From Pyrrhoderma lamaoense (taxonomy: Eukaryota > Basidiomycota > Agaricomycetes > Hymenochaetales > Hymenochaetaceae): a stretch of DNA of 64,000 nt. Location: contig NBAZ01000044.1 of NCBI GenBank assembly GCA_002794735.1, positions 1 through 64,000 on the forward strand, given 5' to 3'. The notes below the pieces were generated by a model. It saw nothing but the letters and a program-made list of their open reading frames with translations. It did no database searches and was not told the origin of the DNA. A program made the translations under genes and the position numbers. This document shows positions 1-64,000 of this stretch, in pieces (position 1 is the first letter of the stretch; every line of letters starts with the position of its first letter).

Positions 1-1260
1 TTAACGTGAGCTAAATTAGTACAAGTTTGCATTCTGGGACAACTAAGATTTAAGTCTTCTAAGATAAACACCCACAACTGACGATGTAGGACCAGCTAAG
101 TGTTTGGCCGGTCGTAGTGCATTTATAATGCACTATTCTAACTCGCCCGAGAAGTCCATTGCTACTACTCGGCCGCGCACCTCGTTCATTTCTCTTACTA
201 TTTAGCTTCACTTTTCTACTCTTACGCGAGGGTAGGGTTCGTTTATATGACCCCCTCGTTTCTGATAGCTTAAACCCTTCGTCCAGTGGCATATAGCCAC
301 CTGGACGCCATGCTTTTCCTTATTATCTAACCTTTATCTCGCGTTTTGCTATATAAGCCTCCAGACTTGAGGCCGTAGTCAATCAATCAATTCCCAATCA
401 ATTCCCAGTTATCCCCAGTCTATTCCCCCCCCCCCCCCGAGTAGCTCTCTACTAGTCTCCTGTACTCTTTATCTACTTCTCTGCTGCTCTATTAGGCTGC
501 CGGGCGCGCTCGTAATGCTCTGACCGTACTGCAAGTCGTCCGGCGGACTGAAATACATACACTTTTACCTCAAGCTACAGCCTCGGTCGGGGCTCTGTTC
601 TATACGTTTCTGCTGCTTTTACTGGTCTGTGAAGTCCCAGCTCGCCTCAAGGTCTCTATCAGTCTCTACGGTCCGACCGAGGTCGAGTATCTCGCTCTTT
701 AGCCCCCAAATCTTAGCCTGAGCATCGTGTCTGGTGTAGGCAGACTCTAAACCCCACGTCCTCGCCACTAAATACGACACCAAGGTCAATATCTGACCAA
801 AAGTTTAGTTTTCAACGAGCTTTCTACAAGATGCTGATACGTAGTTCAAGACATTTTCCAAACCAATATCGGAGTGTACCCCACACATCTATATGTCCTT
901 TCTCCTCTGTAAATCCCTGAGCTCTTGTATATGTTGAATGCGTTAATGAGAGACCGCCTATGGCATGTAGTAACTACAGCGACGGCAGACTGTACGCTAT
1001 TTCTTACTCTTCAGATGGGACATGGATTACATCTGCGACATCAAAAGTAGTATATGTATGGGATGTGGTTAGTAGAATCCCCCTCGCCATTCCAGCTGAA
1101 GAAATTTGGATATATATAGAGTCTATCATGTTCTCTGCGAACGGAAAGAGATTAAGTACAAAATCATAGTATGGACGCAGCCACTGGCATGATCATCTAG
1201 GGGCAGTTTGCAGGGATCTCATACTCATGAAGCTACGGGAAAGAAGATTTAACAACGTAG
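1..1260 (+). pseudogene. NWD (NACHT-WD40) pseudogene fragment, WD40 part, split by a solo LTR
   Basis: This is a remnant of the exon that begins the WD40 part of an NWD gene. Positions 60-84 plus 815-870 align with 3425-3490 of the next pseudogene (shared words cacccacaa and tacaagatgctgata), and the solo LTR at 85-814 sits between them. The frame at 960-1166 reads a WD40-like stretch ending VVYVWDVVSRIPLAI and then a SANGKRL strand, matching the VDVWDAVTGVPLVNP region at about 3730-3780. A stop at about 1167 and frame drift after it (a WDAA-like remnant near 1170-1190) show decay. Nothing upstream of base 1 is visible, so its NACHT half may lie outside the window. It is not expected to make protein. 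Confidence 0.7.
85..814 (-). mobile_element. Solo LTR, family L1, with 4-bp target duplication
   Basis: The 730-bp sequence starts TGTAGGACC and ends TTTTCA (TG...CA), flanked by acga at 81-84 and 815-818. It is the reverse complement of 51918-52668. Removing it and one acga restores a 22-bp match in length to the uninterrupted paralogue at about 3449-3470, so this is a true insertion with a 4-bp duplication. No internal retrotransposon sequence is present, so it is a solo LTR. It contains a C14 homopolymer at about 427-440. Older relatives occur at 14500, 54626 and 62655. Confidence 0.85.
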
Positions 1261-1551
1261 CAGTATAGAATCGTGCAACGAGAAGGGGGGAAATGCGTTA
1301 GGAACAGTGGGAAACAATATTAATAATCACTCAGTATTCTGGTAAGGATAGTCTTACAAGATGTACTAAGTGATCGGATTCATCAGATAAGAAGTCATGC
1401 CAGAGTTCATGGAAAGCTTGACACGCACTCATACTCTGCTTGTTATCATACATATTTTTGTGGTGCCTTTAGCTTATTCACTGAAACGTCTGAGATATTA
1501 CGGTGTAATACACATTTTTACTGTAAACTATCCCGTTCAATAGTATTATAC
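1261..1551. other. Short spacer between two NWD pseudogenes
   Basis: AT-rich sequence with no open frame or repeat that I can support. It probably contains the decayed promoter of the pseudogene that begins at 1552. Confidence 0.4.
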
Positions 1552-4500
1552 TTGAACACGAATATACTTCGCACCATGACTTTTAAACAAATAGGGGGAA
1601 TTTCTCAAGCAGAAATTGGGGCGTATCATGATGTAACTGGAAATCAGACAAATATTAATAACATTGGAACGAATGTGAACATCAACGCTTTAGATACCAG
1701 TCGCGGTAGATATACAAGATCATCTGCAATTGATTTGAAAAGACTGATTTTCTCTTTTTTTCAATACTTACAAGGAGGCAGAGAGTACGAGAGGGAAATA
1801 CTAGAAGGTGAGAGTATCAAGTTATACTTGTAAACTTATTGTAACCAAAGATTCCGATAGAATTGAGGAAGAAGCTGGACCCAAGACATATGACTCATCC
1901 TGGTGGAAGAGAGTGTCTTGAGAACACGCGAGTTGGAGAATCAGTGTGTGGTTCGAAAGCAGGGAAGCGCTGAATGTTCTTCTTTTACTTGGAGGTGCAG
2001 GGATAGGGAAGAGTACAGTTGCGTCGACGATTGCCCGCACGTATCGAGATCAACTCGGTTCTGAGCAGTACTTTGTGAGGGGAAAAAGTAATCCAGAGTC
2101 CATCTTTCGAACCATCGCATTCGACTTAGCTAGTCAAGATTCAAAGGTTGCTAAAGCTGTAAAAACCGAGATTGACAAGCCCGGGATGCAGATTGCATCA
2201 CCCGAGAGGTCTTTTGAGCAGTTGCTTTACGGTCCACTTCAGACTGTTAAAAATAGTGAGAAAGGAGAGAAAAGCTATGTTCTAGTTGTTATCGATGCTC
2301 TCGACGAGTGCGGGAATCGAGAGTCTCGGGCACAGTACATCCACTTGATCAAAGAGAAACTGCGTACATTACCGCCCAGATACCGTTTTCTTGTCACCAG
2401 TAGACCAGAAAGTGATGTCATTTCCTCGGGGAATTAGAGGGTATACGAACAATCTGGGTTCAAGGTGATCCGTATATTGAAAATGACGTTTATCTCTTCT
2501 TAAGAGATGAACTCGGGCGCGAGGGAGAAATTGAAAGATCATTAGGCAATAAATGGGAGGAATACGCACGTACTATTAGCAGTGCTGCAAATGGGATCTT
2601 TATTTGGGCGGTAACAGTTGTCAAGCTGATAAAAGAGAAGAGAGGAAGCATGGGTAAAGAGCTGAAGCGGATCGCTACTACAAAAGCATTGTCTGGCTCA
2701 CTTGATAGCCTATATGAGAGCGTATTTGAAAATGCTCTATACTGGGATGAAGAGATGAGAACTGACTTTGCTAACGTACTTTCGTTAATCATGTTCGGAA
2801 AGGAGCCACTATCTGAGGAGATGATCAGTAATCTGCTGAGTTCTGAACACGGAAGGGCATGGAGTATACTCAACTCACTGCACTCACTAATTGAGTTTGA
2901 CCCCAACCGATCCGATCAACCCATTCAGTTCCACGCCTCGCTATATGATTACTTGACTTCGGAGAACGTGCGCGGGAAGGCATAGTTTATTGACGAAGAA
3001 AGACAGAAAGACAGAAAGACATCATCGCGCACCTTTGTTTTGATGTGATGAAGAAGCGTCTTCGATTCAATATATGTAGCCTGGAGACGCCGTTCAAGAG
3101 GAACATAGATGTACCCGAGCTCAAGAAGAGAACAGCAGAAAATATTCCGTGGTACTTGAGATATGTGTGCAGGAATTGGGCCTTGCACCTACAAGAAGCT
3201 GTTTTCACGGACGAGTTGTCCCGCAAGCTAGAAACATTTGCTCTTAATCGACTACTATTCTGGTTCGAGATTCTGAGCCTTACTTATGAAGAGGCATCGC
3301 ATTTCCATCTAATGTCGGTGTCTTCAGCATGGGAGAAAGCACGAGTATCATTGAATGGTGCCATCGACTGGCTTGCGGTACGTTGTTTGACGTGGTAGCA
3401 TGTTATGGGTCAGCTTAAAGATATAAATTACAGGATAATCACCCACAATTGAGAACATTTATACAAGATGCTGATAATCAGTTCAAAACGTTTCTCCAAC
3501 CGGTACTGGAAAGCACCCCTCACATCTATATGTCCTTTCTTCCCAACAGAGTTCTATCGTCGCTCAGCATTACATGAAGCAAGTAAAACCCGGTGCCCTT
3601 GTACGAGTCGGACGCATTGATGAGAGATCACCTATTGCGAGAATTAATGACGACAAAAGCATATTGTACGATATTTCATACTCATCTGACGGGAAACGCA
3701 TTATGTCGGCAACGTCAAGAGGAGTAGATGTGTGGGATGCAGTTACTGGAGTTCCTCTCGTCAATCCAGTCCAAGAAAAGTGGATACGTCTGAGCTTCGT
3801 CAAGTTCTCTGCGAATGGAGAAAGACTGGTGTCAAGAGACGTGGAACACAAAATTATTGTATGGGACGCAGCCTATGGTAAGATTATTCAGGAGCAGTTT
3901 GAAGGTCTTCCAGGAGAGGTTTTCTTTGTCATCATTTCCCCTGATGGAGAGTATATAGTAGCGTTACTGAGTACTGGAATCAAAGTGTGGAAGGTCCGAA
4001 CTACAATGACGGAAAGGGGTCCACTTCTCTGGTCAACTAGTGATTTATCGATATACCCTTCTCTGTTTGTACGCGACAAGTGCTGGTCTCTACCTTCCCA
4101 GCGACTTGTTTACTCCCCAGACAGATAGGAAGTTTGCAATCAACCTGTTGAATAATTCCCTTCTCGTTTGGGACGCATCGAATGGCAAACAACTTGTCAC
4201 CCTACAAGGACATTCAGACCCGGCTATATCCGTGGGTTTCTCCCACGATGGCTCTCGTATCGTCTCTGCATCTGAGTGGGAGATTATAGTATGGGATGCT
4301 GGAATTAGCCAATCTGTCTACGGTCCAATCAGAGAGGGTGCACACTTTGTTTGTTTCTCACCCAGCGGAATGGAGATCACTTCGGTATATTATGGTACTT
4401 TTTATTTGCGGAACTCAGCATCCTGTGAATATGTATGTAGCGTTTGTCTACCCTCTATACCTTTGATAATCTGCGCCCCGGTGTCCAACAGCGAAGCAGT

Positions 4501-4780
4501 CGAGTTTGCTACAGCATCCAGGGACGGAGTTATCCGAATATGGTCTATCACTGAGCACCCGAAACAAAGCACATGGCAAATGGACAGTATTGGATGGCTG
4601 GACAGGGATGACGATAGCTTACTCATCTGGATTCCCAAACATCTTCGTCACTCTCTACTATTTGGTCCATGTATATGCACTCTAAACACCTGCTTCTCAA
4701 CAAAAATACAATTCACAGGGTATGAAGGGGAACAATGGATAGAATGCTTCACATTTTCCGGTGGTGAGGATATTTCTTTC
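1552..4780 (+). pseudogene. Near full-length NWD (NACHT-WD40) NLR-like pseudogene
   Basis: Domain order matches genes A-C. The N-terminal exon (from about 1576) carries GAYHDVTGNQTNINN. The NACHT (1946-2434) has Walker A GGAGIGKST and Walker B VLVVIDALDECG. A helical linker follows (2580-3370) with LYESVFENALYWDEEMRT and LRYVC. An intron lies at about 3375-3433 (GTACGT...TTACAG). WD40-like repeats run over 3575-4560, and the family C-terminal block DSIGWLDRDDDSLLIWIP...EQWIECF over 4580-4755. Breaks: a stop after the first exon (about 1831), a stop at about 1918, a frame change near 2435, a TAG at 2983 and a frameshift near 4110-4130. It is more diverged from A-C than they are from each other and has fewer WD40 repeats. 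Multiple independent lesions make assembly error an unlikely sole cause. Confidence 0.8.
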
Positions 4781-6234
4781 GAGCAACCCCTTTTACAATC
4801 GCCACCGCTTTTACCCCTCCTACTGTCTTCATCTCTATCAGTTCCAGAACGTACGGTATCAACTATTGGGATACTCAGATATTCGTTATACCTCTCGTCT
4901 GCTATCGTCATTGCATCTGGTTCTTTCTCTTAGTATCTTATTATTACCTCTATTAGTCATCAGGTGGTCTACTAACTCTTTTCCTATTTAGAGACTCCTT
5001 ATCATCAGTAACGAAAGTATATGTAATAATGTATATATCATACTTTCCCCCCAAAATCTCGCATTTACTCTACGAATTTATGATACGGATATTTTATCTC
5101 TTTAAGTAACCGATTTCTAGCTTCCTTTGCATACATCTAGCTGTTTCTGCATTAGAAAGCTACCTATCAAGCTATTAACTTCAGTTAAATATAAGTATCC
5201 TGCTATATGTTAGAATAAATTATTACAATTTAGTCCTTTAAAAACACTATAACTAATCTGAGGAATATCAGATTGATGCATCAGATCTCACGATTATAAA
5301 AATCCAGAATATGCAACTAAAAATAGGAAATGTGGGATGCGAACTTGCTTCAAAAAACATATTTACTCACACATAAACTTACGCACAGTGTTTCTTTATG
5401 ATGATTCTTCTATAATTGGTCAATTATTTTCTTGCAACCAAACTACCCGTATCTTCATAACAACATAAGCTGTATTTCTGGTCCGTTTTCATTGAGATTT
5501 GCCATCTTCCTCCATCGAAGGTACCCAGTCAGCCTTAATAAGACTCCAGGGGGAAAAGTCCTCATTTTATTTCATCTCTCATATTCATCAAATACGGATG
5601 CTGTCATAGTCACTTACTACCTTTTCTAAGACTACAGGCTGACATTTAGTATGTTATACAACGGAAAAAAACGAGTGAATAAATATATATCGAGCTCATC
5701 TACTATCACTTTGCACCCAAAACCAATGTACTTATTGCGTGGGTTTACGAAACGAAACCTACCAGTTCCCAGAAAGATGTTAATGGAAGAATGTTCACTT
5801 GATTCAAGTACACGTGCAACGCGGGCTATCGGAATGAAATTGCTGATAATATCATTTTTGAGTAGATCATATAAAATCTTACTATTTATGATATAAGGGC
5901 GCACATGTGTATCATGTCATCTTGTATGAAAACTCTGGTGATGCGGTGGTACGAGAGAGTCTACGGAGGGTGGGGGTAGGCAGGATCCGATAATTGAATG
6001 GACGAACGTTCATATATGCATGTCTAATGATACACATGATTATTCATGATAATTAGTGAGCTATGGGAGGTGAGGAGATATCGAGATGACACGAGATTAT
6101 GCAACGTGGATCAATGATAGCTCCGATCTAAAAATAAATTCATTGGTATATAAACTGTCAGTAGCTGCAAGATGAATAATTACCTAACATCTCTTCCGGT
6201 TATCGTCACCATAGTTGTAAGTACGCTTGTACAA
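4781..6234. other. Intergenic AT-rich spacer
   Basis: No supportable gene. Short frames (for example 5432-5629 and 5651-5896) have no family resemblance. A TATA-like tatataaac lies at about 6148-6156, 80-90 bp upstream of the next pseudogene start, as in genes A-C. Confidence 0.45.
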
Positions 6235-6861
6235 TGCCCTTCGCTCAAGGTGGTGATAATGCGCATGCAAACACTGGGGCATACAATGACTACTCGTCAG
6301 ATCCTGATAAGGTGAAAGACTCTATTTTCAATTCAGCGATACTCAATTTTCTTTTATATACTTCAATAAAGGAGACAATCTTTTAGAAGGTAATACTGTA
6401 CAAAATCCATACAGAACTATTAAGGTAACAACTCTGACAGAACTGAGGAAAAAACTCGAACCGACATATACGACTAGATCTGATCGAAGAGAATGCTCGG
6501 AAGGGACAAGCGTAGAGCTCACGAAGAGGATTGACAACTGGTTTAGTGACATGAACGGTCCCAATCTTCTATTTCTCCTAGGAGGTGCCGGGACCGGCAA
6601 GTGTACGGTTGCGACAACAATGGCAGATAGATATCGTAAACACTTGGTTCGGAGTACTTTGTAAGGGGGCAGAGTAATCCGAAACCTATTTTCAGAACTA
6701 TCGCTTTTGACTTAGCAAGTCGAAACCAGACGGTAGCTGAAGCCATCAAAGCCAATCTTGACAAGTTCGAGATCCAAATTGCAACTCCCAAACAGAATTT
6801 TGACATGTTTCTGTACAACTCTCTTCACGCTATCACAAGGATAAAAAAGAGAAGAAAGACA
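6235..6861 (+). pseudogene. Truncated NWD pseudogene (N-terminal exon plus NACHT stub)
   Basis: An ATG at 6235 opens MPFAQGGDN..NTGAYNDYSS, equivalent to the first exon of genes A-C. NACHT sequence follows at 6490-6850 with LLFLLGGAGTGKCTVATT, that is, a Walker A in which the usual Ser is Cys, then IFRTIAFDLASRNQ. A frameshift at about 6655-6665 separates the two halves. Homology stops near 6861, where half of an LTR of family L1 begins; the rest of the NACHT and all WD40 repeats are missing. This stub precedes the first complete unit of the tandem array. Confidence 0.75.
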
Positions 6862-7181
6862 ATGTTAACTGATTCACTATGGCCTCAAATTTGGAGGCTT
6901 ATATGTCAAAAACTCGAGGTAGAGGATAGCTAATAAGGAAAGCTTGGTTTCCAGGTGGCTATATGCCACTGGACGAAAGGTTTTAAGCTATTAGAAATGA
7001 GAGGGCCATATAAACGAACCCTATCCTCGAGTAAGAGTAAAAAGGGAAGCCAAATAGTAAGAGAAATGGGCGAGAAGCGTGGCCGAGAGTAAGGAAGTAT
7101 AGTAATAGTGGACTCTCCGGGAAAGTTACAAAATACTTCATAGATGCACTACGGTTGGCTATCTACTTAGTTGGTTCTACA
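6862..7181 (+). mobile_element. Partial LTR relic, family L1
   Basis: Matches the last 320 bp or so of the LTR at 51918-52668 (ctatggcctcaaatttggag, then a degenerate gtggctatatgccactgg palindrome, ending ttggttctaca). The first half of the LTR is absent. It abuts the NACHT stub directly, so a deletion joined them. Confidence 0.65.
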
Positions 7182-8277
7182 CCCTCGTTGAGATTCTGTA
7201 AGATGAACACCAGCTGATCCCCCGATTCTCTTCAAGCTCTATTCCTCGGAGGATACTATTCTCGGCCATAACCTTTCTCATATCGGTCTAATATACTCTC
7301 TACAAGAGAAATACATATACCAGACTTAGAAAATCGAGAAAGATCCCAAAAGCAGGACTTTCAAAATGCCACATAACGTATACAAGAACATGCATTTGTC
7401 TATGAACAGAGATTTACTAAGGAGATGTTCATTTTTGTATCAGAACAGGGCTCACAAGCATGGAAGATATTTCGCCTTCATGTTCACAATCTGCACCAGA
7501 GGACATCAGTGTTGATAGATACAGGGCTAGCCATGTGCTCGTCCATATTAGCGTCTGGTGAGTACCGTAATTCTCTGAGATAAAAAAATTTATTTCATTC
7601 ATAAACCTCTCTTTACAGCATCTTATATTGAAATCTCTCATTATCAATTTTCATCTTGTGTTTTTGATCTTTGCCAAAAGAACAGGTATCAGTTCATCAG
7701 GATGTCCCATTTCTAGATTCAATTTTCTCATGTACCTCCTACCTTTCATTCTAATTAAGTGATCCGATCTTTCTGGAACTCTTATACTGTCAAGCAATGC
7801 CCACTCAAAGATCCGGTTCTGTTTCGCCAACAGTGAACTCTGTAATATGAAATAACTGATATAGATGTAAAACTCCTGTTCTCCTTCTAATCGACGGACT
7901 ATTGAATTGCTCAAAATGATAATTGTGATACCAAATTGTTATGAAGTATGACTCGAAGCTCATGAGGAAAAGACACTGATTACAGATCAGAAACGAAAGT
8001 CTGGTTCCAGACTTCTTGTAATAGCGTGTCAAGATGTTGCGTTATTGATTGATGAGTTAGTCGCGAGTAGCGGCACAATTCCAAACAAGATAGGAAATTA
8101 TGATACAAATAGTGGATAAAAACTGTCAACTATTTACTTTCTCTGTGGTGACTCCCACAAATCTTGGTTGGTTGGGGTTTAAAGCGTCTGATAGAAACTG
8201 TAAACCATCGTTAAGAAACGGACTCCGGAAAGACATATACTGTGTATCGTGTATGACACTATCTGGAAAGATCCTTC
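7182..8277. other. Spacer of tandem unit A (upstream of gene A)
   Basis: Non-coding spacer repeated at 15249-16178 plus 47461-47655, 55333-56408 and 63360-64000. Shared words include gagattctgtaagatgaac at the start and tacaagataggaaatt-like sequence near 8085. Open frames here are not conserved between units. Confidence 0.65.
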
Positions 8278-8285
8278 TATAAATA
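8278..8285 (+). promoter_or_regulatory. TATA box of NWD gene A
   Basis: TATAAATA, followed by acttgac, 160 bp before the ATG at 8438. The same TATAAATACTTGAC word occurs 155-156 bp before the ATG of genes B and C, inside a conserved 5' leader. Confidence 0.6.
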
Positions 8286-8437
8286 CTTGACGTGTAACAG
8301 GCTTCCTTATCTAGTACAAATCGGTGATCTCAGCAATCTATTATTGAATATAAGTTGATGTCGTTGATGACCAGTACGTACCTTTCAGACATCCCCCACT
8401 ACTCCATCTACGACTCAAGTACTAGTACGCTCGTATA

Positions 8438-11400
8438 ATGCCCTTCAATCAGACTGGTCCTAGCAACTACGCTCACTTTGCTGGTGCTTATATTGATAAT
8501 ACCGGGAATCAAAATCATAACGTATATAATATTGACACCAGTACCACTCTATTTAGTGAGTTTCATAACACATTTTTGTGTGTGATTGTGATTCAAACAG
8601 CCATTGTATATTACAAGAATTAAAGGCTACTCTTAATCCATCTCATTCACCTGGAGCTGATCGACCGACGTGCTTGAGAGGAACTCGGACTCGCATTCGG
8701 GAGCAGATATCCAAGTTTATAGATGGGGAGGGCAGCGAGTCGAATGTGGTATTCTTACTGGGTGCAGCCGGGACGGGGAAAAGCACTATTGCGACAACTA
8801 TCGTAGATGAATACCGAAACATGGGTAGGCTTGGATGTCATCTATTCTTTCTGAGGGAGAAGAGCGACCCCACAACAGTAATTTCAACAATCGCATATGA
8901 CCTCGCTGCATCCAACGATTCCATAGCACTCGCTATCGATAAAGCGCTCCAAAGACGCGGTGATTTGAGTTCAGCAACACTCGATAGCCTCTTCGATATT
9001 CTCCTGTACAAGTCCCTTTCTTCCCTTTTTCCTGAGACAGGTTCCCATATACTCATCGTTCTCGACGCGTTGGATGAGTGCGGTACATCAGAATCTCGGA
9101 AATCTCTTCTCCGCGTCCTTGTAAAAAGGATTTCTACATTGCCTCACAATTTCCGCTTTCTCATCACATCACGACCGGAGATAGATATATTGTCTTTTGT
9201 GTCATCAATAAAGCCATTTATTATTGATCTGGACAAACTTCCGGATGAGAATATGACGGACGTTTGTACCTATATCAATCATGAGTGTAAAGCGATGAAG
9301 GATGATGAGCGTCTTTTTCTCCCAGATGACTGGCCGTGGGAAGAGAATATGAGGAAGCTTGTCGAGGCAGCAAATGGATTGTTCATTTGGGCATCAACGG
9401 CCATCAGATTCATCGAAGGGATGGGAGAAGGGAGTGCCAAAGCTCTTGAAGCATTGATTCTTGATAGATCACTCAACCTGGATGATTTATATGAATCCGT
9501 TTTGAGGAATTCTCTCAGCTGGACCGATTCTACGAGAGCCATCTTTCCCAATGTCTTTTCAATCATTTTCTTTTGCAAGAATCCCTTGAAAAACGATGAG
9601 ATTGACGGAATCCTGAATCTGAAGAAAGGAACAACTCGAAGCATGCTCTGTCGTCTACGATCCCTTGTATTTTTTGCAGCAGATCAGAAGATACGAATCC
9701 ACCATGCATCACTTTATGACTATCTTGTTTTCCGGACCAGGAGAGACAAAGCCTGGTATATTGATGCTAAACGACAGAAGGAGATGATAGCCGAGAAGTG
9801 CTTTGACCGGATGGGAGATTTACTTCGCTTCAATATTTGTGGACTCGAATCGTCCTTCTTGCTCAATGGGCAGGTTTCTGATATCCAGGAACGCATCGAG
9901 AGAAACATTCCGACACACCTGAGATACATATGCTGTTACTGGGGTCATCATATTCGGGAAACGCCATACTCACCTGAATTGGGTGATTCCTTGAAGACGT
10001 TTGCCCACAACATACTTCTATTCTGGTTTGAGGTATTGAGCGTCACGGATACGTTCGATGACTACGTTGGTATCGCATTGACGTACGCGATTTCATGGCT
10101 TGGGGTGAGCGTTGAACATCAATTCTCTATTTTTCTAGGCTAACGCACAAAAGAACAATAACCCGGAGCTGTCTGCATTCCTCAGAGATGCATATCGACA
10201 GGCCAGTACATTCTCAGAAGCTATTTCAGGAAGCGCGCCCCATATCTATTGCAGTCTTCTACCCTCACCAGAGAATCTGTAGTATCATCGCACTACAGGA
10301 AGTACGCCAATCCAGTTGCTAGTATTGAGTACATCGGAAATAGACAACGAAGCGCAGTCATTAAACTCATCAGTTGCGGTGACAGATACTTAAGAGGGTT
10401 AAGATTCTCTCTCGACGGAACCCGTATCGTTTCTTCATCAAGGGGCGATGAAGTTTGCATGTGGGATGCAGCGAGTGGGAAGTTGACCGCGGCTCTTGAG
10501 TATAAGGCTGACAGAGTCGCATTTTCTCCAAGTGGTGATCTCGTAGCATTGGCATATTCTGAGGAAGAGGAAGGAGTGATAGCGGTGTGGAGTCTCATAG
10601 GAGGGGATGTAGTTCGAGAGCTATGCACAGACAATATGGGTAGCGTTTACTGTATCACATTCTCGAAAAGCGGAGAATATATTGCATCGGGGTATGATAA
10701 AGGGATTATACTGATTTGGGATGTTGAGAGCGGAAGAATAGACGGAAACCCACTGGAAGTTCATGAAAATGGTGTTACCTCTATTTCTTTCTCGTACGAC
10801 GACCAGTATCTTGTTTCCGGGTCGGATGACGGGACGATTGTTTTATGGAGCTTTCAAAGCAGGACGATGGTGTATTCTCGGTTGGACGATTACATGTTTG
10901 GGGTTCGAACCATCGCATTCTCGCCCACTGCAGAATATTTTGTGTCGGGCTCAGATATTGGTCCCGCTCGTATATGGAGAGCATCAACAGGCGAGGTGAT
11001 TCACAGACTTGAAGATTGTAGAGAAGCAACGTACTCATCCGATGGTCTTCATGTTCTGGGATTCGATGGTATCAGCACGATCAGGATATGGAACGTGTTG
11101 AATGTTGACGAGCCTCCGAGGGAGATTAATACCAATCAATATCGCCGTTGTGTTGCATTTGCCCCCGATGGCACGCGCTTCGCGTTTAGTGTTGAGGGAG
11201 GTCCAATTGAAATTTGGGACGCCACTGTCAGTGTGCTTAACACTAAACGAACTCAAGTGCAGAGTCGGATTGAGTCATTGGCAGTATCATCAAGCGGAAG
11301 GTATATTGCTTCCGGAGACTCTGACGGTACAATTTGTGTGCGGCAAACGAACAACGGAATGCTCATCGCTGGGCCATGGAAGGGACACTCTGATTATGTC

Positions 11401-12318
11401 ATGTCCGTTGCATTTTCGCCAGACGAAGAACTAGTTGCCTCTGGCTCTTACGACGGCACAGTGAGAGTGTGGAAAGCGTTGAGTGGAGAACCGGTCACGT
11501 TATTCAGAGGCTGTGTCGTTGCCTTTTCCCCAAATGGAAAGCACATCGCTTCAGGTTCAGGTGACTGGAGTGACTGGACGATCCGAGTCTGGAATGTCGA
11601 AAGAAGGGAACTGGCTCTCACGCCATTCAGAGGTCACAGTGGCGGTGTCCATTGTATCGCTTATTCACCCGATGGATCTAAGATCGTCTCCGGATCTGAT
11701 GACGGAACTGTTCGTATTTGGAATGCGACAACTGGCCAATTACTTTCTACGCTGAAAGGTCACCTTAATTGGGTCCGTTCTGTAGCTTATTCTCCTGATG
11801 GTTTGAGAATTGTCTCTGGATCTAAAGATGTAACTATGCGACTCTGGAATGCCGAAAGCGGCGGCATTCAATCTGTGATCAGACATGACACGGAGGTGAG
11901 GTCGGTATGCTTCTCACTTGACGGAAAAATAATCCTGTCAGGTTCCAGTGACGGAACTATTCATGTGTGGAATTCTTCCAACTACGAACTTCTCCTTGGC
12001 CCTTTAGCTGCACACTCCAACTGGGTCACCTCGCTCTCCTTTTTCCCTGATAACAAACACTTTGCATCTTGCTCTCCCGATGGAATAAGCAGAATCTGGT
12101 CTCTGGGTGCTGTAGATTGGGACCTACGAAAAAAAGATGGATGGGTTGTTGACAAGGACAACAGATTACTCATGTGGCTTCCTAGGGAGACTCACGAGTC
12201 ACTTATTACCCCCAGAAATCCTGCTATTATGAATGCCCCATACAACACAACAGTCGACTTCTCTCGCTATCGAATCGGAGACGAGTGGACCAGACCCATT
12301 GCTGTCATCTCTGGGTGA
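8438..12318 (+). CDS. NWD gene A: NACHT and 14 WD40 repeats (HET-E/NLR-like), one frameshift
   Basis: Predicted cytosolic NLR-like receptor or vegetative-incompatibility (HET-E type) protein. Exon 1 8438-8555 encodes about 39 aa with GAYIDNTGNQNHNVYN. Intron 1 is 8556-8617 (62 nt, GTGAGT...CAAG). Exon 2 8618-10104 holds the NACHT: Walker A GAAGTGKST, Walker B ILIVLDALDECG, then a winged-helix/helical region. A very short intron is placed at 10105-10138 (GTGAGC...TCTAG). Exon 3 10139-12318 encodes SAFLRDAYRQA..., 14 WD40 repeats (two 7-blade propellers) and the family tail WTRPIAVISG. Exon 3 has CCC at 10262-10264 where B and C have CCCC. This shifts frame and yields an early stop, so the gene is either a very recent pseudogene or miscalled by one base. 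Part of the WD40 region is identical to gene B and the tail to gene C. Confidence 0.82.
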
Positions 12319-13845
12319 AACATCTCATTCATCTCTAGCTATGTGTACTTATCTCCCAGACTCTCCCGTCATCCTTTCTTGTAACATCCATTTCTCACCG
12401 CAGAACGTAGAATACTTTTATTATCAATTTATTTCTACTGATGCTCCAAGATGCATATCTATTTCTCTTCTCTTCATACGCTAGTAATAATATTTGTCAC
12501 TAAAAGCCATCAACATTCAAAATCAAGGCTTCACAGCCTCAAAAATAACAATTGTATTTTCTTCTTCGGGATTATACTCTCTTTCATCTATGACACTAGC
12601 CTAGTTTACCTTTTACATTTATAAACAAATGTAAAACCTCTATTTGTCTCGGTAGTAATCGCCCCTCCACTCTCCGTATTTTTATCTACTACCATAGCGC
12701 ATAAAGAATAAGAATGCACGCACTCTATATAAAGAAGCTGATCAACATGCGCGAATATCAATTAGTATCACATGATCAATGATAAGCACGTAGCGGAGCA
12801 GTCCAGAGACAGCGTTCTATACTCTGTCTTCTTCAGAGAATGCCCAATTCTAAAATCATCACGTCTTAAAGTATGATGTATGAGAGAAAGGGATGGAAGA
12901 GAATATTGACAGTAACTAATATATGGCTTTGAAGCTAGTGAACTCGAACAAACACTATAGTGCGGATAGATTTAGTTGGGCATCATAGATCTCAGCATTA
13001 CAGCTTGACTCATTACACTGGTATCATATAATAGAATAAAATGACAGAAAAGATGTTCTTGAATTCGAACGGGCTCATAGAAAATCATGAGTGGAACACT
13101 AATCAGAAAAGAGTTTTGTAAATTGCAAGTCAAAGACTCAGCTGAATATCAGGCTCACGTACTCTTGTATACTTTTACCTCAGGGGAAAGCTCATAGAGT
13201 AATAAGTGAGTCTTAATAACAATTCACGAGGTATGAGGGGTTTCGATTAGATACAAAATGAGAAAAAAGCGAGCCCACTATCTCGACACAAATCTATATA
13301 TCATTTGACTGTCACCGAGTCCTGTTGATAATAGATATAGCCACCCCATATGGCTTCTCTATCATCTATCACATCACTACAGTCAAGCTACTGTTCTGTT
13401 CTGTCTAAAGACCCGACTCATGGCTTAGCAGTAACAGAGCCGTGAGAACTGCATGTATTAGATAATGATAATTATAAACTCAGTTATTATGTCATCTCTT
13501 CCTTGAACTCTAAAATTATATTATTCAATCTATCGTGCTCAAAATGCTACTTTACGCCATGTAAGCATGATATGTATTGGCAGACTTGAATTGACTCATA
13601 AGTAGTCCGGTGCAGAGCATCCTATTTGTATCTCTTTTACCAAGTACAAGGACAGGTTCACTACTCCGTTCTTTACATATGTTCCTGAATATGTCTATCA
13701 ACATGAAAGGCTTGAGAATCATCATACTAGCTCCAGTATATAAAAACACTCAAGGCTCTCGTGGTCATCATCCTTTCGTCATTTTTTCAGCTCAGAACAA
13801 CTATCATATTATAAAACATCATCTCATTGAATTGTAGGGAATACG
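12319..13845. other. 3' flank and spacer of unit A
   Basis: The 3' untranslated and intergenic sequence is shared with 51682-53956 (there interrupted by a solo LTR) and 60476-61984. The first 120 bp are almost identical to the 3' flank of gene C. A frame starting ATGgcttctctatcatc at about 13351 is conserved in start but stopped differently in each unit, so I do not call it a gene. Confidence 0.6.
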
Positions 13846-14499
13846 CCAGTTCGATTTCTCATGTTATTGAGTACACCGAAAATAGACAAGAAGTGCAATC
13901 ATGAATACCATAGAGAGCGACGGCGAGGGTTTTATAATGCTAACATTCTCTCCAGACGGGATCGTTATCGTTTCTGTATCAGAAGATGATAAAGTTTGCA
14001 TGTGAAAATGCAGCGAGAGAGAAACTGATTGTAGCTCTTAAGTATGAGGCTGGCAGAATCACGCACTCTCCAAATGGTGATTTCTTAGTGTTGTCTCAAT
14101 CTCGGAGCATCACGAACGAGAAAAATGTGATAGCGGCATGGATTCCAATGGGAGGGGCGATAGTTCGGGAGCTAGTCAAAGGCATTATGGATGAAGTTTA
14201 CTGTATCACAATTTCAAAAGGTGTAAGAATATTGCATTAAGATATAGAAAAGGTAAATAATTTTTTCTGGGAAGTCGAGAACGGATGAATAGACGGAAAG
14301 CCACTAAAAGGTCACGCAGAGAATTTATTCCATCTTCTTCTCGTACGACGATTAGTATCATGTTTCCGGATCGGATGGCAAAACAACTGTAATGTGAAAT
14401 ATTCGAAGCAGAGAAATAGCCAATGTTTTGATGACAGGCCACATAAATTGGTCAGTACCTTGCATTCTCTCCAAACACAAAATACATCGTAGCAGCCGT
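13846..14499 (+). pseudogene. Partial WD40 pseudogene, unit A
   Basis: Aligns with the start of exon 3 of the NWD genes (FSPDG.VIVSVSEDDKVCM, then GGAIVRELVKG, then VYCIT). The Trp codon after KVCM is TGA (gcatgtga where intact genes have gcatgtgggat), and several frame changes follow. The same TGA is found in the equivalent fragments at 53957 and 61985, so the relic was already dead when the unit was duplicated. Confidence 0.75.
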
Positions 14500-15248
14500 T
14501 GAATACTCAACTTTAGGTCAGGGCTCAACCTTTTAGTCGTGTTTAGTGGTGAGGACTTGGGGTATAGAGTCTGCATACACCAGACACGATGCTCTGGCTC
14601 AGATTTGAGGTCTATAGTGCGAGAAACTCGACTTCGGCCGGAGTGCCAAGAACTCGGTCGGAGCGTAGAGAAAGATAGCGACCTTTAGGCGAGCCGAGGC
14701 TTCATAGACCAGTAAATTCAGTAGAAACGTATAGAGTAGAGCCCGACCGAGGCTGTAGTTTGAGGTAAAAGTGTATGTATTTCAGTCCGCCCGGGCGACT
14801 TTGCAGTACGGTCAGACCGTTACAAGCGCGCCGGGCAGCCTAATAAAGCAGCAGAGAAGTAGATAAAGAGTACAGGAGACTAGTAGAGAGCTACTCGGGG
14901 GAGGGGGTGGATAGACTGGGAGTTGACTGAGATTAACTAACTTACTACGGCCTCAAGTCTGGAGGCTTATATAGCAAAACGCGAGATAAAGGGTAGATAA
15001 TAAGGAAAGCATGTGTGTCCAGGTGGCTATATGGCACTGGACGAAAGGAATAAGCTATCAGAAACGAGGGGGATATATAAACGAACCCTCTCCTCGAGTA
15101 AGAGTAGAAATTAAAGCTAAATCGTAAGAGAAATGGGCGAGAAGCACGGCCAAGAGCAAGGAAGTATAGCAATAATGGACTCTTCGGGAAAGTTACAAAA
15201 TGCATTATAACTACATAACGACCGGCTCTCTAGTTAGTTGGTCCTACA
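14500..15248 (+). mobile_element. Old LTR relic, family L1, unit A
   Basis: Starts TGAATACTCAACTTTAGGTC and ends TGGTCCTACA; about 749 bp and alignable throughout to the younger solo LTR at 51918-52668. It interrupts the WD40 relic. The flanking 4-mers are ccgt and ccct, compatible with an old target duplication. Copies at the same place in units B and C show that insertion preceded unit duplication. Confidence 0.7.
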
Positions 15249-16178
15249 CCCTCATTGAGATTCTGTAAGATGAACACCAGCTGATGCCCCGATTCTCCTC
15301 AAGCTCAGTTTCTCGGATAATATAACCCTTTGGACATAACCATTTTTATATCGGACTGACATACTTTCTGCAAGAGAAGTGATCATAATAGACTTAGAAA
15401 GTCGATGAGGACACCGCCACCAAAAGCGAGGCTTTCAATGTCACACAACGTATGCAAGAACATGTATCTGTCTATGAACTGAGTTTTACTAAGGAGATGT
15501 TCAGTTTTGTATCAAGATATACAAGCATCGGAAATAATTCATCTTCATGTTTCTAGTCTGCAACAGAGGACATCAGTGTTGATGGATACAGGTCTAGCAA
15601 TGCGCTCGTCCATATCAGCGTCTGGTGACTACCGTAGTTCTCTGATATATAAAACCATATATCGTTCATAGATTACTCTTATATCCTCCAACGGTGCAAC
15701 CACCCGTTATTTATCATCATTTCGCGCTTAAAATCTTTACCAAAAGATTTAGTATCATTCCATCATGATATCCTTTTTTTAGGCTTAATTTTACCATACA
15801 CCTCCTATCTTTCATCTCAATTATTTGATCCTGCCTTTCTGGAACTCTTATTCTGTCAAGCAATGCCCACTCAAAGACCCGGTTCTGTTTCGCCAACAGT
15901 GACTTTTTTTACATGAAATAAAGAATATGAACGTGTAGAATTCCTACTTTTCCTCCCTTATAATTGATGGGTTGTTTAGAATAGATAACGTAATATCAAA
16001 GTTCTGAGAAGTATGACTCGAAGTTCATGAGAAAAAGACACTTATTACAGATCAGAAACGAAAGTCTGGAATCAGACTTCTTGTAAAAACGTGTCTAGAT
16101 GTTGTATTATTGATTGATGGATTAGTCACAAGCAGCGGCACGAGTCCATACAAGATAGGAAATTTTGATACACATACT
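15249..16178. other. Spacer of tandem unit B, left part
   Basis: Begins with the spacer word gagattctgtaagatgaac and ends tgatacacatac, where the 31.3-kb transposon block starts. It continues at 47461 on the other side. No gene seen. Confidence 0.65.
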
Positions 16179-16196
16179 GTGGGGAGGGGCAATCCT
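16179..16196 (+). repeat. Left terminal inverted repeat of the DNA transposon
   Basis: TGTGGGGAGGGGCAATCC; exact inverse of 47443-47460. Beyond 18 bp the two ends stay only loosely similar (AAGARACGCG shared). Confidence 0.8.
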
Positions 16197-16669
16197 CGTA
16201 AGAAACGCGAGGATTATAAATCGGGTTTCTTAGTAATAACATGTACTAAATTAAGTAATTAGCTCTAAATTCTCTATACAGCATGAATACATTCATTTTT
16301 TAGCTCAAAATAATTTAATCTGTGCCTCAAGCCGCGTGAGTTTAAGTTAAAGTGAAAGATCTTAAGTAAGAATTTAAGAATATAAGTTTAAAAATAAGAA
16401 TTTTATATTATATAAGCGGAGCTGTGGACAGTTGATCAAACTATCCTCAGTTTTGCTTTTTTTTTGTCCTCCTTGACACCCATCTGCCGTAAACGACTCC
16501 AGGGCAGTCGGGTGTATTCTTATGTTCTAAAATAATCTAAAAATCTTTCTAAATCGAAAAATAGATCTATTTTGATGAAATAAAAGAAGAAAAGGTACAT
16601 AAAGTCTATTTTATGTGTATATATATGAAATAAAGATAAAAAAGTAAGCAAAATCTTCTAAAAAATACA
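16197..16669. other. Subterminal region of left transposon arm, with one hairpin-palindrome module
   Basis: An imperfect 45-bp palindrome starts AAGCGGAGCTG at 16414 and ends GCTT at 16458. A T-rich run and a hairpin at 16475-16515 follow (gacacccatctgcc against ggcagtcgggtgt). This is the decayed counterpart of the perfect modules at 46949-47052 and 47125-47224 in the right arm. No coding sequence is seen between it and the gene 3' end at 16670. Confidence 0.6.
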
Positions 16670-17439
16670 TCAAAGTAAATTATCTCTAGTCTTATATCTA
16701 TTTAAGGCCAATGACAAGGTCTCTAAGAGTTGAGACTTGTTCATAAGGCCGTGGGGAGGGATATCCGGGTCCTCAAGAGCAAATCGATCGAGCTGCTCCT
16801 TAAGCCGAACATTGGACAGGCCCTGAAGCGTATCATAATCAAGAATTAAAATAGTTTCTTTTGTTCGTTTTAGCTTTTCTTCCTTTCTTCTAGCCCGGTT
16901 TTCTAACTTTATTCTTTTAATTCTAACTTGTTTCTCTAGATCCTCGATTACGGAGGCTTGACGTTTTCTGTCAATGCCGGCAGCATCCTGAGCACGGGCA
17001 ACCCTCCGGAGGTAGCCCTGGTCTTCATAAGAGGTGAGTAGTCCATCTATAAAATCTTGTGTATTATTATATAAATGCTTATTTAACGAATTAAAATATT
17101 TGTTAGTGACCCTTGGGGCAGCTCTAACAGAGAGCCGATACCTCCCAAGGGCCCCCTCGTTGGCGTCATTCGTAGTTGGGACCCAGGCAGCCTTTTTCTG
17201 ATCCTTGGTGAGTCTTGACAATAACCCTTCTTCTTCAAACTCTGACATAAACCTCTCGAATGTAGATAGAGCTCCCTTCAAAAAAGCTACAAGAAGTTCC
17301 TCTAGATGATCTGACGTCCTCGCGAACTCTTGGACTAGAGCTACGGCCCCGGGGTGCTGCCAACTAGACCCAGAGTCTAAAAAATGGATTATTTGTGAGT
17401 AATTATATTTATTTGAATCAAAAATAAGAAATATGATAT

Positions 17440-17486
17440 AAGTACATGTATATACATATGTTGAACATATGTATATACATGTACTT
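17440..17486. repeat. 47-bp perfect palindrome in a transposase intron
   Basis: Two 23-bp arms (AAGTACATGTATATACATAT... and complement) around a single G, inside intron 17523-17377. The right-arm intron has a shorter version next to the gypsy insertion (46001-46024). Confidence 0.8.
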
Positions 17487-18436
17487 GTACATTCGACTGA
17501 TTTGATTGATATTTCAGACTCACCTCCACATAGAATGGCCTCCGAGGGGCACGAAGACTCCGAAAGAAGAAGAAAAGGCCTCTTGATCAATCTCGAGAGG
17601 TGCCTTTTGACTTGCAGGAAGAACGGGCCTAGATCAAGGCCGTTCTGTGATTCAAGACCAGAGCCCGGACTGTACGAATGAAAGGGAGCGAGACGGCCTC
17701 ATAGTACAAGACGAAGACCCTTATCTCAGATACTGTACTGGGATCTTGGAGGCCCTTCAAGACGTTCGCCTCCATATTATTAAGAGTGTGGTTCGACTTG
17801 AGGTTTCTCACGAACTCTATTAGTTCGATAAAAAGGTTTTTTTGTTGGAAGACGACACAGGCGGCCTCAAGAAAGGAGGCATACTGTGTATTCGACACTT
17901 CAGGGAAAGGTGTCAAAGACCCGGTATGCATCTTCATATACCAATTGTAGGTATTATGAAGTCCTTTTTTGTCATCCTTATTGTTAAATAGAGCCCCCAT
18001 TAGGCTGAGGAGCTTAGCGGCCCCCCCGATAGATACGTCCTGAGCCCTAGAAGAGGCTATAGTCTCGGGATCTAGCCCAGCCGTAGCCAATTCTATAACT
18101 ACGGCGTTATCCTTGTTTGCTAGTGGTACCGGTGAGTCCTCTTTTGTTTTCCAGACCTCCTGCATAGCTAAGTTGCCTCCTTTTACAGCATTTAGATCCT
18201 TATGCATACAGCAGCCAACCCAGACAAACAGGGAGTCCCTCCCCCTTTCCTCATCGGTAAGTAGATCCATAGCCTCTTCAGCAAACGAACAGAACAGCCA
18301 GTCAGACCATTTTCTAGCAGATTCTTCTTCATCTTCTTCAGAAACCGAGTCAAGACCCCCGCGCTCTCTAAGATAGATAGCTGTTAGGATTTCCAAACTT
18401 TAGGCTTACCAATAACGATTATAAAGCGCTTACATC

Positions 18437-19087
18437 ATGTCTAATGAAGAAGTCACACAAGGCTCATCAACTAGCCGGGACAGACCCCAAAACATATGCC
18501 GAACCTGTTATAGAACAATACAAGAAATGGAAGAGATATGTAATAATATGGCCATACGAATAACAAAGGCCTTAATCAAGAACCAGAAGGAAGATTGGCG
18601 GTATTACAATAATTATGAATGGTTTGATATGCATACAAACAACTATCCATACGATACCACCCTGCATAACATAACAAGGGTACAGAACCACCTGTGGTTG
18701 GAAGAACCATTCAAAGGCATATACCCTGATCAACCTGAACTACAGGTTCGCTCCGAAGCAATGCTAGATGCTAGAAACCATGGAGAACCAATCCTAGTAG
18801 CATCCTCAATATGTGTTATACTACACAAGCAAGCTTCAGATGAAATCAAGGAAGCAATTCGTAAATCTGTAATCAGAGCTACAGACGAAAGCTTTGCACT
18901 ACAAGGACCAGGCATAATGACTATAGATGAACAGGAGACAACTCACTTTGCAATGCGAATGCACACACTGTGGAGAGGAATGATACATGAAACATATAAC
19001 AAAGCTCCTCGTCCAGGATTCGAGAGAGTAGATTGGATCACTCTTAACAGAGCTCAACCAGTAACACCTCCAGTAATACCACAGTGA
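18437..19087 (+). CDS. LTR-internal ORF, 216 aa, unknown function (5' LTR copy)
   Basis: An ATG at 18437, 55 bp into the LTR, opens a 216-aa frame with an N-terminal QNICRTCYRTIQEMEEICNN stretch, a YNNYEWFD..NNYPYD segment and a C-terminal PVTPPVIPQ. I recognise no family. It lies in the U3 part, upstream of the presumed LTR promoter (TATA at 19616), so it would need its own or an antisense-independent promoter. In the downstream LTR it could be transcribed by read-through. The copy in the 3' LTR differs by one residue. Such a long open frame inside an LTR, absent from usual gypsy LTRs, suggests a captured or element-specific gene, but near-identity of the two LTRs means conservation cannot be judged from this pair. 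Confidence 0.5.
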   Translation: MSNEEVTQGSSTSRDRPQNICRTCYRTIQEMEEICNNMAIRITKALIKNQKEDWRYYNNYEWFDMHTNNYPYDTTLHNITRVQNHLWLEEPFKGIYPDQPELQVRSEAMLDARNHGEPILVASSICVILHKQASDEIKEAIRKSVIRATDESFALQGPGIMTIDEQETTHFAMRMHTLWRGMIHETYNKAPRPGFERVDWITLNRAQPVTPPVIPQ

Positions 19088-19451
19088 GAAAGTCCTCCAT
19101 TACCAGTCATGCCTCATAGGGAACGCCCTATACTACCACACATCAATACTATTCTCCCAAGAGAGGAATGGGACAGAAACAATCCATCAGCCCATGCTAG
19201 AACAAGCATTGCGTCAGACCATCCACAGTTTGAATGGCGGACTAGCCATTCCTCTTAGCAAGCCCGAGGCTGGGCTAAGAAGATATTCCCATGCTGGGAG
19301 TAGACGCGCCGGTCGAATAAATTCTCACGATACGAATACGGTAATTCACGAGTCAGGTGATTGTAATAATGGACGCGGCAACAGAAATAGTTATAAACAA
19401 CATAACAAGCTTAGTGCTTTTGGATGAAGGACGAATTGGACACTTTAACTA

Positions 19452-19551
19452 GTGCCACAAATTGCTGGAGATATGGATACAGGTGCCATAAACAGTGGTG
19501 CCACAATGGTGCCACACTAGGTGCCACATTGGTGCCACACTAAGTGCCACA
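19452..19551 (+). promoter_or_regulatory. Array of seven GTGCCAYA boxes upstream of the LTR TATA box
   Basis: GTGCCACA at 19452, 19498, 19509, 19521, 19532 and 19544, and GTGCCATA at 19483. The last five are spaced 11, 12, 11 and 12 bp, about one helical turn each. They lie 70-165 bp before TATATAAG. The 3' LTR repeats the array at 33264-33363. Confidence 0.6.
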
Positions 19552-19615
19552 AATTAAATATAATAATAGTATTTCTTGACGATTAAATGGGTAGTTAGTT
19601 CACATGTAGTAGATG

Positions 19616-19623
19616 TATATAAG
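19616..19623 (+). promoter_or_regulatory. TATA box of the 5' LTR
   Basis: TATATAAG followed by gaggtcaattttgacc, a short inverted repeat. It is about 230 bp before the LTR end, a normal place for the U3/R boundary. Confidence 0.5.
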
Positions 19624-19945
19624 GAGGTCAATTTTGACCAAGATCTCCTCATTGAAATCAATCTTGTCACAAACCCAAAGACAGCTAATCTGTCTACATC
19701 TGATACATCACTATCATCTGTCAGTATATCTGGCCTACAAGTCGTTTCTGTTTTGAACACTGTGATATTAAGTACAAGGGCATCTTATATAATTACGCTT
19801 AGTCGTATTATCCCCTTGCTTATACAAGCAGATCAATACAGATCCTAACATATTGATTTCAATCTTCTTTCTACTACCCCTCTGGAGCAGTAGCCCGATA
19901 CCAGTCTTGGTTTAGGAAGAATATCATACTCCGGGCACTAGGTTT

Positions 19946-20572
19946 ATGGAACAAACTGTTTACCTCGCCATAACAATTGTTTCTACCTCACTCCTAGTTA
20001 ACCACTTGGCGAACAAAGCTATCAAAGCTAAGCTTGACAAAGCAGAAGGTTCTTTTCATCGTATTAGGGAAACCATCACCGAAATCCTCCTAAGACATAC
20101 CGAAACATTACGAACTGTTGCAGAGATTGACAGATACTTAGTCACTCTCACATCAAAGAATAATTTCTTGGAACAGAAACACACAAGAACGGAAAAGAAG
20201 ACCGAAAGGGCGCATCAAATAATAAGGAATATCCAAGTACAGCTTTGTGATAGACGAGAACAAGAAAGGAAAATCGATTCCTATATCTCACAGAACTTCC
20301 AGAATCAGTCCGAGTTTCTAAAACTATTTAAACAGTTTTTAGAACTTTGTGTCTACGAAGACAACAGAAAGATCGAAGAATTCGCTCAACATCTAGCCAA
20401 TCTACCCACAGAAGTAGTTGGAAACATTGGTCAAGAAATACCATCTGATCCGATTACTCGCATCTCCAGCCCAGACTCAGGATATCAAGTAGATACCCCA
20501 GAAGCTCAGTTCACTACCACAGTAACCACTGAACCAGTTACTTATTACGACGAGTCTAGTGAAGAAAACTAA
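19946..20572 (+). CDS. Retrotransposon ORF1: 208-aa membrane-anchored/coiled-coil protein before gag
   Basis: An ATG at 19946 gives 208 aa. Residues 3-18 are hydrophobic (VYLAITIVSTSLLVNH), a possible signal anchor. Residues 25-125 are rich in E, K, R, Q and I with heptad-like spacing (coiled coil). The tail is acidic and Ser/Thr-rich (TTVTTEPVTYYDESSEEN). The stop is three bases before the gag ATG (taa-aca-atg) in the same frame, so termination-reinitiation or read-through could couple them. It might be a structural part of Gag or an accessory protein. I recognise no family. Confidence 0.6.
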   Translation: MEQTVYLAITIVSTSLLVNHLANKAIKAKLDKAEGSFHRIRETITEILLRHTETLRTVAEIDRYLVTLTSKNNFLEQKHTRTEKKTERAHQIIRNIQVQLCDRREQERKIDSYISQNFQNQSEFLKLFKQFLELCVYEDNRKIEEFAQHLANLPTEVVGNIGQEIPSDPITRISSPDSGYQVDTPEAQFTTTVTTEPVTYYDESSEEN

Positions 20573-20575
20573 ACA

Positions 20576-21502
20576 ATGGCTGCTACATCTAAAGTTATTG
20601 CCAGGCTTGTTCCATACGATGGAAAGAAGAATGATGACCTTGCTAACTTCTTCTATCATGCAAGCCTTCGATTTAAAGCAGCAGGATTGGATACAGACGA
20701 AAAGAAAGTAGGATTTGTGCTACAGCACTTGCAGAAACCTGCATCTTCTTGGGCACAACCTATAGTCGAAAAATGGACTGAAGATAAATTAATACAAGTA
20801 TCAAATACAGCAAATGGAGTTACAACATGGGATGCAACATCTGGAGCATGGAAAGATTATAATGAATTCAAGACTTGGCTATGGGATAGATCTGGAAAAG
20901 CTGATAGAACTAAAGACGCAGAAGCCAAACTCGAAGCTATTAAACAAGGAAAGGGTAGTGTACACGACTACATAACCCTATTTGAAGATATAACTCTACA
21001 ATTACCCTCTCATTACGTTGAACCTCTTCTTAGAAGAGTATTCATGAAGGGACTTCGAGAAAGTGTTAGAGTAACCTTGGAATCTTATAAAGATTCAAGT
21101 ACTTGGACACTAAAAGAATGGAAGAAGAATGCGATTGACTTGGAAACGAACAAGAAGATTAATGCCCTACATTATACTGAATATACCCCTCAGAAGGCTA
21201 TAAAGGAAATGCCTAAAGGATGGGGCGATCCAATGGATGTGGATGCACAACGATATGCATTCAAGAAGAAGAAGGGTTGGATTAACAAAAGACACCAACG
21301 CCCGAAATCCCAATTTAAAGGGACTTGCAACAAGTGTGGCAAAACTGGCCACAAAGCTGCTCAATGCTTCGTGAAGAAGAAGAAACCCTTGGTGACCAAG
21401 GAGCAGCAATGGGATGATAACCTCTTTGGAGGTAGTAATGATGATATGGATGAGGATGAGAGTGATAATGAGGATTTTCAACACCCCACTCTAGCAAACT
21501 AG
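20576..21502 (+). CDS. gag: Gag (capsid/nucleocapsid) of the 15.3-kb retrotransposon
   Basis: 308 aa. The capsid-like part (about residues 10-200) has the retrotransposon Gag pattern (ANFFYHASLRFKAAG, EFKTWLWDRSG, YITLFEDITLQLPS). A zinc knuckle CNKCGKTGHKAAQC at 21325-21367 follows a Lys/Arg-rich linker. The C terminus is acidic (DDMDEDESDNEDF). It packages the genomic RNA. It is intact and ends before a 47-bp gap to the protease frame, which is in another phase. Confidence 0.85.
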   Translation: MAATSKVIARLVPYDGKKNDDLANFFYHASLRFKAAGLDTDEKKVGFVLQHLQKPASSWAQPIVEKWTEDKLIQVSNTANGVTTWDATSGAWKDYNEFKTWLWDRSGKADRTKDAEAKLEAIKQGKGSVHDYITLFEDITLQLPSHYVEPLLRRVFMKGLRESVRVTLESYKDSSTWTLKEWKKNAIDLETNKKINALHYTEYTPQKAIKEMPKGWGDPMDVDAQRYAFKKKKGWINKRHQRPKSQFKGTCNKCGKTGHKAAQCFVKKKKPLVTKEQQWDDNLFGGSNDDMDEDESDNEDFQHPTLAN

Positions 21503-21549
21503 CTGCGCCTAGAAGTGGGAAGACTCGGTTAATAAATGATAATTTATTT

Positions 21550-22248
21550 ATGTATAGCTTGCCTGTTGTATCTGAGCAACCAAGAATAAAGGTTAAAGGA
21601 TATCAAGGGCAGCTCGAAGTCGCAGCAGAGGCATTGATCGATTCAGGATCAGTGTGCTCAACGATACATCCAGCTCTAGTCGAAGAGTTCGGAATAAACA
21701 CTCAAAAACTCCCTCATCAACGAATCATCCAAAATGCTGATGGAACTGTTAATACCAGTGGTCCAATCAGAAGAGAAGTTAAAATGGCTATAAGCACTGG
21801 AATAGCTCCAAGAAAGCTACATACCTTTGCAGTAGTCAATACAGGGCGAAATGAAATGATTTTAGGATTAGATTTCCTAAAACGGTATAACCCAATAATC
21901 GATTGGGTGGCCAAGACTATCAAAAGTCGCAAATGGCCTCGATTTAAAGCCACAAGGCTTATCATAGCCCAACAGGAATATCAACCCATGGAACGGCTGA
22001 AGAAACAGCGAAAGAAAAAGAAAAAGAAAAAGTTGCAAGAAGAAGTTGGATATTATGAACTGATCCAACAAACCGGAAACAGGTACGCACCCTTAGCTAA
22101 AACACCTGAACAGGCAAAAGCTAGCCAAACAGGTAAAAGACCCCGAGGGCAAAGTGATTTAAGGAAATCACTCGAGTCCAGAAAGAGGACGAGACCAAGT
22201 CCTAAAAATGGGGATGTCAGTAATAAAAGCGAAAATCAATCTAAATGA
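21550..22248 (+). CDS. Aspartic protease region of the 15.3-kb retrotransposon
   Basis: 232 aa starting ATG 21550. The retropepsin active site is ALIDSGSVCSTIH, and the second part ILGLDFLKRYNPIIDW has the ILG motif. The C-terminal half is very basic (KKQRKKKKKKKLQEE). The end overlaps the start of the RT frame (22208-22248) in a different phase, so expression of RT needs a frameshift or internal start. It would cleave Gag and Pol. Confidence 0.8.
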   Translation: MYSLPVVSEQPRIKVKGYQGQLEVAAEALIDSGSVCSTIHPALVEEFGINTQKLPHQRIIQNADGTVNTSGPIRREVKMAISTGIAPRKLHTFAVVNTGRNEMILGLDFLKRYNPIIDWVAKTIKSRKWPRFKATRLIIAQQEYQPMERLKKQRKKKKKKKLQEEVGYYELIQQTGNRYAPLAKTPEQAKASQTGKRPRGQSDLRKSLESRKRTRPSPKNGDVSNKSENQSK

Positions 22249-25200
22249 GGTTGATGCCACTTTACGAGATGTTAAGTTTCCTGATATAGAACAGGAACTT
22301 GAAATGGAATCACTGTCCAGACAGTTTTCACGAATGGTTACTAGATCACCTAGTGAAAAGGACTATGATGCTGATGCGCAGACATCAGGTCTGGAATCTA
22401 AACAAGATTCAGATACTGACATGGCTAGACATGATTTAGATCATGATCTAGATTTTGAAGCCTTACAGATTAATCGCAATTGGATGCCTGATCAGAGTCG
22501 TTATAAAGAATACAAGAAGAGCCAACAGAAGCTCAGGAATCAGGCAATAAAGGCTGGAAGGGTTGCACAACGATATGCACAAGAAAAAGCTGCGTGCTTG
22601 GGGAGACTAGTAGATGGAATGGCACCAAGGAAAACCTTTGAGGAACTAGTCCCAAAACGACTCTGGAAATTCAAGGATAGATTTAGCGAAGAAGCTAGTA
22701 AAAGAATTCCAAAACATAGCAAGTATGATATGGAAATTAACCTTGAAGACGAATATGAAGAAGATCACAACAAGCTGCCAAAACCACAAAATCGATACAA
22801 GATTAGTCGAGACCATGCTAATGTTTTAGCGAATTGGGTCAAAGAAAATTTGGATAAAGGATGGATTAGAAAATCATTCTCTCGAGTAGCAGCAAGAGCC
22901 TTTGTGATTGGAAAGAAAGATGGAGGACATCGAATTGTATTGGACTATAGAGACATAAACAACTGCACGAAGCCAGATGTGTTTTCTATACCAATAATGA
23001 GCCAACTCACTGAAGATGTTGGCAAGGCTAAACACTTTACCACCTTAGATATGCGTTCTGGTTATAACAATATCAGAATCAAGGAAGGAGACGAATGGAA
23101 AGCTGCATTTAAAACACCACAGGGTGTTTATGAACCCTTGGTTATGCAGTTCGGAACCATGAATTCACCTGCAGTATTCCAACGAGCTATGAATGATCTT
23201 TTTGAAGATCTAATCGGAAAAGGAGTCCTAGTCTATTTAGATGATGTTATCATCTATACAAAGACTGAAGAAGAACATTGGCCTTTGGTAGAAGAAGTTT
23301 TACAACGAATGCGAAAAGCAGACTTCTATCTAAAGCCAGAGAAATGTTATTTCGATCAACCAAGAGTAGATTACCTTGGTTTTGTTATAACTAGAGAAGG
23401 ACTTACAGTGGACCCGAGAAAATCAAAGGAATACAAGAATGGCCAGCACCAAAGACAAGAAGACAAGTCAAAAGCTTTTTAGGGTTTACAAACTTCTACA
23501 GCAAGTTTGTTAAAGGATATGCAGGCATAGTCGAGCCTATATCCAGTCTTCTAAAGAAGAAACTTCGATTTAAATGGGATCAAGGACGTCAGCAAGCATT
23601 TGAAGCTATAAAGAAAGCTTTCACATGTACTCCAGTCTTACAACATCCTGACGATACCAAGCCATATATTATCGAAACTGATGCTTCCAAATATGCTACA
23701 GGAGCAGTAGTTCTTCAGAAAGGACCTGATAATGTCGAAAAACCAGTAGCCTTTCTATCAAAGAAACTCACTCCTACAGAAGCAAGATGGCCAGTCTATG
23801 ATAGGGAAATGTTGGCTATACTTCGAGCTCTTAAACAATGGAAACATCACCTTAATGGGAAAACCATAATCCGTACTGATCACCATAATCTCAAGTACTT
23901 TATGGAGGCCAATGAGTTGAATGATAGACAACTCCGATGGTACGAAATCTTGCAACCATACAAGATTCAAATCGAATACAAGCCAGGTAAAAGTAACACT
24001 ATACCTGATGCTTTATCCAGACGACCAGATTATGTCCCAGAAGGCGAAGAAAAGGAGCCCAAGAAAGTGATAGGAACTTTACTTCCTAAAAGTTTACTTA
24101 TGGGCAAAGATATAACCAAAGAACTCGAAACAAAGGCTCAACCCATAATGGTTAAAACTATGAATGCAATAGTTAACCAGGATCCTCTATTGAAAGAAAT
24201 CGAAGATGCTTACCAGGATTCTAACTGGGAAGAAGAAAAGACACTGGCAGGAAACAAACATGCATGGACACAACGAAGTGATTACCATACTAATGGTAAA
24301 ATTCACTATATAGGATCTCAAATTTGGATTCCACCAAATAAAGAACTTCGAAACAAGATCCTAAAACGAGTCCATGATGAATCTACAGCAGGACATCCAG
24401 GAATACATCGTACCTTAGTTAAACTACATCAAGAGTTTAAATGGTGGAAAGATAAACAAGACGTTGAAGCATATGTCTCAACATGCGAAGTATGTCAAAG
24501 AATAAAGACACGAAGAGGGAAGATACAACCTCCTCTCCAACCAATGGAGATACCACAACAGCCATGGGAAATCCTTAGTTGTGATTTCATAATGCCTTTA
24601 CCACAGACTCAAAGTGGAAAAGATGCGATTTTTGTTATACAGGATTACTTAACAAAGTGGTTCATTTTGTTGCTTGCAATAGCAACATAACTTCGGAACA
24701 AACCGCAAGTGTATTCTTAAAAACTATATTCCATCACTATGGAGCACCAAGAAAAATAGTCTCGGATAGAGGAACTCAGTTTACTAGTGCATATTTTCGG
24801 AGTATACTCCAAAAACTTGGAATAACACCGGGATTAAGCACAGCTTATCATCCTCAAATGGATGGCCAAACTGAGAGAACTAATAAAGTTCTAGAGGATT
24901 ACTTAAAGGGATATACCAATACCCTTCAGGACGATTGGGATACACATCTTAGCAATGCTATATTTGCTTATAATACGAGCTATCATTCGGCTATACAAAT
25001 GGAGCCTTATAAAGCCTTATATGGTTTTATACCGAAGTTAACTTGGTTAAACGAACCTGGGAACGTCCCAGCAGCGGATCATTTTGCTAACAGAGCAAAA
25101 CAAGCGCAAATAGAAGCACAAAAGCATTACAAATAGCACAAGAAGCTATGAAAGCATGGAAATAAAACCCGTGGAGATAAAGCCAACTTCGAAATCGGAG

Positions 25201-25703
25201 ATAGGGTGTTGCTTAACAGCAAGAACCTTAATCTAAACATACCATCCCGGAAACTTGGTTATCAGCATTTAAGACCCTTCACCATCATAGAAAAGATTGG
25301 CGAAGTTTCTTACAAATTGGAATTGCCACGAACCATGAGAATACACCCAGTATTTCATGAGTCCTTATTAAAACCATACAATAAGGATGATAACCCAAAT
25401 AGAGAACAATTTGCTCATCCAGATCCGGAAGTTATAGATGGAGAACCAGAATATGAAGTAGAAGAAATAATAGATTTTGATACTGAGGAACATCCTAATC
25501 AGTACAAAGTCCGATGGAAGGGATATCAAGAAAATGATGATTCCTGGGAACCTATTTCAAATCTGGAAAATTCACCGGAGTTATTATGGCGATATCATAC
25601 AGATAATAGCGATAAATCCATACCTGCTAAGGTTAGAAAATGGATACGAAATTGGAAAGTACTCCAAGGAGCTGCTATTATCTTGGGAGGAATGAATTAT
25701 TAA
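22208..25703 (+). pseudogene. pol: Pol: reverse transcriptase, RNase H, integrase, chromodomain (frame-broken)
   Basis: RT (about 22680-23430) has VIGKKDGGHRIVLDYRDIN, FTTLDMRSGYNNI and the catalytic VYLDDVIIY. RNase H has YIIETDASKYATGAV and KPGKSNTIPDALSR. Integrase has the zinc-binding H/H/C/C region (HDESTAGHPGIH...CEVCQRIK), SDRGTQF and a YHPQMDGQTERTN block. The C-terminal chromodomain (25430-25600) has YEVEEIIDFD...YKVRWKGY..DDSWEP. Frame breaks: GG at 23428-23429, GG at 24659-24660, and a compensating pair at 25131-25133 and 25160-25162; each is repaired by one base in a homopolymer. A chromodomain integrase implies targeting to marked chromatin. Whether it is dead depends on whether those bases are real. 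Confidence 0.82.
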
Positions 25704-26170
25704 ATTGATTCATGTTACGTCCGGAAAGACGTTAAAATACCAGTTATGGAATATTATTTATCTCATATACGTCCGGAATGACGTTAAACTAGCACACATG
25801 AGTCTTAATTGATTCATGTAACGTCCGAAAAGACGTTAAACTAAGCCATATGGATCATGTATTGATTCATATATGTCCGAAAAGACATAAAACTAACTCC
25901 ATGGGATAATACTTATTCCATAAACATCTGAAAAGATGTAAAACTAACCTAATAGGCCTAAGATGCTTATTACGTCCGAGAAGACTTAAAACTAATGGAA
26001 TAAACCAATTAGGTTTATTATATCCGAAAAGATATCAAACTAGTAATATAACCTTATAGGGTTATAGTCCGAAATGACTAGAAACTAACTTGCCTCCTAA
26101 ACTTAAAGGAGATGATTATAAGTCCGAAATGACTAGAATAAACTATGTGGCATAATTTGCAGTTGCCACA
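25692..26170 (+). repeat. Array of 19 alternating hairpins with covarying stems downstream of pol
   Basis: Nine short hairpins start at 25717, 25769, 25819, 25872, 25924, 25971, 26020, 26065 and 26121 (spacing 45-56). Each has a stem ending in TC/GA, a 6-nt loop of form YGRRAW (mostly CGAAAA or CGGAAA), then a downstream AAACTA in most. Between and around them are ten longer hairpins (25692-25713, 25745-25767, 25796-25819, 25848-25872, 25901-25921, 25950-25972, 25999-26019, 26047-26066, 26094-26111, 26146-26170) with unrelated sequences but 5-10-bp stems. Stem sequences change on both sides together. Wobble pairs are G-U as read on the plus strand, pointing to an RNA structure in the element's transcript. 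No coding is seen here. Confidence 0.8.
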
Positions 26171-26257
26171 AGGAAGTGGATTAAAGGAGTAAAACTGGAA
26201 CTTATAGCATATAAAACTCCATCAAAGATAATCGAAGCAGAAGCATCAATCAAACCC

Positions 26258-27637
26258 TTGAACTCTATTCACAACTCTAACACGATGTCTCGCGATAAAA
26301 TCGAACATGTTGCCCTGGGAGAATTCACTATAGTGGAAGAAGCACCTAAAGAACCTATTATCTTGCCTAATACTTCGGCGGAGTTACCTCTAGGAGAACT
26401 TTTTGCTGGTGAAAACATGTACCCACATGTTAAACTATCAAAATACGATCAATTTGTTACCATGGTTCTTCCTGGCCCAGACAGTCTCAATAAGGTACCA
26501 TCTCCATCAATTACAAAGAAAGAATTGATGCCGCCTTTAGACATGTGAGAAATACACTTACTGTGTCGGAAACTAATATACCTTGGTACAAGTTTATTGA
26601 ATACCAACCGCGGATCAAACTGGACTTGGCAAGACATGTATCCCCTTTAGTTCTGGATCGGATAATCAAAGGTCTTCGACATGTGCTACAGGCTTACAAA
26701 CTAAGCTATGCACACGAATGGCATGGGAAAATTTCTCTAACTTGCAACTAGAAGCATTAATCTATTTTGGAAATCACTTGATACATCCAAATCGATTTGA
26801 GCTTAATGGTAGTTGTGCAACCATCAATCCATTTGATGAGTTGATCGCAAAAGGCATGCACTTATGCGATAACTATGAAGAGTTTTGTGAACTTTATGTA
26901 GAGTTTACAGAAAGGGCTAAATGCGAAATCATAGCACGAAGAGCAGCAGCAATCTATGCTCCATTTCCTAGTCCTCAGGAAAGAAGCAAGCTAGTACTCT
27001 ATACACAGATAGTGGATAATATGAAGAATATTCCGGAGTTTGTAGGATTGGAACAGGCACTCAACCGGAGCTTCATACAAGTCTATAATGATGCTTACCG
27101 AAAGGAGTATTGAAAGATGCTAAACAGGAAGGTTCTAGCAAGGACCCTATTAACTTAGGCGCCCAGGAACCTATAGTATTGCCACTTGGATTGACGCAAT
27201 TCTGCGATCAGTGGCTGGACAAGGTTACAACCCCATATGATAACTTGCCAGAAGAAGTTCTCAGCAACCAAGATGCCGAAACTGCGGCACAGAATCCACA
27301 GAATGCGCCAGGACCTTGGGGACCACAAGGATTCTTAGCGAAGGAAGCAGCAAAAGCTGTTGCTAATGGACTTAACTTTAAGCCCTTAAACGAATGGTCT
27401 AAACTGGAAAGGGATGTGTTTGCCACAACGGGTTGGCTTAATGTAAAACATCCTAATGCGGAAGATAAACAATACATAGAACCCCCTACTCGTACTGGGG
27501 ATCTGAAGCTAATGATATCTAGAGAAGAGACCCTAAAAGAATTATACCCTCACCTCCGTTTGGTTTCTAACTTATTCTCACCTCTTAACATAAAAGCAAC
27601 ATCTCGGAATTTACTATTTAAAGGAGCCCATCAATGA
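26258..27637 (+). pseudogene. Retrotransposon ORF3, about 460 codons, unknown function, three frame breaks
   Basis: Four consecutive open segments (26258, 26545, 26718, 27110) join into one frame if one base is added at 26515-26525 (A/G-rich run), at GG 26720-26721 and at GG 27104-27105. The continuous reading includes GEFTIVEEAPKEPIILP, ERIDAAFRHVRNTL, ENFSNLQLEALIYFGNH and APGPWGPQGFLAKEAAKAV. No membrane segment or known catalytic motif is visible. It lies after the hairpin array and would need internal initiation or a subgenomic RNA. It could be an accessory gene; it is not obviously envelope-like. I do not recognise it. Confidence 0.55.
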
Positions 27638-27730
27638 CTCAAGAATCTATCAACTCGCTCTATTCACTGGTCTTTGCCATCTATATCACTCAACTACTAC
27701 TACTACTACTACTACTCATACTTCTACATC
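27638..27730. repeat. ACT microsatellite between ORF3 and ORF4
   Basis: (ACT)8 at about 27693-27716 inside a short pyrimidine-rich linker. Confidence 0.8.
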
Positions 27731-28305
27731 ATGTCGTTCCTCAACACCTTTAACATCATCTCCTCTTACATTGCCGCTTACCTTCTCCACTTACTCCATC
27801 CTCGCTCAACTACGTAAAATACGAACAATGGGTCCAGAGGTTATTTGCTCAAAAGCATACTGACTCTGTCACTGTGGACATGATAATCATGGAACGACTG
27901 TTGGATTGAGGAATGTAGCTGTAGAGAAAGAGGAAAGAACTGGTCGGTGTAACGAATGGTTCTGCGATGTATGTGATCACTGGGTAGGAGCTACTTGGAT
28001 GACTATGAAGTCAAGTGCTGGGTGACAGAAGAGACCGAGTCAACTAGTGAGCTCATAGAAGAAGTCCATGACCCTCGAATTGCTGACTTACTGGACTTGA
28101 TAGCCAGCATAGAAGAGGGTTTGCAGATGACGATGATGAGTATGATGGTGATGTAGAGCCTCCAAGACCCTTTACTCCATTCATTAATTATATTAGAGTC
28201 GGAAAGGTTGATGATGATGATGATGATGATGGCAATCTAACGCCTGATTCAGTTCTTGTTAGAGAGGAGTTTGATGATGACTCTTTCTTTAATTTACCCT
28301 CTTAA
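27731..28305 (+). pseudogene. Retrotransposon ORF4: Cys/His-rich and acidic-tailed, frame-broken
   Basis: An ATG at 27731 begins MSFLNTFNIISSY. After a change of frame near 27800-27870 the sequence reads CHCGHDNHGTTVG, then RCNEWFCDVCDHWV, a possible zinc-binding cluster. After GG at 27987-27988 it reads YLDDYEVKCWVTEETEST, and after GGG at 28117-28119 it reads ADDDDEYDGDVEPPRPFTPF and an Asp run from a (GAT)7 tract, ending at TAA 28303-28305. The three frames join only if bases are added, two of them in G runs. I recognise no family. It may be an accessory protein or a captured host fragment. Confidence 0.42.
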
Positions 28306-28725
28306 ATTGTTTATTCTTTCTTTCTTTCTTTCTTTCTTCTCTCTCTTTAATTCTTTTTGGACTGTCTCGCTTTTCTCTTCTTTTTCTAGCTTCATGTAAA
28401 AAGGATTGACATGTCTCTTTATTTATTATAAAAGTTTTCTTCTCCAACGTTGGGTCCGACACTATGCAGGACTAATCATGTATTTATAGGGTTGACTTGC
28501 CCTCGATTTTACATGTATAGAGGCTTATTTATTCTTGAAGGGCCAGTAGTCGACCATTAACTTAAATGGACGCTTACTGGGGTTTCAAAGATAACGGAAA
28601 GCCAAAGCAGTATATCTTCGGATATGTACTAGCTGTGACTAACTTAGATTGCTACAGCTGTGGATGTGGAAACATCACACGCTTGAGCAATTAAGAAAGT
28701 CGAGATATTAAGTTGTTGTACCTCC
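28306..28725. other. Non-coding 3' region of the retrotransposon
   Basis: Contains a (TTTC)n microsatellite at about 28315-28339 and a pyrimidine-rich stretch. No open frame. It ends at TSD cctcc (28721-28725). Confidence 0.6.
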
Positions 28726-28842
28726 TGTTACGGGATTGGAGGTTTGAAGATTCGCGGATCATCGGCTAGGTCGGAGATCAAACACAAACCAAATATAGGA
28801 AGCTGCAAATCCTGCCTATTACGAACAATAGCAAACTCAGCT

Positions 28843-29688
28843 ATGTCACACAGGGAAGTCCTCTCTCAAGATGGAGAAAGGCCTGCGGTGTTTGAACGAC
28901 TACATGCGCAGCCAGCAGAGCCATTGCTGGATCAAGTCCGTGGCTGGATAGAATCACGGCAAAGGTTGGAAACTAGGGCCTTACCAAATCCTACAGGAGA
29001 TGTAGGTGTTCGTATAGCAGTACATGAAGCAGAACGAACTAGCGAATCTCAAGTACACAGTCAGGTGGAACGAGTCCCTTGGTACCAGACCAGAGTAGGG
29101 TGTATTAATTGCAAGAAGACTTATTCGTTACAATCGGACCTTTACAGGATCACTTGGACAACTCTCTTCGAAATGGGAGTGGATGCTACCGAGTTTACAG
29201 TACAGGTACAGAAGTACTGGACAGACGATTCTATCCGAGAATTCCCTCACTGGGAACAAGATGTATGGACTTTTCACTACATTACACTCTTGAAGTTAAA
29301 AAGGGAGGAAAAGGTCTGGGGTCAAATTAGGATTGTGGTCTTAACGAATATGGAGCATACAGGACACCAGCACGAAGAACAGTGCAGCAGTAGTGTGGTT
29401 CACTATCAAGTGATACCAAAGGATCCCCCAGAATGGGGAATACTCTTACTCCGTCAGCTACCAAGGAAAGTCTACGATCACCTCAAGTTAATCGATGTGC
29501 CTGGATACATACGGTGGGGATATCACCAATACTTCAATGCCGAACAACGTGTGGCCTGCTGGGTCGGCACGGACCATTCAGGGTCTTTGTGGAGTGAAGG
29601 CACAACACGCTTCAGCCACAATTGGGGTTATCTAGGGTTCAGGACAGTGGACCCTAACTCAGGGACAGGAGATTGGGAATCTCTCTAG
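28843..29688 (+). CDS. LTR-internal ORF of family L2, 281 aa, unknown function
   Basis: An ATG at 28843 (the frame is open further upstream to about 28744) gives a protein with VGCINCKKTY (a CxxC pair), a WTTLFEMGVDATEF segment, PPEWGILLLRQLPRKVYDHL and a C-terminal HNWGYLGFR...GDWESL. The same frame is intact in the copy at 35079-35924, with about 20 amino-acid differences and no stop or frameshift. That argues for past selection on the protein. It sits in U3, about 190 bp before the LTR TATA box. I recognise no family. It may be an element-encoded accessory protein or a captured gene. Confidence 0.55.
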   Translation: MSHREVLSQDGERPAVFERLHAQPAEPLLDQVRGWIESRQRLETRALPNPTGDVGVRIAVHEAERTSESQVHSQVERVPWYQTRVGCINCKKTYSLQSDLYRITWTTLFEMGVDATEFTVQVQKYWTDDSIREFPHWEQDVWTFHYITLLKLKREEKVWGQIRIVVLTNMEHTGHQHEEQCSSSVVHYQVIPKDPPEWGILLLRQLPRKVYDHLKLIDVPGYIRWGYHQYFNAEQRVACWVGTDHSGSLWSEGTTRFSHNWGYLGFRTVDPNSGTGDWESL

Positions 29689-29879
29689 ATCAGATCTAAG
29701 GGTCTCAGGGTCTCAGGGTCTCAGGGAGTAATGCGATCGTATGGACTGCGGAGCAGGGACGATAAGGGTTCAGACATGTGTGGGACACACAGGGTCTTCA
29801 GGGACTTGTGGAGCAAGTGCCCTTAAAGTTATGATTAGGATAAAGGAATACCCATAGCATAATGGGTGTTGATGAAGGC

Positions 29880-29887
29880 TATAAAAG
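29880..29887 (+). promoter_or_regulatory. TATA box of solo LTR L2
   Basis: TATAAAAG in ggctataaaagcagg, conserved in the second copy at 36116-36123. Confidence 0.5.
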
Positions 29888-30496
29888 CAGGACTTTTGGA
29901 CATCGTAGAGTAGATTGTTCAGACTCACTTATAGCCATCATCTGGTAATAAGTTTACTTCAAGCCGTAAAACGGTAACAAGTTACAACTACACTTAAAGT
30001 ACAATACCTGCGCTCAGTCAAGATTGTCATTAGCTGGCAAAGGTGTTGCTTTAAGGGTATCTGTATTGTGGTAGAACATCTAGCTTTCTCTAACATTGTT
30101 ACTTGTTCTCTATCACTGTACAGTGAGGAGACTACTTCTATACTCTCCAAGAAGGACCACGTTATCGTACTACGAGTTATTGCATCGGCATCGTTTAGGT
30201 TGAATCAATACCTTGGTCGACACCTCGCGTGATTACCTCTTTGTCACAATCTACTTGTAGTGTCCTCGGCACTTGGCACGACGACTTCGAGACCCCCTAC
30301 CTTGAAGAAGCACCAACTGCTCGTTAGCTTTAACCGGACTAGGTGTCTATTTAGTCTGATCAACTACTCAGCACACTGCTAGCCCACCCCTGTTGGCGAA
30401 AGGATTAGAGTTGCCTTATCTGGGTTATCGAACCTCTATTACTAAGGATTGTAGATCACACTGATCCCTTAGTTTTAAGGAAACCGTAACACCTCC

Positions 30497-31034
30497 TGTA
30501 CCATCTTTTATATAAGATTGGGCAAGAAGTCGACAAATTAATGCAAACCTAAGTCTAATCCCTAAGGGATGTAATGACAAAGGTTAAACTAGACTTCGTT
30601 AATCTGAGCATTGGGTCCAGTGACAAACTGGGAACTAAAGCTTAGATAATTGGGAAGGTCGAAACTATTGTAGTGTCTGGCTCTTCTTACAATGTTAAGA
30701 TAGAGAAGAAATGCAATAGAATGACGTATATTTATGTCTAATCCTTAAGGGATGTAATGACAATGGTTATATGTCATAAAGTGATCAATATTAGATGCAC
30801 TTTTGGGACGTATAATAGAACTATCATAATCTTTTTGTCCAGCTTAGAAATAAGTGGCATAAGATATGATAAAGTTGGACGAAGCTAATCTGAGCTTACA
30901 AGTCTAACTTATAGAAGTGTATAGTCATACTTATATGAAGTCTACACAATGGGGGAGAGAGGTTGAGAGTAATTAACTCGAAAATTCTCAAAAACCCACT
31001 TGGACATTTACAGATGTTGAAGCAAAGGCTTTAT
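30497..31034. other. Non-coding part of the 15.3-kb element with a paired direct repeat
   Basis: A 34-bp word with the core cctaagggatgtaatgac occurs at about 30551-30584 and again, with cttaag, at about 30737-30770. A purine-rich stretch lies at about 30951-30966. No coding sequence seen. Confidence 0.5.
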
Positions 31035-31852
31035 TGTTATGAAACCAAGTCTATTTTCGCTTTTTTGCTTACTAAGCAGCTTACATAAGCTGACTAAGCA
31101 CTTACATAAGCATCTTACATAAGTGGATTATCTAATCATCTTACATAAGCTGCTTACCTAATCATTATTACCTAAGCATCTTACCTAATCAGCTTAGTCA
31201 GCATGCTTACCTAATCACTTACATAATATGCTTACATAAGTCGCTTACTAAGCACTGACTCAGCACATGACTCAGCTGTCTTATTAAGCATCTCATCTTA
31301 TCTTATCTCTCTCTTATCTCCACTGCTTACTCATCTGTTCTAGAACATTCTGAGACCTTCCAGAACACTCTAGAACATTCCACCATGTTCTACCACCTTC
31401 CATCATTCTCCATGGCCACCTTTCCTTATTTGGTTTAGTCCCCTTTGTAATTAGCCTATTTTATGTTTCAGCTAGCACAGCCTAGCTTAGCCTGTTTGTT
31501 TAGCCTATTTCTTATGTTTCATCTAACACAGCCTAGCACAGCTTAGTTAGCCTAATAGTTTAGCCATAGACCCTGCCGGGTTTTTTCATTATTCCCACAC
31601 TGCCTCCCACATGTATAAATACCCCCCTCCTGTCAGTAGCTAGTCCCCCAGTCTTGATCTTGTCTTCCCTCCTAGACTAGTACCTTCTAATACATCCTCT
31701 TGTCCCCTCCTCACTGTTCTTCCCCTCCTCTTGCCCCTCCTCTCCTCTGTCTCTGTCTATATCAGTGTATGCTGGTTGTGCCTTGTCTTCAGACCCTGCT
31801 GACTAAGCATTCTGCTGACTAATACTGGTACTAGAACTAGTCATTGCTGACA
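31035..31852 (+). mobile_element. Solo LTR, family L3 (gypsy of the right arm), TSD tttat
   Basis: 818 bp, TGTTATGAAACC...TTGCTGACA, flanked by tttat at 31030-31034 and 31853-31857. It is the reverse complement of the LTRs at 39069-39879 and 45128-45995. The order in element sense is a CTTA/TAAG-rich repeat region, two TGACTCA sites (31256 and 31268), heat-shock-type elements (31338-31380), CTAGC-rich repeats, TATAAATA (31614-31621). Confidence 0.88.
31338..31380 (+). promoter_or_regulatory. Heat-shock-element-like repeats in LTR L3
   Basis: TTC 31338, GAA 31343 and TTC 31348 form a perfect three-unit nTTCnnGAAnnTTCn. TTC 31358, GAA 31363, CTC 31368, GAA 31373 and TTC 31378 form a second with one imperfect unit. 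They lie about 240-280 bp before TATAAATA. Confidence 0.65.
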
Positions 31853-31857
31853 TTTAT

Positions 31858-32193
31858 AATACCATGGGAGTGGACAGCGGTTACTTAAACTCGTCTACTT
31901 AATGGGTATTTATGCGAAACAAGCTAATGTTATCTGGAAAGAAGGAAATTATATCTTTATTCTTCACCCATAACATTCTCTATTTGGATCTAACGAGACG
32001 AAGCAGTTCCCACAATTGTTATGGCTAAATTAAACTATTTGTTAAACCAAGACATACTTTTGTTGTATGTTGGACAGCCTTATAGGTTGTTAAACATATT
32101 TAACAAAATAATTGTTAAAAGTTTGATAAATTAGGCCTTATTTTCGATAAAAACTTTGTTTTCACCGGAAAATGAAGTCTTGGGAGGGCAGTT
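31858..32193. other. Non-coding sequence before the 3' LTR, including polypurine tract
   Basis: No gene. A purine-rich gggagggca just before the LTR (about 32182-32190) is the likely plus-strand primer site. Confidence 0.5.
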
Positions 32194-33662
32194 TGTTAGG
32201 ATTTCCAAACTTTAGGCTTACCAATAACGATTATAAAGCGCTTACATCATGTCTAATGAAGAAGTCACACAAGGCTCATCAACTAGCCGGGACAGACCCC
32301 AAAACATATGCCGAACCTGTTATAGAACAATACAAGAAATGGAAGAGATATGTAATAATATGGCCATACGAATAACAAAGGCCTTAATCAAGAACCAGAA
32401 GGAAGATTGGCGGTATTACAATAATTATGAATGGTTTGATATGCATACAAACAACTATCCATACGATACCACCCTGCATAACATAACAAGGGTACAGAAC
32501 CACCTGTGGTTGGAAGAACCATTCAAAGGCATATACCTTGATCAACCTGAACTACAGGTTCGCTCCGAAGCAATGCTAGATGCTAGAAACCATGGAGAAC
32601 CAATCCTAGTAGCATCCTCAATATGTGTTATACTACACAAGCAAGCTTCAGATGAAATCAAGGAAGCAATTCGTAAATCTGTAATCAGAGCTACAGACGA
32701 AAGCTTTGCACTACAAGGACCAGGCATAATGACTATAGATGAACAGGAGACAACTCACTTTGCAATGCGAATGCACACACTGTGGAGAGGAATGATACAT
32801 GAAACATATAACAAAGCTCCTCGTCCAGGATTCGAGAGAGTAGATTGGATCACTCTTAACAGAGCTCAACCAGTAACACCTCCAGTAATACCACAGTGAG
32901 AAAGTCCTCCATTACCAGTCATGCCTCATAGGGAACGCCCTATACTACCACACATCAATACTATTCTCCCAAGAGAGGAATGGGACAGAAACAATCCATC
33001 AGCCCATGCTAGAACAAGCATTGCGTCAGACCATCCACAGTTTGAATGGCGGACTAGCCATTCCTCTTAGCAAGCCCGAGGCTGGGCTAAGAAGATATTC
33101 CCATGCTGGGAGTAGACGCGCCGGTCGAATAAATTCTCACGATACGAATACGGTAATTCACGAGTCAGGTGATTGTAATAATGGACGCGGCAACAGAAAT
33201 AGTTATAAACAACATAACAAGCTTAGTGCTTTTGGATGAAGGACGAATTGGACACTTTAACTAGTGCCACAAATTGCTGGAGATATGGATACAGGTGCCA
33301 TAAACAGTGGTGCCACAATGGTGCCACACTAGGTGCCACATTGGTGCCACACTAAGTGCCACAAATTAAATATAATAATAGTATTTCTTGACGATTAAAT
33401 GGGTAGTTAGTTCACATGTAGTAGATGTATATAAGGAGGTCAATTTTGACCAAGATCTCCTCATTGAAATCAATCTTGTCACAAACCCAAAGACAGCTAA
33501 TCTGTCTACATCTGATACATCACTATCATCTGTCAGTATATCTGGCCTACAAGTCGTTTCTGTTTTGAACACTGTGATATTAAGTACAAGGGCATCTTAT
33601 ATAATTACGCTTAGTCGTATTATCCCCTTGCTTATACAAGCAGATCAATACAGATCCTAACA
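32194..33662 (+). repeat. 3' LTR of the 15.3-kb retrotransposon
   Basis: 1469 bp, same length as the 5' LTR and identical apart from one base that I noticed near 32537 (t for c). It contains the second copy of the 216-aa ORF, the GTGCCACA array and TATATAAG (33428-33435). Confidence 0.9.
32249..32899 (+). CDS. LTR-internal ORF, 216 aa, 3' LTR copy
   Basis: Same frame as 18437-19087 with one change (GIYLDQPE for GIYPDQPE). In this position it could be transcribed as the last ORF of the genomic RNA. Function unknown; see the 5' copy. Confidence 0.5.
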   Translation: MSNEEVTQGSSTSRDRPQNICRTCYRTIQEMEEICNNMAIRITKALIKNQKEDWRYYNNYEWFDMHTNNYPYDTTLHNITRVQNHLWLEEPFKGIYLDQPELQVRSEAMLDARNHGEPILVASSICVILHKQASDEIKEAIRKSVIRATDESFALQGPGIMTIDEQETTHFAMRMHTLWRGMIHETYNKAPRPGFERVDWITLNRAQPVTPPVIPQ

Positions 33663-34961
33663 ATAGCCATGCGCTCGGCTCGTAGTTCTGCTTGTTCCTC
33701 AGGGGTCTTGGAGTAAAAAAAACAAGCCCCATAGGCCCGGGGTAAGTTCTCTTCTTTCCATTTCTGTAGTATTCCATATTTTGACTTTTGATCTTCAGCA
33801 TGGTCACTATGAAACCCCAAGAACTTGATAGGAACAGAAAACACATTAAAACACTCCCCAAGACCAAGATTTGAGGACACCGGGCTTGATTTGAAGGTAT
33901 CTAGAACCTTTTCAAGTGTTTCTCTTATTTCTTGAGCTTGAGTTGCTGACTTATGATTCGCAGTTAGATTTACCCCGAGAAGACAAACCCTAGGCTTGAT
34001 CTCGGAGGAGTCGTCTTGAAGGTATGAACTTGGGGCACTCAAATTTAAATGTAAAGATTCAAAATTTTTATTTTTATTACTAGTGCCGTCACCACCAATT
34101 GTAAAACCTTTAAAGTAAGTTTTAAAGTTAAAATTCTATCTTTATTTAGGTTGTATATTCTCTATCTTACTGGCAGCCTGGTTTATCTCATAACCAGCTT
34201 GTACATCTGCCGCCACCCCCTCCTCTAATATCACCCTCTTAACCGTCCGAGAACTAACTTCTTTTAGTTCTCGGACACCTCTAGGCCTCGATACCCACTG
34301 CGATACATAGCCTAGGACGCAGTGAAGGATTCGGCCGGCCTTTTGAGACGGACAGCCAAGTTGAACCACTATCCGTATAAGGGATCAGAACCCCGGGGTA
34401 TAGACTCCTTTATCAGATAGGTTGAACACCATATTTGCTTTCTTTAAGACTCTTGAATACTGATTTTTCTTCATCCTAGCTCTCTTGTAGCGGCAATCAA
34501 GTCTACGGCCCCTAGCACGGGCCTCTTCGAGTTTGGACTTCAAGATCTCATTTCTTAGAGATAAACCAGAGAGCTTCGCTCGGGAAGCTTCTAACTCTTT
34601 CTCAAGCTTCAAGTAAGACTCTGAGTGCAAGGACAGGGACCTTTTTGAGAGGTCTAGATGCTTCTGAGTCTGAGTCGATAGCTGGAGGGTCGTCTGGGAC
34701 CATGCTAGTGTGTTCGAGCAGCTTGCTCGTGTTTCGGTGAGTTCCCTATCTTTTGATTCTATTTCTTTTTCTAATCTAGCCAAATCTTCTTTTAAAGTAT
34801 TATTGATGGCTTCAAGGTCTTTGGACCTTTTTTTGTACCAGAAAAGAGAAGCCCTTTTACTTTCTTTAACCTGAGTCAAGTCCAGAATACGAGCACGAGC
34901 GTTTTGAAGGTCTTGCTCGTATGTTTCTCCTAGCTCAGCCAACTCTTCTTCAAGCTCTTCA

Positions 34962-36738
34962 TGTTACGGGATTGGAGGTTTGAAGATTCGCGGATCATCG
35001 GCTAGGTCGGAGATCAAACACAAACCAAATATAGGAAGCTGTAAATCCTGCCTATTACGAACAATAGCAAACTCAGCCATGTCACACAGGGAAGTCCTCT
35101 CTCAAGATGAAGAAAGGCCTGCAGTGTTTGAACAACTACATGCGCAGCCAGCAGAGCCATTGCTGGATCAAGTCCGTGGTTGGATAGAATCACGGCAAAG
35201 GTCAGATACTAGGACCTTACCAAATCCTACAAGAAACGTAGGTGTTTGTATAGCAGTCCATGAAGTGGAACGAACTAGCGAATCTCAAGTACACAGTCAG
35301 GTGGAACGAGTCCCCTGGTACCAGACCAGAGTAGGGTGTATTAATTGCAAGAAGACTTATTCGTTACAATCGGACCTCTATAGGATCACTTGGACAACTC
35401 TCTTCGAGATGGGAGTAGATGCTACCGAGTTTACAGTACAAGTACAGAAGTACTGGACAGATGATTCTATCCGAGAATTCCCTCACTGGGAGCAAGATGT
35501 ATGGACCTTTCACTACGTTACATTCTTGGAGTTAAAAAGGAAAGAAAAGGTCTGGGGTCAAGTCAGGATTGTAGTCTTAACGAATATGGAGCATACGGGA
35601 CACCAGCACGAAGAACAGTGCAGCAGTAGTGTGGTTCACTATCAAGTGATACCAAAGGATCCCCCAGAATGGGGAATACTCTTACTCCGTCAGCTACCAA
35701 GGAAAGTCTACGATCACCTCAAGTTAATTGATGTGCCTGGATACATACGGTGGGGATATCACCAATACTTCAATGCCGAACAACGTGTGGCCTGCTGGGT
35801 CGGCACGGACCATTCAGGGTCTTTGTGGAGTGAACATACAACACGCTTCAGCCACAATTGGGGTTATCTAGAGTTCAGGGCAGTGGAGCCTAACTCAGGG
35901 ACAGGAGATTGGGAATCTCTTTAGATCAGATCTAAGGGTCTCAGGGTCTCAGGGTCTCAGAGAGTAATACAATTGTATGGACTGCAGAGCAGGGACGATA
36001 AAGGTTCAGACATGTGTGAGATACACAGGGTCTTCAGGGACTTGTGGAGCAAGTGCCCTTAAGGTTATGATTAGGATAAAGGAATACCCATAGCATAATG
36101 GGTGTTGATGAAGGCTATAAAAGCAGGACTTTTGGACATCGTAGAGTAGATTGTTCAGACTCACTTATAGCCAATAACTGGTGGTAATATCCAACAACTG
36201 TTGGTAAAAACCATCATCTGGTAATAAGACATCAACTACACTTGAAGTACAATACCTGCGCTCAGTCAAGATTGTCGTTAGCTGGCAAAGGTGTTGCTTT
36301 AAGGGTATCTGTATTGTGGTAGAACATCTAGCTTTCTCTAACATCGTTACTTGTTCTCTATCGCTGTACAGTGAGGAGACTACTTCTATACTCTCCAAGA
36401 AGGACTACGTTATCGTACTACGAGTTATTGCATCAGCATTGTTTAGGTTGAATCAATACCTTGGTCGACACCTCGTGTGATTACCTCTTTGCCACAATCT
36501 ACTTGTAGTGTCCTCGGCACTTGGCACGACGACTTCGAGACCCCCTACCTTGAAGAAGCACCAACTGCTTGTTAGCTTTAACTGGACTAGGTGTTTATTT
36601 AGTCTGATCAACTATTCAGCACACTGCTAGCCCACCCCTTTTGGTGAAAGGATTAGAGTTGCCTTATCTGGGTTATCAAACCTCTATTACTAAGGTTGTA
36701 GATCGCGCTGATCCCTTAGTTTTAAGGAAACCGTAACA
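34962..36738 (+). mobile_element. LTR, family L2 (1777 bp), at the junction of the two transposon arms, no TSD
   Basis: Same termini as 28726-30491 (TGTTACGG...CCGTAACA) but flanked by cttca and gggtt, so no target duplication. On its left is the truncated coiled coil of the minus-strand transposase copy; on its right is that of the plus-strand copy, cut about 160 bp further upstream in the gene. This fits recombination between two LTR copies in two transposons, which made the head-to-head arrangement. It is not identical to the first copy (several amino-acid changes in the ORF and small indels). Confidence 0.8.
35079..35924 (+). CDS. LTR-internal ORF of family L2, 281 aa, second copy
   Basis: Open from ATG 35079 (frame open from about 34980) to TAG 35922-35924, colinear with 28843-29688. 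It retains VGCINCKKTY, PPEWGILLLRQLPRKVYDH and the GDWESL terminus. Differences cluster in residues 40-75 of the ATG-start protein. Having two intact diverged copies is the best evidence that this frame is or was translated. Function unknown. Confidence 0.55.
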   Translation: MSHREVLSQDEERPAVFEQLHAQPAEPLLDQVRGWIESRQRSDTRTLPNPTRNVGVCIAVHEVERTSESQVHSQVERVPWYQTRVGCINCKKTYSLQSDLYRITWTTLFEMGVDATEFTVQVQKYWTDDSIREFPHWEQDVWTFHYVTFLELKRKEKVWGQVRIVVLTNMEHTGHQHEEQCSSSVVHYQVIPKDPPEWGILLLRQLPRKVYDHLKLIDVPGYIRWGYHQYFNAEQRVACWVGTDHSGSLWSEHTTRFSHNWGYLEFRAVEPNSGTGDWESL

Positions 36739-39068
36739 GGGTTTGAGTCTCTGAGGTGAGAAAAAGAAGAACTCAAAGCCCAGAATTCTAGTATTCGGGC
36801 AAGAATAGAGCTGCTTGAGGACTCGCTTAAAAGACTTGCTGAACTTGAAGAAGAGAATCTCTGTCTTGAAGAGGAAGCTGGTGTTCTAGATCTAGAGGCT
36901 AGAGAGCTTGAAGAAGAACTGGCCATTCTAGGGGAGGCCTACGAGCGAGACCTTCGGGATGCTCATGCTCATGTCCAGGGTCTGCTTCTTCTTAAGGACA
37001 ACAAGAGGAAGTCCTTATTCTGGTTTAAAGGGAAGACCAAGGACCTTGAAGCCGTCAACAATAACTTAAAGAAAGATATGAAGATGTTAAACGAAGAATT
37101 AGAAAGAAAGAAAGAAGAATTCACCCAGACATACGACATGCTAGCCCAGACACAGGCAACCCTCTCTAAGGACCAGAAGCTTCTGGAGCTCACGAAAAGA
37201 GCTTTGGCTTCGTCTTGCGAATCCTACTTGAAGCTTGAGAAAAATTTTGAAGCTTCCCGGATGAAGCTCTCTGGTTTATCTTCTAAAAATGAGGTCTTGA
37301 AGTCTAAGCTGGGCCGCTCCCGTAAGAAGGCTAAGAGGAATTATGATCTATTCTATAAGTCTCAAGAAAGGGTAAATACATACCGAACAGCCGTACAGAG
37401 AGCAAATAAGATGCTCAATCTGTCTCAAAAGGGAGTCTATACCCCCGGGTTCTGATCCCTTTTACGGATAGTGGTTCAACTTGGATGCCCGTCTCGAAAG
37501 GCCGGCCGAGTTCTTCATTGCGTCCTAGGCTATGTGTTGCAGTGGGTAACAAGGCCTAAAGGTGTCCGAGAACTAAAAGAAGTTAGTTCTCGGACGGTTA
37601 GAAGGGTGATATTAGAGGGGGGGGTGGCAGCAGACGTACAAGCTGGTTATGAGATAAACCAGGCTGCCGGTAAGATAGAGAACATACAACCTAAATAGAG
37701 ATAGAATTTTAACTTTTTAACTTACTTTAAAGGCTTTACCATCGGAGGCGATGGTACTAGTAATAAAAATCAAAATTATGAATCCTTACATTTAAATTTG
37801 CGTGCCCCAGACTCTTACCTTCAAAACAACCCCTCCGAGATTAAGCCTAGAGTTCGAATGCTCGGGGTAAATCTAACTGCAAATCATAAGTCAGCGACTC
37901 AAGCTCAAGAAATAAGAAGTAGACTTGAAAATGTTATAAGTACCTTTAAATCAAGCCCGGTGTCCTCAAATCTTGTTTCTGGGGAGTGTTTTAATGTGTT
38001 TTCTGTTCCTATCAAGTTCTTGGGGCTCCATAGCGACCACGCTGAAGATCAAAAGTCAAAATATAGAATACTACAAAAATGGAAAGAAGAGAACTTACCT
38101 CGGGCCTACGGGACTCGTTTTTTTTACTCTAAGACCCCTGAGGAACAAGCAGAACTACGAGCCGAACGTATGGCTACGTATCTTAGAGAGCGCGAGGGTC
38201 TCGTCTCGAATTCTGAAGAAGATGAAGAAGAATCTGCTGATAAATGGTCTGACTGGCTGTTTTGTTTGTTTGCTGAAGAGGCTATGGCTCTGCTTACCGA
38301 TGAGGAAAGGGGGAGGGACTCCCTATTTGTCTGGGTTGGCTGCTGTATGCATAAGGACCTAAATGCTGTAAAAGGAGGAAACTTAGCTATGCAAGAGGTC
38401 TGGAAAACTAAAGAAGACTCACCGGTACCCCTAGCCAACAAAGAAAACGCCATAGTCATCGAATTGGCTACGGCTGGGGTAGATCCAGAGACTATAGCCT
38501 CTTCTAGGGCTCGGGACGTCTTTATCGGGGGGGCCGCTAAGCTTTTAAGCTTGATGGGGGCTCTATTCAATAACAAGGACGACAAGAAGGGCCTTCATAA
38601 TACCTATAATTGGTATATGAAGGTGCATACCGGGTGTTCGACACCTTTCCCCGAGGTGTCGAACACCTGGTATGCATCCCTTCTTGAAGCCGCTTGTGTT
38701 GTCTTCAAAGATAGAGGTCTATTTATCAGTATAATGAACTTTGCAAGAGATCTCAAGTCGAACCACACACTTAATAACATGGAGGCGAATGTCTTGAAGG
38801 GCCTCCAAGATCCCAGCACAGTATCTGAGATGGCGGTCTTCGTCTTGTACTAGGAGGCCGTCTCGTTTCCTTTCATCCGTACGGTCCGGGGCGAGGGCCT
38901 TGAAACTCAGAACAGCCTCGAACTTGGGCTGTCTCTCTTGAAAGTCAAAGGGCACCTCTCGATATTGATCGAGAGGCCTTTTCTTCTTCTTTCGGAGTCC
39001 TTGTGCCCCTTGGAGGCCATTTTATGTGGAGGTGAGTCTGAAATATTAATTATATCAGTCGACTGTAC

Positions 39069-39879
39069 TGTCAGCAATGACTAGTTCTAGTACCAGTATT
39101 AGTCAGCAGAATGCTTAGTCAGCAGGGTCTGAAGACAAGGCACAACCAGCATACACTGATATAGACAGAGACAGAGGAAAGGAGGGACAAGAGGAGGGGA
39201 GAACAGTGAGGAGAGGACAAGAGGATGTATTAGAAGGTACTAGTCTAGGAGGGAAGACAAGATCAAGACTGGGGGACTAGTTACTGACAGGAGGAGGGTA
39301 TTTATACATGTGGGAGGCAGTGTGGGAATAATGAAAAAACCCGGCAGGGTCTATGGCTAAACTATTAGGCTAAACTAAGCTGTGCTAGGCTGTGTTAGAT
39401 GAAACATAAGAAATAGGCTAAACTATGAGGCTAAGCTAGGCTGTGCTAGCTGAAACATAATAGACAGGCTAAATAATCAGGCTAAGCTAGGCTGTGCTAG
39501 CTGAAACACTAAATTAGGCTAATTACAAAGAGACTAAACCAAATGGGGAAAGATGACCATGGAGAATGATGGAAGGTGGTAGAACATGGTGGAATGTTCT
39601 AGAACAGATAAGTAAGCAGTGAAGATAAGAGAGAGATAAGATAAGATGAGATGCTTAATAAGATAGCTGAGTCATATGCTGAGTCAGTGCTTAGTAAGCA
39701 ACTTATGTAAGCATATTATGTAAGTGATTAGGTAAGCATGCTGACTAAGCTGATTAGGTAAGCAGCTTATGTAAGATGATTAGATAATCCACTTATGTAA
39801 GATGCTTATGTAAGTGCTTAGTCAGCTTATGTAAGCTGCTTAGTAAGCAAAAAAGCGAAATAGACTTGGTTTCATAACA
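39069..39879 (-). repeat. 3' LTR of the gypsy element
   Basis: 811 bp; TATA (minus strand) is the complement of tatttata at 39299-39306. It has a three-unit GAA/TTC element at 39592-39604, shortened relative to the 5' LTR. Confidence 0.85.
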
Positions 39880-39906
39880 TTACCCCCTCTCTTAGATTGA
39901 TTGTCC
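39880..39906 (-). other. Polypurine tract next to the 3' LTR
   Basis: On the minus strand the sequence reads taagagagggggta, an uninterrupted purine run directly before the LTR. This is the expected primer for plus-strand DNA. Confidence 0.65.
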
Positions 39907-42900
39907 TCAATCATGATTTAGACTTTGAAAAGAGGGTATGTATTTCATGTCTATAACTCTTAATCTTCTGGGAGCTCTGGGATTTTCTTTGTAAAACTCT
40001 TCAATTAATTCTTTAGAGTTTTCCAAATGTTCTTCAGGCTCCCAAGTTCTGCTTTCAACATCATATCCTTTCCAGTGTACCAGGAATTTAAGCTTATTTC
40101 TGACAAACTTAGAGTCTACAATGGATCCCACTTCATACTCTTGTTCTTTGCCAATAAGCACTGGAGGTGGGGGTGGAGCTTGTTGTTGGTTTTCAAAGGC
40201 TGGAGTTGTATAAGGAGACAGTAAAACTTCATTAAATACTGGATGTATTCTTCTCCAAGTACTTGGAAGTTTTAGCTTGTAAGCACCTCTATTGACCTTT
40301 TCTATTACTTCAAATGGACCATATCTTTTACAGTCCAGTTTTTTCATAGGTCTTATAGAGGGTAAGTTGGTTGCTTCAAGCATTACTAAGTCTCCTTTCT
40401 TGTACTCAATAGATTCACCTTTATTTCTATCATAAAAGTGTTTCATAACTTCAGCAGCTTTCTTTAAACTGGCTTCAACTTCTTCTCTGACTTTCTGCAT
40501 AGTTTTAGCAAATTGTCCAGCTGATTCATTGACAGGTTCTCTTCTGGGATTGGACCCTTTGTATGGATGTAATCCATAATTTACAAAGAAGGGTGAATAT
40601 CCAGTAGAGGATTGTACTTTGTCATTATAAGAGAATTCAGCTATTGCTAACCACTCAGCCCAGTCTGATTGTCTATGATTGATGTAGGCTCTGAGATACT
40701 GCTCAATTTCTTGATTTATTCTCTCAGTCTGGGGGTGATATGCAGTAGAAGGATTTCCAGTAATACCCAACAATCTATACAAGTCATGCATGAAATTAGA
40801 CTCAAATTGTGGACCTCTGTCACTTATGATCTTTCTGGGAAGACCATGAAGTCTGAAGACTTGATCTCTGTAAATTCTTGCTAACCCCTCAGATGTGAGT
40901 TCCATATTAGTGGGGAGAGCATGAATTTGTTTACTAAATCTGTCCACAATTACACATATTGCATTAAAACCCTTAGACTCTGGTAATTCACCTATTAAGT
41001 CAATAGATATAATTTCCCAGGGTCTAGTTGGTATTTCATTAGGGTTTAATGGAGCATGCTTTTTGTTTCTATGAGCCTTAGTTCTCTGACATGTATCACA
41101 ACCAGAAACATACAAGCGAATGTCATTTGTGATTCTTGGCCACCAAAAATTGCGAGTCACTAATTCCTGGGTTTTGTTTCTACCAGGGTGACCAGCTACT
41201 GTCTCATCATGATGAACTTTGATAATTTTAGCTCTCAAAGTTTTATCTTTTGGGACATAAATTTTGTTTTGCCAAGTGATCAAATGATCATTCTCTGCCC
41301 AGTCTTTTTCTTTGTTATCAAGTGCTCTTTTTACAGACTGGTCAATTGCATGTGTACTTTCTTTAATGCTTTTAATCAGTTCTGTATCTAATGATTCAAT
41401 ACTTGTGGCTCTGAACCACTCAGGTTTTAACATGGTAACTCTCTTATTATCATTCTCCCCCCTGTCATGATCAACTCTTCTTGACAGAAGGTCAGCCTTT
41501 TTCATTTCTTTTCCAGGCTTGTGAATGATTGTAAGATCATATTTCCACAAAAGCAGCATCCATCTGGCCTGTCTTCTGTTTAAATCCTGAGGTTCTCTAA
41601 AGTACTGAATATTAGCATGATCTGTCCAGACTTCTACTGTATGTTTGGCTTCATACAAGTATGGTCTCCATTTTTTCAGAGCTTTAACAATGGCTAGCAT
41701 TTCTTTGTCATAAATGGGATAATTTCTTTCCTCTGGTGTCATAGATTCTGACATAAATGCTATGGGATGCCATTTGTTATCTTGCTTTTGAGACAAAACT
41801 GCCCCAATTGCAAAGTTAGAAGCATCTGTTTCAATTCTGAATGGATCATTGTCTGTGGGCACTGCTAAGACTGGAGCAGAAGTGATAGCTTGTTTGAGCT
41901 GTATCACTGCTTCTGCTTCTTCTTTTCCCCATTTCCATCCTGATTTTCCTTTTAACCTGTTGAGTGGAGTGGTAATATGACTGTAACCCTTGACAAAGCG
42001 TCTATAAAATCCACAGAATCCCAAAAATGATTCTAACTGTTTAATATTCTTGGGTTCTGGCCATTCTTGTATAGCTTTTATCTTTTGGGTTTCCATTTCA
42101 ATTTTACCACCACCCACTACATATCCCAAGTAACCAATTTTGGGTTCAGCAAATGAACATTTAGAGTATCTCAGACATAAGTGATTGTCTTTTAACACTT
42201 GTAGTACTTGTCTGACAAGTCTAATATGTTCAGATAAACATCTGGTGAATATCAAGATGTCATCCAAGTAAACTATTACTGAACCCTCCTGTATCAAGTT
42301 TTTAATATGGTGTTCATAAAAGCTTGAAAAGTAGCAGGAGAATTGGTTAATCCAAAGAACATAACAGTGGGTTCAAACAGTCCTCTATTAGTTTTAAAGG
42401 CTGCTTTCCACTCATCACCTTCTTTAATTCTAATATTATTATATCCCCATCTAACATCTAACTTTGTGAAGTAATTAGACATTTTGGTTTTATCAAGCAA
42501 CTCCTGGATTAGAGGAATGGGGTATCTATTTTTAATAGTGCCCTCATTTAACTTTCTATAATCCTGGATTGGTCTTAAAGTGCCATCTTTTTTCTTAATA
42601 AAGAAAAATGGAGATGCTTGAGGGGATTTAGAAGGTCTGATTCTACCACTTTTAAGATTTTCATCAAGAAACTGATCCAGAGCTTCTTGTTCTTTGACTG
42701 TTAATGGATAAATTTTACAGTCTTTTGGAACAAAGTCAGGTTTGGTTTCAATAGCATGATCCCAAGGCCTTCTCTCTGGTAGTTTGTTGAATTCTTGCTC
42801 ACTAAATACAGTGGGATACTCTTGACTAAAGTCAGGTATTACTATATTTTCTTTAACTAGTTGGCAAGTCTTAAGTGGAGAATTGATGTTCTCTGGAGTG

Positions 42901-43580
42901 GATTGAGAAGAATTTGGCATGTTACACTCTTCTGGGCATCTGTCAAAGTTTATAGTGGCTTTAACCCAATCTATGCTTGGATTATGTTTCTTTAACCACT
43001 CATGACCAATGAAGATGTCTGTGTCTCCCAGATTTGTGACAGCCAGATCTATTCTTTCTACATGATTGTGGATAGACAAACGCATAGAAATATATTCTCT
43101 TATTGCACCAGCTTTATTGAGAGTGCCATCAGCATTGTATACAGGAATTGCTAGTGGTGTTTTCTTTGTAACAAGCTGATGTTTCTTTACTAAACTCTCA
43201 TTAATGCATGAACCTGTGCATCCACTATCAATCAATCCTTGAGATTGTATTTGTAGGTTATTATCAAGAGTAGCTAAGAGTATGGGGACAGTAAGTTGTC
43301 TCCCTTTTCCACCTCTAATAAATTTTTTGGGTTCTTTCAGAGAAGCTATTGCAGAAGTTAACTCATCACCTGTCAGCTGATTTATTTGTCTGACTAAGCT
43401 TCTGGTGATTTCTTTGGTTCTTTTGGGGTGTACTATCTGCAACAGTCTATCTCTGGTTTCTTTAAAAGAGGGTACTTTCTTACAGAATTCTGTGGATTTT
43501 GATTCATTACTGGTATTAAAAACAACTTTATTTGTACTAGTATTTGAATCATTACTAATGCCTTTCTCTGCCACATTCAA
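39907..43580 (-). pseudogene. pol: Pol of gypsy element: protease, RT, RNase H, integrase, chromodomain (one frameshift)
   Basis: First segment (43580-42294): protease active site GLIDSGCTGSCINES, ILG-like DIFIGHEWL, RT with FFFIKKKDGTLRPIQDYRKLN and TKLDVRWGYNNI. Second segment (42297-39907): catalytic YLDDILIF, RNase H FRIETDASNFAIGAVL and KPGKEMKKADLLSRR, integrase zinc region HHDETVAGHPGRN...CDTCQRTK, then SDRGPQFES and YHPQTERINQE. The C-terminal chromodomain is YEVGSIVDSKF...FLVHWKGYDVESRTWEPEEHL. The two segments join if one A is added to the A5 run (plus-strand T5 at 42299-42303). The pol frame overlaps the end of gag in the -1 phase and is open across it, so Gag-Pol could be made by frameshifting. 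Confidence 0.85.
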
Positions 43581-43582
43581 AG

Positions 43583-44545
43583 TCAGGCTTCCACAAAATC
43601 CTGTTCTACTCTAGCTAACTCTGATTCTTTCAGGATATCAACTTCATCAGCCCAAGCTTGTCTCTCTTCAGGTTCCATGCACATCAAGATAGATCTAATC
43701 TGTGCTTTCTTCTGAGGACATTCTCTGGCTAAGTGGCCTTTAAGTCCACATAGATAGCATAAACCATTTCTCCTGGCCCTGTCAATAGAGACATCCATGG
43801 GCTGTCCTTTGCCACCAAAAGTAACACCAGTGTTGTCGCTTTTCTCTGGTATTTGGCTGTGTTGTTTGGGGAGGACTGGAGGTTTTGTGTAAGAAGTGGG
43901 TTTAGCTACTATGGTACTGGCCAAATGAAGTTTTCTATCTATTTTAATTGCCATCCTTTTCCAAGTATGGTAATCTTCAGGCTCATCCACCATCTCTGTG
44001 ATCTTCATGACTACTTTTGGGTTAACTTTTTCTCTAAGAATAGAGATAAGATATTCATCATGGTTCTCATGGTATTTAGCTGCTCTGATTAGCAAATCAA
44101 ACTCTTGGAAGAACTCCTCTGCAGTTTTCTTTCCTTGAGTGATGTTGTTTAGCTTTTCTTGAGCATTAGCTTTCTCATGAGGATCATCAAAGGTCTCTTT
44201 GAGCCTGGCTAGAAAAGTTTCCCACTCATCAGTGATGACCATGTCACATTCCTCCAAGTAGTTGTCTGCCCATAACCCAGCTAAGCCATCTGTCATGAAT
44301 GAGAGAGTAAAGATGATTTTCTCCTCATCAGTGGTGAGTTCATCTCTGGCTGCTAACAGGTATAATCTCAAGGATTTCAGAAAAGGTTTGAAGTCCTTTC
44401 TTTGTCCTGAGAATGGGTTGGGTTTGGCTACATGGATCTGTCTATGCAGTTTTCTTTTTCCCTTCAATGAGTCACTGAGATGCACACTTGATAACTGGTC
44501 AACAAGTGCATCCAGCTGCTCAGAGGTACTTGAAATATCTGTCAT
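43583..44545 (-). CDS. gag: Gag of gypsy element
   Basis: 320 aa from ATG 44545. The N-terminal leader is Ser-rich, the capsid-like region includes PNPFSGQRKDFKPFLKSLRLYL and LAGLWADNYLEEC, and AEEFFQEFDLLIRAA follows. The zinc knuckle is CYLCGLKGHLAREC near residues 265-278. It is intact. It forms the particle and binds element RNA. The stop is next to the start of the pol frame, which lies in the -1 phase. Confidence 0.88.
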   Translation of the reverse strand: MTDISSTSEQLDALVDQLSSVHLSDSLKGKRKLHRQIHVAKPNPFSGQRKDFKPFLKSLRLYLLAARDELTTDEEKIIFTLSFMTDGLAGLWADNYLEECDMVITDEWETFLARLKETFDDPHEKANAQEKLNNITQGKKTAEEFFQEFDLLIRAAKYHENHDEYLISILREKVNPKVVMKITEMVDEPEDYHTWKRMAIKIDRKLHLASTIVAKPTSYTKPPVLPKQHSQIPEKSDNTGVTFGGKGQPMDVSIDRARRNGLCYLCGLKGHLARECPQKKAQIRSILMCMEPEERQAWADEVDILKESELARVEQDFVEA

Positions 44546-45127
44546 AGATGAAGTAACTATGGGGTGAACTGAGTGAAGGTACTACTAATCTAGATAAGGT
44601 AAAAATAAAGGGAATAAGTAAATATCTACTCTAGGCTATCTAGTGTCTAATTCTAAGAGAAGGCAAGTCAACCTTACTCTATTACACTCTACAAAACTAC
44701 TTGTGGGGTTTTACTACTGCTTAAGGGAACACACTCTGCTTGTAACAACAACTCACTAGTGGTTTTGACTATTATCCACTGAGTAAAGGTGTTCAAACTA
44801 GTCTCCAGGCCAAGGCCCTTAAGTTGAGAATCTAGCCAAGGGATAGTGTGTTGTGTATCTAAGTAACTTAGTGCAGAAGTTATCCTCAAGTGAGAAATAA
44901 CTCTGGACAAACAATCAAAAGAGTAATGTCCCAAACACTACTAGAAAAGGAAAAGGGACTGGCTTTACTCTTATAGGAATAGTGGTGAGAAAATGGTAGA
45001 AGGCTTTAATGGGTATGTCTGATAGAAAGTGAACAAGGGTGGGGAAAGATGGTTGGTGGAAACACCACAGAAGTGGTGATAAGAGAGTAACACTAGGAAA
45101 GTAGTGATAGAGGGAGTCTTGATCTAA
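44546..45127 (-). other. Leader between the 5' LTR and gag of the gypsy element
   Basis: Non-coding, 582 bp. The first bases after the LTR on the minus strand are ttagatcaagactccc, the expected place of the primer-binding site; I could not match a tRNA by eye. Confidence 0.5.
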
Positions 45128-45995
45128 TGTCAGCAATGACTAGTTCTAGTACCAGTATTAGTCAGCAGAATGCTTAGTCAGCAGGGTCTGAAGACAAGGC
45201 ACAACCAGCATACACTGATATAGACAGAGACAGAGGAGAGGAGGGACAAGAGGAGGGGAGAACAGTGAGGAGAGGACAAGAGGATGTATTAGAAGGTACT
45301 AGTCTAGGAGGGAAGACAAGATCAAGACTGGGGGACTAGTTACTGACAGGAGGAGGGTATTTATACATGTGGGAGGCAGTGTGGGAATAATGAAAAAACC
45401 CGGCAGGGTCTATGGCTAAACTATTAGGCTAAACTAAGCTGTGCTAGGCTGTGTTAGATGAAACATAAGAAATAGGCTAAACTATGAGGCTAAGCTAGGC
45501 TGTGCTAGCTGAAACATAATAGACAGGCTAAATAATCAGGCTAAGCTAGGCTGTGCTAGCTGAAACACTAAATTAGGCTAATTACAAAGAGACTAAACCA
45601 AATGGGGAAAGATGACCATGGAGAATGATGGAAGGTGGTAGAACATGGTGGAATGTTCTAGAATGTTCTGGAAGGTCTCAGAATGTTCTAGAACAGATAA
45701 GTAAGCAGTGAAGATAAGAGAGAGATAAGATAAGATGAGATGCTTAATAAGATAGCTGAGTCATATGCTGAGTCAGTGCTTAGTAAGCAACTTATGTAAG
45801 CATATTATGTAAGTGATTAGGTAAGCATGCTGACTAAGCTGATTAGGTAAGATGCTTAGGTAATAATGATTAGGTAAGCAGCTTATGTAAGATGATTAGA
45901 TAATCCACTTATGTAAGATGCTTATGTAAGTGCTTAGTCAGCTTATGTAAGCTGCTTAGTAAGCAAAAAAGCGAAATAGACTTGGTTTCATAACA
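45128..45995 (-). repeat. 5' LTR of the gypsy element
   Basis: 868 bp, full-length form. It carries the GAA/TTC arrays at 45651-45673 and 45681-45693, TGAGTCA at 45757 and 45769, and a TATA box complementing tatttata at about 45358-45365. The outer part consists of many CTTAnnTAAG-type inverted repeats. Confidence 0.88.
45651..45693 (-). promoter_or_regulatory. Heat-shock-element-like array in the gypsy 5' LTR
   Basis: GAA 45651, TTC 45656, GAA 45661, TTC 45666, GAA 45671: five alternating units at exact 5-bp spacing. GAA 45681, TTC 45686 and GAA 45691 follow. This is the HSF-binding pattern. TGAGTCA (bZIP/AP-1 type) sites lie about 65-80 bp away. Confidence 0.7.
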
Positions 45996-46795
45996 TGTAC
46001 GAGTACATGTATATATATGTACTTATATCATATTTCTTATTTTTGATTCAAATAAATATAATTACTCACAAATAATCCATTTTTTTAGACACTGGGTCTA
46101 CTTGGCAACACCCCGGGGCCGTAGCTCTAGTCCAGGAGTTTGCGAGGACGTCGGATCACCTAGAGGAGCTTCTTGTAGCTTTTTTGAAGGGGGCTCTAAC
46201 TACATTTGAGAGGTTTATGTCAGAGTTTGAAGAAGAAGGGCCATTATCAAGACTTACCGAGGACCAAAAAAGGGCCACCTGGGTCCCTACCACTAACGAT
46301 GCCAACGAGGGGGCCTTTGGGAAGTACCGGCTCTCTGTCAGAGCTGCCCCAAGGGTCACTAACGAGTATTTTAATTCATTAAATAAACATCATTATAATA
46401 ATACTCAAAATTTTATGGATGGGGTACTTACCTCTATTGAAGCCCAAAGCCACCTCTGGAGGGTTGCACGCGCGCGAGACGCTGCCGGCATTGACAGGAA
46501 ACATCAAGCGGCGGTGATTCAGGATCTGGAGAAGCAAGTTGAAATTAAAAGGTTAAAGTTAGAAACCCGGGCTAGAAGAAAAGAAGAAAAATTACAACGT
46601 ACCAAAGAAACAACTCTAATTCTTGAATATGATACGCTTCAGGGCCTGTCTAACGTTCGTCTCAGAGAGCAGCTCGATCGACTAGCTCTCGAGGATCCAG
46701 AGGTCCCTCCCCATGGCCTTATGAACAAGGCTCAGCTTCTAGAGTCCTTAGCCTCGGCCTTAGATAGATATAAGACTAGAAATAATTTATTTTGA

Positions 46796-46948
46796 TGTAT
46801 TTTTTAGAAGATTTTGGTTACTTTTTAACATTATTTCATACTATATGCATATAAAATAGAATTTATGTACCTTTTTCCCTTATATTTCATCCAAATAGAC
46901 TAGCTCTTTGATTTACAAATATTTTTAGATGAATTTAAGATTATAATA
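46796..46948. other. 3' flank of right transposase copy
   Basis: AT-rich, no gene; homologous to 16530-16669 of the left arm (inverted). Confidence 0.5.
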
Positions 46949-47052
46949 GACACCCGACTGCCCTGGAGTTGTTTATGGCAGTCGGGTGTCGAGGTGGACA
47001 AAAAAAAAGCGAAGCTGCAGACAGTCTGATCAGACTGTCTGCAGCTTCGCTT
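46949..47052. repeat. Subterminal hairpin-palindrome module 1
   Basis: A hairpin at 46949-46990 has a 14-bp stem (GACACCCGACTGCC at 46949-46962 with its complement at 46977-46990). Then follows ggtggac, a run of A, and a perfect 46-bp palindrome at 47007-47052 (left half AAGCGAAGCTGCAGACAGTC, then TGA) centred on TGATCA, followed by atataa. Confidence 0.85.
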
Positions 47053-47124
47053 ATATAACATAAATATCTTATTTTTTAAAGTCATTTTCTTACTTTTTAA
47101 CTTAATTTTATTCATTATAACATA
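47053..47124. other. AT-rich linker between the two modules
   Basis: Nothing recognisable beyond A/T runs. Confidence 0.4.
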
Positions 47125-47224
47125 CCCTTGTGCCCTAGAAGTGTTCACGGGCACAGGGGAGATGAATTGACAAAAAAAAAGCGGGACTGTGGACAGTTCA
47201 ATTGAACTGTCTGCAGTCCCGCTT
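47125..47224. repeat. Subterminal hairpin-palindrome module 2
   Basis: Same architecture as module 1 with different stem sequence. The hairpin stem CCCTTGTGCCC (47125-47135) pairs with GGGCACAGGGG (47149-47159, one G-T pair). Then ttgac, a run of A, and a 46-bp near-palindrome at 47179-47224 (AAGCGGGACTG...CAGTCCCGCTT, centre TTCAATTGAA), followed by atataa. Confidence 0.82.
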
Positions 47225-47442
47225 ATATAATATAAAACTCTTATTAATAAACTTATATTCTTATTATCTAACTTAAAATCTTTCATTTTAACTTAATTTC
47301 CGGCGTCTTGAGGCTTAGATTCAATTATTTTATGTTTAAAAGTAAAATTACATTAGGTTGGAAAGTGAACTATTGATAAATACGCTTATATAATACAATT
47401 TCTGACTAATAACGAAAAAAAACTTACGCGCGTCTCTTAAAG

Positions 47443-47460
47443 GGATTGCCCCTCCCCACA
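47443..47460 (-). repeat. Right terminal inverted repeat of the DNA transposon
   Basis: GGATTGCCCCTCCCCACA, exact inverse of 16179-16196. Confidence 0.8.
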
Positions 47461-47655
47461 TACAAGATAGGAAATTATGATACACACAGTGGATAACAAT
47501 TGTCAGCAGTTTACTTACTCTGTGGCGATATCCACAATTATTGGCTGGCTGGAGTAAAGAGTCTAGCAGAAACCGTAGAGTTATCGATAAGAAGCGGACT
47601 CCGGAAAGACTTGTACTGTGTATAACGTGTATGACGATATTTGGAAGTATCTTTC
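47461..47655. other. Spacer of tandem unit B, right part
   Basis: Resumes with tacaagataggaaatt, a second copy of the sequence that precedes the left terminus, then runs colinear with units A and C into the gene B promoter. Confidence 0.65.
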
Positions 47656-47663
47656 TATAAATA
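47656..47663 (+). promoter_or_regulatory. TATA box of NWD gene B
   Basis: TATAAATA followed by acttgac, 155 bp before ATG 47811; conserved with genes A and C. Only about 195 bp of native upstream sequence remain before the transposon end. Confidence 0.6.
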
Positions 47664-47810
47664 CTTGACCTGTAACACGCTCCTTATCTAGTACAAATCG
47701 GTGATCTCTCAGCAATCTATTATTGGATATAGGTTGATGTTGTTGATGATCAGTACTTAGCTTTCAGCCATCCTCCACTGATCTACCTACGACTCAAGCA
47801 CATTAGTATA

Positions 47811-50800
47811 ATGCCCTTCAGACAAGATGGTCCTAGCAACTGCGCTCACATTAGTAATTATGATGATATAACGGGGAGCCAGACAAACAATGTATATTAT
47901 GGTGACACTAGTACTACTCTATCTAGTGAGTTTCATGACACATTTTTGTGTGTGATCGTGATCCAAACAGCTATTGTATATTACAAGGATTGAAGACTAC
48001 TCTTAATCCATCTCATCTACCTGGAGATGGTCGACCGACGTGCTTGCGAGGCACTCGGACTCGTATTCTGGAACAGATTTCGAGATTTATAGATAGGGAG
48101 AGCTACGGCACGGAACCAAATGTAACATTCTTGCTAGGTGGAGCTGGTACGGGGAAAAGTTCCATCGCCACAACTATTGCGAACGATTACTGCGAAAAGA
48201 GGCAACTTGGATGTCACATATTCTTTCTCAGGGGAAGAAGTGATCCAGATGCAGTGATCCGGACAATCGCATACAATCTCGCTGCATTCAATTCATCTAT
48301 AGCGCTCTCCATTGAAAGCTCTCTTCAGAGCCGTGGTGAATTGACCTCGCTGACACTCCAAACCCAATTCAATATCCTTGTTAAAGAGCCACTCTCTACC
48401 AGTCACGTACAACATACTGTCCTCGTTGTCCTTGACGCTCTTGATGAATGCGGAACATCCCAGACCAGACACGCCTTACTCCGCGTCTTGGGGAAGGGCT
48501 CGCTGGATTGCCTCCCAACTTCCGTTTCCTTATCACAGGACGTCCCGAGAGTGACATTGTGTCATTCTCGCACTCACTTAAAGCATACGAAATCAATCTG
48601 AACGACTCTACAAACGACAACAAGAAGGATGTCTGTACTTATATTAATCATGAATTCGGGCTGTGGAGAAACATTGTCAAACTACCAGGTGACTGGCCAT
48701 GGGACGACAATATGGCGAAACTTGGTGAGGCAGCAAATGGATTGTTCATTTGGGCATCTACAGCAGTCAAGTTTGTGTTTGAGGGAAAGCTAAAACGCAT
48801 TGCACGTCTTAACCATCTGGTGAGCAACGCGAGAGCACTAGACTTGAAAGAGTTATATGTGACTGTACTAGAGAACTCGTTCGAGTGGGATGAGGAGACA
48901 CAGACACTCTTTTCAAGTGTATTTTCGCTCATTTTCTTCGGAAAGTCTCCATTATCGGATGAGGTCATCGACGGGATCCTAGACGTTGATCCAGGAACAA
49001 CATCAGAGTTACTCTCTTGTCTTCGATCTTTGGTATCATTCGGATCGGGTCAGCCAGTCAAGATACACCACACGTCATTTTATGATTATTTGGTGTCATG
49101 CGAAGGGAGACGATGGCATATTGATACTGGATCACAAAAGAGGGGAATTGCTAATAACTGTCTCAACAAGATGAATCATTCGCTCTGCTTCAATATCTGC
49201 AATCTTGAGTCATCCTTCTTATTCAATAATCAAATTCTCGATCTCCAGGAACGCATCGAGAGAAATATCCCGATGCACCTGAGGTACATATGCTGTTACT
49301 GGGGTCATCATATTCAGGATACGTCATACTCACCCGAACTGGGTGATTCATTGAAGACATTTGCATTCAACAAACTTCTATATTGGTTTGAGGTATTGAG
49401 CCTCACAGATACGTTTGATGACCATGTTGGCACTGCATTGACGTACGCAATTTCATGGATTGGGGTGAGCATTAAGTAATGTACCTCCATTTTTTAGGCT
49501 GACTTACAAAAGGGTAAAGACCCGGAGTTGTCTGCATTCCTCAGAGATGCATATCGACAGGCCAGAACATTCTCAGAAGCTATTTCAAGAAGCGCGCCCC
49601 ATATCTATTGCAGTCTTCTACCCCTCACCAGAGACGAATCTGTAGTATCAATGCACTACAAGAAATACGCCAATCCAGTTGCTCATATCGAGTATATTGG
49701 GAGTAGACAACGAAGCGCAGTCATTAAAGTCATCAAAAGCGGAGACGAGGACTTAAGAGGGTTATCATTTTCTCCAGACGGAACCCGTATCGTTTCTATT
49801 ACATGGGACAATGAAGTTTGCATGTGGGATGCAGCGAGTGGGAAGTTGATCGCGGATCTTAAGCATACTGATGACAGAATTGCATTCTCTCCAAATGGTG
49901 ATCTCGTAGCATTAACGTGTTCTTTTGATAAGAAAGGAGTGATAGCGGTGTGGAATCCCAAAGTAGGGGAGATAGTTCGAGAGCTATGCACAGACGTTGC
50001 GGTTCAATGTATCACATTCTCAAAAAGCGGGAAATTTATTGCATCGGGATATAGATTTGGATTTATCCTGATTTGGGATGTCGAGAGCGGAAGAGTAGAC
50101 GGAAGGCCACTGGTTGTTCATGAAAATGATGTTACCTCTATTTCTTTCTCGTACGACGACCAGTATCTTGTTTCCGGGTCGGATGACGGGACGATTGTTT
50201 TATGGAGCTTTCAAAGCAGGACGATGGTGTATTCTCGGTTGGACGATTACATGTTTGGGGTTCGAACCATCGCATTCTCGCCCACTGCAGAATATTTTGT
50301 GTCGGGCTCAGATATTGGTCCCGCTCGTATATGGAGAGCATCAACAGGCGAGGTGATACACCGACTTGAAGGATGTAGAGAAGCGGCATACTCATCCGAT
50401 GGTCTTCGTGTTCTGGGATTCGATGGTCGCAAGACAATTAAAGTATGGAACATGTTGAATGTTGACGAGCCTCCAAGGGAAATTGATACTGGGTATGAGT
50501 GCCGCTGTGTTACATTTGCCTCCGATGGCACGCGCTTCGCGTTTAGTTATGAGGGAGGTCCATTTGAAATTTGGGATGCCACTGTTAGCGTGGTTAACAC
50601 TGATCGAACTCAGGTGCAGAGTGGGATATTGTCATTGGCAGTATCACCAAGAGGAAGGTATATTGTTTCCGGAGACCGGGATGGTACAGTTTGTGTGTGG
50701 AATTTGGCCAGCGAAATTCTCATCGCTGGGCCGTGGAAGGCACACTCTAAATATGTCATGTCCGTTGCATTCTCGCCAGACGAAGAACTCGTTGCTTCTG

Positions 50801-51681
50801 GCTCTGGAGACAAAACAGTGAGAGCGTGGAAAGCCTTGAGTGGAGAATCTGTCACGATATTCGAAGGTCACACAGACTATGTCAGATCCATTGCCTTTTC
50901 CCCAAATGGAAAGCACATCGCTTCGGGCTCACATGACTGCACGATCCGGGTCTGGAGTGTCGAAAGAAGGGAACTGGCTCTCACGCCATTTAAAGGTCAT
51001 CGTAGCTATGTCAATTCGATCGCTTATTCACCCGATGGATCGAAGATCGTCTCGGGATCAATTGACAAAACTGTCCGTATTTGGAATGCCACAACTGGCC
51101 AATTACTTTCAACGCTGGAAGGTCACTTTGGTTGGGTCCACTCTGTAGCTTATTCTCCTGATGGTTTGCACGTCGCCTCTGTATCTAGTGATAAAACTAT
51201 GCGAATATGGAACGCTGAAAGCGGCGACATTCAATCTGAGATCAGACATGACACGGCGGTGAGGTCGGTATGCTTCTCACCTGACGGAACGAAAATCTTG
51301 TCAGGTTCCGATGACGGAACCATTCGTGTGTGGAATTCTTCCAACTACGAACTTCTCTTTGAAATTCTAGCTGCACACTCCGACTTTGTCACCTCGTTCT
51401 CCTTTTTCCCTGATAACAAACACTTTGCATCTTACTCTCGCGATGGAACAATCAGAATCTGGTCACTGGGTGCTGTAGATTGGGATCTACGAAGAAAAGA
51501 TGGATGGGTTGTTGACAAAGACGACAGATTGCTCATGTGGCTACCTAAGGGGCCTCTTAGGACACTTATTACTCCCAGAAACCCTGTCATTATGTATGCC
51601 CCATACAACACAAGAGTCGACTTCTCTCGCTATCTAGTCGGAGACGAGTGGACCAGACCCATTGCTGTCATCTCTGGGTGA
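47811..51681 (+). CDS. NWD gene B: NACHT and 14 WD40 repeats, one frameshift in NACHT
   Basis: NLR-like receptor paralogue. Exon 1 47811-47925 carries NYDDITGSQTNNVYYGDTS. Intron 47926-47987 is 62 nt. Exon 2 47988-49464 has Walker A LLGGAGTGKSS and Walker B VLVVLDALDECG. A 33-nt intron is placed at 49465-49497 (GTGAGC...TTTTAG). Exon 3 49498-51681 is intact with 14 WD40 repeats and ends WTRPIAVISG. In exon 2 the tract ggggaaggg at 48490-48498 lacks one A present in gene C (gggagaaggg); this shifts frame about 20 codons after Walker B, and homology to gene C resumes in the other frame (LAGLPPNFRFLITGRPESD). The upstream region is replaced by the transposon block and a solo LTR lies 236 bp downstream. 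It is closest to gene C in NACHT, and identical to gene A in part of WD40. Confidence 0.82.
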
Positions 51682-51917
51682 AACGTCTATTTCATCTCCT
51701 GTCATACGTACTAAACTTCCAGACCTTCTCGCCATCCTCTCTTGTAACATCCATTTCTCACCGCAGTAGTTTCATTATCAAATTAATTTAATTGACGTTC
51801 TAAGATTCATATCTTTTTCTCTTGACTTCATACACTAGTAGTAGCATATATCGTTATAATTCATCAACAAATGCAACCAAGGCTGTGCAAGCCCGAAAGA
51901 AATTTTCAAATTTTCGT
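51682..51917. other. 3' flank of gene B up to the solo LTR
   Basis: Homologous to 12319-12560 after gene A. It ends with TSD tcgt (51914-51917). Confidence 0.6.
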
Positions 51918-52668
51918 TGAAAACTAAACTTTTGGTCAGATTTTGACCTTGGTGTCGTATTTAGTGGCGAGGACGTGGGGTTTAGAGTCTGCCTACACCA
52001 GACACGATGCTCAGGCTAAGATTTGGGGGCTAAAAAGCGAGATACTCGACCTCGGCCGTCCGGCTGAGATCTTGGTCGGACCGTAGAGACTGATAGAGAC
52101 CTCGAGGCAAGCTGAGACTTCACAGACCAGTAAAAGTAGTAGAAACGTATAGAACAGAGCCCCGACCGAGGCTGTATATTGAGGAAAAAGTGTATGTATT
52201 TCAGTCCGCCCGGACGAATTGTAGTACGGTCAGAGCGTTACAAGCGCGCCCGGGCAGCCTAATAAAGCAGCAGAGAAGTAGATAAAGAGTACAGGAGACT
52301 TTAGAGAGCTACTTGGGGGGGGGGGGGGTGAATAGACTGGTAATTTAGTAGGAATTGATTAGGGATCTCTTCCTTCACTACGGCCTCAAGTCTGGAGGCT
52401 TATATAGCAAAACGCGAGATAAAGGTTAGATAATAAGGAAAGCATGGCGTCCAGGTGGCTATATGCCACTGGACGAAGGGTTTAAGCTATCAGAAACGAG
52501 GGGGTCGTATAAACGAACCCTACCCTCGAGTAAGAGTAGAAAGTGATGCTAAATAGTAAGAGAAATGAACGAGGCGCGCGGCCGAGTAGTAGCAATGGAC
52601 TTCTCGGGCGAGTTAGAAAGTGCATTATAAATGCACTACGACCGGCCAAACACTTAGCTGGTCCTACA
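51918..52668 (+). mobile_element. Solo LTR, family L1, with 4-bp target duplication tcgt
   Basis: 751 bp, TGAAAACT...TCCTACA, flanked by tcgt at 51914-51917 and 52669-52672. The paralogous spacers at about 12550-12575 and 60715-60735 are uninterrupted (tattttcttcttcgggatta), which defines the empty site. It contains a G-run of about 14 near 52315-52328, a 22-bp palindrome-like ccaggtggctatatgccactgg, and ggcttatatagc as a possible TATA box. Confidence 0.85.
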
Positions 52669-52672
52669 TCGT

Positions 52673-53956
52673 CTTCGGGATTATATTTTCTCTCATCCAT
52701 GATATAGCCTAGCTTACCTTTTGCGTTTATAAACAAATGTAAAAACTCTATTTGTGTCGGTAGTAATCGCCCCTCCACTCTCCTCATTTTCTATCTTACT
52801 GTAGCGCAAAAACAGTAAGTGTGCACACACTCTATAGATCAAGCTGATCAACATGCGCGAATATCAAATAGTATCACATATTTGATGATAAGCACGTAGC
52901 TTAGTAGTCCAAAAACAGGGTTCGATACTCTATCTTCTTCAGAGAATGTCCAAATCTGATAACATCACGCCTTACAGTATGATGTATGAGAGGAAGGGAA
53001 GGAAGGGAAGATTGGCAGTAACTGATATATGGCTTTGAAGCTAGTGAGCTCTGATCGAAATTGTAGTGTTGAATAGATTGAGTCGGACATCATAAACTCA
53101 GCATCACATCATGGTTTATCACATTGGTATCATAGAATGGAAGGCAAAAGGAGGAAAATAATGTAAGGTATTTAATAGAAAAGATGTTCTTGAATTCGAA
53201 TGGGACAGACTCCATAGAAAATAACGAGTGGAACAGTAGTCAGGAACGAGTTATGTTATTTGCAAGTCAAAGACTCAGCTAAAAGCTAGATTATATACTT
53301 TTACACACTTCCGCTCTGGAGTTAGTCTCATAAACCGTCCAGTGAGTCTTAGTGACAGTTCATGAGGTTCGCGGGTTTCAATCAGATTTCAAATGAGAGA
53401 AAAAAAGCGAACTCACTATCTCGACACAAATCTATGCATTATTTGAGTGTCACCGAGTCCTGTTGATAATAGATATAGCCACCTCATTTGACTTCTCTAT
53501 CATCTATCTCATCACTAGAATCAAGCTACTGTTCTGTTCTGTCCAAAGACCCGACTCATAGCTTAGCAGAAACAAAGCCGTGCGATTTGCACGTGTTAGA
53601 TAATGATAACTACAAACTCAGTTATTATGTCATCTCTATATTATTATATTCAACTTACCGTGCTCAAAATACTACTTTATGCTATGTAAGCATGATAGGC
53701 AGACTTGATTCGATTCATCACAAGTCCGATGCAGAATATCTCAATTTATATCTCTTTTACCATATTCAAGTACAGATTCAACTATCCGTTTCTTATATAT
53801 ATCTCCTGATTATGTCTATCAATGTGAAAAGCTCGAGAATCATCACACCAGTTCCAATATACAAAAACTCTCGAGCCTCTCGTAGTCATCTTCCTCTCTT
53901 AACTTGTTCCGCTCAGAATAATCATCATATCTTAAAACATCATCTCATCGTATCAT
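52673..53956. other. 3' spacer of unit B (right of the solo LTR)
   Basis: Colinear with 12570-13845 and 60735-61984. The 156-codon frame at 53488 is closed by stops at the same place in units A and C, so it is not called. Confidence 0.6.
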
Positions 53957-54625
53957 AGGGAATACGCCAGTCCGATTTCTCATGTTGTTGAGTACACTGC
54001 GATAGACATTAAAACGCAGTCATGAATGCCATAGAAAGCGACGGCGAGGGTTTCATGATGTTATAATTTTCTCCAGACGGGACCGTTATCGTTTCTGTAT
54101 CAGAAGATGATAAAGTTTGCATGTGAAAATGCAGTGAGTGAGAAGTTGATCGTAGCTCTTGGATATGAGGCCGACGGAACCACGCACTCCCCAGATGGTG
54201 ATTTCTTAGTGTTGTCTCAATCTCGGAGCATCTGGAAAGAGGAAAGTGTGATAGCGGTGTGGATACCAATGGGAGGGAGGATAGTTCGAGAGCTAGGCAA
54301 AGGCATTATGGATGAAGTTTACTGTATCACATTCTCGAAAAGCAAAAGATACACGTATATTGCATCAGGATATAGAAATAGAAATACTTTAATTTGGGAC
54401 GTGGAGAGCGGAGAAATAGACGGAAAGCCACTAAAATGTCATAGAGAACTTATTCCATCTTCCTCTCGTACGACGATTAGTACCCTGTTTCCGGATCGGA
54501 TGGCGAGACAGCTGTAATTTGAAATGTCCGAAGCAGGGAGATAGTCAATGCTCTGTTGAAGGATCGCAAAAGATTGGCTGTTACCTTGCATTCTCTCCAA
54601 ACGCAGAATACATCGTAGCAGCCGT
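53957..54625 (+). pseudogene. Partial WD40 pseudogene, unit B
   Basis: Same relic as 13846-14499: FSPDGTVIVSVSEDDKVCM then TGA, GGRIVRELGKGIMDEVYCITFSKSKRYTYIASGY, then LIWDVESGEIDGKPL. Frame changes at about 54066, 54130 and 54480. Confidence 0.75.
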
Positions 54626-55332
54626 TGAAGACTTAACTTTAGGTCAGGGTTCAATCTTTTAGTCGTATCTAGTGGCGAGGGCTTGGGGTTTAGAGTCTGC
54701 CTACACCAGAAACGATGCTCTGGCTCAGATTGGAGGGCTAAAAAGCGAAGAATTCGACTCCGGCCGGAGCGTAGAGCGAGATAGGGACCTTGAGGCGAGC
54801 TGAGACTTCACAGACCAGTAGAAGTAGTAGAAACGTATGGAACAGAGCCCCGACCGAGACTGTAGTTTGAGAAATGTGTGTATGTATTTCAGTCCACCCG
54901 GACGACTTGCAGTACGGTCAGAGCATTACAAGCGCCAGCGTAAAAAGACGCAGAGTAGTAGACAAAGAGTACATGAGACTCTTAGAAAGCTACCCTGGGA
55001 AGGGATGTGGATATATTAGTTGGTGATTGACGGCCTCAAGTCTGGAGGCTTATATATCAAAAGTCGAGATAAAGGGTAGATAGTAAGGAAAGCATGGCGT
55101 CCAGATGGCTATATGCCACTGGACGAAGGGTTAAAGCTATCAGAAACGAGGTGGTCATATAAATGAATCATACCCTCAAGTAAGAGTAGAAAGTGAAGCT
55201 AAGTAGTAAGAGAAATGGGCGAGAAGCACGGCCGAGAGTAAAGAAGTATAGTAGTGATGGACTTTCCGGGCAAGTTACAAAATGCATTATAACTACATAA
55301 CGACCGGTTATATAGTTAGAGTTGGTCCCACA
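54626..55332 (+). mobile_element. Old LTR relic, family L1, unit B
   Basis: TGAAGACTTAACTTTAGG...TTGGTCCCACA; orthologous in position to 14500-15248 and 62655-63359. Confidence 0.7.
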
Positions 55333-56408
55333 CCCTTATTTAGATTCTGTACGTTGAACACCAGCTGATGCTCCGATTCCTTTCAAGCTCGGCTTCTCGG
55401 AGGATACTACTCTTCGGAAACAACCTCTCTTATATCGGTTAATCCTGCCTTCTGCAAGAGCAATATACATACCAGACTCAGAAAGTCGAAGAAGAAAACG
55501 CCACCAAAAGTGAGGCTTTCAATAGCACAAACTGTATACATTAGCACGTATCTGTCTATGAACCGAGTTTTACTAAGGAGATGTTCAGTTAATTTCAAAA
55601 CAAGGTTCACAAGCATGGAAGATATATCATCTTCATGTTTCCAGTCTGCACCAGAGGACATCAATGTTAATGAATATAGGATTAACGGAGTGCTCGTCCA
55701 TATCAACATCTGGTAACTACCGTGGTTCTCTGATATATAAAACCCTATATCGTTCATAAATTACTTTTAAAGCCTCCAACGGTGCGATCACCCGCTGTAT
55801 ATTATCATCTTGTGCTAAAAAATCTTTACCAGAAGATTAAATATCATCCCATCAGAATGTCCTTTCTCAGTTTTGATTTTCTCATGTACCTCCCACCTTT
55901 CATTCTATTCAATTGATCCGATCTTTCTGGAGCTCTTATTCTGTCAAGCAACGCCCGCTCTAAGAACCGGTTCAGCTCCGCCAACAGTGAGCTCCGTTAC
56001 ATGAAATAGATAATATAAATGTGTAACCCCTATATTCCCTCTAATCAGTGGACTGCTGAGCTGTTCAATATGATGGTCGCGATGCCGAATTGTTATGAAG
56101 TATGGTTCGAAGCTCATGAGAAAAAGACACTGATTACAGATCAGAAATGAAAGTCTGGAACCAGACTTCTTATAATAGCGTGTCAAGATGCCGCATTTTT
56201 AATTGATGGATTAGTCACGAGTAGCGGCACGAGTCCATACAAGATAGGAAATTTTGATACACATACTGGATTATAATTTTCAGTGGTTTAATTACTCTAT
56301 GGCGATATCCACAATTATTGGCTGGCTGGAGTGAAGAATCTAGCAGAAACTGCAAATTATCGATTGTACTGTGTATATCATGTATGACACTATTTGGAAA
56401 GATCATTC
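55333..56408. other. Spacer of tandem unit C (upstream of gene C)
   Basis: Colinear with 7182-8277. Contains tacaagataggaaattttgat at about 56237, the same sequence that flanks the 31-kb transposon in unit B. No gene. Confidence 0.65.
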
Positions 56409-56416
56409 TATAAATA
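56409..56416 (+). promoter_or_regulatory. TATA box of NWD gene C
   Basis: TATAAATA followed by acttgac, 156 bp before ATG 56565. Confidence 0.6.
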
Positions 56417-56564
56417 CTTGACGTGTAACACGCCTCCTTATCTAGTACAAATCGGTGCTCTCTGAGCAATCTATTATTAAGTATAGGTTGATGTTGTTGA
56501 TGATCAGTACTTTGCTTTCAGCCATCCTCCACTGATCTACCTACGACTCAAGTACATTAGTATA

Positions 56565-59500
56565 ATGCCCTTCAGACAAGATGGTCCTAACAACTGCGCT
56601 CACTTTGGTAATTATGTTGATATAGCGGGAAACCAGACAAACAATGTATATTATGGTGAAACCAGTACTACTCTATCTAGTGAGTTCATAACACATTTTT
56701 GTGTGTGATCGTGATCCAAACAGACATTATATATTACAAGGATTGAAGACTACTCTCAATCCATCTCATCTGCCTGGAGATGGTCGACCGACTTGCTTGC
56801 GAGGAACTCGAACGCACATTCTGGGGCAGATAAGAAGATTTATGGATAGAGAGATCTACAGCTCAGAGCTAAATGTGACATTAATAATAGGTGGAGCTGG
56901 TACGGGGAAAAGTACCATCGCAACAACTATTGCAGATCATTATCGCGAAAAGAGGCAGCTTGGATGTCACATATTCTTTCTCAGGGGAGGAAGTGATCCA
57001 GATGCAGTGATCCGGACAATCGCATATAATCTCGCTGCATTCAATTCATCTATAGCGCTCTCCATTAAGAACGCTCTTGAGGGACGTGGTGACTTGTCTT
57101 CGGCTACACTCGATAGTCAGTTTGATATCCTCCTTAGAAAGCCACTTTCACTCGCTTCCAACCACATACCGTGTCCTGTCCTCATTGTCCTTGACGCTAT
57201 CGATGAGTGCGGAACATATGAAACCAGACACGCCTTACTCCGCGTCTTGGGAGAAGGGCTCGCTGGATTGCCTCCCAACTTCCGATTTCTCATCACTGGA
57301 CGTCCCGAGAGTGACATTGTGTCATTCTCGCACTCACTTAAAGCATACGAGATCAATCTGAGTGACGCTACAAGTGATAACAAGAAGGATGTCTGTACTT
57401 ATATCAATCATGAATTCGGGTTAAGGAAAGACAGTGTCAAGCTACCAGAGGACTGGCCATGGGACGACAATATGGAGAAACTTGGAGAGGCAGCAGATGG
57501 ATTGTTCATTTGGGCGTCTACAGCAGTCAAGTTTGTGTTTGAGGGAAAGCTAAAACGCATTGCGCGTCTGAACCGATTGGTGAACAACGCGAAAGCGCTA
57601 GACTTGAACGAGTTATATGTGACTGTACTAGAGAACTCGTTCGAGTGGGATGAGGAGACACAGACACTCTTTTCAAGCGTATTTTCGCTTATCTTCTTCG
57701 GAAAGTCTCCATTATCGGATGAGGACATCGACGGGATCCTAGACGTTGGCCCAGGAACAACGTCAGAGTTACTTTCTTGTCTTCGATCTTTGGTATCACT
57801 CGGATCGGGTCAGCCAGTCAAGATTCACCATACGTCATTTTATGATTATTTGGTGTCTTGTGTAGGGAGACATTGGTATATTGACGTTGGACCACAAAAA
57901 AAGGAAATTGTGGTTAACTGCCTCAACCAGATGAATTATTCGCTCTGCTTCAATATCTGCAACCTTGAATCATCCTTCGTTTGCAACAGAGATGTTTCCG
58001 ATCTTCAGGAGCGCATCGAGGGAAACATCCCAAAGCATCTGAGGTACATATGCTGTTACTGGGGTCATCATATCCGGGATACGTCATACTCACCCGAACT
58101 GGGTAATTTGTTGAAGACGTTTGCACACAACAAACTTCTATTCTGGTTTGAGGTATTGAGCCTCACGGATACGTTCGATGATCATGTTGGTACCGCATTG
58201 GTGTATGCGATTTCATGGATTGGGGTGAGCATCAAGTATCCATTCTCCATTTTTCTAGGCTGATGTACAAAAGAACAATAACCCGGAGCTGTCTGCATTC
58301 CTCAGAGATGCATATCGACAAGCCAGTATATTTTCAGAAGCTATTTCAAAAAGCGCGCCCCATATCTATTGCAGTCTTCTACCCCTCATCAGAGACGAAT
58401 CTGTAGTTTCATTGCACTACAAGAAGTACGCCAATCCAGTTGCTCATATCGAGTATATTGGGTATAGACAACGAAGCGCAGTCATTAAAGTCATCAAAAG
58501 CGGCAAGGATGGATTGTCAGCTTTATCATTTTCTCCAGACGGAACTCGTATCGTTTCTGCGTCAGAGGGCAATGAAGTTTGCATGTGGGATGCAGCGAGT
58601 GGGAAGTTGATCGCAGCTCTTGATTATATGGCTGACAGAGTCGCATTTTCTCCAAGTGGTGATCTCGTAGCATTGACGTATTCTTTTGGAAAGAAAGGAG
58701 TGATAGCGGTGTGGAGTCCCATAGGAGGGGAAGTAGTCCGAGAGCTATGCATAGACAATACAGGTTGCGTTTACTGTATCACATTCTCAAAAAGCGGAAA
58801 ATATATTGCATCGGGATATAGAGATGGAAATATACTAGTTTGGGATGTCAAGAGCGGAAGAGTAGACGGAAGGGCACTAAAGGTTCATGAAGATGTTGTT
58901 AGTTCTGTTTCCTTCTCGTACGACGATCAGTATCTTGTTTCCGGGTCGGCTGGCGGGACAATTGTATTGTGGAATGTGCAAAGCAGGACGGAGGTATATT
59001 CTCAATTGGACGATCACATGGATTGGGTTAACACCGTCGCATTCTCGCCAATTGCTGAATATTTTGTGTCAGCCTCTTTCGATGATATTGCTTGTATCCG
59101 GAAAACATCCACAGGCGAGGTTATTCACCGACTTGGAGGATGTAAAGAAGCAACATACTCATCCGATGGTCTTCATGTTCTGGGATTCGATGGTGACAGT
59201 AAGATCAAGATATGGAACACGTTGGATGCTGACGAACCTCCAAGGGAAATTAATACTGGGTATAAATGCTATTGTGTTGCATTTGCCCCCGATGGCACGC
59301 GCTTCGCGTTTATAAATGGGGAAGGTCCAATTCGGATTTGGGACGCCACTGTTAGTGTGGACAGCACTGAACGAACTCAGGTGCTGAGTGAGATTAGATC
59401 ATTGGCAGTATCGCCAAGTGGAAGGTATATTGCTTCCGGAGACCGGGGCGGTACAGTTTGTGTGCGGCAAACGAACAACGGAATGCTTATCGCTGGGCCA

Positions 59501-60475
59501 ATGAAGGGACGCTCTGTATATGTCGCTTGGTCATGGAAGGGACACAGGGAAGGAGTCAGGTCCGTTGCATTTTCGCAAGACGAAGAGCTTGTCGCCTCTG
59601 GCTCTTACGACAAAACAGTGAGAGTGTGGAAAGCGTTGAGCGGAGAAGCTGTCACGGTATTCGAAGGTCACACACACTGGGTCAGATCCGTTGCCTTTTC
59701 CCCAAATGGAAAGCACATCGCTTCAGGCTCCGTGGACGGGACGATCCGGGTCTGGAGTGTCGAAAGGGGGCGATTGGCTCTCACGCCATTTGAAGACCAC
59801 AGTGGCGGTGTCACTTCAGTCGCTTATTCACCCGATGGATCGAAGATCATTTCGGGATCGGAAGACGAAACTGTCCGTATTTGGAATGCTACAAGTGGCC
59901 AATTACTTTCAACGCTGGAAGATCATTCTGAACCGGTCAACTCTGTAGCTTATTCTCCTGATGGTTTGCGCATTGCCTCCGTAGCATATGATAAAACTAT
60001 GCGAATATGGAATGCTGAAAGCGGCGACATTCAATCTGTGATCAGCCATGACACGGCGGTAAGGTCGGTATGCTTCTCACCTGACGGAACGAAAATCCTG
60101 TCAGGCTCCGGTGACGGAACTATTCGTGTGTGGGATCCTTTCACCTACGAACTTCTCCTTGGAATTCTAGCTGCACACTTCGACTCCTCGCTTTCCTTCT
60201 TTCCTGATAATAAGCATTTTATATCTGTCTCCGAAGATAAGACAATCAGAATCTGGTCTCTGGGTGCTGTAGATTGGGACCTACGAAGAAAAGATGGATG
60301 GGTTGTTGACAAGGACAACAGATTACTCATGTGGCTTCCTAGGGAGACTCACGAGTCACTTATTACCCCCAGAAATCCTGCTATTATGAATGCCCCATAC
60401 AACACAACAGTCGACTTCTCTCGCTATCGAATCGGAGACGAGTGGACCAGACCCATTGCTGTCATCTCTGGGTAA
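56565..60475 (+). CDS. NWD gene C: intact NACHT and 14-WD40 NLR-like receptor, 1271 aa
   Basis: Exons 56565-56679, 56741-58224 and 58259-60475 sum to 3816 nt in one open frame. Introns: 61 nt (GTGAGT...CAAG) and 34 nt (GTGAGC...TCTAG). Residues 15-35 form a Gly/Asn/Gln/Tyr-rich segment (NYVDIAGNQTNNVYYGETS). The NACHT has Walker A GGAGTGKST (about 89-97) and Walker B PVLIVLDAIDECG (about 184-196), then FRFLITGRPESDI. A helical region runs to about 532. SAFLRDAYRQA...HIYCSLLPL links to 14 WD40 repeats (about 600-1200) and the tail WTRPIAVISG. By family it is a STAND NTPase of the HET-E/NWD type: ligand sensing by WD40, NTP-driven oligomerisation by NACHT, signalling through the N terminus. It is the best candidate for a functional product in the array. 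Confidence 0.9.
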
Positions 60476-61984
60476 AACATCTCATTCATCTCTAGCTATG
60501 TGTACTTATCTCCCAGACTCTCCCGTCATCCTTTCTTGTAACATCCATTTCTCACCGCAGAACGTAGAATACTTTTATTATCAATTTATTTTTACTGATG
60601 CTCCAAGATGCATATCTTTTTCTCTTCCCTTCATACGCTAGTAATAATATTTGTCACTAAAAGCCATCAACATTTAAAATCAAGGCTTCACAACCTCAAA
60701 AATAACAATTGTATTTTCTTCTTCGGGATTATACTCTCTTTCATCTATGGCACTAGCCTACTTTACCTTTTACATTTATAAACAAATGTAAAACCTCTAT
60801 TTGTCTCGGTAGTAATCGCCCCTCCACTCTCCGTATTTTTATCTACTACCATAGCGCATAAAGAATAAGAATGCACGCACACAGAAGGCCAAGCTGATCA
60901 ACATGTGCGAAAGACATATTTATTATTAAATTATTGATAATAAGCACGTAGCGGAATGATTCAAGAACAGCGTTCTATACTCTGTCTTCTTCAGAGAATG
61001 TCCAATTCTGATATCATCACACCTTGAAGTATGATGTATGAGAGAAAGGGATGGAAGAAGATATTGACAGTAACTGATATATGGCTTTGAAGCTAGTGAA
61101 CTCGAACCAACACTATAGTGCGGATAGATTAAGTCGGGCATCATAGATCTCAGCATTACAGCTTGACTCATTACACTGGTATCATATGATAGAATAAAAT
61201 GATAGAAAAGATGTTCTTGAATTCGAACGGGCTCATAGAAAATCATGAGTGGAACACTAATCAGAAATGAGTTTTGTAAGTTGCAAGTCAAAGACTCAGC
61301 TGAATATCAGGCTCACGTACTCTTGTATACTTCTACCTCAGGGGAAAGCTCATAGAGTAATAAGTGAGTCTTAATAACAATTCACGAGGTATGAGGGGTT
61401 TCGATTAAATTCAAAATGAGAAAAAAGCGAGCCCACTATCTCGACACACATCTATGTATTATTCGAGTGTCACCGAGTCCTGTTAATAATAGATATAGCC
61501 ACAAAAATGACTTCTCTATCATCTATTTCATCAGTAGAGTCAAGCTACTGTTCTGTTCTGTTTAAGGACCCGACTCATGGCTTAGTAACAGAGCCGTGAG
61601 AATTGCACGTATTAGATAATATTAGATACAAACTCAGACATTATGTCATCTCTTTCTTGAACTCTAAAATTATTATATTCAATCTACAGTGCTTAAAATA
61701 CTACTCCATGCCATGTAAGCATGATATGTATGGGCAGATTTGAATCGATTCATCACAAGCTCCGTGCAGAACATCCTATTTGTGCCTCTTCTACCAAGTA
61801 CAAGGACAGGTTCAATACTCCATTCTTTACATATCTCCTGATTATGTCCATCAATATGAAAGGCTTGAGAATCATCATACTAGCTCTAGTATATAAGAAC
61901 ACTCAAGGCTCTCGTGGTCATCAACCTCCCGTCATTTGTTCCGCTCAAAACAACTATCATATTTAAAAACATCATCTCATTGCA
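60476..61984. other. 3' flank and spacer of unit C
   Basis: Nearly identical to the unit A flank over the first several hundred bases. No gene seen. It lacks the solo LTR found at this place in unit B. Confidence 0.6.
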
Positions 61985-62654
61985 TCATAGGAAATACGCA
62001 AGTCCGATTTCTCATGTTGCTGAGTACACTGTAAATAGACATTGAAATGCAGTTATGAATGTCATAAAAAGTTATGGAGAGGGGTTTATACTGCTATCAT
62101 TTTCTCCAGACGGGACTCTTATCGTTTCTGTATCAGAAGATGATAAAGTTTGTATGTGAAATGTAGCGAGCGAGAAGTTGATCGCAGCTCTTGAGTACGA
62201 GGCTGACAGAATCGCATTCTCTCCAAATGGTGATCTCGTAGCTTGTCTCATACTCGGAGCAACTCGAAAGAGGAGGGCGTGATAGTGGTGTGAGCTCCAT
62301 CGGGAGGTAAAATAGTTCAGAGCTAGGCAAAGGCATTATGGATGAAGTTTACTGTATCACATTCTCGAAAAGCAAAAGATACACGTATATTACATCAGGA
62401 TATAGACATAGAAATACTTTAATTTGGGACGTGGAGAGCGGAGAAATAGACGGAAAGCCACTAAGAGGTCCTACAGAGAGTTTATTCCATCTTCTTCTCG
62501 TACGACGATTGGTATCCTGTTTCCAGATCGGATGGCGAGTCAACTGTAATGTGAAATGTCCGAAGCAAAGAAATAATCAATGCTCTGTTGAAGGGTCACA
62601 AAAGATTGATTACCTTGCATTCTCTCCAGTCGCAGAATACATCGTGGCAGCCGT
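61985..62654 (+). pseudogene. Partial WD40 pseudogene, unit C
   Basis: Same relic as in units A and B: FSPDGTLIVSVSEDDKVCM then TGA, ALEYEADRIAFSPNGDLVA, then MDEVYCITFSKSKRYTYITSGY and LIWDVESGEIDGKPL. Several frame changes. Confidence 0.75.
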
Positions 62655-63359
62655 TGAAGACTCAACTTTAGGTAATGGTTCAACTTTTTAGTCGTGTTTA
62701 GTGCCGAGGACTTGGGGATTAGAGTCTGCCTACACCAAAAACGATGCTCTGGCTCAGATTTGAGGGATAAAAAGCGAGGAACGCGACTTCGGCCGGAGCG
62801 TAGAGAAAGATAGAGCCTTTGGGGCGAGCTGAGACTTCACAGACCAGTAAATGCAGTAGAAACGTATAGAACAAAGCCCTGACCATGACTGTAGTTTGAG
62901 ATAAAAGTTTATGTATTTCAATCCGCCCGGACGACTTACAGTACGGTCAAAGCGTTACAAGCGCGCCCGGGAAGCCAAATAAAGCAGCAGAGACAAAGAG
63001 TACGGGAGACTCTTAGAAAGCTACTCCGGGAAGGGAAGTGGATATATTGGTTGGGGGTTAACTGATTCATTACAGACTCAAATCTGGAGGCTTATATATC
63101 AAAACGCGAGATAAAGGGTAGATAATATGGAAACGTGGTTTTCAGGTGGCTATATGCCACTGGACGAAAGGTTTAAGCCATCGGAATCGAGAGGGTCATA
63201 TAAACGAACGCTCTCCTCGAGTAAGAGTAGAAAGTGAAGCTAAATATTAAGAGAAATAGACCAGGCGTGTGGCTGAGTAGTAGCAATGGACTTTCCGGGT
63301 GATTTAGAAAGTGCATTATAATTGCACTACGACCGACTGGACACTTAGCTGTTCCTTCA
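62655..63359 (+). mobile_element. Old LTR relic, family L1, unit C
   Basis: TGAAGACTCAACTTTAGG...GTTCCTTCA; orthologous to the relics of units A and B. Confidence 0.7.
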
Positions 63360-64000
63360 ACTCTCATTGAGATTCTGTACGATGAACACCAGCTGATGCC
63401 CCGATTCTCCTCAAACTCAGTTTCTCGGAGGATACTACTCTTCGGAAATAACCTTTCTTGTATCGGGCTGACATACTTTCTGCAAGAGAAATAAACATAA
63501 TAGACTTAGAAAGTCGAAGAGGACACCGCCACCAAAAGCAGGACTTTCAAAATGTCACATAACGTATACATGAACATCTATTTGCCTATGAACTGAGTTT
63601 TACTAAGAATATGTTCAGTTTTTTATCAAAACAAGGTACACAAGCATCAGAAATACTTCATCTTCATGTTCACAGTCTGCACCAGAGGACATCAGTGTTA
63701 ATAGATATAGGACCAGCTACGCGTTCGTTTGTACCAGCATCTAGTGAGTACCGTAGTTCTCTGATATATCTAATATTAAACTCTATATTTTCAATAAACG
63801 ACTCTTTATAGTTCCTATAAGTGAGATCTCTTGTTACCAAAAGTTACCAACCATCACTTCGCGCTCACGATCTTTACCAAAAGACTAAATATCATTCCAT
63901 CAGTATGACCTTATTTGTGATTTAATTTTACCACGAATCTCCTATCTTTCATCCTGTGTATATGATCTGATGTTTCTGGAGCTCTGATACTGTCAAGCAA
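63360..64000. other. Spacer of a fourth tandem unit (D), cut by the window end
   Basis: Repeats the start of the unit spacer (gagattctgtacgatgaacacc, then gttctctgatatat and ctgtcaagcaa), as at 7190-7800 and 55340-55950. A fourth NWD gene is therefore expected just beyond 64 kb. Confidence 0.6.

Follow-up and report, generated by a model that had tools for sequence, protein, structure and literature searches.

A tandem array of covarying hairpins behind the pol gene of a fungal Ty3/Gypsy chromovirus, a probable handle on the genomic RNA

A tandem array of short hairpins lies between the pol gene and a downstream open reading frame (ORF3) of an LTR retrotransposon from the fungus Pyrrhoderma lamaoense. 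Its structure is, by computation, biased towards the sense strand, the stems of one of its two hairpin classes (the B hairpins) covary, and a fixed tip and a fixed linker recur in many tandem copies. The array is probably a handle on the genomic RNA, perhaps for packing it into particles. The window, i.e., the whole stretch of 64,000 nucleotides that was analysed, lies on contig C44 (NBAZ01000044.1, positions 1 to 64,000), and the genome searched is the corresponding 30.65-Mb assembly of 72 contigs.

The retrotransposon that houses the array is 15.3 kb long (18382-33662) and is bordered on both outer sides by the 5-bp repeat ATAGC. It is a Ty3/Gypsy chromovirus, with gag, protease, RT, RNase H, integrase, chromodomain and an LTR pair all present, arranged as follows:

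18382-19850, plus strand: 5' LTR, 1469 bp, 99.93% identical to 32194-33662, holding an ORF of 216 aa (18437-19087)
20576-21502, plus strand: gag, with Pfam Retrotrans_gag and Ty3_capsid above the cut-off and zf-CCHC just below it
21472-25703, plus strand: protease, RT, RNase H, integrase and chromodomain region (Pfam), split over several frames and ending in TAA at 25701-25703
25692-26170, plus strand: hairpin array, ten A and nine B hairpins, between the pol stop codon and the downstream ORF3
26210-26217, plus strand: TATA-like site TATAAAAC, a possible internal promoter of ORF3
26285-27113, plus strand: ORF3 region, spread over more than one frame, its start being the first ATG behind the array
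32194-33662, plus strand: 3' LTR, 1469 bp, pair of the 5' LTR

Since pol is split over frames in the window copy, this copy may depend on others. About 7.3 kb of the element precede the array, and about 6 kb separate it from the 3' LTR further downstream. Between the pol stop and ORF3 the sequence is noncoding, its three frames holding 19, 22 and 8 stops. The TAA that ends the last pol frame sits inside the loop of A1, the first hairpin. One relative of gag, 99% identical, was found in the protein collection; the RT piece and the RNase H-integrase piece have no relatives in IMG/VR, and the search of the phage collection gave no match.

Other features of the element were also observed. Upstream of gag, an ORF of 208 aa (19946-20572) looks coiled-coil-like by eye and has a sub-threshold Pfam match only. 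Repeats at 28723-30491 and 31035-31854 are common to 34959-36738 and to 39066-39883 / 45125-46000; they are absent by eye from the 3' end of a sister element (contig C50) and are thus probably later insertions. The ORF in the LTR resembles a real gene. Compared with the window, the synonymous to non-synonymous counts are 14:7, 27:14, 25:15, 30:15 and 27:14 in five copies and 12:15 in a sixth, these six copies (L092-L097, of 11 further whole-LTR matches) sharing ancestry and not being independent. In four of the six other copies this ORF extends to 273 codons. The protein collection contains two relatives of it, one 98% identical over the full length and the other 89% over 26%. The ORF is reminiscent of the MMTV sag gene, which sits in the LTR as well.

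Each repeat unit of the array comprises an A hairpin, a gap of 0-3 nt (8 nt in unit 9), a B hairpin and a linker of 10-13 nt, and TRF assigns the array a period of 52 bp. The individual hairpins are listed below, the p values of the A hairpins being relative to shuffled segments:

25692-25713, plus strand: A1, pol stop codon in the loop, p 0.01
25717-25732, plus strand: B1, loop CGGAAA
25745-25767, plus strand: A2, weak, p 0.50
25769-25784, plus strand: B2, loop CGGAAT
25796-25819, plus strand: A3, p 0.002
25821-25836, plus strand: B3, loop CGAAAA
25848-25872, plus strand: A4, p 0.014
25873-25888, plus strand: B4, loop CGAAAA
25901-25921, plus strand: A5, p 0.016
25924-25939, plus strand: B5, loop TGAAAA
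25951-25971, plus strand: A6, p 0.23
25972-25987, plus strand: B6, loop CGAGAA, four of five pairs
25999-26019, plus strand: A7, p 0.01
26020-26035, plus strand: B7, loop CGAAAA
26049-26064, plus strand: A8, p 0.28
26065-26080, plus strand: B8, loop CGAAAT
26094-26111, plus strand: A9, p 0.008
26120-26135, plus strand: B9, loop CGAAAT, four of five pairs
26146-26170, plus strand: A10, p 0.016, with no B hairpin behind it
25733-26145, plus strand: stretch with the nine linkers, one of 10-13 nt behind every B hairpin

An earlier note on this DNA had described nine YGRRAW loops with complementary flanks, and all nine were found exactly where it had placed them, the flanking complementarity extending over 3-7 bp. 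The B tip has the form Y-GRRA-W in every case, and the first G and the last A of GRRA are invariant columns (G8 and A11). Read as a tetraloop, such a tip is by its sequence of the GNRA type, its first G and last A being fixed and its third base a purine; the GNRA sequence rule holds for 9/9 loops of the window and for the 4/4 B loops of a second array, found on contig C15. Among the window loops, the Y-W pair flanking GRRA is Watson-Crick only in B5 (U-A), and the energy model gives six-base loops for most B hairpins, in keeping with the six-base loop of the earlier note. The motif AAACTA follows eight of the nine B hairpins (at 25786, 25838, 25890, 25941, 25989, 26037, 26082 and 26140), B1 being the exception. 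The earlier note had further described ten hairpins alternating with these. All ten lie between or around the B hairpins, and seven of them fold better than shuffles (p 0.016 or less), but A2, A6 and A8, taken singly, are no better than shuffled segments. When combined, the ten A segments reach p 7e-8 on the plus strand and 0.006 on the minus strand.

Folded as a whole, the plus strand of the array reaches -123.6 kcal/mol with a z of -8.26, versus -4.13 for the minus strand, and none of 150 shuffles folds as low on either strand. Shuffled sequences thus do not fold equally well, nor are the two strands equally stable, and the strand difference is also seen when pairing is restricted to at most 32 nt (z -8.4 plus, -5.3 minus). 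With this restriction, the array ranks first of the 532 window-strands in 64 kb (30 shuffles per tile and 100 for the array; mean z -0.67, s.d. 1.67), the next non-overlapping ones being 46801 (-7.2 and -6.1, both strands) and 22081 (-7.0 on the plus strand). In 150-nt windows over the element interior, the lowest plus-strand z, -8.2, is found at 25776, in the array, where the minus strand is at -2.3. The stability of the array is uneven, as fixed 150-nt tiles from 25651 give plus-strand z values of -0.65, -4.15, -1.55 and -2.55, and these tiles are beaten by a pol tile at 24751 (about -5.5, both strands). Over the 300 nt that follow the pol stop, with pairs of up to 60 nt, the strands of the window differ little (z -4.97 plus, -3.98 minus). 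For the C15 copy, the same 300 nt give z -2.1 plus and +0.3 minus, and its array folds with z -4.6 on the plus strand versus -1.8 on the minus strand. The five G-U pairs listed in the earlier note are present in the folds; the strand argument drawn from them is weaker than proposed, since 10 G-T versus 5 A-C pairs are counted with a strand-symmetric stem finder (p 0.30), so that the G-U bias alone is no proof of strand.

Some other structured segments were seen in the window. One of them lies before the 3' LTR, at 30500-31000 (z -6.95 plus, -3.91 minus), and contains two near-copies of TCTAATCCYTAAGGGATGTAATGACAA. The segment 22081-22560 spans the protease-RT junction, its minus strand reaching -4.05. 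The segment 46801-47279 is very stable on both strands and is therefore probably an inverted repeat.

The B stems keep their pairing through sequence change. In these stems 43 of 45 cells are paired, both-sided changes occur in 7 cells versus 2.0 expected, and the covariation score is 0.456 versus 0.153, values that none of 500 shuffles reaches, the shuffles taking as unrelated units that are kin. Three of the five pairs vary, with a both-sided change in each. This number of pairs with a both-sided change is reached by 36/500 shuffles and that of further pair types by 218/500, neither being significant. Slid versions of the B stems show only 0-1 both-sided cells. Several of the B changes are CpG transitions in both arms, which are mutationally easy, and the weight of the B covariation is thereby lowered, not removed.

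For the A stems, covariation within A1-A5 of the window alone falls short of significance (197 and 327 of 5000 shuffles). When the four C15 hairpins are added, 61 of 63 cells are paired and 10 are both-sided (1 and 3 of 5000 shuffles), in a nine-row test that was registered by eye from the outer ATG/CAT and that includes duplicate rows (A3 = c3 and c2 = c2b in all seven positions). Hairpins A6-A10 have no evident shared sequence, and each of them pairs better internally than with arms from the nine remaining A hairpins. The mean pairing energy is -6.97 kcal/mol for cognate A arms and -1.09 for swapped ones, a comparison that is biased because the arms were taken from each fold. The proposal that a structured sense RNA is selected for pairing is thus supported by the folds, by the B covariation and, once the C15 copy is added, by the A covariation.

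The whole-genome DNA search revealed at least one further array, at C15:16558-16759 (minus strand), in a decayed copy whose pol is interrupted by a stop codon. Four units are seen in this array, including an additional one that resembles unit 2, and the sequence departs thereafter. The YGRRAW loop and TAAACTA are kept in all four of its B hairpins, with only 14 of 20 stem pairs. Run over the window and eight other loci, a hairpin model retrieved all nine B hairpins of the window and all four of the C15 copy, plus a single match at chance level (13 bits, E 2.3). A 16-letter B pattern matches the genome 25 times, six in the array and 19 scattered with no other cluster, counts that are lower bounds; this pattern misses the C15 array. 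Another pattern, GTCYGRRAWGACNNNNAAACTA, matched 54 stretches in IMG/VR, once each, and was taken as chance. An Rfam search over 25000-27000 gave no match at gathering score, the only one below it being the bacterial sRNA YenS (19.6 bits versus a gathering score of 80), and thus no described ribozyme was matched either.

A relative of ORF3, 32-35% identical, is encoded by a second chromovirus family. After the pol stop, four copies of this family are structured on the plus strand (z -3.3, -3.4, -2.2 and -2.7) and not on the minus strand (-0.65, -0.8, +0.6 and -1.1), a sense bias like that of the array; the pol stop codon is likewise in the loop of the first hairpin. A tandem repeat was not seen in the post-pol region of this family, which gives no covariation signal because its copies are too alike, their changes being mostly transitions by eye. 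Its ORF3 has no relative in the protein collection, and its predicted structure, computed with the window fragment aligned, has a pLDDT of 40 and was set aside. A survey of chromoviruses covered 30 of 62 places, two of them from the window family and 28 others, many of which belong to the same families. Four of these 28 other copies (L028, L030, L031 and L032) have a plus-strand z below -2 after the pol stop, the minus strand being about equal (-3.5, -2.6, -2.3 and -2.4).

To our knowledge, genomic-RNA selection by fungal Ty3/Gypsy elements is poorly mapped. The reading put forward here, which as a whole we hold only tentatively, is that of a genomic-RNA structure whose tips and linkers form a platform, most likely for packaging by Gag or Pol, the ORF3 transcript being without the array. 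The array would have grown by tandem duplication of a two-hairpin unit, made of a variable A hairpin, a GNRA-capped B hairpin and an AAACUA linker of 10-13 nt that would be unpaired. Selection would keep the stem pairing, the GRRA tip and the linker, and let the stem sequences drift. The repeated tips and linkers could then offer a multivalent platform to one protein, for which Gag with its zinc knuckle would be the nearest candidate and Pol the second. Such binding would single out full-length genomic RNA to be assembled into virus-like particles. A separate transcript of ORF3, with its start downstream of the array, would lack it; if there is such a transcript, only the genomic RNA would be marked, as described for the packaging signal of alphaviruses (PMC8233893) and, by structure, for MMTV (PMC8096270). 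In Ty3, the zinc finger is described as critical for packaging in the cited passages of a review on Ty1 and Ty3 encapsidation (PMC4974528).

It is conceivable, if somewhat doubtful, that the element has amplified its own protein-binding RNA module ten-fold, so that its full-length RNA outcompetes other transcripts for assembly. With similar reserve, the stems may be seen as drifting freely, only the GNRA tip and the AAACUA linker being fixed. If true, this would be an assembly element for which open-licence literature searches found no precedent among LTR retrotransposons. The many diverged natural units would also represent a ready-made mutational experiment, each unit showing which bases the partner tolerates, and the binding partner could be fished out with a short RNA.

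Among the uses suggested in the earlier note, packaging seems to remain the best, and others have to be weighed against it. As it follows the pol stop, the array stands in the 3' UTR of gag-pol, a position that would also suit a post-transcriptional element governing how the gag-pol RNA is exported, stabilised or localised, through host proteins bound to the tips or to the AAACUA linkers. The occurrence of AAACTA in 8/9 linkers points in the same direction, as does its distribution over the whole element, 21 times on the plus strand (about 11 expected) versus twice on the minus strand. However, 13 of these 21 occurrences are outside the array, on an A-rich plus strand, and such a role is considered unlikely. 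The AAACU of the linkers fits the m6A motif DRACH, and ACUAAY resembles a STAR/branch-point motif. For alfalfa mosaic virus (AMV), the cited passages (PMC9414508) discuss a hairpin loop whose AAACU may be a site of m6A modification.

Since it lies between pol and ORF3, with no ATG from its end to that of ORF3 at 26285, the array could alternatively serve internal ribosome entry, as the earlier note had proposed, or reinitiation for ORF3, the second family with its ORF3 relative being structured there too. Between the array and the ATG, however, are 114 nt that contain the TATA-like site, and at the corresponding place the second family has TATATAAAA in 7/7 aligned copies. The array is moreover a repeated module, a form in which we know of no described IRES. 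Together, the TATA-like site and the ATG-free leader of 114 nt suggest a separate ORF3 transcript, for which the site itself is weak evidence, its pattern having nine plus-strand occurrences in the element when both LTRs are counted. Ribosome entry is weakened by these observations; it appears improbable, and less likely than packaging.

Palindromes acting at the DNA level, as transcription factor sites or as an insulator before an ORF3 promoter, would account for the near-perfect inverted repeats of the B arms, for a minus strand that also beats shuffles (z -4.13), for the non-significant G-T versus A-C count and for the small strand difference in the 300-nt setting. They would fit less well with the better folding of the plus strand in the arrays of both the window and C15, with A stems of units 6-10 that have no evident common sequence, and with the conservation of an asymmetric loop and linker, which makes this explanation quite improbable. 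Reverse-transcriptase slippage on hairpins is a mechanism of repeat growth. A neutral tandem repeat produced in this way, like the post-pol repeats of plant Retand, would agree with the TRF period of 52 bp, with a unit number that varies (the second unit-2-like unit in C15) and with the tandem arrays that about half of recently active Retand elements carry after pol, according to the cited passages (PMC11963269), but neutral drift would not keep pairing in diverged stems, and this origin is very unlikely.

The earlier note knew of no described counterpart, a statement that is too strong for the architecture, given the AMV array and the Retand repeats, and that holds for this array as far as Rfam and open-licence literature searches extend: neither contained an LTR retrotransposon with a tandem array of covarying, GNRA-tipped hairpins. 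Ordinary chromovirus gag/pol domains, post-pol tandem repeats (Retand) and hairpin arrays of RNA viruses are already known. Mitochondrial double-hairpin elements also consist of two adjacent hairpins and are dispersed in mitochondrial DNA; in contrast, the searches of this genome, whose counts are lower bounds, placed the fungal unit in a single retrotransposon family and showed no such dispersed copies. In foamy viruses, CAS-II lies in the 3' part of pol. The cited passages (PMC7828637) describe it, together with a Pol encapsidation signal, as a packaging element that the genomic RNA carries in addition to that at the 5' end, and among such second elements it offers the nearest parallel. It has purine-rich tracts and is not described there as a tandem hairpin array, whereas the fungal array is located just after pol, in a noncoding gap. 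Packaging signals usually reside in the 5' part of the RNA, CAS-II being an exception in the cited passages, and the fungal array is far from the 5' end.

The alphavirus packaging signal, made of stem-loops, belongs to the genomic RNA (PMC8233893); unlike the fungal array, it lies in coding sequence and displays GGG, not GNRA, and tandem duplication is not mentioned in the cited passages. In MMTV, unpaired purines of a stem-loop are bound by Gag, and unspliced RNA is bound whereas spliced RNA is not (PMC8096270); the cited passages concern one loop near the 5' end and no array. The plant Retand elements, which are also Ty3/Gypsy, share with the fungal element the tandem repeats between pol and the 3' LTR (PMC11963269). 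They belong to a plant non-chromovirus lineage, whereas the fungal element has a chromodomain, and the main text of that paper uses none of the terms hairpin, stem-loop or secondary structure. In architecture, the AMV 3' UTR comes closest: its stem-loops, flanked by AUGC, form a linear array that provides several independent coat-protein sites, as described in the cited passages (PMC9414508). The fungal array likewise consists of linear stem-loops with a short repeated flanking motif, but AMV is an RNA virus with an AUGC motif in a terminal 3' UTR, whereas the fungal motif is AAACUA and lies inside an LTR element. As compared with the AMV array in those passages, the fungal one is further distinguished by its GNRA-type tips and its tandem-duplicated two-hairpin units.
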